In this document: piece by piece, positions 1 to 64,000 of the stretch
How positions within the stretch are numbered: the stretch's first letter is position 1
How the letters are laid out: every line of letters begins with the position of its first letter
Origin: Alcaligenaceae bacterium
Lineage (GTDB): Bacteria; Pseudomonadota; Gammaproteobacteria; Burkholderiales; Burkholderiaceae_B
Length of the DNA stretch: 64,000 bases
Assembly (NCBI GenBank): GCA_947379755.1
Contig: CANCOC010000003.1
Location: forward strand, 23,121-87,120
Direction of reading: 5' to 3'
The notes under the pieces: generated by a model
Databases searched by the model: none
Told to the model about the DNA's origin: nothing
The model's input: only the letters and a program-made list of their open reading frames with translations
Program-made: the position numbers and the translations under genes

Positions 1-795
1 GAAGTCACGAACCCCGAGTTTGACGAGCGCTTTCATGACTACTGGACGCTTTATTGGGAAGAAATGTGTCGTAACGGTGTGACCAAGGAAATGGCTCGCG
101 TTGAAATGCGGCGTCGTCTGACCTTGATAGGTGCGACCATGGTCCGCATGGGTGATGCAGATGGCATGATCTGCGGCACGGTGAGCGGCTATGCCGATCA
201 TCTGCGCTATATCGACCAGATGATCGGTAAGCTTCCTGGCACCACCACCTACGCTGCAATGAGTATTTTGCTGTTGTCCGAGCAGACCATCGCATTGGTG
301 GATACGCATATCAATGATGACCCGACAGCCGAACAGATTGCCGAGTTCACAATTGCTGCGGCTCAGCAGATGAGAAGGCTGAATCTGATTCCAAAAGTTG
401 CCTTGTTGTCACGATCGAATTTTGGTTCCGGCAGCTCAGCCTCGGGTGCAAAGATGCGTGCTGCGCTTGATCTGATTCGCGTGCAGGCTCCAGACCTTGA
501 AGTCGACGGCGAGATGCATGGTGATTGTGCACTCGATGAGTCGTTGCGTATGCGAATCCTGCCGTCTTCTACGCTGAAGGGTTCTGCCAATTTGCTGGTA
601 TGCCCCAATGTGGATTCAGGCAACATTGCCTACAACTTGTTAAAGACGACTGCTGGCGGAAACGTGGCCGTCGGACCTTTCCTGTTGGGGGTGAACGCGC
701 CGATTCATATTCTGACTTCGAGCGCCACGGTGCGGCGTATCGTCAATATGACGGCACTTACAGTGGTAGAAGCCAACCATCCCCGACACGCCTGA
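1..795 (+). CDS. maeB: NADP-dependent malic enzyme, C-terminal phosphotransacetylase-like domain (5' truncated by window edge)
   Basis: Frame 1 is open from base 1 (EVTNPEFDERFHDYWTLYWEEMCRNGVTKEMARVEMRRRLTLIGATMVRMGDADGMICGT...); PTA-like domain of MaeB. Confidence 0.88.
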   Translation, partial: EVTNPEFDERFHDYWTLYWEEMCRNGVTKEMARVEMRRRLTLIGATMVRMGDADGMICGTVSGYADHLRYIDQMIGKLPGTTTYAAMSILLLSEQTIALVDTHINDDPTAEQIAEFTIAAAQQMRRLNLIPKVALLSRSNFGSGSSASGAKMRAALDLIRVQAPDLEVDGEMHGDCALDESLRMRILPSSTLKGSANLLVCPNVDSGNIAYNLLKTTAGGNVAVGPFLLGVNAPIHILTSSATVRRIVNMTALTVVEANHPRHA

Positions 796-955
796 AACAA
801 TTAACAGGTAATGTAAAAAATATTTTGTAGTGGGTGGTAGCTTCTCCATGTAGTAAGTGTTACAAGACAATAAATAGATCTCCGCCTGTGTGGTCTGCAG
901 GCGGATCAGATACAACGTTTAAACGCAATGGGGCCTTGAATCAGGAGCCACCAGT

Positions 956-1420
956 ATGGGTAAAACAGTCGATCCGAAATTGCGACAATTGTTGCAAAAA
1001 GGCGGTGATATCGATCCGCAAAAGGATCTTGATGCGCTTGAGGCCGTGGCAAAAGAGCGTGGCCTGGCTTGGTGTGTGGCTGATTGTGAAAAAGCGCGCA
1101 GCTGGTCTGCCGTGTTCCGTGCTGTAGTCAAGGCCGTGGATTACCCCCAGTTTTTCGGTGGTGATTTTGATGCCTTGTATGACTGTCTGAGTGACACGTT
1201 GCTTGATCAGAAAGAAGGTGTGGTACTGGTGTTTGACAAGTTACATTCAGCTGACCCTGCGATCGTCAATGAGGGTAAGGAATTTCTTGAGATTCTGAAT
1301 AATGCAGTGCAGTTCGCTCAGGAAAATGGCCGTGTCTTTATCTTTGGTATTCACCATGCCGGCAAGCATCCCGAGGCGGTGCCCGGGGTGGTAAACAGCT
1401 GGAGCAATACGCCGGCTTGA
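956..1420 (+). CDS. Barstar family protein (barnase-inhibitor-like)
   Basis: 154 aa; FFGGDFDALYDCLSD...EGVVLVFDKLHSADP...EFLEILNNAVQFAQENGRVFIFGI resembles the barstar fold. Confidence 0.8.
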   Translation: MGKTVDPKLRQLLQKGGDIDPQKDLDALEAVAKERGLAWCVADCEKARSWSAVFRAVVKAVDYPQFFGGDFDALYDCLSDTLLDQKEGVVLVFDKLHSADPAIVNEGKEFLEILNNAVQFAQENGRVFIFGIHHAGKHPEAVPGVVNSWSNTPA

Positions 1421-1448
1421 GCCCGTAGCTTGCGCGTCGTTTTGTTCG

Positions 1449-2189
1449 TTACCAGGCGAGCAGGGCCGTTGCCGCAGCTACCATGGCTAGTGCTGCGGTT
1501 TCTGTTCGCAGAACTCTTGTGCCAAATTTGACTGACTGCACGCCGAGCTTGTGTGCACAGTCAAATTCCTGATGACTCCATCCGCCTTCCGGTCCGATCA
1601 GCAGCGTCAGTGCAGGGTTGACATGCAGGTTGGCCGCGGGGCTTTGAAGCCAGGTGCTAAAGTCTTGTGCGCCCTCGGGTTCGCACAATAATCGAGTGTG
1701 GCTGGATGGCTCAGCGAGTGCTTTTTCGAGACTTTGAGGAGCCTGGATCTGCATCAGCCGATTGCGTCCACATTGCTCTGAGGCGGACTCGATGGTCCGC
1801 TGCCAGTGCGCCAGGCGCTTTTCCAGTCGTGGACCGGAAAGTTGCAGGACGCTTCTCTGTGCCGCGATCGGGACAATGCGATGCACGCCGAGTTCTACAG
1901 CTTTTTCTATGATCCAGTCCATTTTGTCGCCTGAAGGCAGGCCTTGCAGCAGGGTGATCTGTCCCGCGAGTTCAGCTTCGCGCGCTTGCCGTTCCCCAAG
2001 CACCACCACAGCAACTTTCCCATTGAAATCAACGGTCCCAGTGATTTCTCCTCCCTGCCCATCAAACAAAACGATATTGCTGCCCGCTTCGAGACGCAGC
2101 ACCCGGATGTGGTGGGCAACAGACTCGGGAACGGTGAAAGTCTGGTTCTCAGCAAGGGGTTCGGAACAGTAAAAACGGGGGCTTGGCAT
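1449..2189 (-). CDS. rsmE: 16S rRNA (uracil(1498)-N(3))-methyltransferase
   Basis: [12 protein letters not shown]...; [14 protein letters not shown] and [18 protein letters not shown]-type SPOUT motifs. The listed ORF extends to 2264; the internal ATG at 2189 is preferred. Confidence 0.9.
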
Positions 2190-2281
2190 GCGTCTGGCTC
2201 GTGAGGGAACTGGGTGGAAGTACGGGTGGTAAAATCTTTGGTCTTTTAACCTATTTAACAGCAATCAGCCAAACCCAAGTG

Positions 2282-4327
2282 ATGAGCCAAACTACAGCCA
2301 CCCCCGTCAAACTGGCCGATGCGATTCGTGCCCTCGCTATGGACGCCGTCCAGCAAGCTAACTCGGGACACCCCGGCGCGCCCATGGGCATGGCTGAAAT
2401 GGCACAAGCTTTGTTTACCCGTCACTTGCAGCACAACCCCGCTGATCCGGCCTGGGCCAATCGCGATCGTTTTGTGCTGTCCAATGGTCATGGCTCGATG
2501 TTGATTTATGCATTGTTGCATCTCACGGGCTACGATCTGCCGATGGACGAGCTGCGCAAGTTCCGCCAGCTCCACTCCAAAACACCTGGCCACCCCGAAG
2601 TTGGCGTGACACCAGGCATTGAGACCACCACGGGCCCCCTGGGCCAGGGGCTGGCCAATGCAGTCGGCATGGCTCTGACAGAATCCCTGCTGGCGGCTGA
2701 GTTCAACCGCCCCGGCCATGCGATTGTCGACCATCAGACCTATGCGTTTGTAGGTGATGGCTGCCTCATGGAAGGCATCTCGCACGAAGTCTGTTCACTG
2801 GCGGGTACTTTACGCCTGTCCAAATTAGTGGTGCTGTACGACGACAACGGTATTTCAATCGACGGTAAGGTTGAGAACTGGTTTGCCGATGATACGGCCA
2901 GGCGTTTTGAGGCCTACGGCTGGAATGTCATCAAAGTGGCCGATGGTCACAATGTGGATGCGGTAGACCAGGCGATTGCGCAGGCAACCCTGCTGGGTCA
3001 GCAACATAACCGTCCGACGCTGATCGTTTGCCGGACCGTGATTGGTCATGGTGCCCCAACGGTTGCAGGAACGGATAAGGTTCACGGCGCGCCGCTCGGT
3101 GCAGATGAAATCGCCGGTACGCGACTGGCAATTGGCTGGCCCTACGCACCATTCGAAATTCCTGAAGCTGTTTATCAGGGCTGGGACCAGCGCCCGGCGG
3201 GTGCAAAGACCCAGTCCGACTGGCAACAGGTTTTTGATGCCTATGCGGTGGAGTTTCCGGCCGAAGCGGCTGAGTTTATGCGCCGCATGCGTGGTCAGTT
3301 ACCGGCAAATTTTGCTGAGATCTCACAAAAATTGCTAGCTGAGACCAATGCCAAGGCTGAGACCATTGCGACCCGCAAAGCTTCACAGCTTGCAATTACC
3401 ACGCTCGTTCAAGCCTTGCCCGAGATGCTGGGTGGTTCGGCCGATTTGACAGGTTCAAACTTTACAGACTGGAAGGGTGCTGTCGCGGTGCGTGCAGGCG
3501 AGCATGGTGTCCAGTTTGGTCGCCACATCAATTACGGCGTGCGCGAGTTCGGTATGGCTGCCATGATGAATGGCATGGCTCTGCATGGCGGGTATCTTCC
3601 GTTTGGCGGGACCTTCCTGACCTTCTCCGACTATTCGCGCAACGCCCTGCGGATGGCTGCGTTGATGAAGCAACGCGTGGTGCATGTCTTTACCCACGAC
3701 TCGATCGGTCTGGGTGAAGACGGCCCAACCCATCAGTCCATCGAACATGCCAGCAGCCTGCGCCTGATTCCAAATCTTTCACTCTGGCGTCCTTGCGATA
3801 CGGTCGAAACCACGGCTGCCTGGCTGGCCGCCGTTGGGCGCCCCTCGAGCATCGGGATGGATACGCACGATGGTGGTCCGACTGCTTTGCTGCTGTCGCG
3901 CCAGAATTTACCGTTTGTGACACGTAGCGCTGAGACGCTTGCTGCGGTTGCACGTGGCGGATATGTACTGGTTGATGCCGCCCAAGCGCGTGCTGCCATT
4001 ATTGCGACAGGTTCTGAGGTCGGTATCGCGATCGAAGCCCAAAAGTTGCTAGCTGCAGAGGGGATCGCCGTCCGTGTGGTCTCCATGCCGAGCACCGATG
4101 TGTTTGACAAACAGGATGCCACCTGGCGCGCGCAGGTTCTACCCAAGGGCATGCCACGCGTAGCCGTTGAAGCGGGCGTGACCGCATTCTGGCACAAGTA
4201 TGTTGGTCTCGACGGTGCGGTAGTGGGAATCGACACTTATGGTGAATCTGCACCGGCCGGCACATTATTCAAGCATTTTGGCCTGACGGCTGAAAAAGTA
4301 GCCCAGGCAGTCAAACAGGTTTTATAA
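2282..4327 (+). CDS. tkt: Transketolase
   Basis: [46 protein letters not shown] motifs. Start moved from 2183 to MSQTTATPV at 2282. Confidence 0.95.
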
Positions 4328-4340
4328 AATTTCAAACTAG

Positions 4341-5363
<1,023 letters not shown>

Positions 5364-5376
5364 TTGCTGCACATGA

Positions 5377-5400
5377 AAAGGGGCCCTTCGGGGCCTCTTT
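5377..5400 (+). terminator. UUCG-capped hairpin between gap and pgk (terminator or attenuator)
   Basis: AAAGGGGCCC-TTCG-GGGCCTCTTT: 10-bp stem (one G-T wobble) with a TTCG tetraloop, 14 nt after the gap stop. Confidence 0.75.
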
Positions 5401-5443
5401 GCTGTGCACGCCTCCATCCTTTAGTCTTTTCGGTTCTTCAATC

Positions 5444-6643
5444 ATGACGACTGTTCTTACGCTTTCTGCTCTTGCTCAGTCTGGCAAGCTCGCTGGCAAA
5501 CGGGTTTTTATCCGTGCCGATCTGAATGTGCCTTTTGATGGTGCAGGCAATATCACTGAAGACACACGTATCCGCGCATCCGTTCCGGGTATCAAGCTGG
5601 CGCTAGACGCTGGTGCTGCCGTCATGGTGACCTCTCACCTTGGACGCCCGACCGAGGGCACGCTTGCGCCCGCTGATTCGCTGGCTCCAATTGCCAAACG
5701 TCTGTCTGAATTGCTGGGTATGCCTGTGCCCCTTTTGCAAAATTGGGTAGAGGGAGTGAGCGTCGCGCCCGGTCAAGTGGTCCTGCTTGAAAATTGCCGT
5801 GTCAATCCCGGCGAAAAAAAGAATGATCCAGTGCTGTCAAAGAAAATGGCTGCCTTGTGTGACGTCTACGCAAACGATGCCTTTGGTACCTCGCACCGCG
5901 CCGAAGCCACTACCTACGGGATTGCAGAGTTTGCGCCCATTGCGTGCGCTGGCCCACTGTTGCAGGCTGAGCTGGAGGCCCTGGGACGTGCGTTGCATGC
6001 TCCTAAGCGTCCTCTCGTGGCGATTGTTGGTGGTTCAAAAGTTTCAACCAAACTTTCAATTCTCCAGTCACTGGCGGATAAAGTTGATCAGTTGATTGTG
6101 GGTGGCGGTATCGCCAACACCTTCATGCTGGCAGCTGGTCTACCCATCGGCAAGTCGCTGGCCGAACCTGAACAGCTCGAGCAAGCCCGTGCCGTGATGG
6201 AAAAAATGCAGGCACGCGGTGCTGCGGTACCCATCCCCACTGACGTCGTGTGTGCCACAGAATTTTCTGCCACAGCAAAAGCAACAGTCAAAGCGTCAAA
6301 GGATGTTGGCCCCGATGATTTGATTCTGGATATTGGTCCTGATACCGCTAATCAGCTTGCAGCCATTCTCAAACAGGCCGGTACGATCGTCTGGAACGGC
6401 CCGCTTGGTGTGTTTGAGTTTGCCTCGTTTGCCAACGGTACTGAAGTGGTCTCGCATGCCATTGCTGACTCCGAGGGCTTTTCGATTGCTGGCGGTGGCG
6501 ATACGCTTGCTGCGATTGCAAAGTTCGGGATTACCGAGCAGGTCGGCTACATCTCTACCGGTGGTGGTGCCTTTCTTGAGTTTCTGGAAGGCAGAACGCT
6601 ACCCGCCGTGGACATTCTGCAAAAGCGCGCTGCGCAGCTTTAG
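5444..6643 (+). CDS. pgk: Phosphoglycerate kinase
   Basis: [52 protein letters not shown]. Start moved to [10 protein letters not shown] at 5444. Confidence 0.96.
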
Positions 6644-6969
6644 TCCACAATGAAGAGAGTCGCACCTGTCAGCGTTGAAGACTGGTGCGGCTCAGCGTGA
6701 TCTGCAACCTGATAACTCATGCCAGGCGCCAGATCAAAGCTGCGACCGTCTTTGAGTAAAGTGTGCAGGGAACCTGTCAGGCACAGCAGGATGTGGCCTT
6801 TTTCGCACCAGTGGTCGGCCAGATAACCAGGCGTATATTCGACCATTCTGACTCTGATCGTCCCGAACTGGCATGTCCGCCAGAAGGCTTTGCCCGTTGT
6901 GCCCGGATGCTCGGTGATGGGGATGGTGGACCAGTCGGTCGTGCCAAACGGAATCTCTTGAATATTCAT
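6640..6969 (-). CDS. DHCW-motif cupin fold protein
   Basis: 109 aa; [42 protein letters not shown]. Confidence 0.75.
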
Positions 6970-6984
6970 AGTTGTGCGGATTCA

Positions 6985-7013
6985 CTTGAAATTTATTGAA
7001 TTTGCCCCCATTG
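6985..7013 (+). promoter_or_regulatory. Probable sigma32 (RpoH) heat-shock promoter of cbpA-cbpM
   Basis: CTTGAAA - 14 nt - CCCCATTG; matches the RpoH consensus CTTGAAA-N11-16-CCCCATNT at all but the last position. Confidence 0.8.
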
Positions 7014-7058
7014 TTAGGGTTATTCAATCTTTTGGGTGCGCTTCGAGCCACCTTGCTC

Positions 7059-8054
7059 ATGGAATTCAAAGACTACTACAAGATTCTTGAAGTGCCACGC
7101 GATGCCTCTCAGGATGATATCCGCAAGGCATACCGTAAGCTCGCCCGCAAATATCATCCGGATGTGAGTAAAGAAGCCAATGCTGAGTCTCGCATGCGCG
7201 ACGTCAACGAAGCCAATGATGTGCTGCGCGATGCTGAAAAGCGCGCCGAGTACGATGCGCTCGCTGCAGGTGTCTCTGGTGGCAACGGTGCGGCACCTCC
7301 ACCAGGGTGGGATCGCGGCTTTGAGTTCTCGGGCGCCGGTGGTGCGGGTGATGCAGATTTTCAGGACTTCCTCAATGGCATGTTCAAACAGGCAGCGCGC
7401 AAGCGGCAGGGTTTTGCCGCTGGGCGGGGCGCTGGTCCTGGCGGTGGCTTCGACGGGCACGCTGGCGGACAGGCTTTCAAGGTGCGTGGCGAAGATCATC
7501 ATGCTGATATTGAAATCTCGCTCGAAGACAGTTTTGCCGGGGTGACCCGTGAGCTGAGTTTGCGTTCAGTTCAGCTAGACGATCAGGGAAGGCCTTACAT
7601 GGGTACGCGCACGCTGAGCGTGCGTATTCCGACGGGTGTGCGTGAAGGGCAGATGATTCGCCTGTCTGGTCAGGGTATGCCAGGTGAAGGTGGTGGAGAG
7701 TCAGGCGACCTGTTCCTGACAGTCCGGTTCGCGCCGCACCCCGTGTATCAGGCGGATGGGCGTGATTTGAAAATGCATTTGCCCATTACACCCTGGGAAG
7801 CCGCGCTGGGGGGACAAGTCCATGCCCCAACCATGCAGGGTGAAGTCGAAGTCAATATTCCTGCAGGAAGCAAGCAAGGTGGCAAGTTGCGCTTGCGTGG
7901 CAAGGGGCTGCCAGGTGATCCTGCGGGTGACCTGTACTTGACGCTTGATATCGTTTGGCCACCGGCAGATAACGATGCCACGCGTGCTGCCTATCAGCAG
8001 CTTGCAAAGGCTGCCGCATTCAATCCCCGTCGTCATCTGGGAGTTCAGTCATGA
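7059..8054 (+). CDS. cbpA: DnaJ-class co-chaperone / curved DNA-binding protein
   Basis: [36 protein letters not shown]-domain with HPD, plus DnaJ C-terminal domains; no zinc-finger region. Confidence 0.92.
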
Positions 8055-8359
8055 ACACAGTCACCGTTTGTACCGCCCTGATGGTGGACCAGGATGCCCC
8101 CGTTACCATTGATGAACTTGCACGTTTTTGTGAGCAACAGACGCAATGGGTGGTTACACTGGTCGACCAGGGCATACTGCCTCCTGCACAAGGGCAATAT
8201 CCGGAGCAATGGGTTTTTACCAGCGTCTCAGTGACGCGTGCGCGCCATGTAGCTCGCCTGCAACGGGATTTTGAAGTGAATCTCGACGCGGCTGCCCTCA
8301 TGTTGGATCTGATGGAAGAAGTGCGTCATTTACGGGGCCGTCTTGCAACGTTCAAGTAA
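8051..8359 (+). CDS. cbpM: CbpA modulator
   Basis: 102-aa MerR-like CbpM protein; ATGA overlap with cbpA. Confidence 0.8.
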
Positions 8360-8375
8360 TGCATATTTATTCTTT

Positions 8376-8397
8376 TAAGTAATAAGCAAATTACTTA
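8376..8397. promoter_or_regulatory. AT-rich inverted repeat, candidate operator
   Basis: TAAGTAAT-AAGCAA-ATTACTTA, perfect 8-6-8 inverted repeat in the cbpM / ABC transporter intergenic region. Confidence 0.5.
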
Positions 8398-8417
8398 TCG
8401 GTCATTTCGGATATATA

Positions 8418-8442
8418 GGGATTGGCCTAAACTGCCAATCCC
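8418..8442. promoter_or_regulatory. Perfect 9-7-9 inverted repeat upstream of ABC transporter
   Basis: GGGATTGGC-CTAAACT-GCCAATCCC. Confidence 0.5.
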
Positions 8443-8512
8443 GGTTCGTAGCTCGGACCTTTACATCCCAATGACTGCAGGCACTGCTTAACGCTGTGCT
8501 GACTGGATCTTT

Positions 8513-9337
8513 ATGAATGCCCGGCCGCCAGGTTCCCCTCCCTACGTATTGCAGGCTCAAGGCTTGCGACTTCAGTATGGCGATGCGGCTCCGCTGATCT
8601 CTGGTCTGGACCTCGCCGTCGCCGCGGGTGAAATCGTAGCGATTCTTGGTCCGAGCGGTGTGGGCAAATCCAGTCTGCTCCGTATTCTTGCAGGTTTGCA
8701 ACAGGCCTCTGCCGGAGCGGTGATGGTCGATGGCGAGCCCATTGATGGCACGCACCCACGTGTCGCGATGGCGTTTCAGGATCCAAGCCTGCTGCCCTGG
8801 CTGACGCTGGAAAAAAACGTGGCCTTTGGTCTGGATTTTCGTCATCAGCCACGCTTGACGGCGGCTGAAAAAAATCAACGCGTTACAGCTGCCATTCGCG
8901 AAGTGGGTCTCGAACATGCCCGGCTGCGCATGCCGGCTGAGTTGTCTGGTGGGATGGCACAGCGTACCGCTCTTGCGCGCTGTGTGGCGAGGCAACCAGA
9001 AGTGATTCTGCTGGACGAACCCTTTGGTGCCCTGGATGAAGTGACTCGCGCGGCGATGCAGCGACTCTTGCTCACACTGCGCGAAGACCTGGGCACTGCA
9101 GCCGTACTGATCACGCATGATATCGATGAGGCCCTGCAAGTGGCCGATCGCATCGTCTTGCTGGGGGGCGCGCCCGCCCACGTGATTGGTGAATGGAATA
9201 TTACCTATACTCAGCCCCGCGATGACCTGGTCGAAGAACTGGGCCAGCTCCGGATTGAAATTTTGCGCACGCTGCATCGCGCGCTCCACCCTCAGGCTGC
9301 CAAGCCTAAAACAAAGGAATTCGCTGATGTGTCTTGA
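8513..9337 (+). CDS. ABC transporter ATP-binding protein (nitrate/sulfonate/taurine-type)
   Basis: Walker A GPSGVGKSSL, signature LSGGMAQRTALARC, Walker B VILLDEPFGALDE. Confidence 0.9.
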   Translation: MNARPPGSPPYVLQAQGLRLQYGDAAPLISGLDLAVAAGEIVAILGPSGVGKSSLLRILAGLQQASAGAVMVDGEPIDGTHPRVAMAFQDPSLLPWLTLEKNVAFGLDFRHQPRLTAAEKNQRVTAAIREVGLEHARLRMPAELSGGMAQRTALARCVARQPEVILLDEPFGALDEVTRAAMQRLLLTLREDLGTAAVLITHDIDEALQVADRIVLLGGAPAHVIGEWNITYTQPRDDLVEELGQLRIEILRTLHRALHPQAAKPKTKEFADVS

Positions 9338-10520
9338 ACATATTTCGCGTCGTGAGATGCTCAAGCTGGCTAGTCTGCTGACTGTCGCAGGCGCTGCTCC
9401 ACTCTTGTCCACCTTCAATGCACAGGCGCAAGAAAAAGCAAATGGCCCGGTTCGTATCGGTTATTTGCCCATTACGGATGCCGCTCCATTATTGGTGGCG
9501 CATAACAACGGCTATTTCAAAGACGCAGGCCTGGATGTTGAAAAGCCAACCATGCTGCGTAGCTGGGCGCAGTTGATTGAGGCGTTTATTTCTGGCCAGG
9601 TCAATGTGGTGCATCTGTTGTCACCCATGACGGTCTGGGCGCGCTTTGGCAGCAATGTTCCGGCCAAAGTGGTGGCCTGGAATCATGTGGATGGATCGGC
9701 TGTGACGGTCGCGCCCGATATCAACGATCTAAAAGATCTGGGTGGCAAGACTGTTGCGATTCCATTCTGGTATTCGATTCATAACGTTGTGCTGCAAGCC
9801 ATGTTGCGCGATGCAGGACTCAAACCTGTTTCGAGCAAGCAGGGCAAGCCTGCTGCAAATGAGGTCAACCTGGTGGTCATGGCGCCTGCTGATATGCCAC
9901 CCGCTCTGGCTGCACGCAATATCGCTGGCTATATCGTCGCAGAGCCATTTAATGCCGTGGCTGAAACCATGGGCATTGGTAAAGTGCTGCGCTTTACTGG
10001 TGATGTATGGAAGAATCACGCTTGCTGCACGGTGTTCATGCATGAGCGTGATCTTGAGCAACGTCCTGAGTGGTCACAAAAAGTCGTCGATGCGATCGTA
10101 CGTGCACAGCTCTGGACGCGTGAACACCGGGCCGAAACAGCTCAGTTGCTGTCCAAGGAAGGTGCCAATCACTACACTCCACACGGACTGCCCGCACTGA
10201 CAAAGGTCCTGGCTCCACCAGCGTCCGATACCGAAACCTACCTGGCCTCACGCGCGATCCGTCATCCGCAGTGGCAGGAAAAACGTATTGATTTTCAGCC
10301 TTATCCTTATCCAAGTTACACCGAAGAGCTCGTTGCGCGCCTCAAGGACACCCTGATCGAAGCTGATCGTGGATTCCTTGCAAATCTTGATGGCAAGACT
10401 GCTGCCTCGCAGCTGGTTGATGATCGGTTTGTCAAACGTGCAATCGAAGCTGCAGGTGGCATGACAAAGTTTGGTCAGCCGGCCGGATACGTCCGCAAGG
10501 AAGTCATCGAGTTGACATGA
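9327..10520 (+). CDS. ABC transporter substrate-binding protein (NMT1/SsuA-like), probable Tat signal
   Basis: Start at MCLEHISRREMLKLASLLTVAGAAPLL; RIGYLPITDAAPLLVAHNNGYFKDAGLDVE. Overlaps the preceding ATPase stop. Confidence 0.85.
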   Translation: MCLEHISRREMLKLASLLTVAGAAPLLSTFNAQAQEKANGPVRIGYLPITDAAPLLVAHNNGYFKDAGLDVEKPTMLRSWAQLIEAFISGQVNVVHLLSPMTVWARFGSNVPAKVVAWNHVDGSAVTVAPDINDLKDLGGKTVAIPFWYSIHNVVLQAMLRDAGLKPVSSKQGKPAANEVNLVVMAPADMPPALAARNIAGYIVAEPFNAVAETMGIGKVLRFTGDVWKNHACCTVFMHERDLEQRPEWSQKVVDAIVRAQLWTREHRAETAQLLSKEGANHYTPHGLPALTKVLAPPASDTETYLASRAIRHPQWQEKRIDFQPYPYPSYTEELVARLKDTLIEADRGFLANLDGKTAASQLVDDRFVKRAIEAAGGMTKFGQPAGYVRKEVIELT

Positions 10521-11293
10521 ATGTGACTGTATGGATGCGCAGTGGCGCGGGGCGTGCGCTGCTAGGCCTGTTAGGCATGGCGGTGCTGATAGGGATCTGG
10601 TGGTTGCTGACCGTACCGTTTTCAGTTTCGGGCGGAATGGGGCAGCGCTTTGCGCCGGGACCTTCTTTGGCCACACTGGCTGCGATGCTGCAGAGCGCGG
10701 AAATCTGGATTCACATTGCCGTCAGTCTGCAGCGTGTGGCGGTCGGGCTGGGGTTGGCCTTGCTGGTGGGCGTGCCGCTAGGTTTGTTACTCGGCGCCTC
10801 AAGCAGCATGAATGCAACACTGTCTCCAGCCTTTCAGTTTTTGCGCATGATCTCGCCATTGTCCTGGATGCCGATCGCTGTCATGGCGTTTGGCGTGGGA
10901 GATCGGCCCGTTTATTTTCTGCTTGCTTTTGCGGCAGTCTGGCCGATCATGCTCAATACACTTGCTGGGGTCAGGCAACTGGATCCACGCTGGCTGCAAC
11001 TCTCTCGCAGTCTGTCTGCGACACGGTGGGAGACGCTCAAGGGCGTGATCCTGCCAGGCATACTCGGTCATGTGTTGACTGGTACGCGGCTTGCAATTGG
11101 CATTGTCTGGATTGTGCTGGTGCCTTGCGAAATGCTGGGCGTTTCTGCAGGGCTGGGATATTTTATTCTCGATACCCGTGACCGGCTCGCTTATCACGAG
11201 CTCATGGCCACGGTTGTTCTGATCGGTCTGCTCGGTTTTTTACTTGATACGGCATTTCGTGAGCTGTATCGATTATGGAGCAAAACCAGCTGA
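10517..11293 (+). CDS. ABC transporter permease (SsuC-type)
   Basis: Hydrophobic inner-membrane permease; 4-nt overlap with the SBP gene. Confidence 0.87.
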   Translation: MNVTVWMRSGAGRALLGLLGMAVLIGIWWLLTVPFSVSGGMGQRFAPGPSLATLAAMLQSAEIWIHIAVSLQRVAVGLGLALLVGVPLGLLLGASSSMNATLSPAFQFLRMISPLSWMPIAVMAFGVGDRPVYFLLAFAAVWPIMLNTLAGVRQLDPRWLQLSRSLSATRWETLKGVILPGILGHVLTGTRLAIGIVWIVLVPCEMLGVSAGLGYFILDTRDRLAYHELMATVVLIGLLGFLLDTAFRELYRLWSKTS

Positions 11294-11294
11294 G

Positions 11295-12770
11295 TTATTT
11301 GATCAGTTGCGAGGCGGCCCAGAACAGTCCTGCGGACAGCAGCATCGAAGCAGGCAACGTGAGCACCCAGGCCAGCAAAATCGTACGGATGGTGCTTTGA
11401 TGCAGGCCACTGCGATTGGCGACCATGGTGCCCGCGACGCCAGACGAGAGCACATGCGTGGTTGAGACTGGCAGGCTGTAAATATTGGCGATGCCAATTG
11501 CAAAGACTGCCGTGACTTGTGCCGCCATCCCCTGGGCATAGGTCATGCCGGATTTACCAATTTTTTCACCCACTGTCTTGACGACGCGTTTCCAGCCGAC
11601 CATGGTGCCCAACCCCAGCGCCAGGGCAACGAGCAGGATGACCCAGAACGGTGCGTATTCTGTTGTCGAGACCAGATCTTTGCGCAGCTTTTGCAGGTCA
11701 GATTTTTCGCGGTGCGGCAGACCTGGCAAGGCTGTGACTTTACGAGCGGTATCGTCCAGGCAAAGCAGGTAGCGCCGGACATCAATGCGTGTCTCAGGCT
11801 TGAGTTCCTGGAAGTCCCTCACCCCAGCCAGTGAGGTACGCAATGCTGTAATGGTTGCCATGGTGGTTGCTGGATCGCAGCGGTAGACCTTTGGCAGGTC
11901 ATCATGTCGGTCTGCCTTGTCCAGCATCAGGTATTCGCCGAGCGTGTGACTGTTTCTTTCATAAAAATCACTCAAATGCAGTGCTGCATCATAGGAGCGT
12001 TTGATTTCGTATGGGGTCGCGTCGAAATCCAGCACGAACTTGGCGGGCACAATGCCGATCAGCACCAGCATGATCAAACCAATTCCTTTTTGTCCATCGT
12101 TGGAGCCATGCACAAAACTCATCCCCATCGCGGACATGATCAGCACCACGCGATTCCAGAAAGGAGGGCGTTTTTTATCGGCTAGTTCCAGACGCCTCTC
12201 GGGGGTCGCATGCATTTTTGAAAGCGGCCACCAGTATTTGAGCAAAATCAGAAAGAGTGCGGCGATGACAAAGCCTGCAATAGGTGAACCCACCAGGGAC
12301 ATGCCGATTTCGATCGCTTTGCGCCAGTTCACGCCATCTTGCAGCGGGATGCCTGTCAGCCAGGCGTTTGCCAGGCCAACTCCCAGAATTGAGCCAATCA
12401 AGGTGTGTGAGCTTGAGGCAGGAATACCAAAATACCAGGTGCCAAAGTTCCAGGCAATGGCTGCCGAGAGCATCGAAAACACCATGATCAGACCGCGATT
12501 GGTATCGACGTCAATCAGTAATTCAACAGGTAGTAGGTGGACAATTGCATAGGCGACACCGACACCACCCAAGAGCACACCCAGAAAATTAAAGAATCCT
12601 GAACCCATCACCGCAAGGTTGGGTGGCAGTGCCCGTGTGTATATCACTGTGGCTACGGCGTTGGCTGTATCGTGAAAGCCATTGATAAATTCGAAGGCCA
12701 GAACAAACGCCAGTGCGAGAATGAGACTGATGATGACCCATGGGGTCAGCCCTGCAAAGAAATCAAACAT
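11295..12770 (-). CDS. Inorganic phosphate transporter, Pit family
   Basis: FEFINGFHDTANAVATVIYTRAL and SVVGxxP-type repeats; FVHGSNDGQKGIGL. Start MFDFFAGLTPW at 12770 preferred. Confidence 0.88.
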   Translation of the reverse strand: MFDFFAGLTPWVIISLILALAFVLAFEFINGFHDTANAVATVIYTRALPPNLAVMGSGFFNFLGVLLGGVGVAYAIVHLLPVELLIDVDTNRGLIMVFSMLSAAIAWNFGTWYFGIPASSSHTLIGSILGVGLANAWLTGIPLQDGVNWRKAIEIGMSLVGSPIAGFVIAALFLILLKYWWPLSKMHATPERRLELADKKRPPFWNRVVLIMSAMGMSFVHGSNDGQKGIGLIMLVLIGIVPAKFVLDFDATPYEIKRSYDAALHLSDFYERNSHTLGEYLMLDKADRHDDLPKVYRCDPATTMATITALRTSLAGVRDFQELKPETRIDVRRYLLCLDDTARKVTALPGLPHREKSDLQKLRKDLVSTTEYAPFWVILLVALALGLGTMVGWKRVVKTVGEKIGKSGMTYAQGMAAQVTAVFAIGIANIYSLPVSTTHVLSSGVAGTMVANRSGLHQSTIRTILLAWVLTLPASMLLSAGLFWAASQLIK

Positions 12771-12947
12771 GTCGGTGTCAGAAGTGAATTTTGTGTATTT
12801 TACGTGTAATAAAACTCTTTTCTGCTTAAACCATGAAGATTCATACCTGCGTGCGTGATCTGTCACAATCTTTTGGTGAATTGAGTACAGTGGTCACTGA
12901 AGTAGTGACTGAATTTTTAAATTTCCGGCATTCTTTTTTAAGCAAAT

Positions 12948-13574
12948 ATGACAAATCAATCAAAGGTATCGACAGAAACTCTGCGCGTGGGCCTCGTTTC
13001 GGTCTCGGACCGCGCCTCACAAGGTGTGTACGTGGATCAGGGCATTCCTGCCCTCCAGAGCTGGCTGGAAGGCGCGTTGACGACGCCCTTGCAGATTGTT
13101 TCCCGCCTGGTTCAGGATGATGCTGCGACCATTTCGGCGGCACTGGTCGAGCTGGTCGATATTGAGCAATGCCATCTTGTGCTGACCACGGGCGGGACGG
13201 GGCCAGCACGTCGGGACGTCACGCCTGAGGCGACTCAGGCGGTTGCCACGCGCGAAATACCTGGTTTTGGTGAGCAGATGCGCCAGATCAGCCTGCAGTT
13301 CGTACCGACGGCAATCCTGTCTCGTCAGTTAGCTGTGTTGCGTGAAATCGATGGCCACGCCGCGTTGATCATCAATCTGCCAGGCCAACCCAAGGCCATC
13401 AGCGAAACCCTGGAAGGGCTCAAGCGAGAGGATGGCAGTTCGGTCGTATCAGGTATTTTTGCGGCGGTGCCTTATTGCATCGATCTGATCGGTGGTCCTT
13501 ATATTGAAACCAACGAGCAGGTCGTCAAGGCCTTTCGTCCAAAATCTGCCCGCCGGCAACCGCCAGCGGGCTAG
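12948..13574 (+). CDS. mog: Molybdopterin adenylyltransferase (MogA/MoaB family)
   Basis: LVSVSDRASQGVYVDQGIPAL, LVLTTGGTGPARRDVTPEAT, INLPGQPKAI. Confidence 0.88.
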   Translation: MTNQSKVSTETLRVGLVSVSDRASQGVYVDQGIPALQSWLEGALTTPLQIVSRLVQDDAATISAALVELVDIEQCHLVLTTGGTGPARRDVTPEATQAVATREIPGFGEQMRQISLQFVPTAILSRQLAVLREIDGHAALIINLPGQPKAISETLEGLKREDGSSVVSGIFAAVPYCIDLIGGPYIETNEQVVKAFRPKSARRQPPAG

Positions 13575-13580
13575 AGGTGG

Positions 13581-14777
13581 TTAGTGGGCTTTTAAGCGCC
13601 AGAGCGATGTGACCTCCTGGCGTCTGGCATCGGCCAAGGGATCTTCCTCATCTTTGGATTTTGGGTGAATCGGCCGGGTGTCCAGACGCTCAAGTACCTC
13701 AAGACCCGCCATATCAATCAGGGCCAGCAGATCTTCCCGGCTGCGCAGATGCAAATGCTCGGCCAGATCCGAGAGGATTAGCCAGACTTCGCCATTCGGG
13801 TTCAGGTGCTCGCAGGCACCGTTGAGCAAGCCCTTGAGCATGCGTTGATCGGGATCGTAGACTGCATGTTCCAGTGCAGATGCCGGCTTGCCAGGGAGCC
13901 ATGGTGGGTTGCAGACGATCAGGTCCGCCCGCCCCTCGGGGTAAAGATCCGTTGCACGCAATTTAATCTGATTTTCACGCTTGAGCAGGCGAATGTTTTC
14001 ACGGGCGCAGTCAATGGCTTTGGGGTTGGCATCGGTGGCGATGACCAAAGGTACACCGCGCTGGACCAGGAGCGCTGCCAGCACGCCGGTGCCCGTACCC
14101 ACATCAAAGGCGATCTGAATATCGCCACCCATGTTTGCACGCAACAGCAAGTCAATGTATTCGGCACGTACGGGCGCAAAGACGCCATAGTGCGGGTGAA
14201 TATGCGCCTGCAATGCAGGAATTTCAACACCTTTTTTACGCCACTCATAGGCACTGATGACGCCCAGTAGTTCGCTCATGGGAACCACATAGCCTGCCTG
14301 GTCATCGCCGTATGCAGCCATGCAGGCTGCTGTCACATCGGGCGCACGTCTTTGCTTCAATACGTGATGCGGCTCTACGCGCAACAAGAGCATGCCAAGT
14401 GTGCGTGCGCGTTGCGCGCGCGCCAGGCGCACCTGGTGAAATCGTTCCGGGTAGGGCATGTCGGCATATTTAACCCGGCGTTTGGCGGTACGCCGACCCA
14501 TGGCCTGCAGCAGTTGGCGGGCATTCTGAAAATCGCCTGTCCAGATCAGTCCCACACCTTCGCTGGCATACCGGTAGGCCGTGTCGGCTGTCATCGTGTC
14601 GTCGGCGACCATGGTGCGCTTGGGAGGTGCCCAGTTATTTTCAGAGCGCCAGATTGCACGACAGGTCTGTTCTTGATTGTCCAGCCATTCTATGTGGGTG
14701 GCGACCGGCGTTGGTCCCTTTGCAGGGGACTTTACGCCAGGAGTGGCGGGGGTCGGGGAGGGGGCTGATTCATGCAT
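13581..14777 (-). CDS. Class I SAM-dependent methyltransferase with NPPW motif
   Basis: FDVGTGTGVLAALLVQRG; DLIVCNPPWLPG (HemK/RsmC-type N-methyltransferase motif). Confidence 0.78.
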   Translation of the reverse strand: MHESAPSPTPATPGVKSPAKGPTPVATHIEWLDNQEQTCRAIWRSENNWAPPKRTMVADDTMTADTAYRYASEGVGLIWTGDFQNARQLLQAMGRRTAKRRVKYADMPYPERFHQVRLARAQRARTLGMLLLRVEPHHVLKQRRAPDVTAACMAAYGDDQAGYVVPMSELLGVISAYEWRKKGVEIPALQAHIHPHYGVFAPVRAEYIDLLLRANMGGDIQIAFDVGTGTGVLAALLVQRGVPLVIATDANPKAIDCARENIRLLKRENQIKLRATDLYPEGRADLIVCNPPWLPGKPASALEHAVYDPDQRMLKGLLNGACEHLNPNGEVWLILSDLAEHLHLRSREDLLALIDMAGLEVLERLDTRPIHPKSKDEEDPLADARRQEVTSLWRLKAH

Positions 14778-14914
14778 AAGTGGGTCTCTGGACGCAAAAA
14801 CTAAAGGCCAAAACCGACTTTTCGGCCGAGTTGGGGCAAATACTGCAGCGCTGCCGTAAAATAATGCGTTAATTCACGATCAACCCCGACATTTTGCTCT
14901 AAAAAGGATTTCTC

Positions 14915-15979
14915 ATGGCCCTCGTCTCAATGCGCCAGCTTTTAGATCATGCCGCCGAGCATGGTTATGGTATTCCAGCTTTCAACGTGAACAACCTCGA
15001 ACAAGTTCAGGCCATCATGGAAGCCGCTGCCCAGACTGACAGCCCAGTCATCATGCAGGCTTCGGCCGGCGCGCGCAAATATGCCGGTGAGGGGTTCCTT
15101 AAATATCTGATTCAGGCTGCCGTTGAGTCCTACCCCCACATTCCCGTGGTGATGCATCAGGATCATGGCCAGTCACCTAAAATCTGTCAGGGTGCGATTG
15201 ACCTGGGCTTCTCAAGCGTCATGATGGATGGTTCACTCAAAGAAGATGGCAAAACGATTGCTGATTACGACTATAACGTCGCGGTGACCAGGCAGGTTGT
15301 CGACATGGCCCACAAACTGGGCGTGACAGTTGAGGGTGAGCTCGGATGCCTCGGCTCGCTCGAAACCATGGAAGGTGATAAAGAAGACGGCCACGGCGCC
15401 GACGGCAAACTGACCATGGATCAGTTGCTGACCGATCCTGAGCAGGCCGCTGACTTTGTGCGCAGGACCCAGCTCGATGCGCTGGCGATCGCCATTGGGA
15501 CCAGTCACGGTGCCTATAAATTCACCCGTAAGCCTACGGGCGACATCCTGTCGATTTCACGCATCAAAGAAATCAACAAGCGTTTGCCCAATACGCACCT
15601 TGTGATGCACGGCAGCTCAAGCGTGCCACAAGAATTGCTCGCAGAGATCCGCCAGTTTGGTGGTGACATGAAAGAAACCTACGGCGTCCCGGTCGAAGAA
15701 ATCCAGGAGGCCATCAAGTTCGGGGTGCGCAAGATCAATATCGATACTGATATCCGTCTGGCTATGACTGGTGCAATCCGTCGTTTCTTTGCCGAAAATC
15801 CAGGCAAGTTTGATCCGCGTGAATATTTGAAGCCGGCCCGCGAAGCAGCAAAAGCAATTTGTATCGCCCGGTACCAGCAATTCGGCACGGCTGGCAACGC
15901 CAGCAAGATCAAGGCGCTGCCATTGACAACGATCGCGGCGGAATATGCTGCGGGCAAGTTGTCACAGGTTGTCCAGTAA
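14915..15979 (+). CDS. fba: Class II fructose-bisphosphate aldolase (Calvin-cycle subtype)
   Basis: [52 protein letters not shown]. Confidence 0.94.
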
Positions 15980-16051
15980 GCAGAGTCGGTTTTTGTAATT
16001 ATCCCAGAGCGCCTGTGGCATGTTGTGCATGCCCGGCGCTCGATTCATCAA

Positions 16052-16945
16052 ATGGATCTATTTGTGACTGCAGCGCTCTACGAATCCAGTATTAAATCCT
16101 TGCCCCTGCTTGCACGAGGCAAAGTACGTGACATGTATGCCGTAGGCGAGGACAAGTTGCTCATCATTGCAACGGACCGTATTTCGGCGTTTGATGTCAT
16201 CCTTGATGATCCGATTCCCGGTAAGGGCCAGGTGCTCAAAGAACTGACCGACTTCTGGCTGGCCAAGCTTGCTCACGTACTGCCCAATCACTCAACGGGT
16301 ATTGACCCAGCGGATGTGGTGACGGCTGAGGAGCGTGAACAGGTGATGGGTCGCGCCGTGGTGGTCAAGCGTCTTAAGCCGATTATGGTTGAGGCGGTCG
16401 CACGTGGTTATTTGATTGGCTCCGGCTGGAAAGATTATCAGGCCACAGGCTCTGTCTGCGGGATCGCTTTGCCTGCAGGACTTCAGCAGGCCGGCAAACT
16501 TCCGCAACCAATTTTTACTCCCGCCGCAAAGGCTGAACTCGGCATGCACGACGAGAACGTCGACTTCGCGCATGTCATCAAGGAAGTCGGCATAGAAATG
16601 GCCGAGCGTATTCGCGAGGTGACCTTGCGTCTGTATGCAGAGGCATCCGCATTTGCAGCCACAAAAGGTATCATCATTGCCGATACCAAATTTGAATTTG
16701 GGCTGGACAGCGAGGGAACGTTGCATCTCATGGATGAGGTCCTGACGCCCGACTCTTCACGGTTCTGGCCAGCCGAGGGTTATCGGGCAGGCATCAGTCC
16801 TCCGTCTTTTGACAAACAGTTTGTGCGTGACTGGCTCGAGACCCAGGATTGGGACAAGACACCACCGGCACCCAAACTGCCCGCCGATGTGATTGCAAGG
16901 ACTGCCGCAAAGTATCGCGAAGCACTTGATCGCCTGACCGCCTGA
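16052..16945 (+). CDS. purC: Phosphoribosylaminoimidazolesuccinocarboxamide synthase
   Basis: [42 protein letters not shown]. Confidence 0.94.
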
Positions 16946-16973
16946 TTGTTTTCATTTTTTATTGAGTCTTTGC

Positions 16974-17510
16974 ATGACATCTTCTGCTTTATCTGACGGC
17001 GCTGCAGGCGCAAGCATTGTTCAACGTCCTCCGGTTGTGGGTGTCATCATGGGCTCTTCGAGCGACTGGGATGTCATGCAGCATGCTGTGAATATATTCA
17101 CGGAATTCGGCGTGTCGTGCGAGACCCGTGTGATTTCGGCGCACCGTATGCCTCAGGACATGGCTGAATATGGTGCTGCAGCCGCCAGCCGGGGCTTGCG
17201 CGCGATTGTGGCTGGTGCAGGCGGTGCTGCGCATCTGCCAGGCATGATGGCTGCCCTGACTGAGGTGCCGGTGTTTGGTGTGCCCGTTCCTTCAAAATAT
17301 CTTCGTGGTGAAGACTCCCTGTTGTCTATTGTGCAGATGCCTAAGGGTGTGCCCGTTGCAACCTTTGCAATTGGAGAGGCCGGCGCAGCCAATGCCGCCT
17401 TGCATGTGATTGCGAATCTGGCATGCACCGATCCTGCCTTGCGTGAGCAGCTCATTGCCTTTCGTGCCAGACAGACAGAGGCGGCACGCGCCATGCGGGT
17501 GCCCTTGTGA
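16974..17510 (+). CDS. purE: 5-(carboxyamino)imidazole ribonucleotide mutase
   Basis: VGVIMGSSSDWDVM, SAHRMPQDM, AGAGGAAHLPGM. Confidence 0.95.
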   Translation: MTSSALSDGAAGASIVQRPPVVGVIMGSSSDWDVMQHAVNIFTEFGVSCETRVISAHRMPQDMAEYGAAAASRGLRAIVAGAGGAAHLPGMMAALTEVPVFGVPVPSKYLRGEDSLLSIVQMPKGVPVATFAIGEAGAANAALHVIANLACTDPALREQLIAFRARQTEAARAMRVPL

Positions 17511-18658
17511 TTGCACCGGGTGAGTGGCTAGGTTTAATGGGCGGCGGTCAGTTGGGCCGCATGTTTTGTCATGCTGCACAGGCACTGGGCTATCGCGTGG
17601 TGGTTCTTGATCCTGCCGGGGATGGACCTGCTGCTTCGGTGGCGGATGCCCATATCGAAGCAAGTTATGACGACCCGACGGGTCTGATCAAACTCGCGCA
17701 ACGCAGCCGAGCTGTCACGACTGAATTTGAAAATGTCCCTGCAAAAAGCTTGCAGTCGCTGTCCACGACCTGTCGTGTGACGCCTGGTGCACATGCTGTT
17801 GAGATTGTGCAGGACCGTATTGCCGAAAAATCCTTCATCGCCAGCCAAGGCGTTTCAGTTGCCCCGTATGTTCCAGTCAGAAGTCTGGCCGAGTTGCATG
17901 CAGCCGATGCCAGTTTGTTTCCAGGCATTCTTAAAGTTGCCCGGCTGGGTTATGACGGTAAGGGTCAGGCACGCGTTCGTTCGCGTGAAGAGGCAGTCGC
18001 TGCATGGAATGAATTCGGTTGCGTACCCTGTGTACTAGAAGCCATGCTGGATCTTAAAGAAGAGTTGTCTGTAGTGCTGGCGCGCGGCCTGGATGGTACG
18101 TGTGCGGTATTTCCAGTTGCGACCAACGTGCACCATGAGGGAATTCTGGCGGTCACGACTGTCGATATGCAGCCTGTTGCCATGGCTGAGCAGGCCACCG
18201 AAGCGGCATGTGCCATTGCCCGCGGACTCAATTATCACGGTGTGATGTGTGTCGAGTTTTTTGTGTTGCGCGACGGGCAGCTGCTCGTGAATGAAATTGC
18301 CCCCCGTCCGCATAACAGTGGGCACTTCACCATGAATGCCTGTGTGACCAGCCAGTTTGAACAGCAAGCGCGTGTGATGGCAGGACTGCCTCTGGGTAGC
18401 ACACGCTTGCTTGCACCGGTGGTGATGCTCAATATTCTGGGTGATGTCTGGTATCCGGATGCAAGTGACATGCAGGTCGAACCTGATTGGTCTGCGGTGC
18501 TTGCGGTGCCTGGCGCCTCTTTGCATTTATACGGCAAGCGTGAAGCGAGACGCGCCCGCAAGATGGGGCATATCAATATCACAGGGGCCACGCTGAGTGA
18601 GACGATTGCGGCAGCCAACCAGATTGTTCAGGTGCTGCGTTTGCCCGTCGCAGCGTAA
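17507..18658 (+). CDS. purK: 5-(carboxyamino)imidazole ribonucleotide synthase
   Basis: LGLMGGGQLGRMFCHAAQALGYRVVVLDP; FFVLRDGQLLVNEIAPRPHNSGHFT. Overlaps the purE stop. Confidence 0.94.
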   Translation: MIAPGEWLGLMGGGQLGRMFCHAAQALGYRVVVLDPAGDGPAASVADAHIEASYDDPTGLIKLAQRSRAVTTEFENVPAKSLQSLSTTCRVTPGAHAVEIVQDRIAEKSFIASQGVSVAPYVPVRSLAELHAADASLFPGILKVARLGYDGKGQARVRSREEAVAAWNEFGCVPCVLEAMLDLKEELSVVLARGLDGTCAVFPVATNVHHEGILAVTTVDMQPVAMAEQATEAACAIARGLNYHGVMCVEFFVLRDGQLLVNEIAPRPHNSGHFTMNACVTSQFEQQARVMAGLPLGSTRLLAPVVMLNILGDVWYPDASDMQVEPDWSAVLAVPGASLHLYGKREARRARKMGHINITGATLSETIAAANQIVQVLRLPVAA

Positions 18659-19723
18659 GTGATGGTGGATCAGACTTCAAGCCCCGTTCCATATCCCTGC
18701 GGAGCAAGCCCGACAGAGATTGCGCATGCGGTCGATGTCCTGGTGCAGGGCGGACTTGTTGGATTTCCAACAGAGACAGTCTATGGTCTGGGGGCGGATG
18801 CTGAAAGCCCTCAGGCGGTTGCACGCATTTATCAGGCCAAAGGCCGCCCCTCCAATCATCCCGTGATCGTGCATATCGCACCCGAAGCCGATCTGTTGTA
18901 CTGGGTGGCATCTCTGCCAAAGCAGGCGCAGGCACTGATTGATGCCTTCTGGCCAGGGCCGTTGACTTTGATTTTGAAACGCGCACCCAATATTTCTGCC
19001 GTGGTCAGTGGCGGGCAGGATAGTATCGGTCTGCGCTGCCCATCGCATCCCGTTGCACAGGCTCTCATCAGAGGGTTTGCAGCCAGTCGCTCTTCGGGGC
19101 AGGCAGGGATTGCCGCACCCTCTGCCAACAAGTTCGGGCACGTTTCGCCGACCCAGGTCAGCCACGTTCGCAGTGAATTTCCAGAGTTGGTGGAGCAAGG
19201 CATGCCTGTGCTCGAGGGTGGCGCCAGTGAGGTAGGGATTGAGTCGACAATTGTGGATCTGTCCAGAGTGGATCAGGGAGTCGGTCCTGTTTTGTTGCGT
19301 CCCGGCCATATCTCTGCTGCACAGATCGAGGCCGTACTGCATCAAGCCGTGCAGGATGCGGACGCCGGTGCACCGCGTGTGTCTGGTGCATTGAAAGCCC
19401 ATTACGCTCCACACACTCCGTTGCAGTTGAGCGACTTTGCAGGTTTGCTCAGGCTGGCACAGGATCCTGGGCTGCAGGCCACTCAGCGCATCGCGCTCGT
19501 GTCGTATTCGATTGCGCCAGTCCTGGCAACCACTCCCAGGCATCCTCAGATTGACTGGATTGCCTTGCCGGACAAGCCTGAGGCATACAGTCATGCCTTG
19601 TATGCAACGCTACGTGCCCTGGATCAGTCGGGTTATGTGCGCATCGTATGGGAACATGTTCCCGAACATGCGGACTGGGCCGGAGTCAAAGATCGGCTCG
19701 GTCGCGCGGCTGCCGCATTTTAA
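18659..19723 (+). CDS. L-threonylcarbamoyladenylate synthase (Sua5/TsaC family)
   Basis: GGLVGFPTETVYGLGADA, KGRPSNHPVIVHI, APSANKFGHVSPT. Abuts purK. Confidence 0.9.
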   Translation: MMVDQTSSPVPYPCGASPTEIAHAVDVLVQGGLVGFPTETVYGLGADAESPQAVARIYQAKGRPSNHPVIVHIAPEADLLYWVASLPKQAQALIDAFWPGPLTLILKRAPNISAVVSGGQDSIGLRCPSHPVAQALIRGFAASRSSGQAGIAAPSANKFGHVSPTQVSHVRSEFPELVEQGMPVLEGGASEVGIESTIVDLSRVDQGVGPVLLRPGHISAAQIEAVLHQAVQDADAGAPRVSGALKAHYAPHTPLQLSDFAGLLRLAQDPGLQATQRIALVSYSIAPVLATTPRHPQIDWIALPDKPEAYSHALYATLRALDQSGYVRIVWEHVPEHADWAGVKDRLGRAAAAF

Positions 19724-19743
19724 GTCAGCAGCTCGCATCAATC

Positions 19744-20733
19744 TTAGTTTGCAGACGCTTTCGACTTCTTGATCAGTTCGGCCCAGCGCGGAATTTCTTT
19801 AGCCATCAATTCAGCCAGCTCGGCGGGTGAACCCCCGACCACGACCATCCCCATTTCTGTCAGCTTATCTTTGACATCCTGTTGTTTGAGGGCGTTTGAG
19901 ATGTCCGTGCTCAGGCGGTCAACAATCGGTTTAGGTGTTCCTTTTGGTGCATATACTGCTTGCCAGGAGAACATCTGGAAGTCGGGTACGCCCGCTTCAA
20001 TCATGGTTGGTGTGTCGGGTGCAATCGCAATGCGTGTGTCCGTCGTCACTGCGAGTAGTTTGAGTTTGCCCGCCTTGATTAAAGGAAAGGCAGCGGTCAG
20101 CTGATCAAACATGAACGTGACCTGACCGGTTGCAACGTCGGTCATTGCTGGTGGGGTGCCCTTGTAAGGGATATGCGTGAGTTGGAGACCAAGCCTGTCA
20201 CCCAGCAATTCGCCCGCCAGGTGTGTAGAGGTGCCTGCACCAGACGACGCAAAGGTACGACGGTTTGGATCTTTTTTAAGAACGTCAATGAGTTCCGCGA
20301 CACTGTTGATGCCAGAGTTTGCACCAACCAGCAGCACATTTGGCAGAAAGGCGACCAGCGAGACGGGCTCAAAATCTTTGACCGGATCGTATGCAAGATT
20401 TGGGTACAGGCCCGCGTTGATGGCATGCGTGCTGATGGTGCCACCCATGATGGTATAGCCGTCCGGTGCTGCTTTGGCCACGTAGGTCGCCCCGATGCCG
20501 CCGCCCGTTCCGGGTTTGTTTTCAACGAACACAGTTTGTTTGAGTGACTCGGTCAGTTTGCCCGCAAGCGTGCGGCCAATCACATCTGTCGAGCCGCCCG
20601 GTGTGAAGGGCACAACATAAGTGATAGGTTTGGCCGCGGGCCAGGCCGTTTGAGCATGGGATGCGGCTGCGAAGGTGGTCGCCAGCATTGCCAGGCCAAG
20701 CCTGGCAATCAGTGAGCGGTTGAGTGCATACAT
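19744..20733 (-). CDS. Tripartite tricarboxylate transporter (Bug) substrate-binding protein
   Basis: ITYVVPFTPGGSTDVIGRTLAGKLTESLKQTVFVENKPGTGGGIGATYVAKAAPDGYT. Confidence 0.92.
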   Translation of the reverse strand: MYALNRSLIARLGLAMLATTFAAASHAQTAWPAAKPITYVVPFTPGGSTDVIGRTLAGKLTESLKQTVFVENKPGTGGGIGATYVAKAAPDGYTIMGGTISTHAINAGLYPNLAYDPVKDFEPVSLVAFLPNVLLVGANSGINSVAELIDVLKKDPNRRTFASSGAGTSTHLAGELLGDRLGLQLTHIPYKGTPPAMTDVATGQVTFMFDQLTAAFPLIKAGKLKLLAVTTDTRIAIAPDTPTMIEAGVPDFQMFSWQAVYAPKGTPKPIVDRLSTDISNALKQQDVKDKLTEMGMVVVGGSPAELAELMAKEIPRWAELIKKSKASAN

Positions 20734-20765
20734 GGGTGTTGTCTCCGGAGTATTGACCGTTTTAT

Positions 20766-21482
20766 TTAACGTTTATTTTCTGTGCGCCAGACCTGGAATT
20801 CCGTGCGACTCTTTTCTTCTGTCGGTGGATAGAGTCCAAGAATTGTACGGCCCTCTAAAACCTTTTCTGTCACAAAGTCTTCAAAAGCGGTCATCTCGAC
20901 AGCCTCATTGGCGATGTCCTCTGCCATCTCTTTTGGAATCACGACTACGCCTTCTGCATCACCCACGATTACATCGCCGGGGAACACAGCAACATCGCCA
21001 CAGCCAATGGGCACGTTGATATCCAGTGCCTGATGCAAGGTCAGATTGGTTGGTGGACTTGGACGGTTGTGATAAGCCGGAATAGAAAGCGTGGCAATCT
21101 CTGGTGAGTCGCGAAAGCCACCGTCAGTAACTACGCCCGCCACACCGCGCTTCATCAGGCGACTGACCAGAATGGATCCTGCAGAGGCCGCACGCGGATC
21201 TTTGCGGCTGTCGATCATGAGCACGGCGCCCTCGGGGCATTGCTCGACAGCGACACGCTGGGGATGTTTTTGATCCAGGAACGCGGTGATGGGATTGAGA
21301 TCTTCGCGGGCGGGAATGTAGCGCAGTGTGAAGGCCTCTCCGACCATGTTTGGCAGGTTGGGGTTCAGTGGGTGGACATCCTGGATGAACTGGTTGCGCA
21401 GGCCGCGCTTGAATAATGCCGTGCACAAAGTGGGAGTGCTGACGCGCATCAATTTGTTACGGATTTCTGAGTTGAGTGCCAT
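20766..21482 (-). CDS. RraA family protein (possible 4-hydroxy-2-oxoacid aldolase/dimethylmenaquinone methyltransferase-like)
   Basis: VTDGGFRDSPEIA; VPIGCGDVAVFPGDVIVGDAEGVVVIPKE. Confidence 0.85.
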   Translation of the reverse strand: MALNSEIRNKLMRVSTPTLCTALFKRGLRNQFIQDVHPLNPNLPNMVGEAFTLRYIPAREDLNPITAFLDQKHPQRVAVEQCPEGAVLMIDSRKDPRAASAGSILVSRLMKRGVAGVVTDGGFRDSPEIATLSIPAYHNRPSPPTNLTLHQALDINVPIGCGDVAVFPGDVIVGDAEGVVVIPKEMAEDIANEAVEMTAFEDFVTEKVLEGRTILGLYPPTEEKSRTEFQVWRTENKR

Positions 21483-21532
21483 TCTGGTGCTCCGATAAAA
21501 GATTGATCAATACTGAGAGTGGATATGTGGAT

Positions 21533-23272
21533 TTAGTAAATTGCAGGTTCGTCGACAGGCGCACCAAAAGAGGTTTCTAGAAAATCAAAATCGCAACCCT
21601 GGTCAGCCTGCAAAATATGGCGACTGAACATCCAGCCGTAGCCGCGCTCGTAGCGGCGCGCAGGTGCGACCCAGGCGGCACGTCGCAAGGCAAGTTCCTG
21701 GTCACTGACTTCCATGTGAATACTGCGTGCTGCGACATCTACAGTGATGAGGTCACCCGTTTTGACGAGTGCCAGTGGTCCGCCGATATAGGCTTCGGGT
21801 GCTGCGTGCAGAATGCAGGCGCCGTAGCTGGTGCCGCTCATGCGTGCATCGGAGAGCCGTAACATGTCGCGTACGCCTTGTTTGACCAGTTTGAGAGGGA
21901 TCGGGAGCATGCCCCATTCAGGCATGCCCGGACCGCCCTGTGGACCAGCATTACGCAGCACCAGGATGTGTTCAGCAGTCACGTCGAGGTTTTCGTCATC
22001 CACCGCAGCTTTCATTTCGGGGTAGCTGTCGAACACCAGCGCAGGTCCTGTGTGCTTCAACAGGTGAGGCGCGCAGGCGCTTGGTTTGATGACCGCACCG
22101 TTGGGTGCAATATTGCCGCGCAGGACTGCCAGTGCACCCTCAGCATAAAGTGGGTTGTCCAGAGTGCGAATGACGTCATCGCTGTAGACCTCCGCCCCCT
22201 TGATGTTTTCGCCGGTTGTCTGGCCCGTTACGGTCATGGCATTCAGGTCCAGATGCGGTGCAATCCGGTTCATGAGTGCTGGCAACCCCCCTGCATAGTA
22301 GAAATCCTCCATCAGATACTTGTCGCCGCTCGGCCGGATATTCGCAATCACAGGCACTTTACGGCTGGCCGCATCAAAATCATCCAGAGTGACTTCGCAG
22401 TGTGTGCCGGCACGTCTGGACATCGCCACCAGATGGACGATTGCATTGGTGCTGCATCCCATGGCCATGGCGACCGCAATGCCATTGTCAAAGTTGGCGC
22501 GTGTGAGCATACGGGCGGGTGTCAGGTCTTCCCAGGCCATTTCTACGATTCTTCGTCCGCAGGCAGCTGACATGCGGGGATGATTCGAATCGGGAGCAGG
22601 GATGCTTGAGGCGCCTGGCAAAGCCATGCCGATGGCTTCGGCGATGCCCATCATGGTCGCAGCCGTGCCCATGGTCATGCAGGTCCCATGGCTACGTGCG
22701 ATGCCGGCTTCGACTTCGATCCATTCTGTTTTGGATATTTTTCCTGCGCGTCGTTCATCCCAGAATTTCCAGGCATCTGAACCTGAGCCCAGCACTTTTC
22801 CTTTCCAGTTGCCGCGCAGCATCGGACCAGCAGGCAGATAAATGCAGGGCAAACCGGCTGACAGTGCGCCCATGATCAGGCCGGGGGTTGTTTTGTCGCA
22901 GCCACCCATCAATACCGCTGCATCGACCGGGTGACTCCGGATGAGCTCTTCGGTATCCATGGCGAGCATGTTGCGGTAGAGCATCGTGGTGGGTTTGACG
23001 TATTGTTCGGCCAGCGAAATGGCCGGCAACTCCAGCGGAAACCCACCCGCCTGCAAAATGCCCCGTTTGACGTCCTCTACGCGCTGTTTGAAGTGCGTAT
23101 GGCAAGGGTTGATATCAGACCAGGTGTTGATGATGGCGATGACGGGCTTGCCCTCCCAGTCGGCTGGGGCATACCCCATCTGCATGGCACGCGAACGATG
23201 TCCGAAAGAGCGCAGGTCGTCGTGGGCGAACCAGCGTGCGCTGCGCAAGGTGTCTGGAGTTTTACGGGTCAT
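21533..23272 (-). CDS. IlvD/Edd family dehydratase (sugar-acid dehydratase-like)
   Basis: MTRKTPDTLRSARWFAHDDLRSFGHRSRAMQMGYAP; MGGCDKTTPG, HGTCMTMGTAATM. Start moved to 23272. Confidence 0.9.
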   Translation of the reverse strand: MTRKTPDTLRSARWFAHDDLRSFGHRSRAMQMGYAPADWEGKPVIAIINTWSDINPCHTHFKQRVEDVKRGILQAGGFPLELPAISLAEQYVKPTTMLYRNMLAMDTEELIRSHPVDAAVLMGGCDKTTPGLIMGALSAGLPCIYLPAGPMLRGNWKGKVLGSGSDAWKFWDERRAGKISKTEWIEVEAGIARSHGTCMTMGTAATMMGIAEAIGMALPGASSIPAPDSNHPRMSAACGRRIVEMAWEDLTPARMLTRANFDNGIAVAMAMGCSTNAIVHLVAMSRRAGTHCEVTLDDFDAASRKVPVIANIRPSGDKYLMEDFYYAGGLPALMNRIAPHLDLNAMTVTGQTTGENIKGAEVYSDDVIRTLDNPLYAEGALAVLRGNIAPNGAVIKPSACAPHLLKHTGPALVFDSYPEMKAAVDDENLDVTAEHILVLRNAGPQGGPGMPEWGMLPIPLKLVKQGVRDMLRLSDARMSGTSYGACILHAAPEAYIGGPLALVKTGDLITVDVAARSIHMEVSDQELALRRAAWVAPARRYERGYGWMFSRHILQADQGCDFDFLETSFGAPVDEPAIY

Positions 23273-23314
23273 TTGGGCTTTTTTTGTTATCTGAATCAGG
23301 AATTCGAAGTAAAG

Positions 23315-23330
23315 CACTAATATATTAGTG
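23315..23330. promoter_or_regulatory. Perfect 16-bp palindrome, candidate GntR operator
   Basis: CACTAATATATTAGTG in the divergent ilvD-like/gntR intergenic region. Confidence 0.65.
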
Positions 23331-23379
23331 TGTCAACGGTAAGATATGTCTTGGTCACAATGACGCGTAAGGTTTTTGA

Positions 23380-24087
23380 ATGCATGTTTTAGAAAAACTT
23401 CCCGCTTTAAAGCTGGATCGATACCGGCAAAGCGCCCCGCAAGTCTTTGAAGCGTTGCGCGGGCTGATTATTTCGCTCGAACTCGAACCTGGGATGGTAT
23501 TGCCACGTGCTGAGCTGGCAGAACACTATGGCTTGAGCCAGACACCGATTCGCGATGCGCTCATGCGTCTGGCAGAAGACGGGCTGGTAGATATCTATCC
23601 GCAGCATGCGACGGTGGTCAGCAGGATAGATATCGCGTCAGCACTGGAAGTGCATTTTTTAAGACGATCTCTTGAGCTTGAAATTCTGAAAACGCTCTGC
23701 GACCTGCCGGATGCAGAACATGCAGCTTTGATCGAAAAGCTCAAAGCACATCTGCGCACTCAGCATGCCTGCCTGGAACCGCTGGATTATTCCGCTCTGG
23801 CACATGCCGATGAGGCATTTCATAAAGAAATGTATGTCACAGCGGGGGTGGGGAATTTATGGGAGCTCGTCTGTCAGCGCAGCGGACAAATCGATCGTCT
23901 GCGCAGGCTTAATCTGCCGGCACAAGGCAAGGCACAAGCCATTGTGAAGGACCATGGTGCCATACTGGATGCCCTGTCCAAAAAAGACAAGGCTAGCGCA
24001 GAGGCTGCATTGCGTGTGCATCTGGGCGGCACACTTTCATTCGTCAAAGAAATTCACAGTCTGCACCCGGAGTGGGTCAAAGCGTAA
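23380..24087 (+). CDS. GntR family transcriptional regulator (FCD-type)
   Basis: LEPGMVLPRAELAEHYGLSQTPIRDALMRLAEDGLVDIYPQHATVVSRI. Confidence 0.9.
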   Translation: MHVLEKLPALKLDRYRQSAPQVFEALRGLIISLELEPGMVLPRAELAEHYGLSQTPIRDALMRLAEDGLVDIYPQHATVVSRIDIASALEVHFLRRSLELEILKTLCDLPDAEHAALIEKLKAHLRTQHACLEPLDYSALAHADEAFHKEMYVTAGVGNLWELVCQRSGQIDRLRRLNLPAQGKAQAIVKDHGAILDALSKKDKASAEAALRVHLGGTLSFVKEIHSLHPEWVKA

Positions 24088-24096
24088 AGCAAAAAA

Positions 24097-24123
24097 AACC
24101 ATCAGCAAACTTCGCTGATGGTT
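24097..24123. terminator. Bidirectional rho-independent terminator between gntR and gcdH
   Basis: AACCATCAGC-AAACTTC-GCTGATGGTT, perfect 10-bp stem preceded by an A-run (T-run on the minus strand). Confidence 0.88.
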
Positions 24124-24141
24124 GATCAACCAGGCAATGTA

Positions 24142-25335
24142 TTAGCAGAATGCCTGGATGCCTGTCTGTGCGCGACCCAGGATGAGGGCATGGATGTCGT
24201 GCGTGCCTTCGTAGGTGTTGACGACTTCGAGGTTGACCAGGTGGCGTGCCACGCCGAACTCATCCGAAATTCCATTGCCACCCAGCATGTCGCGTGCCAT
24301 GCGTGCAATGTCAAGAGACTTGCCGCAGGAGTTGCGTTTCATGATCGAAGTGATCTCGACAGCCGCGGTGCCTTCGTCTTTCATGCGACCCAGACGCAGG
24401 CAACCCTGCAGGGCAAGCGTGATTTCAGTTTGCATGTCGGCCAGTTTTTTCTGGATGAGCTGGTTGGCGGCCAGAGGACGGCCAAACTGCTTGCGATCCA
24501 GTGTGTACTGGCGTGCCATATGCCAGCAGAATTCTGCTGCACCCAGTGCGCCCCAGGCGATACCGAATCGTGCCGAGTTCAGGCAGGTAAAGGGTCCTTT
24601 CAGACCTGTTACGCCAGGCAGCATTTGCTCGTCGCCGATTTCAACTTCGTCCATGACGATTTCACCGGTGATCGAAGCACGCAAGCCGACCTTGCCGTGG
24701 ATGGCAGGTGCTGACAAACCCTTCATGCCTTTTTCAAGGATGAAGCCGCGGATACGGCCGTCATGATCACCGCCGACACATTTGCCCCACACCACAAAGA
24801 CGTCAGCGATAGGCGAGTTTGAAATCCACATCTTGTTGCCACTGACTTTGTAGCCGTGTGCAGTCTTGACTGCACGTGTTTCCATGCCGTTGGGGTCTGA
24901 ACCATGGTTCGGTTCGGTCAGGCCAAAGCAGCCAATCCATTCACCCCGTGCAAGCTTGGGCAGGTATTTCTGTTTTTGCGCTTCACTGCCAAACTCATTG
25001 ATTGGCACCATGACTAATGAAGATTGCACACTCATCATCGAGCGATAGCCTGAATCGACACGCTCGACTTCGCGCGCGATCAAGCCGTAACTGACGTAGT
25101 TCAATCCTGAACCGCCGTATTCGACCGGGATGGTTGGGCCCAGCAGACCGAGCTCACCCATTTCGGGGAAAATTGCGACGTCGGTGATTTCATTACGAAA
25201 GCCCTCGAGTACGCGTGGTGCGAGCTTGTCCTGACAGTATGCACGCGCGGCATCGCGCACCATGCGTTCTTCGTCAGTCAGCTGGCTTTCCAGCAAGAGT
25301 GGGTCTTCCCAATTAAATGAGGCTTCAGCGGCCAT
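24142..25335 (-). CDS. gcdH: Glutaryl-CoA dehydrogenase-type acyl-CoA dehydrogenase
   Basis: [67 protein letters not shown]. Confidence 0.9.
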
Positions 25336-25413
25336 GTCGTGCTCCAGATATCAATGATGAATACTAAATTCAAGTGCGGTGCAGACGCAGGATAGCGTCT
25401 GCATGACGTGCGA

Positions 25414-27099
25414 TTACTTTTGTGCAGCAGCGCGTAATTTTGCGATGGTCGTGGTGGGCGTAATGGCTTCGGGATCAATCAGGCAATGCACGATTGCAGG
25501 CTTGCCGCTTGCAACGGCGCGTTCAAACGCTGGTCCAAACTGATCCGTCGTTTCAACACGCTCACCATGGCCACCAAAGGCGCGTGCATAAGCTGCGAAA
25601 TCCGGGTTTTTCAGTTGTGTGGCTGAAACGCGGCCAGGATAGTGTTTTTCCTGATGCATACGAATCGTGCCATACATACCATTGTCGATCAGCACCACAA
25701 TGATAGGTAAGTCGTACTGAACTGCCGTTGCAAATTCCTGACCGTGCATCATGAAGCAACCATCACCCGCAAAACAAACTACCATTTTTTCGGGTGACAG
25801 ACGCTTGGCACCTACGGCAGCGGGCAGCCCATAGCCCATTGAGCCAGAGGTTGGGGCAAGTTGAGTGCCATATTGCGTAAAGCGGTGGAAGCGATGCAGC
25901 CAGGTGGCAAAGTTACCTGCGCCGTTGGTCATGATGGCATCGGCAGGCAGGTTGGCTTCGAGGTATTGCATGACGCCGCCCATTTGCAGGGTGCCGGGTG
26001 TCTGGATGGGCGCAGGGTCGCTCCAGGCCAGATAACTCTTGTGCATGGCTTGCGTATCGGCAGCCCACGGCAGGCTGGCGGGGACGGCCAGGGCTGCAAG
26101 TTCGCCGGCAAACGCAGCAGGCGATGCATTGATGGCCAACGCGGCACGGTAGACGCGGCCAAGTTCGCCACTATCCGGATGCACGTGTACCAGTGTTTGC
26201 TTGGGCACAGGGATGTCGAACAGCGTGTAGGCCTGGCTCGGCATTTCTGACATGCGACCACCGACCAGCAACACGAGGTCTGCTTCAGCGACACGTTTGA
26301 GCAGCGCGGGATTCAAGCCAATCCCGACGTCACCGATAAAGCAGGGGTGATCGGCTGGAAATAACATCTGGCGACGGAAAGAGACCGCGACAGGGAGTTT
26401 GAATTTTTCGGCGAAGGCTGCAAACTCTTTGACAGACTTCTCGTCCCAGCGCGTGCCACCCAGAATTGCGACGGGCGCTTTGGCCTGAGCCAGACGCTTG
26501 GCTAAATCAGCCATCTGGCCGGTAGCAGGCGCTGAGTCAACCGCTTCGTAATGCGGCGCATCGGCGACAGTCGCCATTTCGACCAGCATGTCTTCAGGCA
26601 GGGCAATCACGACTGGGCCGGGGCGTCCCGAGGTGGCGACATGAAAGGCGCGCGACAGGATTTCAGGGATACGTGCTGCATCGTCAATCTCGGTCGCCCA
26701 CTTGGCAGCCTGACCGAAGATGGCACGGTAATCCATTTCCTGGAAGGCTTCGCGTTCACGCATGCCACGCTCAATCTGCCCGACAAATACGATCAGCGGC
26801 GAGGAGTCCTGCTTGGAAATATGAATACCTGCCAGAGCATTGGAAGCACCTGGCCCGCGTGTCACCATGCAAATGCCTGGCTGGCCTGTCAGTTTGCCGT
26901 GAGCGTCGGCCATCATGGCGGCACCGCCTTCCTGGCGACAGACTGTGACGTCGATATTGACATCGACCAAGGCATCGAGCACAGCCAGGAAGCTTTCGCC
27001 CGGGACACAAAATACGTGTTTGACGCCGTGGCTGACGAGTTGACCCACGAGAATCTGACCGCCGGTACGGGGTGCGCTGGAAGAAGGTGCTTGGCTCAT
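25414..27099 (-). CDS. Thiamine-pyrophosphate-dependent enzyme, acetolactate synthase large-subunit-like
   Basis: GGQILVGQLVSHGVKHVFCVPGESFLAVLDAL; CFAGDGCFMMHGQEFATAVQYDLPIIVVLIDNGMYGTI (TPP motif). Start MSQAPSSS at 27099. Confidence 0.87.
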   Translation of the reverse strand: MSQAPSSSAPRTGGQILVGQLVSHGVKHVFCVPGESFLAVLDALVDVNIDVTVCRQEGGAAMMADAHGKLTGQPGICMVTRGPGASNALAGIHISKQDSSPLIVFVGQIERGMREREAFQEMDYRAIFGQAAKWATEIDDAARIPEILSRAFHVATSGRPGPVVIALPEDMLVEMATVADAPHYEAVDSAPATGQMADLAKRLAQAKAPVAILGGTRWDEKSVKEFAAFAEKFKLPVAVSFRRQMLFPADHPCFIGDVGIGLNPALLKRVAEADLVLLVGGRMSEMPSQAYTLFDIPVPKQTLVHVHPDSGELGRVYRAALAINASPAAFAGELAALAVPASLPWAADTQAMHKSYLAWSDPAPIQTPGTLQMGGVMQYLEANLPADAIMTNGAGNFATWLHRFHRFTQYGTQLAPTSGSMGYGLPAAVGAKRLSPEKMVVCFAGDGCFMMHGQEFATAVQYDLPIIVVLIDNGMYGTIRMHQEKHYPGRVSATQLKNPDFAAYARAFGGHGERVETTDQFGPAFERAVASGKPAIVHCLIDPEAITPTTTIAKLRAAAQK

Positions 27100-27178
27100 A
27101 TATTGGCTACTTTTATTGGTTAAATCGGCAATCCTCAATCATATCGTGTTGCGGACGAATGAAGGGGCGGTAAGCGCG

Positions 27179-28294
27179 TTAGTTTTCCTTGAAACCCGGA
27201 GGAAGTTTGCGCAGGGTGGCGGGCGTACGTGAAAGCTTGATGGGTGACGCCAGGCCGCGATATTTTCCCTGTTTGAGCACCATCTTGCGGTGCTGAGTGT
27301 GGGGGTGTTCCAGAATCTGTTGCACATTGAGCACAGCGGCAGCCGGGACCCCCGCTTTGAGCAGGGTTTCGGAGATGGTGGTGGCTTCGTGGGCGCTGAG
27401 AAGATCGACCAGCAAGGCATGCAGGGCAGGCCGGTTTTTCAGCCTGTCCTGATTGGTGGTGAACCGGGGGTCGCCAGAAAGCGATTCGGCACCCAGCACT
27501 TTGAGAAGCGTCTGGAACTGACGGTCATTGCCAATCGCCAGGAACAGAGGGCCTTTTTTAGTTTCAACGGTTTCGTAGGGTGAAATATTCGGGTGTGCGT
27601 TGCCGCTGCGTCCAGGCACTTTGCCATTACCAAAGAAATTCGCAGCATGGGGGTGCAACAGTGAGATCGCACAGTCAAAGAGGGTAATGTCGAGAAATTG
27701 ACCCAGACCGCTGCGGCTGCGTTCCTGCATGGCCAGCAAGATCGCCAGCGCGGCATTCAGGCCGGTGACCATATCCACCACGGGCAGACCGACGCGCGTG
27801 GCTTCGCCTTGTGCATCGCCATTTACGCTCATCAGGCCGCACATCGCCTGCGCACAGGCATCGTAGCCGGGCATCCCACCCAGAGGGCCGTCTGCACCAA
27901 AACCACTGATCCTGCAATGCACCAGTTTTGGAAAGAGCTCTTTGAGCGTTTCGTAGCCTATTCCCCATTTTTCCAGTGTGCCGGGTTTGAAATTTTCGAT
28001 CAGGATGTCCGCATCCACCAGCAGTGACTTGAGAAACTCCTGGCCAGGCGCCTGTGCGAGATCGATCGTCATTCCGGTTTTGTTTCGATTGACCCCCACA
28101 AAATACGAGGCTAGCCCGTCTTCAAAAGGAGGCCCCCATTGGCGGGTTTCGTCACCTGTTGGTGGTTCAAGCTTGAGCACGTCTGCGCCATGATCACCTA
28201 GAATCTGCGTGCAGAACGGGCCACCCAGTACGCGGCTTAAATCCACCACGCGACAGCCGGCGAGTGCACCAGTATTGGATTGTTGTTGCCACAT
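27179..28294 (-). CDS. CaiB/BaiF family CoA-transferase
   Basis: GCRVVDLSRVLGGPFCTQILGDHGADVLKLEPP; GYDACAQAMCGLMSVNG. Start MWQQQSNTG at 28294. Confidence 0.9.
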   Translation of the reverse strand: MWQQQSNTGALAGCRVVDLSRVLGGPFCTQILGDHGADVLKLEPPTGDETRQWGPPFEDGLASYFVGVNRNKTGMTIDLAQAPGQEFLKSLLVDADILIENFKPGTLEKWGIGYETLKELFPKLVHCRISGFGADGPLGGMPGYDACAQAMCGLMSVNGDAQGEATRVGLPVVDMVTGLNAALAILLAMQERSRSGLGQFLDITLFDCAISLLHPHAANFFGNGKVPGRSGNAHPNISPYETVETKKGPLFLAIGNDRQFQTLLKVLGAESLSGDPRFTTNQDRLKNRPALHALLVDLLSAHEATTISETLLKAGVPAAAVLNVQQILEHPHTQHRKMVLKQGKYRGLASPIKLSRTPATLRKLPPGFKEN

Positions 28295-28322
28295 ATTGCG
28301 TATGTCCAAAATCAGAATGTTG

Positions 28323-30017
28323 TTAAATAGCGCTGGCCAGCCACTCGCACAAGGCAGGATCAATCCGCTCGGGATCTGCAATCGGATCGCGCGCGGCCAG
28401 GCGGTGCTTGAGCACTAGGTCAGCAAGATATCCTCGCATCGGCATGTTCGCCTGTTTCGCTTCCCAGCGCATGCCGGCCATGGTGACCACATGATAGAGA
28501 CTGCTTGCTGCCTGTCTGGCATGCTCGGCGGATCCTTCGGCACTTGCCTGGGCTGCAAACGCAAAGGCTTGTTCAATTCGTTGCGTTTGCAGTGCCGCCA
28601 ATCCGGGCGAGACTGGCAGGCCCTCACCTAGCAACTGATCGACATGCTGGCGCAGGGCTGGGAGGGACTGTTCTTTTTGAATGGCGCGCAGCACGTCGAG
28701 CGCGACAATATTACTGGTGCCTTCCCAGATTGAGCCAAGATGCGCATCGCGTAATACTCTGGCATCGCTGAACTCTTCGATATAGCCGCAGCCTCCGCGC
28801 ACTTCCATCGCGTCACCCGCGACTTTGCGCGCATCACGGCAGGCGCGAAACTTGATCAGTGGCGTCATGATGCGCATCAATGGCCTGAGTGACGGATCGC
28901 GATCGGCCGCCTCAAGCGCCTGCGCGGTCTGGTAGACCATCGTGCGGGCTTGCTCGGTCGCCAGGGCGATCTTTGACAGCTGACGCTGCATCAGCGGCAT
29001 ATCTATCAGACGTTTGCCAAAGGCTCGCCGGTTTTTAGCAATATATAGCGCTTCGGTCAGTGCCCGGCGCATCAGGCCCGCCGCACGTACGCCATTGGAC
29101 AGTCGCGAATTGTTGATCATGTCCGACATGTGCTTGAAGCCCTGCCCACGCTCACCCACTAGCCAGGCAAAAGCACCTTCAAGCCGGATCTCTCCACTTG
29201 GCATGGATCGCGTTCCGAGCTTGTCTTTCAGCCGCAGAATACGATAGCTGTTGATGCTGCCATCTGGTCGGGTACGTGGCAGGAGAAATAAGGACACGCC
29301 TTTAAGGCCCGGGGCGTGTTCTGATCGCGCAAGGACCATTGCAAAGCCGGCATCCGGGTTGGAACAAAACCATTTGTCACCGTGCAGCAGCCAGTTGCCA
29401 TCCGCATCCTGGATGGCCTGAGTTTCGGTTGCACTGACATCAGAGCCTGCACCTTGCTCTGTCATGAACATTGCGCCCTGGTGCAGGGTATCAAAGTCTT
29501 GCGTCGTCACCATAGGCAAGACTTGTTCGACCAGTGCTAGATCGCCAAACTTGCGCAGGGTGCGGGCCAGTGAGTCGGTCATGCTGACCGGACAGCACAG
29601 ACCAAATTCAGCCTGGACAAACAGGTAAGTGAGTGCGTATTTGGCAGCGGGTGGCATCGGCGTCGGCCATCCAAGTACGCCGCCACGGTGCGACAGGGCC
29701 GCCAGACCAAACTCGCTGTAAGCATAGCGTTCAAGCTCGACGTAGGCGGGATGTTTGTCGACATGAGACACATCCATACCAGAACGACTCCGCACAGAGA
29801 GTGTTGGTGGATGTTTGTCTGCCGTACCGGCCAGCTCATCAAGCAGCGAGCCTGCCAGCGCACCCAGGCGTTGCAGGTGCGGCAACAGGTGTGCATGCAG
29901 GTCTTTGGGCAGATAGCAGGCCAGCAGCGTACGCGCCGCATCCGCTTCAAACAGATTGATGCCCCGTGAATCAGGAACCGGGTGCGTCTCGCAGGGCGCT
30001 TGTTGGCTCATTTTCAT
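28323..30017 (-). CDS. Acyl-CoA dehydrogenase family protein (AidB-like)
   Basis: FMTEQGAGSDVSATET; GDAMEVRGGCGYIEEFSDARVLRDAHLGSIWEGTSNIVALD. Confidence 0.85.
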   Translation of the reverse strand: MKMSQQAPCETHPVPDSRGINLFEADAARTLLACYLPKDLHAHLLPHLQRLGALAGSLLDELAGTADKHPPTLSVRSRSGMDVSHVDKHPAYVELERYAYSEFGLAALSHRGGVLGWPTPMPPAAKYALTYLFVQAEFGLCCPVSMTDSLARTLRKFGDLALVEQVLPMVTTQDFDTLHQGAMFMTEQGAGSDVSATETQAIQDADGNWLLHGDKWFCSNPDAGFAMVLARSEHAPGLKGVSLFLLPRTRPDGSINSYRILRLKDKLGTRSMPSGEIRLEGAFAWLVGERGQGFKHMSDMINNSRLSNGVRAAGLMRRALTEALYIAKNRRAFGKRLIDMPLMQRQLSKIALATEQARTMVYQTAQALEAADRDPSLRPLMRIMTPLIKFRACRDARKVAGDAMEVRGGCGYIEEFSDARVLRDAHLGSIWEGTSNIVALDVLRAIQKEQSLPALRQHVDQLLGEGLPVSPGLAALQTQRIEQAFAFAAQASAEGSAEHARQAASSLYHVVTMAGMRWEAKQANMPMRGYLADLVLKHRLAARDPIADPERIDPALCEWLASAI

Positions 30018-30088
30018 GATTGTTTCTTGCCTGAATGCTGGTCTGAAAGATGTGTTCGAACGATCGGTTAAGGCTGGCCGTGCGAGTG

Positions 30089-30943
30089 TTACCTGAAGAC
30101 GACGGTGCGACTGCCGTTGAGCAGAATGCGATGTTCGACGTGACTCCTGACTGCGCGCGAGAGCACCAGCGACTCGACATCACTGCCGACTTGGGTCAGA
30201 TCTTGTGCGCTCATGGCGTGGTCTACGCGTTCAATGTCCTGTTCGATGATCGGACCTTCATCCAGATCATGGGTGACATAATGCGCGGTCGCACCAATGA
30301 TTTTTACGCCGCGCGCATGGGCCTGATAGTAAGGTCGCGCACCCTTGAAGCTTGGCAGAAAGCTATGGTGAATATTGATCGCACGACCTTGCAGTGCCTT
30401 GCATAATTCTGGCGACAGAATCTGCATGTAACGTGCAAGCACGATCAAATCTGAGCGCTCACGCTCGGCAATCGCAAGAATCTGCGATTCTTGATCAGCT
30501 TTGGTCTCGGGTGTGACGGGCAGGTAATGAAAAGGCACACCATACGACTGCGCCATATCCGAAAAGTCAGGATGGTTTGAAACAATGCCGACGATCTCGG
30601 CATGCAACTGTTTACTGTGGACACGGAACAGCAGGTCGTTCATGCAGTGACCCTGTTTGCTGACCAGGATCAGCAGGCGGGCTTTGCGTTGCGCGTCATG
30701 AATATGCCACTCCATCTGGAATTGTTCGCCCAGGGATGTGAACGCCTTCTCAAGCGGATCGATCGCGGTGCCTTCGGGCAACACAAAATGTACTCGTAGA
30801 AAGAAACGTCCTGTTTCTTCGTCACCGAATTGTTGTGCATCAACAATGTTGCCTTGATACTGCAGGAGCAATCCGCTCACGTTGTACACAATGCCTACGC
30901 GGTCAGGACATGACAGCGTCAAAATGAAATCGTTGCGTTGCAT
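30089..30943 (-). CDS. purU: Formyltetrahydrofolate deformylase
   Basis: ACT-like N-terminus DRVGIVYNVSGLLLQYQGNIVDAQQFGD; INIHHSFLPSFKGARPYYQAHARGVKIIGATAHYVT. Confidence 0.93.
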   Translation of the reverse strand: MQRNDFILTLSCPDRVGIVYNVSGLLLQYQGNIVDAQQFGDEETGRFFLRVHFVLPEGTAIDPLEKAFTSLGEQFQMEWHIHDAQRKARLLILVSKQGHCMNDLLFRVHSKQLHAEIVGIVSNHPDFSDMAQSYGVPFHYLPVTPETKADQESQILAIAERERSDLIVLARYMQILSPELCKALQGRAINIHHSFLPSFKGARPYYQAHARGVKIIGATAHYVTHDLDEGPIIEQDIERVDHAMSAQDLTQVGSDVESLVLSRAVRSHVEHRILLNGSRTVVFR

Positions 30944-30961
30944 GTAGGGCTCAGTAAAAAA

Positions 30962-32074
30962 TTAATTGAACGACAGGTGTAAGAGCGTTTCTTGAGCGAT
31001 CGCCAGACTCGAGGTCAGGCCGGGTGATTCAATGCCAAACAGATTCACTAGTCCAGTAATCCCATGCGTACCAGGTCCGGCAATCATGAAGTCAGCGGCA
31101 GGCTCGTGCGGACCAGAAATTTTTGGACGAATGCCTGTATACCCGGGAGAGAGCGTACCGTCCTGCATGCCCGGCCAGTAGGTACGAACAGCTTCGTAAA
31201 AGCCATCGCAGCGACGCGGATCGATGTCGTAGTCAACACGATCAATCCACTCGACATCCGGACCGAATTTAGCCTGTCCGCCGAGGTCGAGCGTGAGGTG
31301 CACGCCGAGCCCTGCATGATGGGGTGTCGGGTAAATCAGGTGCGTAAAGGGCACGCGCCCCTGCAGTGTGAAATAACTGCCTTTACACAGATACTCTTGC
31401 GGAATGGAAGACTCCGGGATACCTTTAATCTTGCGCGCCAGTGTCGGGGCATGCAGCCCGGAGGCATTCACCAGAACGTTGCACGAGAGCGTCATGGCGT
31501 CTGCGCCACCAAACTCGAGATCAAAACCACCTTCGGGCCGCACGGTGCCTGTCAGTAATGGTGTGTGGAACACGCACTGCGCACCCGCATTCTCGGCATC
31601 CCCCTGGAAAGACAGCATCAGGCCATGGCTATCGATAATGCCGGTTGATGGAGAGAGGAGGGCGGCCACACAGGAGAGAGCGGGCTCGAGCGCCTGTGCC
31701 TGGGATCCTGTCAGTAACTCCATGTCATCCACCCCATTGATCCGGGCTTTGTTCATGATGTCAGTGAGTGCTGGAATTTCTTCTGCGCTGGTGGCAACGA
31801 TCAGTTTGCCCAGACGCTTGTGTCCGACGCCATGTTCCGCACAATAGTCATATAAAAGATGACGGCCTTGCACGCACAGTCTGGCCTTGAGGCTGCCCGC
31901 CGGGTAATAGATGCCAGCGTGAATCACTTCGGAGTTGCGCGCGCTGGTGCCAGTTCCAATGCCTTCGGCGGCCTCAACCACCATCACTTCACGCCCTGCT
32001 AACGCGAGCGCGCGTGCGATCGCCAGTCCGACCACACCGGCACCGACAACGATGCAGTCAATATCCGCACTCAT
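30962..32074 (-). CDS. NAD(P)/FAD-dependent oxidoreductase (LhgO / L-2-hydroxyglutarate oxidase-like)
   Basis: [52 protein letters not shown]. Confidence 0.82.
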
Positions 32075-32574
32075 GATGACTTGGGCGTCAGGTCGTAGCC
32101 GCCAGCGTGATAGACCAGAGGCAGCGCGTCACTATAGCTGCAGTGTTCGACCTGACCGACAAAAATAATGTGATCGCCTTCGTCGTAGCGGCTGCGGTTA
32201 TAGCATTCAAACCAGGCCGCACAATTCAGATCCAGACGGGGGGTGCCGTTTGGAGACGATGTCACGGCGGTTCCTGCAAATCTTTCTTTGGCGGTGCCGC
32301 GTGCAAATTTGTTGGCCAGCGACATCTGGTCCGATCCAAGCACCTGAATCACATACCGGTCGCAATGTTCGATGGTGGCCAGTGATGAAGAGTTGCGGGA
32401 CAGGCTCCAGACCACCAGTGGTGGATCAAGCGATACGGAGTTAAAAGAGCTGACGGTTAAGCCGACCAGGCTCTGGTCATCCTTTTGGGCGGTCACGATG
32501 GTCACGCCCGTCGCAAACCGTCCAAGTGCCGAACGAAAGTAGGGGGAATCAAATGATGGCAATGCAACACTCAT
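32071..32574 (-). CDS. Flavin reductase family protein
   Basis: [39 protein letters not shown]. Start MSVALPSF preferred. Confidence 0.85.
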
Positions 32575-33203
32575 GGCGATAGGCGTCCGATTTTCCATTG
32601 ACCTGACTCATCGAGTTCATAGGTCAAGCGGTCATGCAGTCTTGAAGGGCGGCCTTGCCAGAACTCAAAGGACAAGGGTTTGATGCGGTAACCGCCCCAG
32701 TGGTCGGGCCTGGGAGGCGTATCACCATATTTGTCTTGCATGGCTTTTGCGCTGGCTTCCAGCGCCTCGCATGTGACAGGCTGGCTCTGTGCTGAGGCCC
32801 ACGCGCCGATGCGCGAACCGACTGGTCTGCTCTGGTAATACGCATCCGAGTCTTGTACGGATACTTTTTCGATGACGCCTTCGATACGTACCTGGCGTTC
32901 AAGCGGTTGCCAGAAAAAAAGCAGGCTGGCCCAGGGTTGCACGGCGAGCTCCTGACCTTTACGGGACAGGTAATTGGTGTAGAACACGAAGCCCGAGGAA
33001 TCAAAGCCTTTTAGCAGTACGATGCGCGCAGAGGGTCGACCTTGTGCGTTGGCTGTCGCCAGGGTCATTGCAGTGGGTTCGGGGACTTTTTGCTCCCGTG
33101 CTTGCTCAAACCATAATGAAAACTGCTCAAAAGGCGAGTCTTTGGCGTCTTTTTCGAGTAAAACGCCTTTTTCGTAGCTTTGGCGAAGATTTGCAATCGA
33201 CAT
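32571..33203 (-). CDS. pdxH: Pyridoxamine 5'-phosphate oxidase
   Basis: [63 protein letters not shown]. Confidence 0.94.
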
Positions 33204-33292
33204 ACTGATTATCCATTTGGCAATACAGGTTTCACCCGGAAAGAGGCGAACGAAGGTATTGCCTAGTGTACCGTGCCATCGCACCCGGTTTT

Positions 33293-33955
33293 TCAGGCTT
33301 TTAGGGAGCTGTCCAGAGATTGCTGCTGCTGTTCGAGCCGATCCGCCAGGCGAGCGAGTCGCTCATCGCAGATCCCTGCCTGCCTAAGGGCGACGGCCGT
33401 CTGCATGACATAGTCAAAACAGCTGCCATAGATGCCTTTTGCTTTCAGGACGATGCGTACGAGTTCATCTTCATCGGGTTCTTTGACGTAGCTGATGGCG
33501 TCCGAGTTGATGATGAACGTCAGCGCCGAGATTGTGCCCTGGTCGGTCAGGCAATCCCGCCAGTGTGGGTAATACGCGCCGGTCGACATTTCCCTGACCC
33601 AGACCGTGCCAAATGTTTCACGGACTTTGTGGGCCGGAATCCTGAACACCATGCCCCCACAGCCTTCGCCGCCCTGTTCCAGTCCAAAGACCAGGCCCGG
33701 GATCTCGGGCGTGCCACGATTGATGCGCGACCACAGGCACAGGGCACGGTGGTGGTTCTCCAGTCGGGCCAGGCGGCTTTCGGCAAACTCGAACTCAGGC
33801 CGCCAGATCAGTGACCCATAACCGAATATCCATACATCCTGATCCTCTTGCCAACCACTGAGTGTTTCCTCAAGTGAGGCCTGGCGCTCGACTTCAGTCC
33901 AGCGTTTAAACAAATCAGCTGGTGGTGGCGTTTGATTGATTGATGTGTTTGGCAT
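33293..33955 (-). CDS. Gamma-glutamylcyclotransferase, ChaC-like
   Basis: [35 protein letters not shown]. Confidence 0.88.
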
Positions 33956-33960
33956 GCGCT

Positions 33961-35184
33961 TCAGGGTGAGGGGGGCAATTCAGTATTTGAAGGAGGTGGT
34001 TCGTTCCCGGCGTGACGCGTGAACCATCTGCCTGCTCCCAGGCTGACTGCCGAGATCCAGAATAATGGCATGACGCCCAAAAATGTCCCAAGCGCACCAA
34101 ACGCAAGGGGCAAGGAAACCTGACAGCTATTGATTAAAGCCATTCTGACGCCAAATGCCTCTCCTGCCCGTCCAGGAGGTGCATGTTGCTGGAGGAGCGC
34201 AAGAATGCCTGGTTGTGTGGAGCCCAGCGCCAGACCGAGGATGAAGGAGAGCGAAACAAGCATCCATACGTGTGAAAAGAATGGATAGATCAGGTAATTG
34301 ATCCCTGACACCGCCATTGCAATATGAATCAGCTGCCAGGGACGTAAGTGGCGTTGGATAAAAGGAATTCCGATGCGAACTACGATCGTTGCTGCGGCAA
34401 AACTCGCCAGAATAAAACCAATCGTGGTCGCCGATAAACCGATGCCCACGCCATAAATTGGCAAGACAAACATGTGAGTGTCCCAGGCGCTCGACAACAG
34501 CATATTGGCGGCAAAGACGCGGCGCAACTGTGGAATCGCCAGCAGATCCATCACGCTGCGGCGTTCTTTGTGCTGTGTTGACTTGACGTGAGAGGCGAGC
34601 AGATACTTGCGCATGCGGATCAGTCCAATCAGGCATGCGATCGGAGCAAGAGCCAGCAGCGCAAAGGCGTAACGATGTCCGAGGTGATCAATTGAAATTC
34701 CGGCAACCAGCGGGCCGATCAGTCCGGAGGTCGCCATGCACAGCGACAGCCAGGAAAAGTTGCGCAGTTTTTCTGCTTCGGTGCCTTGCCCCATCTGGCG
34801 TTGAACTGCGATCTGAAAAATCATGTGACCGACGCCAATGCAGACGGCAGCGATAATCAGGGCGGCAAGGTCCTGCCAGATAAAAGGGAGTGTTGTACCC
34901 AGGATGACACTGATGGCGCTAGCCCGCATGGGCTGCCAGGGACCAATCTTGTCAATGACTTGCCCGGCTTTAACCGAGAATAACGTGGGAAGTAGCGCAA
35001 AGACGGCGATCAGGATGCCAACCTCGAACGTGGAGCGCTCGAGCTGGAGAGCCGTCAGGGTGACTGCGATGCGTCCGCCAGAAATGGCGATATGCACCAG
35101 CATAATCAAAATACAAAGCTTTCCCGCGTCAGCCGAAACGGACGATTTTTTTAGGGGAAGATTAGGGGTTGAGGACATGCTCAC
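33961..35184 (-). CDS. Major facilitator superfamily transporter
   Basis: About 12 hydrophobic segments; MFS-like permease. Confidence 0.82.
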   Translation of the reverse strand: MSMSSTPNLPLKKSSVSADAGKLCILIMLVHIAISGGRIAVTLTALQLERSTFEVGILIAVFALLPTLFSVKAGQVIDKIGPWQPMRASAISVILGTTLPFIWQDLAALIIAAVCIGVGHMIFQIAVQRQMGQGTEAEKLRNFSWLSLCMATSGLIGPLVAGISIDHLGHRYAFALLALAPIACLIGLIRMRKYLLASHVKSTQHKERRSVMDLLAIPQLRRVFAANMLLSSAWDTHMFVLPIYGVGIGLSATTIGFILASFAAATIVVRIGIPFIQRHLRPWQLIHIAMAVSGINYLIYPFFSHVWMLVSLSFILGLALGSTQPGILALLQQHAPPGRAGEAFGVRMALINSCQVSLPLAFGALGTFLGVMPLFWISAVSLGAGRWFTRHAGNEPPPSNTELPPSP

Positions 35185-35316
35185 GGTTTAAGTTTAAATT
35201 GTGTTCCTCAACGCGCCTCTTGTCGAGAGCGTTCAGAAGTTTTCTTTCTGTATCGTGCAAAAATGCATCATACGACTTTAACAACCCTCAACTTTCAGCG
35301 AGTGGTGCGCCAGCGA

Positions 35317-36141
35317 ATGAATGATATCCCCAACGATACAGATCGGAGATTTGGCGGCTTGAGCCGACTCTTTGGTCCTGGCGCTCTTGTTGCGTTGCAG
35401 CATGCGCATGTGGCAATTGTCGGTATCGGGGGCGTCGGATCCTGGGCGGCAGAAGCCCTGGCAAGGAGTGGCGTGGGTGCGCTGACGCTGATCGACCTCG
35501 ATCACGTGGGAGAGTCCAATATCAACCGTCAGGTTCATGCGCTGACAGACACGCTCGGTCAGGCAAAAATCGAGGCGATGGCCGATCGCGTCCGTGGAGT
35601 GAATGCACAGTGCAAACTCACGCTGATCGACGATTTCCTGACTCCCGAAAATGTTTCAGAAGTCTTGCCGGCATGCCTTGATGTGGTGATTGACTGCACG
35701 GATCAGGTTAAGGCCAAGATTGCAATGGTGCTGCAGTCACGTGCGCGCCGTCAGCCGTTGATCGTCTGCGGAGGGGCGGGGGGCAAGACCAATTTGCTGG
35801 CGTTGCGTGCTGCTGATTTGTCAGAGTCTACCCACGATGCACTCCTGACACGTATGCGCAATATGCTGCGGCGGGATCATGGTTTTGCGCGGGCAGGAAC
35901 GGATACGGGCAAGGTTAAAAAACGCGTTCCAAAAATGGGTGTGCGTGTCTTGTGGGTCGATCAGCCCACTATCCTGCCTGACGCCTGGCAAACGGAACCG
36001 TTAGCCGACACGCCAGCCCCTCACGCCCCCCTGCAAGGATTGGCTTGCGCTGGGTACGGCTCAAGCGTTACTGTCACGGCAACCATGGGCTTTGCCGCTG
36101 CGGCAGAGGCAATCCAGATCATTCTTGAACAGAAAAAATAA
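35317..36141 (+). CDS. tcdA: tRNA threonylcarbamoyladenosine dehydratase (TcdA/CsdL family)
   Basis: RRFGGLSRLFG...HVAIVGIGGVGSWAAEALARSGVGALTLIDLDHVGESNINRQVHAL; CTDQVKAKIAM. The ORF track starts at 35263; MNDIPNDTD at 35317 preferred. Confidence 0.88.
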   Translation: MNDIPNDTDRRFGGLSRLFGPGALVALQHAHVAIVGIGGVGSWAAEALARSGVGALTLIDLDHVGESNINRQVHALTDTLGQAKIEAMADRVRGVNAQCKLTLIDDFLTPENVSEVLPACLDVVIDCTDQVKAKIAMVLQSRARRQPLIVCGGAGGKTNLLALRAADLSESTHDALLTRMRNMLRRDHGFARAGTDTGKVKKRVPKMGVRVLWVDQPTILPDAWQTEPLADTPAPHAPLQGLACAGYGSSVTVTATMGFAAAAEAIQIILEQKK

Positions 36142-36147
36142 TTCCCA

Positions 36148-37335
36148 ATGACTCAGCACGCCAGCAAGCCAGCACGCATTCTTTCCCGCATCCTGTCATT
36201 GGATGATTTTGAACGCGAAGCCTCCAGACGTTTGCCGCGTCCAATTTTTGGCTATGTGTCAGGCGCGTGCGAAGACTGCCATTCCCTGCGTGCCAATCGC
36301 AGTATTTTTGCAGATTATGAATTTGTGCCGCGTGTGCTGATTGATATCTCCAGGCGCAGCCAGGAGGTCGAACTGTTTGGACACACTTACAGCGCTCCGT
36401 TTGGCATGGCACCGATGGGCATCACTGCAATGTCTGCTTACCGCGGGGATGTTGTGCTCGCCGAGGCGGCTCAGCGTGCAAATATTCCAGCCATCATGAG
36501 TGGCTCGTCTCTGATCCGTATGGAAGAGGTTGTACAGGCGGCACCCAACACCTGGTTCCAGGCGTATCTGCCCGGAAAGGTCGAGCAAATTGCCCCCTTG
36601 ATTGACCGGGTGGCGGCAGCAGGGTTTAAAACACTTGTGGTGACGGTCGACACTGCGTCTTCAGCGAACCGGGAGAACAATGTTCGTACGGGATTTTCAA
36701 CGCCCCTGCGCCCAAGCTTGCGTCTGGCCTGGGATGGTGTGAGTCATCCACGATGGCTGTTTGGCACCTTCCTCAAGACACTCCTGCGTCATGGCATGCC
36801 GCATTTTGAAAATTCTTTCGCTACACGCGGAGCACCGATCATGTCGGCCAATGTGATGCGGGATTTCTCAACCCGGGGGCATTTGTCCTGGCAGCATGTC
36901 AAAGAAATTCGTGCCCGCTGGAAAGGACCGATGGTGATTAAAGGCATTCTCCATCCCAGTGACGCTGCACTGGCACGCCAGTACGGGATGGATGGTTTGA
37001 TTGTGTCCAATCATGGCGGACGTCAGCTAGATGGTGCCACTTCACCACTGCGCGTGCTACCGCAAATCCTTGAGCAATTCAAAGATGGACCGGTGATGCT
37101 TGATAGTGGTGTGCGACGCGGCAGCGATGTCCTCAAGGCGCTGGCGCTCGGTGCCCGCTGCGTCTTTCTGGGACGGCCGTTCAATTACGCAGCTGCCGTG
37201 GGCGGTCCGGCCGGTATCGACCACGCGATTTCATTATTGGAACAGGAGGTGTCACGTAATATGGCACTGATGGGAGTGACAGGCGTTGGCCAGCTCAGTC
37301 CCGACTGTCTGATCCACGTGACAAGTCCACGCTGA
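36148..37335 (+). CDS. FMN-dependent alpha-hydroxy-acid dehydrogenase/oxidase (LldD-like)
   Basis: SNHGGRQLDGATSPLRVLPQI; DSGVRRGSDVLKALALGARCVFLGRPFNYA. Confidence 0.9.
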   Translation: MTQHASKPARILSRILSLDDFEREASRRLPRPIFGYVSGACEDCHSLRANRSIFADYEFVPRVLIDISRRSQEVELFGHTYSAPFGMAPMGITAMSAYRGDVVLAEAAQRANIPAIMSGSSLIRMEEVVQAAPNTWFQAYLPGKVEQIAPLIDRVAAAGFKTLVVTVDTASSANRENNVRTGFSTPLRPSLRLAWDGVSHPRWLFGTFLKTLLRHGMPHFENSFATRGAPIMSANVMRDFSTRGHLSWQHVKEIRARWKGPMVIKGILHPSDAALARQYGMDGLIVSNHGGRQLDGATSPLRVLPQILEQFKDGPVMLDSGVRRGSDVLKALALGARCVFLGRPFNYAAAVGGPAGIDHAISLLEQEVSRNMALMGVTGVGQLSPDCLIHVTSPR

Positions 37336-37424
37336 CCGAGTGATTCACGTTGGGTAAACAGGTGGTGCGTTCACCGCATTTTATATGTACATTACATTTT
37401 ATTTCTAAAAATACTGGAGCAAGC

Positions 37425-38096
37425 ATGGCTGAACTTGGTTTTCAAATCAATACACATAAACATACCGTCAGCGCAGCAACACTGAAAAAGTTTGCAAAGT
37501 TTGCCGTCGCAAATATCAGTGACGTGATGAACCGGACCAACGGCACTGTTGATCTGCGTCCTTTTCATAAAGGTGGCAAGATTCTTGGTCGTGCCTTCAC
37601 TGTCAAGACTGCGCCTGGTGACAACCTGATGGTGCACAAGGCGATTGATATGGCCGCTCCTGGCGATATTATTGTGGTGGATGCTGGTGGTTTGCAGCGC
37701 AATGCCATCATCGGTGAAATCATGTCTACGCTTGCACACTCCAAAAAAATTGGTGGCTTTATCATTGACGGTCCGATCCGTGATGTGGATGCGATTGGCA
37801 AAAGCACTTTCCCTGTGTTCGCACGCTCCATTTCGCATCGTGGACCTTACAAAGAGGGCCCTGGTGAAATCAACGTGACGGTCTCCATTGATGGAATGGT
37901 TGTCCAGCCAGGCGACATTATTGTCGGTGACCAGGATGGCTTGTTGGCGATTCGTCCTGAAATCGCCGAAGAACTCGCCAAGCTGGTTGCAGCTGTCGAG
38001 AAAAAAGAAAAAGAGATTCTTGCCAAAATCGCAAAAGGCACGCTGGATCGCTCGTGGGTCGATCAGATCTTGCGTGCAAAAGGTGCGCTCAAGTAA
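37425..38096 (+). CDS. RraA family protein (possible 4-carboxy-4-hydroxy-2-oxoadipate-type aldolase)
   Basis: FAVANISDVMNRTNGTVDLRPF; IIDGPIRDVDAI; VQPGDIIVGDQDGLLAI. Start MAELGFQIN at 37425. Confidence 0.85.
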   Translation: MAELGFQINTHKHTVSAATLKKFAKFAVANISDVMNRTNGTVDLRPFHKGGKILGRAFTVKTAPGDNLMVHKAIDMAAPGDIIVVDAGGLQRNAIIGEIMSTLAHSKKIGGFIIDGPIRDVDAIGKSTFPVFARSISHRGPYKEGPGEINVTVSIDGMVVQPGDIIVGDQDGLLAIRPEIAEELAKLVAAVEKKEKEILAKIAKGTLDRSWVDQILRAKGALK

Positions 38097-38204
38097 GTAG
38101 TGTTGTATTTTTATGCTGCAGGAGACATCCTGCGGGATGGATGAAGTCATAAACCGTTGTCTGGCCGCCGGGCTGGGCAACGGATAAAAATAATCGGGGA
38201 CAAA

Positions 38205-39230
38205 ATGAAAAAGAAAGTTGTGCGTTTTAATTTCTGGCTCAATCCTGCCTTTGATGCGCAGATTGGCAAGTCGGCGGATATTGATCTGTCGGTATTAAAT
38301 TACGCAGATTCAGATCAAAAAAATCTGGCGACCTTTAAAGAAGCACACATCTATCATTTCTGCGCGGCGCGCGATGAAGTGCCCTCGCAGTGGTGGGTCA
38401 CCGACGATCTGATTAAACAATCCCCTAACCTGCTGTGTGCCTCCAGCTCTGGGGCAGGCTATGACCCGGTTGATCTTGCTGCCTGCAATCGTCACGGTGT
38501 GCTGGTCGTAAATCAGTCAGGTTGCAACGCCGACTCCGTCGCCGAGCACACGCTGGGCCTGATGCTGTCGGCCAAGCATCGCATTACAGAAAGTGACCGA
38601 GTCATGCGTGCCAACGCCTACACCACGCGCGAAGACCTGATGGGCAATGAGATTCGAGGTCTGACCTTGGGAATTGTCGGGATGGGTAATATCGGGACCC
38701 GTGTCGCGCAGCTGGCACAGGCTTTCGGCATGCAGGTAGTGGGCCATGATCCCAATCTGTCGAATGAAGAAATTCAAAAACGCGGTGCCAAACCGGCGAG
38801 TTTCAATGACCTGCTCAAGCAAGCGGATGTCGTCACCGTTCACTGTCCACGTACGCCTGAGACACTCAATTATTTTGGCGCGGATCAATTTCGGGCGATG
38901 AAGCCGGGCGCAGTATTTCTATCCACCGCACGCGGTGGTATCCATGATGAGACCGCTCTCTATGAAGCCTTGCGTGATAAGCATCTCTCGGGGGCAGGTC
39001 TGGATGTCTGGTCAGTTGAGCCTCCAGCACGCGATAACCCTTTGCTGTCACTGCCAAATGTAACCGCCACATATCACACAGCAGGTGTGACACATGAAGC
39101 ACGTCGCAATGCGGCAACCATGGCTGCTGATCAGATTCAGTCCATGCTGCGTGGCGAACGCGCACCACGCATCATTAATCCAGAAGTCTGGCCCGTCTAT
39201 CTTGAACGCTTTAAACGTATCTTTGGCTAA
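38205..39230 (+). CDS. D-isomer specific 2-hydroxyacid dehydrogenase (phosphoglycerate-dehydrogenase-like)
   Basis: GLTLGIVGMGNIGTRVAQLAQAFGMQVVGHDP; VHCPRTPETLNYFGADQFRAMKPGAVFLSTARGG. Confidence 0.88.
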   Translation: MKKKVVRFNFWLNPAFDAQIGKSADIDLSVLNYADSDQKNLATFKEAHIYHFCAARDEVPSQWWVTDDLIKQSPNLLCASSSGAGYDPVDLAACNRHGVLVVNQSGCNADSVAEHTLGLMLSAKHRITESDRVMRANAYTTREDLMGNEIRGLTLGIVGMGNIGTRVAQLAQAFGMQVVGHDPNLSNEEIQKRGAKPASFNDLLKQADVVTVHCPRTPETLNYFGADQFRAMKPGAVFLSTARGGIHDETALYEALRDKHLSGAGLDVWSVEPPARDNPLLSLPNVTATYHTAGVTHEARRNAATMAADQIQSMLRGERAPRIINPEVWPVYLERFKRIFG

Positions 39231-39302
39231 ATGATTTCTGTTTGAGACCAGGCAGCGTGAACGTCTCACGCTGTGTTGAGTAATCAATGCGAGGCTGACG
39301 TC

Positions 39303-40283
39303 ATGAAAAAAATTGTTAAGTGCTATGGCTTCTTGTTTGGTACGGTATTGGCTGCCCTGGGTCTTTCAGGTCAGTCTGTGGCGGCAGATTATCCTGACCG
39401 TCCAATCACGATGATCGTCGCCTATGCCCCCGGGGGTGGAACAGATCTGGTGGCAAGACTGATTGCCCCGTATGTTGAAAAGTATCTTGGCAACAATGCA
39501 AGAATTGTTGTCACCAACAAGCCTGGGGCGGGTGGTGGAATTGGTTTTGCCGAGTTGGCGAAAGCGCCAGCAGATGGCTATACCATCGGATTCCTGAATA
39601 CGCCAAACCTTGTGTCGATTCCGATTGAACGCGAAACAAACTTTACCTGGCAAAGCTACGATCTGATTGGCAACTTGATTGATGATCCGGGCGCTTTTAC
39701 CGTCAACACGTCCAATCCAGTCAGTAATCTGAAAGAACTTGCCGCCTTCGCCAAGGCCAATCCAGGCAAGGTTACGGTTGGTACGACAGGCGTCGGTTCA
39801 GATGACCATCTTGCCATGCTGATTTTTGCCAAGGCATCTGGTTTGAAAATGACGCATATTCCCTACAAAGGATCTGGTGAAGTACGAGGTGCCCTGGCCT
39901 CGAACCAGTTGGTCGTTGGTGCCATCAATGTGGGCGAAGCGTTGCAATACATGAAAGGTGGCAGCCCAATGAAAATGCTAGGCCAGATGGCAACCAGGCG
40001 TACGGTCCTGGCGCCCGATGTCCCGACTTTTGCCGAGCAGGGGTACAACATTGAAATGGCTTCTTTGCGCGGTCTTGCAGCCCCAAAAGGCTTGCCGGCT
40101 GATGTGCGTGCACGTCTGGTGAAGGCGGTGGCGCAGGCTGCTGCTGATCCTGCCTATATCAGGCAGGCAAATGAAATGTTTGCCCCGGTCCGCTATCTCG
40201 CACCTGACGCTTATCATGCAGAACTGAGCAACGCAGAAAAAGAGTTGCGTCAGTTATGGAAGGAAATCCCCTGGAAGGAATGA
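39303..40283 (+). CDS. Tripartite tricarboxylate transporter (Bug) substrate-binding protein
   Basis: ITMIVAYAPGGGTDLVARLIAPYVEKYLGNNARIVVTNKPGAGGGIGFAELAKAPADGYT. Confidence 0.9.
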   Translation: MKKIVKCYGFLFGTVLAALGLSGQSVAADYPDRPITMIVAYAPGGGTDLVARLIAPYVEKYLGNNARIVVTNKPGAGGGIGFAELAKAPADGYTIGFLNTPNLVSIPIERETNFTWQSYDLIGNLIDDPGAFTVNTSNPVSNLKELAAFAKANPGKVTVGTTGVGSDDHLAMLIFAKASGLKMTHIPYKGSGEVRGALASNQLVVGAINVGEALQYMKGGSPMKMLGQMATRRTVLAPDVPTFAEQGYNIEMASLRGLAAPKGLPADVRARLVKAVAQAAADPAYIRQANEMFAPVRYLAPDAYHAELSNAEKELRQLWKEIPWKE

Positions 40284-42053
40284 TGGCCAAGCAAGCTTCA
40301 CATCAAACCAGCCACGCAGTCCATTCGATAAGCGGATCTCTGCGTGCGGTTGCAGCAGGTCGTTGCGGGTGAGCGTGCCTTGCCTGGCCTGTCTGGTGTC
40401 AAGCAGCTGTCGGCGCTGTACGCCACCGAGCAACCCGCTTGCGCATTCAGGCGTGACCCATTCACCATTTTTTTTAATGTAGATGTTTGAGCGACTGCCT
40501 TCACATACCTCATCACGCGCGTTAAAAAATATCAGGTCAAAAAAACCGGGATGCTTTGCAAGCCATGTCGTGGTGGCGCTATACCAGGGCCGATAGGTGG
40601 TTTTGTGCTGGAGCAGAGTTTGTGTGTGATCCAGCACGACAGGTGCGATGGCAATCGATGGCTGACCCGTCAGCTCGGGCAAGGCTGCTGTTTCGACCGT
40701 GACTGAGCCTGGTGCGGTGAGCAATAGCCGGATCCGCTGGTTGCCTTGCGCAGAGGTCGCGCAAAGCTGATCTTCAACGAGGTGTCTGACTGCCTCGCGT
40801 CCCGGCCATGCATAGTTGAGTGCGCGCGCAGACGCCTCAAGCCGGTCCAGATGGAGCTCAATGAGCGGAATTGTCCCCAGGGCATCCGCGCGCATGGTTT
40901 CAATCAGTGCGGGGAGCTCCTGGGTCAGCACGCGCGCTTTCCACTGGCATTCCTGCCATTCTTGTTCTGGTTCGGAGTCGTACACAATCCCACCACCCAC
41001 ATGATAAGTACCATGCCCTGCATGATCCATGACGAGCGTACGGATAGCGACGTTCAAACAAAAATCACCGCTTGGCGCCATCCATCCAATACTCCCGCAG
41101 TACAAGCCTCGCGGTTGAGGTTCTGTCTGACGGATGCGTTGCATGGCTGCCACTTTTGGGGCTCCTGTGACAGAGCCACATGGGAACAGGGCGCTCAGGA
41201 TGGTTTCGAAGGATGTCTCTTTTTGTATCGTGGCCTGCACTGTTGAGGTCATGGTCCAGACAGAGGGATACTTTTCGAGAGAGAATAAAGGCTCTGCAAC
41301 AACGCTGCCAGGTACTGCAACGCGCCCAAGGTCGTTGCGCAGCAAGTCGACAATCATCAGGTTTTCGGCGCGATTCTTGATGCTGTTTTGTAACGCCAGA
41401 CCGGTCTGCTGATCGGTGGCGGGATCCGCTGACCGTGGGGCTGTCCCTTTCATCGGGCGCGTCACCAGCGTCTGTCCTGTGCGTTGTAAAAAAAGCTCTG
41501 GCGAAAATGACAGGATCGTTCGGTCTGTATCTTCGATCAGTGCAGCAAATGCAACGGGGTGGTGATTCGCGATCTTGCGATAGAGTGCAGCGGCCGACCC
41601 GACAGTCGAAACCTGCATGGGAAAGGTTGCGTTGATCTGATAGACCTCGCCTTGTGCGATCCACTCATGGATCTGCCTCATGCGCGCAATGTAGTCTTTG
41701 TGCTCGATCTCAGGCTGTACCGTGAGTACGCTTGCCGTGTCTGCGTCCCCCATGCCCCAGGGTGCTTCAAGTGTCATTTGTTCAAACACCAGCGCAGTCA
41801 GTCCAGGGTGTTTGTTTTCAGAGGCGTTATGTACCGTTTTATTTCTGCTGTACTGACCGATAGCCGGCTCAAGCCACTCGCCGACTTCATACTCGATCAA
41901 TAGTGCAATCCATGCACCTGTGCGCCTGGCTGCTTCAATCTGTGCAAAGGCCTCGGGTAGTTCTTTTGCCGTCCGTGCAGTAATGCGCGTGCGCAACCCC
42001 TTGAGCACGCGCGCCTGACCGGACAGACGATCTTCAAAACGACAGATACTCAT
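40254..42053 (-). CDS. pabB: Aminodeoxychorismate synthase component I fused to class IV aminotransferase (PabB-PabC fusion)
   Basis: Chorismate-binding domain (RPMKGTAPRSADPATDQQ; VTGAPKVAAMQRI) followed by a 4-amino-4-deoxychorismate-lyase-like domain (EGSRSNIYIKKNGEWVTPECASGLLGGVQRRQLLD). Confidence 0.9.
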   Translation of the reverse strand: MSICRFEDRLSGQARVLKGLRTRITARTAKELPEAFAQIEAARRTGAWIALLIEYEVGEWLEPAIGQYSRNKTVHNASENKHPGLTALVFEQMTLEAPWGMGDADTASVLTVQPEIEHKDYIARMRQIHEWIAQGEVYQINATFPMQVSTVGSAAALYRKIANHHPVAFAALIEDTDRTILSFSPELFLQRTGQTLVTRPMKGTAPRSADPATDQQTGLALQNSIKNRAENLMIVDLLRNDLGRVAVPGSVVAEPLFSLEKYPSVWTMTSTVQATIQKETSFETILSALFPCGSVTGAPKVAAMQRIRQTEPQPRGLYCGSIGWMAPSGDFCLNVAIRTLVMDHAGHGTYHVGGGIVYDSEPEQEWQECQWKARVLTQELPALIETMRADALGTIPLIELHLDRLEASARALNYAWPGREAVRHLVEDQLCATSAQGNQRIRLLLTAPGSVTVETAALPELTGQPSIAIAPVVLDHTQTLLQHKTTYRPWYSATTTWLAKHPGFFDLIFFNARDEVCEGSRSNIYIKKNGEWVTPECASGLLGGVQRRQLLDTRQARQGTLTRNDLLQPHAEIRLSNGLRGWFDVKLAWPSFLPGDFLP

Positions 42054-45000
42054 TCTCGATTCATGAACTCATGCAATACTTCGCCCGTGTGTGAGCGTTT
42101 ACGAACGGCGACAACTTGCTCAGGAGTACCTTCGATGACGAGCTTGCCGCCACCTGTCCCACCTTCCGGACCCAGGTCGAGCAGCCAGTCTGCTTCTGCA
42201 ATGATGTCCAGATTGTGCTCAATCACTACAACAGTGTTGCCGGCCTCGACCAGTCGGTGCAGGACGCGGATCAGTTTTTCCACGTCAGCCATGGACAGGC
42301 CCACGGTTGGTTCATCCAATACATACAGGGTGTGTGGCAAGCGTGAGGCGCGTCCGGTGGTGATCACGCCCTCTGTCATACGGGCTTTGGCCAGCTCCGT
42401 GACGAGCTTGATGCGTTGTGCTTCACCTCCTGAGAGGGTCGGCGAAGGCTGGCCAAGTGTCAGATAACCGAGGCCGACATCCTGCATCAGTTGTAACGGG
42501 TGACGAATCCGTGGGTGGGCAGCAAAATAACCAATGGCATCATCAACTTCCATCGACAGGACTTCGCCGGCATGTTTTTCGCGCATCCGCACACCAAGTG
42601 TATCGGTGTTGAACCGGGCGCCGTTGCAGGCATCGCAAGGCACCTTTACATCAGGCAGGAAACTCATCTCGAGTGTGCGCATACCCTGTCCTTCACAGAG
42701 TGGGCAGCGACCATCGCCGGTATTGAAAGAAAAGCGGCCTGCTGTCCAGCCTCGGATGCGTGCTTCGTTGGTTTCTGCGAACTGTTTGCGTACATCGTCC
42801 CAGAAGCCAATATAGGTTGCTGGACAGGAACGGGGCGTTTTGCCAATCGGTGTCTGATCGACCTCAAGTACGCGATCAATTTGCTGCCAGCCTTCAATCG
42901 CATCGCAACCATGCCAGACCGGGTCGGTCCGCATCGCGACTGCGGCATGCAAGTTGTCCAGCAGGACTTCTCGTGCGAGTGTGGATTTGCCCGAGCCAGA
43001 AACGCCAGTCACCACGCTGAGACGGCCAATCGGAAAGTGTGCATCAATGTGACGCAGGTTATGCAGTTTGGCACCCTTGACCGTAATCATTGGCGTGTCT
43101 TTAACGATCGGACGGCGTGGCTGCAGGGGATGGATCAGGGGATGCCGGAGGTAGTGGCCAGTTGTGGACTCTGGTGCTTCCATCAGGTCCTTCAAGGTGC
43201 CTTGCGCGACAACACGTCCGCCCCGTATGCCCGCGCCAGGACCAATGTCGATCACATGTTCGGCACGACGTATCGTGTCGTCGTCATGCTCGACTACAAC
43301 CAGGGTATTGCCGTTCTTCTCCAGGCGCGAGAGGGCACCCAGCAGGATGCGGTTATCACGTGGATGCAGGCCAATGGTTGGCTCATCCAGCACATAGCAG
43401 ACACCCTGCATGTTGGAGCCCAGTTGTGCCGCGAGCCTGATGCGTTGGGCCTCTCCTCCGGAGAGGGTCGGCGCAGCCCGATCAAGCGCCAGATAACCGA
43501 GGCCGACTTCTTGCATGAATTGCAGGCGGCCACGGATTTCAGACAGGATGTCACGGGCAATCTCTGCATCACGTCCTTTCAGGACCAATGCCGTAAAGAA
43601 GGTATGCGCATCCGTCACCGGTAAACCGGCGAGCTCGGCAATCGATTTGTCATGCCACAGCACCGCGCGTGCGATGGGATTGAGGCGTGCACCATGGCAA
43701 CTGGTGCACACATGTGTTTCTCCTTCGTACCAGGCATTCCATGCGGTTTCTTCTCCTGTTTGCTCTGCATCAAACCCTTGCAGTTGCAGACCCGTTCCAA
43801 AGCAGCCCTGGCACCAACCGTGTTTAGAATTGTAGGAAAACATTCTTGGATCTGGTTCAGGAAAGCTGGTGCCGCAACTCGGACAAGCACGCTTGACTGA
43901 AAAATGCTCCTGTTCAAGCTTGGCGCTCATGCTTTCGTGCAAATTGTCCAACGGCCAGACAATACTCATCACGCCTTGCCCGTGTTCCAGCGCGCTGCGA
44001 ACTGCTTCGCGCAGCTCAGCTTCATTGTTGCTGCCCACAGTAAGGTCGGCGACCGGCAACTCAATGTTGTGCTCTTTAAAGCGGTCCAGGCGCGGCCATT
44101 TTGCAGTGCCAATAAATGCATCATCGACACGCAGATGCGTGTAGCCTTTGCCTGCTGCCCACTTCGCCAGATCGGTATAAAAACCTTTGCGAGCGGTGAC
44201 CAGTGGTGACATCAGTCCGATGCGATGGCCCTTGTGATCGCGCATGATACGAGCCACGATCTGGTCGGCGCTTTGTGGTTCAACGCTGACCTGACAGGTC
44301 GGGCACATTTGCGTGCCTAGCTTCATGTAGAGCAGGCGCAGGAAATGGTGGATCTCGGTCATGGTCGCAACCGTGGATTTGCGTCCACCCCGGCTGGTAC
44401 GCTGTTCAATCGCGACGGTCGGCGGAATCCCGAAGATGGCATCAACGTCAGGCTTGCCGGCCGGCTGCACAATGGCTCGGGCGTAGGCATTGAGCGATTC
44501 CAGGTAACGACGCTGTCCTTCGTTGAACAGAATGTCAAAGGCAAGTGTGGATTTGCCTGACCCAGAAACGCCTGTGATGACGGTGAACTTGCCGTGCGGA
44601 ATACTGACACTAATGTTCTTGAGGTTGTGTTCGCGCGCATGCAAGATATCAATGCTTGTGGCCGCACGCCTTTTTTCTTTCATAACAGTCTGTAATGAGC
44701 GTCCTGCTTCGGGCTTGCCTGGCTCTCCCAACAGCAACGCTGACGTGCCGATCGCATCAGGCGTCATGGCCACGGCGTATTCACGCAGTGCCGCTCCGGT
44801 ATACGAGGTGGGGTGTGCCATGACGTCTTCAGGACTGCCTGCCACGATGAGTTCGCCACCCGCGTCTCCGCCATCCGGTCCGAGGTCAATGACCCAGTCT
44901 GCTGCGCGAATGACATCCAGGTTGTGTTCAATGATGAGCAGCGTGTGCCCCGCACCGAGCAGTTTGCGAAAGGCTCGCATCAGGCGCGCCACGTCATCGA

Positions 45001-47680
45001 AGTGCAGACCTGTCGTTGGTTCGTCAAACAGGAACAGGCTGCCTTTTTTAGCAAGCTTGGTTGTCGAAATTCCGCTGCGTGCGGCCTCGGCCAGATGGCC
45101 CGCAAGTTTGAGTCGTTGAGCTTCACCACCGGAAAGTGTGGGAACAGGCTGGCCCAGCTTGACATACTCCAGTCCGACATCGGCCAGCGGCGCGAGTCCA
45201 AGCTGGACATCCCTGAGGCCCTTAAAAAACTCGAGTGCTTCCGATACTGTCATGTCGAGCACGGCATCGATTGAGGCGCGCTTGCCGAGGTGTTCAATTT
45301 CCACCTCGCGCACTTCAGGCCTGAAGCGTTTGCCATCGCAGTCTGGGCAACGAATATAAACGTCAGACAGGAATTGCATTTCCACGTGCTCAAAGCCGGT
45401 TCCACCACAGGTCGGGCAACGACCGTCTCCGCTGTTAAAGCTAAAGGTGCCAGGCGTATAGCCGCGTTCGCGTGCGACCGGAGCCTGGGCAAACAACTTG
45501 CGGATCGGATCAAAGGCACCTACATAACTGGCCGGGTTGGATCTGGCGGTCTTGCCAATTTGCGCCTGATTGACCATGACGACATCGGCCAGCTGCTCTG
45601 CACCCAGGATACGGTCAAAGGCACCAGGAGATTCTGTGGGTTTGCCCATGATCTTGAGCAGGCCTGGGTAGAGCACGTCCTGAATCAGTGTCGATTTGCC
45701 TGAACCCGAGACTCCCGTCACGCAAACGAGCCGACCCAGTGGAATTTCAATGGAGATATTTTTAATATTGTTTGCAGTGACGCCTTCCAGTAACAGGCGT
45801 GGCGTGCCAGGCAGGACTGGCAGCGGACGAGGCGCTTCGACCTTCATGCGCCCACCCATGTATTTGCCGGTGAGTGTTTCAGCATCTTTCAGCGCCTGCG
45901 GCGTGCCGTCGAACACGATGTAACCCCCACGCTCGCCGGGCCCCGGACCCACATCAATCACACGGTCGGCTGCGATCATTACCTGAGGGTCATGTTCAAC
46001 TACTACCAGTGTATTGCCGGCATCGCGCAATCGATGCATGACTTCGACTACACGATGGATGTCGCGCGGATGCAAACCAATCGACGGTTCGTCGAGAACA
46101 AAAAGCGTGTTGACGAGTGAGGTGCCCAGAGCGGTCGTCAGGTTGATTCGCTGGACTTCACCGCCAGATAATGTGCGGCTCTGACGGTCGAGCGTCAGAT
46201 AACCTAAACCAACATCACACAGGAACTTCAACCGGCCGCGTACTTCTGTCAGGACCAGATCCATTGCCGCATCCATTGCACCGGCAAATTTGATCGTCCC
46301 AAAAAAACTACTGAGCTGTACGATTGGTGTCAGCATCATGTCCTGGATAGTCTTACCTTCAATTCTCCAGAGCAAGGCGTCAGGCTTGAGGCGTGCGCCA
46401 TGACAGGTTGGGCAAGGTGTATAGCTGCGGTATTTGGACAACAGCACACGCACATGCATTTTGTAGGATTTCGTTTCGAGCCAGGTAAAGAAGCGTTGCA
46501 CGCCATACCACTGCGTCTTCCAGGCCTGATTGCCGCCTTTCCAGAGTGGATCTCCATCCAGCACCCACTCCTGGTGTTCGGGTGGAAGGTGTTTCCAGGG
46601 AGTATTGGTCGAGACGTTGGCCCGTTTGGCATACTTGAGGAGCTCTTCCTGGCAGTTCAAATAGCTCGGCGTCTGCCAGGGTTTGATTGCGCCTTGTTCG
46701 AGTGTTTTGTTTTCATCCGGAATAACCAGGCCAAAATCGATACCGATTACCCGGCCAAAGCCGCGACAGGCTTCACAGGCCCCGAGTGGCGAGTTAAATG
46801 AAAAGGAGCTCGGCAGTGGGTCGCTATAACTGATATTGCATTCGGCGCAGTGCAGTTTGTCGCTGAATTTCCATACCTGAGTGTCATTGCCATCAGCATC
46901 CAGGACGTGGATTGCGATCAGGCCGTTGCCCATCTTGAGCGCAATATCGAGGGCTTCGAGCACGCGTGAAGGTTCGGCACTTGAAAAACGGAACCGGTCC
47001 TGGATGACGCGCAGGGTCCGTAAGGCAGGTGCGATGGTGGCTGCTTTCTTTGAAGCCGTTTTTTTAGCGACAGGGGCAGGGCTGGTTGCATCATTGGCCG
47101 CGCTGCCTGAGGGCGTGGTCTGGTTTTCGTCTGCATGGACGCGGGTATAGCCCTGCTGGTCCAGAAAGCCTCGTACTTCCTCCTCGGTGAAACTGACGGG
47201 CACCTGTACCGGAAAGGTCACGACCAGCCGAGGGTCAGCCAGATCGGACGCACGTGTATTGATCGCAGCCAGAATCGAGGCGGTACTGTCACGGCATACC
47301 GCCTGTCCGCAGCCACGACAGAATAATTGAGCGCCACGCGCGAACAGAAGTTTCAGGTGGTCATTGAGCTCTGTCATCGTGCCAACCGTGCTGCGCGAGC
47401 TGCGCACCGGGTTGGTCTGATCAATCGCGATCGCCGGCAGGATGCCCTCTATCTTGTCGACCTGAGGTTTATCCATGCGATCAAGGAACTGACGGGCATA
47501 AGGGGAGAAGGTCTCGACGTACCGCCGCTGGCCTTCTGCATAAAGGGTGTCAAAGGCGAGTGAGCTTTTGCCCGAGCCGCTGACGCCCGTGATGACGGTT
47601 AATTCGCCCGTATTGAGGGTCAAATCGAGATTCTTGAGATTGTTCTGGCGCGCACCAGTAATGCGAATGATTGGGTTCAT
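42050..47680 (-). CDS. uvrA: Tandem-duplicated ('dimeric') excinuclease ABC subunit UvrA, about 1,876 aa
   Basis: Four Walker A (GVSGSGKSSLAFD, GVSGSGKSTLIQD, GVSGSGKSTLAFD, GVSGSGKSTLARE), four LSGGE(V/A)QR signatures and repeated CxxC zinc motifs. Start MNPIIRITGARQNNLKNLDL. Confidence 0.94.
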   Translation of the reverse strand: MNPIIRITGARQNNLKNLDLTLNTGELTVITGVSGSGKSSLAFDTLYAEGQRRYVETFSPYARQFLDRMDKPQVDKIEGILPAIAIDQTNPVRSSRSTVGTMTELNDHLKLLFARGAQLFCRGCGQAVCRDSTASILAAINTRASDLADPRLVVTFPVQVPVSFTEEEVRGFLDQQGYTRVHADENQTTPSGSAANDATSPAPVAKKTASKKAATIAPALRTLRVIQDRFRFSSAEPSRVLEALDIALKMGNGLIAIHVLDADGNDTQVWKFSDKLHCAECNISYSDPLPSSFSFNSPLGACEACRGFGRVIGIDFGLVIPDENKTLEQGAIKPWQTPSYLNCQEELLKYAKRANVSTNTPWKHLPPEHQEWVLDGDPLWKGGNQAWKTQWYGVQRFFTWLETKSYKMHVRVLLSKYRSYTPCPTCHGARLKPDALLWRIEGKTIQDMMLTPIVQLSSFFGTIKFAGAMDAAMDLVLTEVRGRLKFLCDVGLGYLTLDRQSRTLSGGEVQRINLTTALGTSLVNTLFVLDEPSIGLHPRDIHRVVEVMHRLRDAGNTLVVVEHDPQVMIAADRVIDVGPGPGERGGYIVFDGTPQALKDAETLTGKYMGGRMKVEAPRPLPVLPGTPRLLLEGVTANNIKNISIEIPLGRLVCVTGVSGSGKSTLIQDVLYPGLLKIMGKPTESPGAFDRILGAEQLADVVMVNQAQIGKTARSNPASYVGAFDPIRKLFAQAPVARERGYTPGTFSFNSGDGRCPTCGGTGFEHVEMQFLSDVYIRCPDCDGKRFRPEVREVEIEHLGKRASIDAVLDMTVSEALEFFKGLRDVQLGLAPLADVGLEYVKLGQPVPTLSGGEAQRLKLAGHLAEAARSGISTTKLAKKGSLFLFDEPTTGLHFDDVARLMRAFRKLLGAGHTLLIIEHNLDVIRAADWVIDLGPDGGDAGGELIVAGSPEDVMAHPTSYTGAALREYAVAMTPDAIGTSALLLGEPGKPEAGRSLQTVMKEKRRAATSIDILHAREHNLKNISVSIPHGKFTVITGVSGSGKSTLAFDILFNEGQRRYLESLNAYARAIVQPAGKPDVDAIFGIPPTVAIEQRTSRGGRKSTVATMTEIHHFLRLLYMKLGTQMCPTCQVSVEPQSADQIVARIMRDHKGHRIGLMSPLVTARKGFYTDLAKWAAGKGYTHLRVDDAFIGTAKWPRLDRFKEHNIELPVADLTVGSNNEAELREAVRSALEHGQGVMSIVWPLDNLHESMSAKLEQEHFSVKRACPSCGTSFPEPDPRMFSYNSKHGWCQGCFGTGLQLQGFDAEQTGEETAWNAWYEGETHVCTSCHGARLNPIARAVLWHDKSIAELAGLPVTDAHTFFTALVLKGRDAEIARDILSEIRGRLQFMQEVGLGYLALDRAAPTLSGGEAQRIRLAAQLGSNMQGVCYVLDEPTIGLHPRDNRILLGALSRLEKNGNTLVVVEHDDDTIRRAEHVIDIGPGAGIRGGRVVAQGTLKDLMEAPESTTGHYLRHPLIHPLQPRRPIVKDTPMITVKGAKLHNLRHIDAHFPIGRLSVVTGVSGSGKSTLAREVLLDNLHAAVAMRTDPVWHGCDAIEGWQQIDRVLEVDQTPIGKTPRSCPATYIGFWDDVRKQFAETNEARIRGWTAGRFSFNTGDGRCPLCEGQGMRTLEMSFLPDVKVPCDACNGARFNTDTLGVRMREKHAGEVLSMEVDDAIGYFAAHPRIRHPLQLMQDVGLGYLTLGQPSPTLSGGEAQRIKLVTELAKARMTEGVITTGRASRLPHTLYVLDEPTVGLSMADVEKLIRVLHRLVEAGNTVVVIEHNLDIIAEADWLLDLGPEGGTGGGKLVIEGTPEQVVAVRKRSHTGEVLHEFMNRE

Positions 47681-47780
47681 TTTGCAATCATAGAACGGCA
47701 ATGCTACTTAGGAGGCCGAAATGAGGTGAATGTCCGTATTGTTTTTAGGTTAATATAGTAGGTTCTACCGGAGATTTTTC

Positions 47781-47912
47781 ATGGCTTCAGAAACAAAACG
47801 TACACGCCGTAACACCCTCGAGCGCCGTTGTTTGGGCAAGGCCTTCAAGCGCCTGTTCGTCAACGCACCTAAAGGTGTGTTCAAAATGCTCGAAAAGGTC
47901 AAAAAAGCCTAA
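47781..47912 (+). CDS. 43-aa highly basic small protein (uncharacterised; absent from the supplied ORF track)
   Basis: MASETKRTRRNTLERRCLGKAFKRLFVNAPKGVFKMLEKVKKA; purine-rich GGAGA 5' of the ATG; strong terminator downstream. Confidence 0.65.
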   Translation: MASETKRTRRNTLERRCLGKAFKRLFVNAPKGVFKMLEKVKKA

Positions 47913-47971
47913 TTCAAGGCTAATTTCGAAATTTGCGGTGCATTTGCTGTAGATTTTGTTTTTGATCGCTT

Positions 47972-48005
47972 AAAAAGCCGCCAACTCACTGTTGTCGGCT
48001 TTTTT
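47972..48005 (+). terminator. Rho-independent terminator after the small ORF
   Basis: AAAAAGCCG-C-CAAC-TCACT-GTTG-T-CGGCTTTTT with terminal T-run. Confidence 0.88.
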
Positions 48006-48024
48006 CTTGCCCTCCAATATCTTT

Positions 48025-48043
48025 AGTTTTGTTAGACAAAACT
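48025..48043. promoter_or_regulatory. 8-3-8 inverted repeat upstream of the liv-like operon, candidate operator
   Basis: AGTTTTGT-TAG-ACAAAACT. Confidence 0.55.
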
Positions 48044-48174
48044 TAATAAATAAAAAATATATCAAGATACGGGTTACCCCTAGTTGGTAAATAGGCCTGT
48101 GCACTTGACGTAGCCTCCGGATGGTATGAATATCTGTTCACGCAGCATATAAAAATACATATTCGGAGACAACC

Positions 48175-49356
48175 ATGAAGTTTTGTACTGCAAAACTATT
48201 TTGGAAGCTGACGCTGGCTTCAGGTTTGATAGCAGGTTCATTCACCGTTCAGGCGCAACCGATCAAGGTGGGCTGGCTTTCGTCACTCACCGGCCCGCTC
48301 TCTGCCTCGGCAATTGCCGAAAACCAGGGTGTGGAGCTTGCCGTAGAGGAAATCAATGCCGCTGGCGGCATCCTGGGGCGCAAAATTGAACTCCTGACCC
48401 GTGATACGGCCGGCGATCCAACCAAGGCGGTGAACTTTGCGCAGCAACTGGCCTTCAGTGACAAGGTCAGTTTTGTGATTGGGCCGGTCAATTCTGGTGA
48501 GGGGCTGGCCACAACGCCGATGCTGGCGCGTGCAGGTGTGCCCAACATCATCATTGGTGCGATTGATGAACTGACTGACGCCAAGAAATATCCACGCGCT
48601 TTCCGCATGATCAACACCAATATGCAGTGGATCACCACGGCGAACAAGTATGCAATTGAAACGCTGAAAAAGCAGAAAGTTGCAGTCATTGCAGATACCT
48701 CAGGTTATGGCACTGCGAGTGCAAAATCTGCCATTGCCTTGCTTGAAAAAGCTGGCATCAAGCCCGTGTATTCTGTATTGATCGATGCCAACAAAACCGA
48801 TGTCATGGATGAGATGACAAAGGCGCGCAACGCAGGAGCGGACGTTGTCATGCCCTGGACCGCTGCAGCAGGATTGCTGGGCCGGCTGATCAATGCGCGC
48901 GGTGAAATGGGCTGGGATGTGCCGATCGTTGGACACCCTGCTCTGATGGCTGCACAGATTCGCAAACTGCTGAACAAGCCCGAGTACTGGGATAAAACCT
49001 ATGCGGCTGGCTATGTCAGCACGACCTATCTGCCTGATGGGAAGTTGCCGGTTGCGACACAGGGGCTGGTCGATAAAATCCGCCCGCGCCTGGGCGGAGG
49101 TGAGATCGACGTGACCTTCTGGTGGGTGGCTCTTGGCTACGATACGGTCAAAATGATTGAGCATGCAATTAAAAAAGCGGGTTCAACCGATCCAGCCGCG
49201 ATCCAGAAAGCAATGGAAACTACTTCCAACTATCCAGGTGTCTACGCAACGTATAGCTGGAGCGATACACAACGCGATGGTTTTCCTGATAGCGGCATGG
49301 TGATGAATACCGCCAATACCTTCAAGGACGGCAGCTTCAAGCTTGCTCCAAAATAA
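48175..49356 (+). CDS. Branched-chain amino-acid-type ABC transporter substrate-binding protein
   Basis: IKVGWLSSLTGPLSASAIAENQGVELAVEEINAAGGILGRKIELLTRDT with signal peptide. Confidence 0.92.
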   Translation: MKFCTAKLFWKLTLASGLIAGSFTVQAQPIKVGWLSSLTGPLSASAIAENQGVELAVEEINAAGGILGRKIELLTRDTAGDPTKAVNFAQQLAFSDKVSFVIGPVNSGEGLATTPMLARAGVPNIIIGAIDELTDAKKYPRAFRMINTNMQWITTANKYAIETLKKQKVAVIADTSGYGTASAKSAIALLEKAGIKPVYSVLIDANKTDVMDEMTKARNAGADVVMPWTAAAGLLGRLINARGEMGWDVPIVGHPALMAAQIRKLLNKPEYWDKTYAAGYVSTTYLPDGKLPVATQGLVDKIRPRLGGGEIDVTFWWVALGYDTVKMIEHAIKKAGSTDPAAIQKAMETTSNYPGVYATYSWSDTQRDGFPDSGMVMNTANTFKDGSFKLAPK

Positions 49357-49366
49357 GGCGTAAAAA

Positions 49367-50227
49367 ATGCTGACAGTCCTTGTAACGGGTCTGGCCATTG
49401 GCATGCTGTATGGTGCCGTGGCTCTTGTTTATAACGTGATGTTTTCGACCTCCAAGGTACTGTCGGTCACGACGGGTCACATCTCAATGCTGGGCGGCGT
49501 ATTTGGCGCCTGGTTCATGATCAATCTGCAAATGCCCTGGTACGTAGGCCTGCTGGGTGCAATTCTGGTGGGCGCGGCCTTTGGCTGGATCACTGATGTG
49601 CTGGCTATTCGACGTGTGCTGGCTCGTAGTGACGAACACCTCTGGCTGTTGAGTACCCTTGCTGTAGCCACCATGGTGCAACAGGGTGTCGGCTTGTGGT
49701 GGGGCACTGAGCCCACGCCCTTTCCTCGCCTGATTCCTCAGGAATTTGGTGCCGGCATGGCAGACCAGAAATTCTGGCTGCCCATTATTCTGGCTGTTCT
49801 GATGGCGATTGGACTGGAGTTGTTTTATCGCCGGACGCTGTACGGAAAACTATTCCTTGCGATGTCCGAAGATGCATTTGCCGCCCGTGCGCGTGGGGTA
49901 TCAACTGATCGAATTCGCTCGATGTCCTACGTTTTGTCCGGGGCGCTGGGCGGTCTGGCTGGCTTTGCCGCCGGGCAACTGACCTTCGCGTATTTTGCCT
50001 TGGGGCTGACGCTCACGCTCAACGGCTTTATCGCGCTGGCAGTCGGAGGGTTAGGAAGCAATATTGGTGCGCTCGTAGGAGGGGCCTTGCTTGGCCTGCT
50101 CAATGCCTATGCGACCTATTGGTTCGGAGGGGAATATCAGCAGACGATTTCGGTCGGCTTGTTGATGGTGGTGCTGCTCCTCAAGCCAGAAGGCTTGTTT
50201 GGTTCGAAACGCGTCCGTCCGGTTTAA
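49367..50227 (+). CDS. LivH-type branched-chain ABC transporter permease
   Basis: LARSDEHLWLLSTLA...SYVLSGALGGLAGFAAGQLTF; hydrophobic, directly after the SBP. Confidence 0.9.
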   Translation: MLTVLVTGLAIGMLYGAVALVYNVMFSTSKVLSVTTGHISMLGGVFGAWFMINLQMPWYVGLLGAILVGAAFGWITDVLAIRRVLARSDEHLWLLSTLAVATMVQQGVGLWWGTEPTPFPRLIPQEFGAGMADQKFWLPIILAVLMAIGLELFYRRTLYGKLFLAMSEDAFAARARGVSTDRIRSMSYVLSGALGGLAGFAAGQLTFAYFALGLTLTLNGFIALAVGGLGSNIGALVGGALLGLLNAYATYWFGGEYQQTISVGLLMVVLLLKPEGLFGSKRVRPV

Positions 50228-50247
50228 GAGCGGAGCTGAGAAAAAAC

Positions 50248-52014
50248 ATGCATACAACTTCGAATCACGCCCGCACGCTCACCTTGATCCTGGCTGCCGC
50301 AGCCGCCCTGACGTTACCTTTCTGGGCGAGTGATCAATATCAGTTGCATCTGGCCGCTCTCATTGCGGTGTATTGGATATTGATTTCCGGACTCAATATC
50401 GTTGTCGGATTTACAGGTCAGCTTTCGATCGGACATGTCGGCTTATTGTCAATTGGTGCTTATGGCTTTTGTATTCTCGCAGGCAAGATGGAATTGAATC
50501 CATATCTCGCCCTTGCGATATCGGGAGGTCTGGGAGGCATCTGTGGCCTGGCTCTGGGCTTACCCTCGTTGCGATTGCCAGGATTTTATTTTGCCATGGC
50601 AACGATGGCTTTTGCACTGATCGTCAATGAAATTATTCTGGCCCAGGTGGACCTGACCGGAGGCGGGATCGGACTGGTCGGTCCTTTATTTACGGCACCT
50701 TTTGATACACCTTCAGGATTTTATTACCTGGTGGCGCTGCTTGCTGGCTTTGCAACGTGGCTGACCTGGAATATTGCCCGTAGCATGTGGGGCAAGGGTC
50801 TGATTGCGATTCGTGATAATCCGGTTACGGCACAGGCTGTCGGTGTGCCGGTCTTTCGGGCCAAACTGGTTGCTTTCGTCTTCAGTGGTGTGCTGGCGGG
50901 TGTGTCAGGCGGTTTATTTGCCTCCTTGCAAAGCTACATCACGCCAGACACCTTCGTGTTTGAATTGAGTATGTTCTTCTTTGTCTGCATCATCATCGGA
51001 GGGCGCGGCAGTATTGTCGGACCGTTCCTCGGCACGGTCGTGCTGACCGCTTTGCCTGAGATGGTAGCTTCGCTGGCCAAGCTGGGTAACTTTTTTTATG
51101 GTCTGCTTCTGCTTGTTGTTGTGCTCGTGATTCCGGAAGGGATTGGCAGAATGCTTCAGCTGATTTACGAACGGATCAAGCCACGTGAGATTGAGTCCAT
51201 ACCGATTCAGCCTGACGTCAAGGGTCTGATTCAAACGCTCAGTGATACGGTATCAGAGGGTGGACCGATTCAGGTTGAGCACATCAGCAAACATTTTGGT
51301 GGCGTGGCGGCACTCGATGACGTGTCACTGACACTTGCCCCGGGTGAAATCCATGGGTTGATTGGCCCGAATGGCAGCGGCAAGACCACGATGCTGAATT
51401 TACTTTCCGGGTATTACGAACCTTCATCAGGAGACATGCTGTATCGCGGCCAGGATTTTGGCGCTTCAACCGTGCAACAACGCGCAAGGATGGGGATCGC
51501 CCGTACCTTTCAAAAGCCCCGGCTCTTGCCTGAGCTGACTGTACTTGAGAACGCCATGGTAGGTGCCTGGTCGGAATCGACTTCAGGGTTTATGGCTTCT
51601 GCCTTTGCTTTGCCAGGCGTACGTATCGAGGATCGATTTTTACGTGAGCGTGCCGCCCAGTTACTGGTGGGTGTTGGTCTGGGTGGAGTCATGCATCGTC
51701 GAGCCAATCTGCTGGATCATGCACAGCAACGATTCCTGGAAATTGCGCGAGGCCTCGCACTGCGGCCCAGATTTATTTTGCTGGACGAGCCCGCCGGTGG
51801 CTTGACCAGTGTCGAAATTGAACATCTGGGTGCAGTGATTCGTGCGATCAGTCTGTCGGGTATTGGGGTGTTGCTCGTCGAGCACCATACCGACTTTGTA
51901 TTCCGTGTCTGCGACAAGGTGACGGCCTTGAATGTGGGTCGCATGATCCAGCATGGCACGTCAGATCAAGTCCGTCATGACCCGGAAGTGATTCGTGTCT
52001 ACCTCGGAGCCTGA
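50248..52014 (+). CDS. LivM-LivG fusion: ABC permease plus ATP-binding domain
   Basis: N-terminal LivM (GLNIVVGFTGQLSIGHVGLLSIGAYGF), C-terminal ATPase (GLIGPNGSGKTTMLNLLSGYY; FILLDEPAGGLTSVEI). Start M at 50248 preferred over 50119. Confidence 0.92.
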   Translation: MHTTSNHARTLTLILAAAAALTLPFWASDQYQLHLAALIAVYWILISGLNIVVGFTGQLSIGHVGLLSIGAYGFCILAGKMELNPYLALAISGGLGGICGLALGLPSLRLPGFYFAMATMAFALIVNEIILAQVDLTGGGIGLVGPLFTAPFDTPSGFYYLVALLAGFATWLTWNIARSMWGKGLIAIRDNPVTAQAVGVPVFRAKLVAFVFSGVLAGVSGGLFASLQSYITPDTFVFELSMFFFVCIIIGGRGSIVGPFLGTVVLTALPEMVASLAKLGNFFYGLLLLVVVLVIPEGIGRMLQLIYERIKPREIESIPIQPDVKGLIQTLSDTVSEGGPIQVEHISKHFGGVAALDDVSLTLAPGEIHGLIGPNGSGKTTMLNLLSGYYEPSSGDMLYRGQDFGASTVQQRARMGIARTFQKPRLLPELTVLENAMVGAWSESTSGFMASAFALPGVRIEDRFLRERAAQLLVGVGLGGVMHRRANLLDHAQQRFLEIARGLALRPRFILLDEPAGGLTSVEIEHLGAVIRAISLSGIGVLLVEHHTDFVFRVCDKVTALNVGRMIQHGTSDQVRHDPEVIRVYLGA

Positions 52015-52781
52015 TGATGACTGAGAAATCTTCCCGACCCGGGCAAGTGCTGTTGTCCGTTCGTGACTTGCACGTTGCCTACGGCAAGGCAGAAGTGGTG
52101 CATGGCTTGTCGCTTGATGTCCGCGCGGGTGAGTTTGTAGTGGTGCTCGGTCGCAATGGTGCGGGCAAGAGCACGGTGATGCATGCCATCTCGGGATTAG
52201 TCCCCAAGCGCAGTGGCACGGTCAGCTTTGAGGGTCAAGATCTGACACAGGCGAGTGCCAGACAGATTGTGCAGTCCGGCATTATTCAAGTGCTTGAAGG
52301 CCATCGTGTCTTTCAGACCTTGACCGTTGAGGACAACCTGATGATCGGTACCTATGCAAAGACTCCACGTGGAGACCGCAGCAAGCTCGAGGCGATCTAT
52401 GACTTGTTCCCAGAGCTTGCAGAACGTAAACAACAGATGGCCTCACGTTTGTCAGGTGGTCAGCAGCAGATTCTTGCTGTGGCGCAGGGCGTGATTGGAG
52501 AGCCCAAACTATTGATCTTGGACGAACCTTCAGGCGGGTTGGCTCCCATTGTTGTCGATAGAATTTTGTCCGTCGCGTCTGCGCTCTGCGCCAAGGGCCT
52601 GGCTATTTTGCTGGTTGAGCAGCTTGTTGAAAAAGCACTCAAGCACGCACATTTTGCATTTTTGATGGAAACCGGTCGTGTCGTGGCTGCAGAGTCGTCG
52701 GCGGAGATTGGTCGAGGTGATTTATTACACAGGGTTTTTCTTGGCGGTGGTGAACCGATGACAGAAATGGAGAGTAAATAA
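52014..52781 (+). CDS. LivF-type ABC transporter ATP-binding protein
   Basis: VLGRNGAGKSTVMHAISGL; LSGGQQQILAVAQGVIGEPKLLILDEPSGGLAP. Confidence 0.92.
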   Translation: MMTEKSSRPGQVLLSVRDLHVAYGKAEVVHGLSLDVRAGEFVVVLGRNGAGKSTVMHAISGLVPKRSGTVSFEGQDLTQASARQIVQSGIIQVLEGHRVFQTLTVEDNLMIGTYAKTPRGDRSKLEAIYDLFPELAERKQQMASRLSGGQQQILAVAQGVIGEPKLLILDEPSGGLAPIVVDRILSVASALCAKGLAILLVEQLVEKALKHAHFAFLMETGRVVAAESSAEIGRGDLLHRVFLGGGEPMTEMESK

Positions 52782-53836
52782 TGAGTAGTTCAAAAAGATG
52801 GATCAATCGCCCTGAGGGTTCAAACTGGGGTGATTTTGGTCCGGATGATCAGCGCGGCCGGATTAATTTGCTGACCCCTGAAAAAGTGATGCAGGGCATC
52901 GCCGAAGTCAAAGAGGGCAAGCCGTTTTGTCTGAGCTTGCCGCTTGATTACCCCGGTGGCAACTTGCTCAATCCGCGTCGTCATCCGCCCGTGATTCGTC
53001 CGACCTTGCGCAACGGTCGTCCCAACATGAATTACAAGCTTTTTTCGGATAATAACCAGCATAGCGACGTCGTCAGCGATGATCTGGTCGTGCTGCATCT
53101 GCAGTATTCGACGCAGTGGGACAGTCTGGCCCATGTGGGTTCGCTCTTTGATGCAAACGGTGATGGCATTCCCGAAGCGGTCTATTACAACGGCTATCGC
53201 GCAGGCGAACATATCATCGGTCCGACAGAAGGCAAGGATGCAGGCGTGCCAGAGCCGGGTGACCAGAGAACGACTTCGAACGCCACTGCTCTTGGCATCC
53301 AGAACATGGCTGAAGCCTGCGTGCAGGGTCGTGGGGTGATGGTTGATTTTCATGCACACTTTGGCAATAAAAAAGTGGTCGTGGATTACGACATCATGAT
53401 GCGTGTGCTTGAGCAGGACAAAGTTGAAATTGAAAAAGGCGATATGGTGGCCTTGCATACTGGCTTTGCCCAGATGCTGCTCGACATGAAGAAAAAACCT
53501 GACCTCAGTATCCTGGATAACAGTTGTGCCGCGCTGGATGGTCGCGATTCAAAATTGCTGAATTGGATTACGGACAGCGGTCTGGTTGTGCTCATGGCGG
53601 ATAACTACGCCGTTGAAGCACACCCTGCGACCAAACATGTCGGCTGCTGCGCTACGCTGCCCCTGCATGAGCACTGCCTGTTCAAGCTTGGCATTCATCT
53701 GGGCGAAATGTTTTATCTGACTGAACTGGCTCAATGGTTGCGTAAGAATGGTCGCAATCGTTTTCTACTGACGGCTCCCCCTTTGCGCCTGCCTGGTGCA
53801 GTCGGTTCACCTTCAACCGCCGTTGCAACGGTTTAA
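52781..53836 (+). CDS. Cyclase family protein (isatin hydrolase/kynurenine formamidase-like fold)
   Basis: LQYSTQWDSLAHVGSLFDANGDG corresponds to the metal-binding region of the cyclase family; VDFHAHFGNKKVVVDYDIMMRV. Confidence 0.82.
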   Translation: MSSSKRWINRPEGSNWGDFGPDDQRGRINLLTPEKVMQGIAEVKEGKPFCLSLPLDYPGGNLLNPRRHPPVIRPTLRNGRPNMNYKLFSDNNQHSDVVSDDLVVLHLQYSTQWDSLAHVGSLFDANGDGIPEAVYYNGYRAGEHIIGPTEGKDAGVPEPGDQRTTSNATALGIQNMAEACVQGRGVMVDFHAHFGNKKVVVDYDIMMRVLEQDKVEIEKGDMVALHTGFAQMLLDMKKKPDLSILDNSCAALDGRDSKLLNWITDSGLVVLMADNYAVEAHPATKHVGCCATLPLHEHCLFKLGIHLGEMFYLTELAQWLRKNGRNRFLLTAPPLRLPGAVGSPSTAVATV

Positions 53837-53841
53837 GTGCC

Positions 53842-54612
53842 ATGCGACAGGTCTCTGACAGCAGTGCTGCGCAGAAGGTCTGTCGCATTCTTAAAATTTT
53901 ATCAACACCTCAGCCCTTGCGTCTGACGGATATTGCGCTTGCCTCGGGTGTCAATAAAGCAACCGCATTGCGCCTGCTGGAAGATATGGCAGAGGAAGGC
54001 TTTGTCTGCCGCGACCAAGTCAACAAGCGTTATTCGCTCGGTGATGAGGCCATCACACTTGGTATCGCCATGCATGGCCGTGATCATATCCGTGATCGTG
54101 CAAGGCCAGCCATGTTGCGTCTGGCTGATCTCTGTGGAGACACGGTTTTACTTTCTGTACGCAGTGGTTGTGATGCGGTGTGTATTGATCGTGAGTTTGG
54201 CAGCTATCCGATCCGTGCCAATTACCTCGATCTGGGTATGCGGCGTCCGCTCGGCGTGGGGGCGGGCAGTCTGGCGCTGCTGGCCTGGTTGCCCGACGAG
54301 GAGGTCGATGCAGTGCTTGAACTTAACCGGGTCACGCTCGCTGCACGCTATCCAAGGATCAGTGTCGCGATGCTCAAAGAAGAGGTGGTGCGTTCAAGGG
54401 AACGTGGCTACACCATGTTGCTGGAAGTTGTGGTGGAACAGATGGGCGGGATTGCGGTGGCGGTCATGGGGCGTGATGGACGCCCCGTTGCGGCAGTGAG
54501 TGTCGCTGCGATGACCGATCGCATACTGAACCGGCAGGACATGCTTGTTCCTGCGCTTAAAAAAGTGGCTCAAGAGCTCTCTAATAATTTAATTCCTTTG
54601 GGGAAGACATGA
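53842..54612 (+). CDS. IclR family transcriptional regulator
   Basis: VCRILKILSTPQPLRLTDIALASGVNKATALRLLEDMAEEGFVCRD HTH plus IclR effector domain (GAGSLALLAWLPDEEVDAVL). Confidence 0.92.
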   Translation: MRQVSDSSAAQKVCRILKILSTPQPLRLTDIALASGVNKATALRLLEDMAEEGFVCRDQVNKRYSLGDEAITLGIAMHGRDHIRDRARPAMLRLADLCGDTVLLSVRSGCDAVCIDREFGSYPIRANYLDLGMRRPLGVGAGSLALLAWLPDEEVDAVLELNRVTLAARYPRISVAMLKEEVVRSRERGYTMLLEVVVEQMGGIAVAVMGRDGRPVAAVSVAAMTDRILNRQDMLVPALKKVAQELSNNLIPLGKT

Positions 54613-55964
54613 AAGACGTGATTAGAATTGGTTCAGGTGCTGCATGGTGGGGTGACCGGGTTGAACCCGCTGCTCTCAATGCAGAAAAAGGAGATCTTGA
54701 TTACTTGTGTTTCGAGACAATGGCTGAAGCAACTGTCTCGGCTGCGCAAGTGCGTGCGCGACGTGACCCATCATTTCCTGGCTACGACACATATCTTGAC
54801 GACCGTATGCGTGCGGTGCTGCCGCATTGCATGAAACGCGGCACCAAGATTATCTCTAATCAGGGCTGGATTAATCCGGATGCAGCGGCAAAGCGTGTCG
54901 TGCACTGGTTACAGGAGTTTGGTTTTACAGGCGTAAAAGTCGCGTCTGTGAATGGCAGTCTTATTACTGAACATGTGCTCGAACTAACGGATACGATTCT
55001 TGAAAATGGTTTGCCGACATCAACGCTGACTTCGAACCTGATTTCGGCCGAAGTTTATCAGGGTGCTGAACCGATCGTTGATGCGCTCAAGGCAGGTGCC
55101 CAGATTGTGATCACCGGTCGCGTAGCCGATCCGTCTATTTTTATGGCTCCGATGATGTATGAATTCGAATGGGACCCGCTTGATCATGTCAAACTTGGTC
55201 AGGGCAATGGTCTGGGGCATTTGCTGGAGTGCGGGGCACAAGTCACCGGCGGATACTTCTCCGATCCTGGATTTAAAGACGTGCCTGATCCATGGAATTT
55301 CGGTTTTCCGATTGCTGAAGTGCATCGCGATGGCAGTGCCGTCATCACTAAAGTCGCCGGTACAGGCGGCCAGGTCACACTGCAGACGGTTAAAGAACAA
55401 ATGCTTTATGAGGTGCATGATCCTGCGAATTATCTGACCCCCGATGTGGTGGTCGATTTCACCACGGCACAGATTGAACAGGTTGGGCCTGATCGTGTGC
55501 GCGTCAGCCATATTGGAGGCAAGCCCCGCACGCCGACCCTGAAGGTTTCGATTGGCTGCACCGAAGGGTTTATTGGTGAAGACATGTTTTTCTATGCTGG
55601 TCCCGGGGCACTGCGTCGTGCTGAACTGGCAAAAAAAGTTCTTGAGGAACGCTTCAAAATCGTTAATTTGCAGGCTGAAGAATTCCGCATTGATTATCTC
55701 GGACTCAATGCGATTCATGGAGCGGCTACCCCTGTCGATGCACCTGAGCCCTATGAAATTGCAGTCCGAGTGGCTGCGCGCACCAAGACGCGCGAAGAAG
55801 CTGCCAAGATCGGGCGCGAGGTCGATGGTATGGCCGTTTCGGGTATCGCCCATACGGGCAAGCGTGTCCCGCATCAGGACCGCACCCGTGAAGTCATCGG
55901 CGTGTGGTCTTCCCTCGTGCCACGCGAGCGTGTGACACCGTCTATCAACTATTTTGTGAGCTGA
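54609..55964 (+). CDS. AtuA family protein (acyclic terpene utilisation, DUF1446)
   Basis: VIRIGSGAAWWGDRVEPAALNAEKGDLDYLCFETMAEATVSAAQ; ITGRVADPSIFMAPMMYEFEWDPLDHVKLGQGNGLGHLLECGAQVTGGYFSDPG. Confidence 0.87.
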   Translation: MKDVIRIGSGAAWWGDRVEPAALNAEKGDLDYLCFETMAEATVSAAQVRARRDPSFPGYDTYLDDRMRAVLPHCMKRGTKIISNQGWINPDAAAKRVVHWLQEFGFTGVKVASVNGSLITEHVLELTDTILENGLPTSTLTSNLISAEVYQGAEPIVDALKAGAQIVITGRVADPSIFMAPMMYEFEWDPLDHVKLGQGNGLGHLLECGAQVTGGYFSDPGFKDVPDPWNFGFPIAEVHRDGSAVITKVAGTGGQVTLQTVKEQMLYEVHDPANYLTPDVVVDFTTAQIEQVGPDRVRVSHIGGKPRTPTLKVSIGCTEGFIGEDMFFYAGPGALRRAELAKKVLEERFKIVNLQAEEFRIDYLGLNAIHGAATPVDAPEPYEIAVRVAARTKTREEAAKIGREVDGMAVSGIAHTGKRVPHQDRTREVIGVWSSLVPRERVTPSINYFVS

Positions 55965-55967
55965 CCC

Positions 55968-56330
55968 ATGAAAGTCAAACTTCAACACGTTGCACATGCA
56001 CGCTCTGGTGACAAAGGTGACACCTCGAACATTGCCGTATTTGCCTACACACCGGAACTTTACACGCTGCTGAAAGATCAGCTGACGGCCGAACGCTTCA
56101 AGGCGTTTTATGCCGGGGCGATCAAAGGACCCGTGACCCGGTATGAGGTCGATAACCTGGATGCAATGAATTTTGTTGCTCAGGGTGCGCTCGGTGGTGG
56201 CGTGTCGCGTAGCCTGTGTCTGGACAACTACGGCAAGGCCTTGTCTGCAGCTGTGCTGGGCTTTGAAATTGAAGTGCCAGAGTCATTGCGCTCGCATTTA
56301 CGCGGACAGCATTTACTGAGCGCAAGCTAG
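55968..56330 (+). CDS. AtuA-associated C-terminal domain protein (stand-alone, 120 aa)
   Basis: LQHVAHARSGDKGDTSNIAVFAYTPELY...DNLDAMNFVAQGALGGGVSRSLCLDNYGKALSAAVLGFEIEVP. Confidence 0.82.
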   Translation: MKVKLQHVAHARSGDKGDTSNIAVFAYTPELYTLLKDQLTAERFKAFYAGAIKGPVTRYEVDNLDAMNFVAQGALGGGVSRSLCLDNYGKALSAAVLGFEIEVPESLRSHLRGQHLLSAS

Positions 56331-56338
56331 TCGGTCAC

Positions 56339-57433
56339 TTGAGGCACAATATGAAAAAGCACACGATTCTGATTGCAGGGGCAAGTGGCGTGGTGGGTGC
56401 CGCGGCACTTGAGCATTTTGCTTCACTTCCTGACTGGGAGGTGATCGCGCTCTCACGTCGTCCGGTGGCCTTGCCAGAGGGTGCCCGTCATATCAGTGTG
56501 GATCTGACTGATCTGGCTGCCTGCCATCAGGCGGCTATCAACCTCTCGCACGTGACGCATGTGCTGTTTGCTGCGTTGTATGAATTGCCCGAGCTGGTGG
56601 CAGGATGGCGTGATCCACGCCAGATGGCCGTCAATGAAGCGATGTTGCGCAATTTGCTCGATGCACTTGAACCGCAGGCAAAAGGCTTGCGTCACCTGAC
56701 GTTCATGCAGGGAACCAAGGCGTACGGAGGACATGTCGAGCCCGCACCTGTGCCTGCCAAGGAACGATGGCCACGCCATGCTCACCAGAACTTTTACTGG
56801 TTGCAGGAAGACCTGATGCGCGCCCGGCAAAAACAGGCAGCCTGGACCTTCACAATTCTGCGACCCCAGATTGTCTTTGGATATGCTGTTTCAAGCCCGA
56901 TGAATATTGTTGCCGCGATCGGTGCTTATGCCGCAGTTTTGCGTGAGCAAGGCCAGCCTCTGCATTTCCCAGGGGGGGGGCGTTATATCAATGGTGCAAG
57001 TGACAGCCGGATGATCGCCCAGGCAGCGGAGTTTGCTGCGACCCATGAAATTGCTGCCAATGAAACCTATAACGTTGTCAATGGCGATGCCTTGGTCTGG
57101 CCGGATATCTGGGGTTCGATTGCCGCACGGTTTGGCATGGAGACGGGCGAGCATGTGCCCTTATGCATGACCGAGATGATGCCGGCCTGTGAAGATGTCT
57201 GGCAAGTGATTGTCAAAAAGAATCAGCTTAAATCTTTGACTTTGGAGCAACTGGTTGCCAGTTCGTGGCAATTTACCGATCGTGCGCTGGGGTATGGCGC
57301 GGACCATCCGGCGGATTCGGTCCTGAGTCCGATTAAATTGCGCCAGCATGGTTTCAATACTTGTTATGACACCGAAGACGCATTGCATGACTGGCTGGAG
57401 TTAATGCAAAAAAATCGTCTGTTACCGCGCTAA
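56339..57433 (+). CDS. NAD(P)-dependent SDR, PRISE (progesterone 5-beta-reductase/iridoid synthase)-like
   Basis: ILIAGASGVVGAAALEHF Rossmann motif; MQGTKAYGGH...NFYWLQEDLM resembles the PRISE GTKHY.../NFYYxxED motifs. Confidence 0.78.
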   Translation: MRHNMKKHTILIAGASGVVGAAALEHFASLPDWEVIALSRRPVALPEGARHISVDLTDLAACHQAAINLSHVTHVLFAALYELPELVAGWRDPRQMAVNEAMLRNLLDALEPQAKGLRHLTFMQGTKAYGGHVEPAPVPAKERWPRHAHQNFYWLQEDLMRARQKQAAWTFTILRPQIVFGYAVSSPMNIVAAIGAYAAVLREQGQPLHFPGGGRYINGASDSRMIAQAAEFAATHEIAANETYNVVNGDALVWPDIWGSIAARFGMETGEHVPLCMTEMMPACEDVWQVIVKKNQLKSLTLEQLVASSWQFTDRALGYGADHPADSVLSPIKLRQHGFNTCYDTEDALHDWLELMQKNRLLPR

Positions 57434-57497
57434 ACGGGCAGCACGCGTTCGTTGTATTCCCTGATTTAAATCATTGATCAGTTCAGGATAAATAAAC

Positions 57498-58487
57498 ATG
57501 GCATCACTTAAACAAACGTTGCGTGTGCTGGGTCAGTTCAGCATGGTACTTGCTGGACTGACTGCAGCGTACGCCTCTGCACAGACGACCTTTGCAGATC
57601 GACCCATCCGTATTGTTGTGCCTTATCCGGCGGGTGGTACGACCGACTTGCTGGCGCGCGCAGTCGGACCGCGACTCGGTGAACGAATCGGTCGTACGGT
57701 CGTGATTGAAAACAAACCGGGAGCCGGTGGCGTGATTGGCGCGGCGCAAGTCGCCAAGTCACCAGCTGACGGTCATACGCTGATTTTTGCCAGCATTGCA
57801 AGTCACGGAATCATTCCGGCCTTGCAGGTGCCTCCACCCTATGATCCGATCAAGGATTTTGCGCCAATAACGATGGTTGCAAGCACTCCCAATGTCTTGC
57901 TCGCAAATGTGAATCTGCCTGCGCAAAATGTCAAAGAACTGATTGCTCTGGCTAAAGCAAAGCCCGGCACGATCAATTTTGGTTCGACTAGTCATGGTGG
58001 CTCACCGCACATGAGTGGTGAGCTGTTTAAAACACTGGCTGGCATTGACATCGTCCATGTGCCCTATAAAGGCGGTTCGCCGATGCTGATTGATCTGATG
58101 GGTGGTCAGATTGCAATTGGTTTTGATAACCTACCTTCGTCGATGGCTTACATTCGTGCGGGAAAGGTGCGCGCGCTGGCAGTGACCACCACCAAACGCT
58201 GGCCGGGGGCACCAGAGATTCCAACAATGATCGAGGCAGGTGTGCCTGGTTACGATGTTTCTGCCTGGTTTGGTTTGCTCGCGCCAGCTGGCACGCCGCA
58301 ACCCTTGATCGACGAACTCAGCCGTCATCTGATTGCTGTCTTGCATTCGCCAGAGCTTGAAAAACAGTTCTTTGAACTGGGTGCGCAACCTGTGGGTGAC
58401 ACGCCTGAAGAATTTGCGCGTTTTATCGCAGAAGAGGGCGCCAAGTGGAGCAAGGTTGCACGCACCAACAATATCAAGCTGGAGTAG
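57498..58487 (+). CDS. Tripartite tricarboxylate transporter (Bug) substrate-binding protein
   Basis: IRIVVPYPAGGTTDLLARAVGPRLGERIGRTVVIENKPGAGGVIGAAQVAKSPADGHT. Confidence 0.92.
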   Translation: MASLKQTLRVLGQFSMVLAGLTAAYASAQTTFADRPIRIVVPYPAGGTTDLLARAVGPRLGERIGRTVVIENKPGAGGVIGAAQVAKSPADGHTLIFASIASHGIIPALQVPPPYDPIKDFAPITMVASTPNVLLANVNLPAQNVKELIALAKAKPGTINFGSTSHGGSPHMSGELFKTLAGIDIVHVPYKGGSPMLIDLMGGQIAIGFDNLPSSMAYIRAGKVRALAVTTTKRWPGAPEIPTMIEAGVPGYDVSAWFGLLAPAGTPQPLIDELSRHLIAVLHSPELEKQFFELGAQPVGDTPEEFARFIAEEGAKWSKVARTNNIKLE

Positions 58488-58575
58488 TTCACAGCTTTTG
58501 CACCTCAGATAGTCTGTCCAGGGCGCGCGACATCGGCGCCATTCTCTTTGCATTGTTTTCGCAGGAATATAGAAT

Positions 58576-59718
58576 TTGAAGCACGCTTACATTACCGGGG
58601 TGGGCAATACTGCCTTTGGTCGCCTCGAAGGGCACAGTACGCTCGATCTGATGGCTGCAGCCGCCAGGCAGGCACTCGACTGCGCGCAGCTTAAACGCAC
58701 CGGGATTGACGGCGTGCTGTGCGGCTACTCGACGACCATGCCACATCTGATGCTGTCGACTTTATTCTGTGAACGCTTTTCGCTGCGTCCAGACTATGCG
58801 CACAGTGTGCAGCTAGGCGGCGCAACGGGTGCTGCGATGTTGATGCTGGCACGCGAATTGGTTCAGAGCGGTCGTTGTAAAAATATTCTGGTGGTGGCTG
58901 GCGAAAACCGCCTGAGCGGCCAGACACGTGACAGCTCAATCCAGACGCTGGCGCAGGTAGGACATGCAGATTTTGAAGTGCCAAACGGGGCCTCGGTCCC
59001 AGCATATTACGGCTTGATGGCTTCACGTTATATGCATGAAACGGGTGTGACTAGCCAAGACCTGGCCGAGTTCGCCGTGCTCATGCGCAATAATGCGATC
59101 CGTCACCCGGACGCACACCTCACGACTCCGATCAGCATTGCGGAGGTTCTGGCTTCCAAACCGATTGCTGAGCCACTTCACCTGATGGATTGCTGTCCGA
59201 TTTCAGATGGAGCGATGGCCTTGATTGTCTCCTCCCAGGCGCCAGAGGGCGTTCGGGTCAGAATGGCTGGCGCGGGTCAGGCCCATTTGCACCAGCACCT
59301 GACCGCTATGCATGACGTGATGAATTGTGGTGCTGCGGTGGCTGCTGCCAGTGCGTTCAGGCAAGCGGGGCTGCAGGTGTCGGATATTGACTATCTGGGT
59401 ATTTACGATTCGTTCACCATCACGCTGCTGATGCTGCTCGAAGAAATCGGCTTTGCAAGACGTGGGCAGGCGGCGAACCGTTTGCGTCAGGGAGACTTTG
59501 CACAGCAAGGCGTTTTGCCGCTCAATACCCATGGTGGTTTATTGTCTTTTGGGCACTGCGGTGTGGCAGGCGGGATGGCGCATGCAGTCGAAGCCTGGAG
59601 GCAGTTTGCCCACCAGGCCGGTCCGCGGCAGGTCAAGACTCCGACACATGCCTTTATTCATGCCGATGGTGGTGTGATGTCCTCACATGTCAGCCTGATT
59701 TTGTCGAAGGAGGCTTGA
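58576..59718 (+). CDS. Thiolase-fold protein (SCP2/Ltp2-like), apparent loss of catalytic Cys; TTG start
   Basis: AYITGVGNTAFGRLEG; SVQLGGATGAAML where thiolases have VxxxCxSG; NTHGGLLSFGHCGVAGG. Confidence 0.85.
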   Translation: MKHAYITGVGNTAFGRLEGHSTLDLMAAAARQALDCAQLKRTGIDGVLCGYSTTMPHLMLSTLFCERFSLRPDYAHSVQLGGATGAAMLMLARELVQSGRCKNILVVAGENRLSGQTRDSSIQTLAQVGHADFEVPNGASVPAYYGLMASRYMHETGVTSQDLAEFAVLMRNNAIRHPDAHLTTPISIAEVLASKPIAEPLHLMDCCPISDGAMALIVSSQAPEGVRVRMAGAGQAHLHQHLTAMHDVMNCGAAVAAASAFRQAGLQVSDIDYLGIYDSFTITLLMLLEEIGFARRGQAANRLRQGDFAQQGVLPLNTHGGLLSFGHCGVAGGMAHAVEAWRQFAHQAGPRQVKTPTHAFIHADGGVMSSHVSLILSKEA

Positions 59719-59721
59719 GCC

Positions 59722-60120
59722 ATGACAGTCAAACATATTCCAGCCACGCCTGGATATTCACTTGCTCAACCCTATGTTGACGGTTTGTTGCATTGCCTGA
59801 TTCGTTTTCAGACATGTGGTGCCTGTGGCCGTGCTCAAACGCTGGCTCATGATGCTTGTCAGCATTGCGGTGCTGAGCAATTGAGCTGGTCTGATTCTGC
59901 GGGTCTTGGTACGGTGCACGCAGTGACCGTGGTTGGCCGTGCGCCGTCGGAGGCTTTTCGTCCACTTGCACCCTACACACTGGTGATTGTGACCCTCGAT
60001 GAAGGTGCGCGGGTGATGGGGCACGCATCGCCAGGGATCAAAATTGGTGATCGCGTCGTTGCTGGATTTTTTGATCATCTGGGGCAGACGCTCATCAGAT
60101 TTGAAGTTGCCCCTGACTGA
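59722..60120 (+). CDS. Zn-ribbon OB-fold (DUF35) protein
   Basis: CGACGRAQTLAHDACQHCG zinc ribbon, OB-fold C-terminus; adjacent to the thiolase-like gene. Confidence 0.87.
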   Translation: MTVKHIPATPGYSLAQPYVDGLLHCLIRFQTCGACGRAQTLAHDACQHCGAEQLSWSDSAGLGTVHAVTVVGRAPSEAFRPLAPYTLVIVTLDEGARVMGHASPGIKIGDRVVAGFFDHLGQTLIRFEVAPD

Positions 60121-60204
60121 ACTTGCTATGTCATGCCTCTGAGCCAGTTTGCCCGAGACACGATTTGCGCTGCATTGAACTGAACCCATTGTGATGGAAT
60201 AACC

Positions 60205-62298
60205 ATGTCTGACCTGCTTGAGTCTGCTTTAAATCCCCGTACTGTCGCCATCATTGGCGCTTCTGAAAATATCCACAAGATTGGTGGACGTCCGATTTAT
60301 TACATGCAGCGAGCCGGTTTTCGTGGCACGATTTATCCGATCAATCCCTCGCGCACGGAGGTACAGGGACTTAAGAGTTATGCCTCGCTCGCACAGTTGC
60401 CAGAAACCCCTGAACTGGTGCTGATCGTAGTGGCTGGTGACAAGGCGGTCGAGGCCGTTGAGCAATGTGCCGCTATGGGCGTGCGATCGGTCGTGGTGAT
60501 CGCCTCGGGCTTTGGTGAGGTCGATGAGGCGGGTCGTCGCACGCAGCAACGGATGACGGATGCTGCACGTGCAACAGGGATGCGTATCTACGGCCCCAAT
60601 ACGCATGGACTGGCAAACTTTGGCACAGGTGCGATTGCTGGTTTTTCGACGATGTTCATTGAATGCCCTCCCCAGGACGGACCGATCGCCGTGCTCAGTC
60701 AGAGTGGTGGAATGAGTGCCATGGTGTATGGTCTGTTGCGCCAGAAAGGTCTGGGCGTTCGCCATGTTCATGCGACAGGCAACGAAGCTGATGTAACCGT
60801 CTCGGACATGGCCTGGGCCATTGCACATGATCCAGAAATCAAGTTAATGTTGCTTTATCTTGAAAATATTGCCAACCCTGAGATGCTGGCACGTACTGCA
60901 GAATATGCACGCAGCCGTGATCTGCCGATTGTGGCCGTCAAGGCAGGTCGTTCGGCCAGCGGCCAGAAGGCCGCGTCGACGCATACCGGGGCAATGGCCA
61001 ACGAAGATCGTGTAGTGGATGCGTTCTTCAGGAAACACGGTATTTTGCGTGTGCGAGATCCCCATGCCCAGGCCCTGGCTGCCGAGGCGTATCTGAAGGG
61101 CTGGCGCCCGGCGGGTAATCACCTGGTGGTGATCAGTAATTCAGGCGCAAGTTGCGTGATGGGAGCCGATGCGGCTGAAGACAACGGACTAGAGATGGCG
61201 GTCCTCAGCGAGGTGACGCAACAGGCTGTCGCCAAGTCTTTGCCAGGCTTTGCGACGACCACCAATCCGATTGATATCACTGCGGCCTTGCTTTCGAATA
61301 GCGGTTTGTTCAGCGAAGTCTTGCCCGCTGTTGCCACGGATCCTGCTGCCGATATGTTTTTTATCAATATTCCCGTAGCGGGTGCCGGGTACGATGTACA
61401 GGCTTTTGCACGTGATACGGCCGCGTTTGAAACCCTGACAGGCAAGCCCGTTGCTGTTGCAGCGTGGCAGGCGTCCGTAGCCGAACCATTTCGCCAGGCC
61501 GGTGTGGCCACCTTTGAAAATGAGGGACAGGCCGTTGGCGTCCTGGGGCAGCTTGCTGCACACACCGCCTTGTTGCGCCAGCCATTGACGATGTGGCCGG
61601 AATTACCTGCAGTGACGGTCCCTGCAGGATCGCAGCAATACTGCAACGAAGCTGAGTCGCTCAAACTGTTGTCCGATCACGGTGTGCCAGTTGTCGGTCA
61701 CATCCTGTGCCAGACGGCGGCTCAAGTCAAAACCGCTGTGCATGCCCTGGGTGGCGCGGTCGTGATCAAGGCATGCTCTGCAGAGGTGCCGCACAAGACC
61801 GAGTTTGGTCTGGTGGCACTCAACATTCAGGATGCGGATCAGGCAGTGAAGGTTTTTGAATCCCAGACCAAGCGGCTCAAAGAAATGAAGGTCGGCGCAG
61901 CCGGTGTCATCGTCGCCTCGATGCACCGTGGCCGCCATGAATTGATGGTGGGGGCACGCTTTGATCCTGTTTTCGGACCTGTGGTGCTTGTGGGCGCGGG
62001 CGGAAAATATGTCGAAGCCCTGAAAGATTACGCAGTGTTGCTGCCGCCCTTTAGTGTCGGGGAGGTCGAAACTGCCCTGCAAAGTTTGCGTCTGGCCCCC
62101 ATACTCAAAGGGGTGCGTGGTGATGCACCAATGGATGTGGTGGCATTCGCAGAGGTTGCCGTTGCGGTCGGTAAAATTGTCATGTCCGCAGGAGCGTCCA
62201 TTGCCTCGCTGGATCTGAATCCAGTTATGGTGGGTTTTGCTGGTGAGGGGGCTCTGGTTGTCGATGCCCTGCTGGAACGGGGGTGTAACAAAGGGTAA
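60205..62298 (+). CDS. Acetate--CoA ligase-family (NDP-forming) acyl-CoA synthetase
   Basis: LNPRTVAIIGASENIHKIGGRPIYYMQRAGF; STHTGAMANEDRVVDAFFRKHGILRV; C-terminal ATP-grasp region (VVIKACSAEVPHKTEFGLVAL). Confidence 0.9.
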   Translation: MSDLLESALNPRTVAIIGASENIHKIGGRPIYYMQRAGFRGTIYPINPSRTEVQGLKSYASLAQLPETPELVLIVVAGDKAVEAVEQCAAMGVRSVVVIASGFGEVDEAGRRTQQRMTDAARATGMRIYGPNTHGLANFGTGAIAGFSTMFIECPPQDGPIAVLSQSGGMSAMVYGLLRQKGLGVRHVHATGNEADVTVSDMAWAIAHDPEIKLMLLYLENIANPEMLARTAEYARSRDLPIVAVKAGRSASGQKAASTHTGAMANEDRVVDAFFRKHGILRVRDPHAQALAAEAYLKGWRPAGNHLVVISNSGASCVMGADAAEDNGLEMAVLSEVTQQAVAKSLPGFATTTNPIDITAALLSNSGLFSEVLPAVATDPAADMFFINIPVAGAGYDVQAFARDTAAFETLTGKPVAVAAWQASVAEPFRQAGVATFENEGQAVGVLGQLAAHTALLRQPLTMWPELPAVTVPAGSQQYCNEAESLKLLSDHGVPVVGHILCQTAAQVKTAVHALGGAVVIKACSAEVPHKTEFGLVALNIQDADQAVKVFESQTKRLKEMKVGAAGVIVASMHRGRHELMVGARFDPVFGPVVLVGAGGKYVEALKDYAVLLPPFSVGEVETALQSLRLAPILKGVRGDAPMDVVAFAEVAVAVGKIVMSAGASIASLDLNPVMVGFAGEGALVVDALLERGCNKG

Positions 62299-62406
62299 AC
62301 CCTTGTAAAAAGTGCAGCATTCTCTGAAAGGAACTGCTTTTGAATCCGAGTGTTGACGCATTCACGCCCCTGCGGCACTATCTGTAGGTTCAAGAACATT
62401 TTTGTT

Positions 62407-62429
62407 TTTAATGTATGAAATACATTAAA
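62407..62429. promoter_or_regulatory. Perfect 10-3-10 palindrome, candidate operator of the SBP gene
   Basis: TTTAATGTAT-GAA-ATACATTAAA, 22 nt upstream of the ATG at 62452. Confidence 0.65.
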
Positions 62430-62451
62430 TAACATCCTTTCGGAGTGACTC

Positions 62452-64000
62452 ATGCGTCGTACCCTGATCGCCGCCGCCGTATCGGCCGCCTTGCTTTTGC
62501 CCGCTATCGGTGTAGCAAAAACCTTCAAGTGGACCAGTCAGGGCGATATCCTGACACTTGATCCTCACTCACAGAATGAAGGCTTGAATATTGCCGCCAA
62601 CCTGTGGGTCTACGACCCACTGGTGCGTTACAACGAAAAGTTTGAAGTCTCGCCAGCCCTGGCCACCTCCTGGGAGCAGATTAATCCCTCACTCTGGCGC
62701 TTCAAGTTACGCGAAGGCGTGAAATTCCATGATGGCTCACCGTTTACAGCAGACGATGTCGTGTTCTCGATCAAACGCGCGATGGCACCTTCGTCGCAGT
62801 TCAAGTCCTATACAGCAGGCATTAAAGACGCCCGGGCGATTGATCCCCTGACAGTCGAAATCGAAACTGATGGCCCCAACCCCGTGTTGTTGCGTCAGTT
62901 GCCTGTGCTTGGCATGATGAGCAAGGCCTGGTCCGAGAAAAACAATGCGATGACACCTCAGGACTTCAACAAGAAAGAAGAAAGCTTCTCTGCACGCAAT
63001 GCGATGGGTACTGGCCCCTACAAATTGCAGTCGCGCGAGCTGGATGTCAAAACGACTTATATCGAAAATACGGACTGGTGGGGCAAGCCTACCAAGACAG
63101 GCAACGTCACTGAGATCATCTATACGCCGATCAAGCAAAACGCGACTCGGACCGCGGCATTACTATCCGGCGAAGTGGACTTTGTGCTGGATCCGGCAGC
63201 ACAGGATCTGGATCGCCTGCGCAAAGAAGTCAAAGTCGTCGATGGCAATGAGTACCGCACGATTTATATCGCAATGGACGTCAAAAGTCCCGAGCTGAAG
63301 TACAGCAACATCAAGGGTAAGAATCCTCTGGCCGATGTGCGCGTGCGCGAAGCGCTTTACCGAGCGATTGATATCGAAGCCATCAAAAAATCCGTGATGC
63401 GTGGCATGTCGCTGCCGACCGGTACCATGATTGCCCCCCAGGTCAATGGATATACCAAGGAACTGGGCAAGCGCGTGCCGTACGATCTGAACAAAGCCAA
63501 AGCCCTGATGAAAGAAGCTGGTTATGACAACAACTTTGAAGTCACCCTCGATTGCCCGAACAATCGCTACATCAACGACGAAGCCATTTGTCAGGCAGTG
63601 GTTGCAATGTGGGCCAAAATTGGCGTCAAGGCCAAACTCAATGCGATGCCACGCGCGACCTTCTTTCCGAAAGTGGGCAGCAACGACACCAGCATCTATC
63701 TGTTTGGCTGGGGCGTGCCCACCTATGATGCCTATTACTCACTCGAAGCGTTGATTCATAGCAAAGGCGAGGGCGCGAACGGTTCATTCAACTATGGCAA
63801 CTATTCCAATCCTGCGGTTGACAAGCTGATTGATACGATCAAGACAGAGACCAATGATGCCAAGCGCACAGAGATGATCCACGAAGCACTGGCATTGTTT
63901 GCCAAGGATTTTGGGGCGATTCCTTTGCATGACCAGGTCATTCCCTGGGCGATGAAAAAGAACGTCACTGTATTGCACCGTGCCGACAACCGTCCGGTTG
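62452..64000 (+). CDS. Peptide/nickel-type ABC transporter substrate-binding protein (family 5), 3' truncated
   Basis: MRRTLIAAAVSAALLLPAIGVAKTFKWTSQGDILTLDPHSQNEG...WRFKLREGVKFHDGSPFTADDVVFSIKRAM; open to the window end. Confidence 0.92.
   Translation, partial: MRRTLIAAAVSAALLLPAIGVAKTFKWTSQGDILTLDPHSQNEGLNIAANLWVYDPLVRYNEKFEVSPALATSWEQINPSLWRFKLREGVKFHDGSPFTADDVVFSIKRAMAPSSQFKSYTAGIKDARAIDPLTVEIETDGPNPVLLRQLPVLGMMSKAWSEKNNAMTPQDFNKKEESFSARNAMGTGPYKLQSRELDVKTTYIENTDWWGKPTKTGNVTEIIYTPIKQNATRTAALLSGEVDFVLDPAAQDLDRLRKEVKVVDGNEYRTIYIAMDVKSPELKYSNIKGKNPLADVRVREALYRAIDIEAIKKSVMRGMSLPTGTMIAPQVNGYTKELGKRVPYDLNKAKALMKEAGYDNNFEVTLDCPNNRYINDEAICQAVVAMWAKIGVKAKLNAMPRATFFPKVGSNDTSIYLFGWGVPTYDAYYSLEALIHSKGEGANGSFNYGNYSNPAVDKLIDTIKTETNDAKRTEMIHEALALFAKDFGAIPLHDQVIPWAMKKNVTVLHRADNRPV

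Follow-up and report, generated by a model that had tools for sequence, protein, structure and literature searches.

The closest described systems to the gene pair analyzed here are two retro-aldolases in which a thiolase-fold protein without the nucleophilic cysteine is joined by a DUF35 domain, i.e., Ltp2–ChsH2 of Thermomonospora curvata (PDB 6OK1) and Sal–Shy, the bile-acid side-chain aldolase of Comamonas testosteroni (PDB 9MYR, PMC12329534). The catalytic base is a tyrosine in both enzymes (Tyr302 in Sal, Tyr294 in Ltp2), whereas the second catalytic residue differs: Ltp2 uses Tyr344 as the catalytic acid, at a position where Sal has Gln352, and the second essential residue of Sal is Cys304, with the C304S variant being inactive (PMC12329534). 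The zinc site is of the C4 type in ChsH2 and of the C3H1 type in Shy (PMC12329534). Reports on the importance of DUF35 diverge as well—the domain is apparently not important for the activities of Ltp2–ChsH1–ChsH2 (PMC11321319), yet the Comamonas TA441 aldolase cannot do without it (PMC12502768). TbSLP, the SCP2-thiolase-like protein of Trypanosoma brucei, has itself been proposed to be an aldolase (PMC12329534). Finally, the ibuprofen pathway of Rhizorhabdus wittichii MPO218 starts with a CoA ligase, and propionyl-CoA is released at the step assigned to a retro-aldolase (PMC9195938).

The window, i.e., the whole stretch of 64,000 nucleotides analyzed here, belongs to contig C3, whose end it reaches, in the 3.37-Mb genome of a freshwater beta-proteobacterium. 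We read a gene pair in it as a predicted retro-aldolase that cleaves a β-hydroxyacyl-CoA, with a probability of roughly 0.7. This reading is supported by the replacement of cysteine by glycine throughout the clade, the base tyrosine, the structural match to Sal, the phylogenetic tree and the hydratase genes of relatives. On the same grounds, the core of the first-pass annotation—a non-thiolase and probable β-hydroxyacyl-CoA retro-aldolase—is supported, whereas its arguments from the C-terminal motif and the DUF35 partner are not diagnostic, and Sal is a closer precedent than Ltp2, which it cited.

The gene pair and its operon

Both open reading frames of the pair are present as first described, on the + strand and 3 nt apart. 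The thiolase-like frame matches Pfam Thiolase_C_1 (169 bits, cut-off 28) and Thiolase_N (38 bits); the following one matches OB_ChsH2_C (49 bits), with zf-ChsH2 staying just below threshold (19.4 vs a cut-off of 23.2). The closest named relatives are MAGs, e.g., Sheuella and other Alcaligenaceae-type bacteria. The features of the pair are:

58576-59718, + strand: Cys-less thiolase-fold protein of 380 aa (TTG start, AGGA upstream at 58563-58566), the probable catalytic subunit
58819-58821, + strand: codon of Gly82, where thiolases have their nucleophilic Cys
59404-59415, + strand: YDSF motif (Tyr277, Asp278, Ser279, Phe280); Tyr277 corresponds to Sal Tyr302 and Ltp2 Tyr294, Ser279 to Sal Cys304 and Ltp2 His296
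59554-59556, + strand: codon of His327, the GHP His of thiolases (here in GHCG), which aligns with Ltp2 Tyr344 and Sal Gln352; candidate general acid
59659-59673, + strand: HADGG, a C-terminal glycine loop that probably corresponds to the oxyanion region around Gly391 of Sal
59706-59713, + strand: GAAGGAGG, a strong ribosome-binding site that serves the DUF35 gene and lies within the 3' end of the thiolase-like one
59722-60120, + strand: DUF35 protein of 132 aa, with a C4 zinc ribbon (C32, C35, C46, C49) and an OB fold; probable partner subunit

The two genes are closely linked in other genomes, too. In each of 32 long-flank loci, which do not count the window's own, a DUF35 gene is located no more than 8 kb from the thiolase-like gene, and in 31 of them the distance is about 120 nt or less; the spacing in relatives is often 3 nt or an ATGA overlap. 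The four zinc cysteines are invariant in 28 sequences, and the best PDB match of the window's DUF35 protein is CtShy DUF35, the partner of Sal. As an argument for an aldolase, which the first-pass annotation had made of it, the partner is not diagnostic: five of the six Thiolase_C_1 genes in the same genome have a DUF35 neighbour, including one for a Cys-containing thiolase (contig C103), and DUF35 as proof of aldolase function was rejected on this basis. A model of the two proteins as one fused chain, with the stop codon read through, reached a pTM of 0.79 with well-folded domains; it provides no interface measure and was set aside as docking evidence. Three more Cys-less thiolase-fold proteins are encoded on contigs C74, C5 and C6 of this genome (loci L001, L002 and L004 of G000), with YDAF, YDSF and YDNF motifs and each with a DUF35 neighbour of its own. 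The Cys-less thiolase-fold proteins of the 3.4-Mb genome are probably a small family of aldolases.

The other genes of the operon, given in their order and with the pair falling between the TctC-type protein and the CoA ligase, are:

48175-52781, + strand: branched-chain-type ABC importer (binding protein, permeases, ATPases)
52781-53836, + strand: cyclase-family (PF04199) protein, a probable metal hydrolase
53842-54612, + strand: IclR-type regulator
54609-55964, + strand: AtuA family protein, with a weak but unique PDB match, 9erq (deposited as citramalate lyase subunit A)
55968-56330, + strand: AtuA_ferredoxin domain protein, likely the second subunit of the AtuA enzyme
56339-57433, + strand: PRISE-type reductase (progesterone 5-beta-reductase / iridoid synthase relative)
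57498-58487, + strand: TctC/Bug periplasmic binding protein
60205-62298, + strand: ADP-forming (NDP-forming) acyl-CoA ligase, with 4-hydroxybutyrate- and 3-hydroxypropionate-CoA ligase as nearest solved relatives

Within 8 kb of the pair, a CoA ligase gene occurs in at least 24 of the 32 loci, TctC in at least 22 and AtuA in at least 17—all lower bounds, since contig ends and frameshifted copies are found among these loci. Among the orthologue loci, only the nearest relatives (L027-L029) have the ABC importer directly upstream. Across 201 genomes of the family, a close thiolase-like orthologue is present in 25, AtuA in 31 and both in 17 (Fisher p 8e-11, a value overstated because the genomes are related). 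In a genome of the same genus (G127, locus L094), the same site holds cyclase, AtuA, AtuA_ferredoxin and TctC genes followed by the same Dpp operon; the IclR, PRISE, thiolase-like/DUF35 and CoA ligase genes are absent from the site, and no copy of the thiolase-like gene was found in G127 at E 1e-60. Given this arrangement, the five genes (IclR, PRISE, the pair and the ligase) look like one functional unit gained or lost together, with AtuA also occurring without them.

Some observations concern the neighbours themselves. The PRISE reductase, missing at L094 like the pair, is a bacterial relative of plant progesterone 5-beta-reductase and iridoid synthase. AtuA and the separate AtuA_ferredoxin gene (54609-56330 in the window, 9146-10498 in L094) form a self-contained and highly conserved module, with 65-96% identity among the compared loci. 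The name acyclic terpene utilisation may be misleading for this AtuA branch, whose sole PDB hit is the citramalate lyase subunit A deposit; citramalate lyase splits a β-hydroxy acid. The literature searched on AtuA function and citramalate lyase yielded nothing naming the reaction of AtuA, and papers on fungal aromatic metabolism gave no lead. No steroid-ring genes were seen in the operon, in which only the PRISE reductase recalls steroids; a steroid pathway was rejected for this reason, and the substrate of the pair is apparently a non-steroid acid. Upstream, on the minus strand, the window also encodes an 1883-aa protein (42050-47701) in which a UvrA interaction domain and a UvrA DNA-binding domain occur along with several P-loop stretches; it is apparently a UvrA of double length, with two copies joined in a single chain.

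Loss of the nucleophilic cysteine, fold and phylogeny

The claim that glycine takes the place of the nucleophilic cysteine was borne out by alignment with Cys-containing thiolases: Gly82, within SVQLGGATGAA (residues 77-87 of the 380-aa protein), aligns with their nucleophile. A conserved cysteine at this position, which the first-pass annotation had named as a refutation of its reading, was sought and is absent from the window protein and its orthologues. All 27 window-clade rows of the tree (25 rows from other loci have 56-86% identity, and L059 has 51%) carry Gly-Gly-Ala at this site, so that Gly82 is neither chance nor a sequencing error. Plasmid-borne relatives keep both glycines even where identity falls to 47%. 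In the same genome, the true thiolases encoded on contigs C103 and C77 retain the cysteine together with an HDCF motif; where SCP2-type thiolases show these hallmarks, the window protein has Gly82 and YDSF, while their GHP-type histidine is present as His327 and could serve another chemistry. The first-pass annotation had also pointed to a missing cysteine in HADGGVMSS (residues 362-370). This motif is uninformative on its own, because Cys-containing SCP2-type thiolases of the same genome have no cysteine there either (HNLGG in L005, FNMGG in L006).

The AlphaFold2 model of the protein has a mean pLDDT of 95.1 and a pTM of 0.94. In a Foldseek search against the PDB, the DUF35-linked aldolase Sal–Shy (9myr_A) ranked first with an E value of 6.6e-38; TbSLP and 4U4E came next, and Ltp2 took rank 20. 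The fold is not decisive alone, since the model's TM-score to acetoacetyl-CoA thiolase 6esq (0.94) exceeds that to Sal (0.89), and true DUF35-linked thiolases score at least as high.

A maximum-likelihood tree separates nine thiolase-side rows from 44 Cys-less rows (among them Sal, Ltp2 and the window clade) with a support of 100/99. The cysteine and HDxF are found in eight of the nine thiolase-side rows, the exception being 4yzo, which is thiolase-like and without that cysteine. Every Cys-less row on the aldolase side has glycine at the nucleophile position and keeps the tyrosine of the YDxF/Y motif, i.e., Tyr277 of the window protein. When the motif columns were masked, the split returned with the same support (100/99) in a 37-row tree that excludes 4yzo and 4bi9. 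The branching order of the window clade relative to the other Cys-less groups is not settled (AU test, p 0.21), and the branches leading to Sal and Ltp2 are long.

Proposed reaction and rival explanations

Conservation of Tyr277, Asp278, His327 and the glycine loops extends to relatives of 47-51% identity, and His327 is invariant in a 46-sequence alignment. The tyrosine is constant but the third motif position is variable, other Cys-less clades having YDCF, YDAF or YDNF. Neither known catalytic acid is present: Ser279 stands in place of Sal Cys304, and His327 in place of Ltp2 Tyr344. As C304S abolishes Sal activity, the window protein could not work exactly like Sal, and Ser279 is hardly the acid; His327, at the position of the Ltp2 acid, is the best candidate. 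The difference of this site from those of both Sal and Ltp2 leaves Tyr277 and His327 as the natural candidate acid-base pair, as far as residue positions can tell.

By analogy with Sal and Ltp2, two thiolase-fold subunits would form the core of the complex, flanked by two DUF35 subunits. A β-hydroxyacyl-CoA would bind with its CoA moiety in the thiolase CoA tunnel, and Tyr277 of YDSF would take the proton of the β-hydroxyl group; the bond between C-alpha and C-beta would then break, releasing an aldehyde or ketone, and the acyl-CoA enolate would be protonated, with His327 as the proposed acid. Glycine in place of cysteine would make space for the hydroxyl group, and thiolysis via residue 82 would be excluded. 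In the window operon, the substrate would probably derive from an imported hydroxy acid, converted to a β-hydroxyacyl-CoA by the adjacent ADP-forming ligase. We consider the ligase the likely source because no hydratase gene is nearby (neither a MaoC nor an enoyl-CoA hydratase gene was found in the operon or on its contig), and its nearest PDB relatives, both hydroxy-acid ligases, make direct activation of the imported acid plausible.

In relatives that share 47-51% identity and the YDSF and GHxG motifs, hydratase genes adjoin the pair, and the β-hydroxyacyl-CoA is probably formed there by means of these MaoC or enoyl-CoA hydratases. The gene order is ligase, unknown, MaoC, thiolase-like, DUF35 in Paracoccaceae La6; ECH, thiolase-like, DUF35, two MaoC-annotated genes, ligase in Roseovarius; and IclR, thiolase-like, DUF35, unknown, MaoC, ECH in Azospirillum. 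Aldehyde dehydrogenase genes lie near the pair on two relatives' plasmids. Adjoining the catalytic MaoC gene, three loci (L106 9232-9609, L108 11545-11925, L109 11592-11972) encode proteins of about 127 aa without a Pfam match, one of them annotated as MaoC; by comparison with ChsH1–ChsH2, each may be the non-catalytic subunit of a hydratase made of two chains. In a separate case (L107), the pair and a CoA ligase are found at 49% identity on a plasmid of the actinobacterium Cnuibacter physcomitrellae, which suggests horizontal spread between phyla.

Other activities were weighed against the retro-aldolase reading. Aldol reactions are reversible, and PhlABC and the HMG-CoA synthase complex are DUF35/thiolase-fold bond builders, so the same active site might run in reverse and form a C–C bond (aldol or Claisen type) by joining an acyl-CoA enolate to an aldehyde or ketone. 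The neighbours—importers, IclR-type regulators, CoA ligases, acyl-CoA dehydrogenases and aldehyde dehydrogenases—constitute a catabolic set, however, and make this direction unlikely. About the same small chance is given to a decarboxylase or a β-ketoacyl-CoA hydrolase (retro-Claisen), in which the retained His327 and an enolate-stabilising pocket would act in the absence of a cysteine nucleophile. TbSLP, a near structural match, does decarboxylate malonyl-CoA, albeit at only 0.005 per second, but Sal has no such decarboxylase activity (PMC12329534); moreover, the retro-aldolase base tyrosine is present in every row of the clade, and hydratases adjoin the pair in relatives.

The loss of the cysteine could mean a loss of catalysis, leaving a non-catalytic subunit that would serve the CoA ligase or the AtuA enzyme as a scaffold or for binding. 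We regard this as very improbable in view of the conserved tyrosine, aspartate, histidine and glycine loops, and because 8 of the 32 loci show no CoA ligase, and 15 show no AtuA, within 8 kb, some of these loci being cut by contig ends or holding frameshifted copies. Least probable of all is an active thiolase with a relocated nucleophile, for which Cys328 of GHCG, adjoining His327, would be the obvious residue: position 328 is Cys or Ser across orthologues, i.e., not a conserved nucleophile, and a cysteine elsewhere was rejected in that role.

The retro-aldolase reading can be extended, tentatively and with the odds rather against it, to a distinct class of thiolase-fold retro-aldolases with Tyr277 as base, His327 as acid and an inert Ser279; such enzymes would act on CoA esters of hydroxy acids activated directly by a dedicated ADP-forming ligase, with no dehydrogenase or hydratase step needed in the window operon. 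Public records list the proteins of the clade as thiolases; if they are aldolases, these annotations mispredict both the reaction and its products, which would include an aldehyde or ketone instead of a shortened acyl-CoA. In that case, steroid and ibuprofen chemistry would be extended to further acids used by freshwater, marine and soil bacteria, and the acid residue would have been provided in a third way within the thiolase fold.

Comparison with described aldolases and thiolases

Sal–Shy DUF35 is the best structural and second-best sequence match of the window protein. Like the latter, Sal has glycine at the nucleophile position, an essential tyrosine in YDxx and a DUF35 partner; its motif reads YDCY, with the essential Cys304 and with Gln352, where the window protein has YDSF and His327. 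The DUF35 domain of Shy is fused to a MaoC hydratase and binds zinc through C3H1, whereas that of the window is free-standing and of the C4 type, with no hydratase nearby. The hydratase-beside-pair layout of the more distant relatives does resemble Sal–Shy and Ltp2–ChsH1H2.

Ltp2–ChsH2 DUF35 shares with the window pair a Cys-less thiolase fold, the base tyrosine in YDxF and a C4 DUF35 domain, but Ltp2 has YDHF and the acid Tyr344 against Ser279 and His327. Ltp2, the precedent cited in the first-pass annotation, was rejected as the nearest model: Sal and TbSLP rank higher in the Foldseek search. The second catalytic residue of both Sal and Ltp2 is replaced here. IpfD/IpfE of the ibuprofen pathway, the product of two thiolase genes, was likened to the pair by description rather than sequence, and its substrate is an aromatic dihydrodiol-CoA.

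Among the next-best structure matches, both Cys-less, 4U4E (a putative thiolase of Sphaerobacter thermophilus) shares YDSF and the GHP-type histidine with the window protein, while TbSLP has YDCF and no associated DUF35 domain. BbsAB, the benzoylsuccinyl-CoA thiolase (7PXP), and the archaeal acetoacetyl-CoA thiolase (6ESQ) combine a thiolase fold with DUF35 as the window pair does; both are described as thiolases, and 6ESQ retains, unlike the window protein, the nucleophilic cysteine and HDCF. We therefore class the pair as a Sal/Ltp2-like variant and not as a steroid aldolase, because structure, key residues and partner agree with these enzymes, whereas the known acid residue and the steroid context belong to Sal and Ltp2 only.
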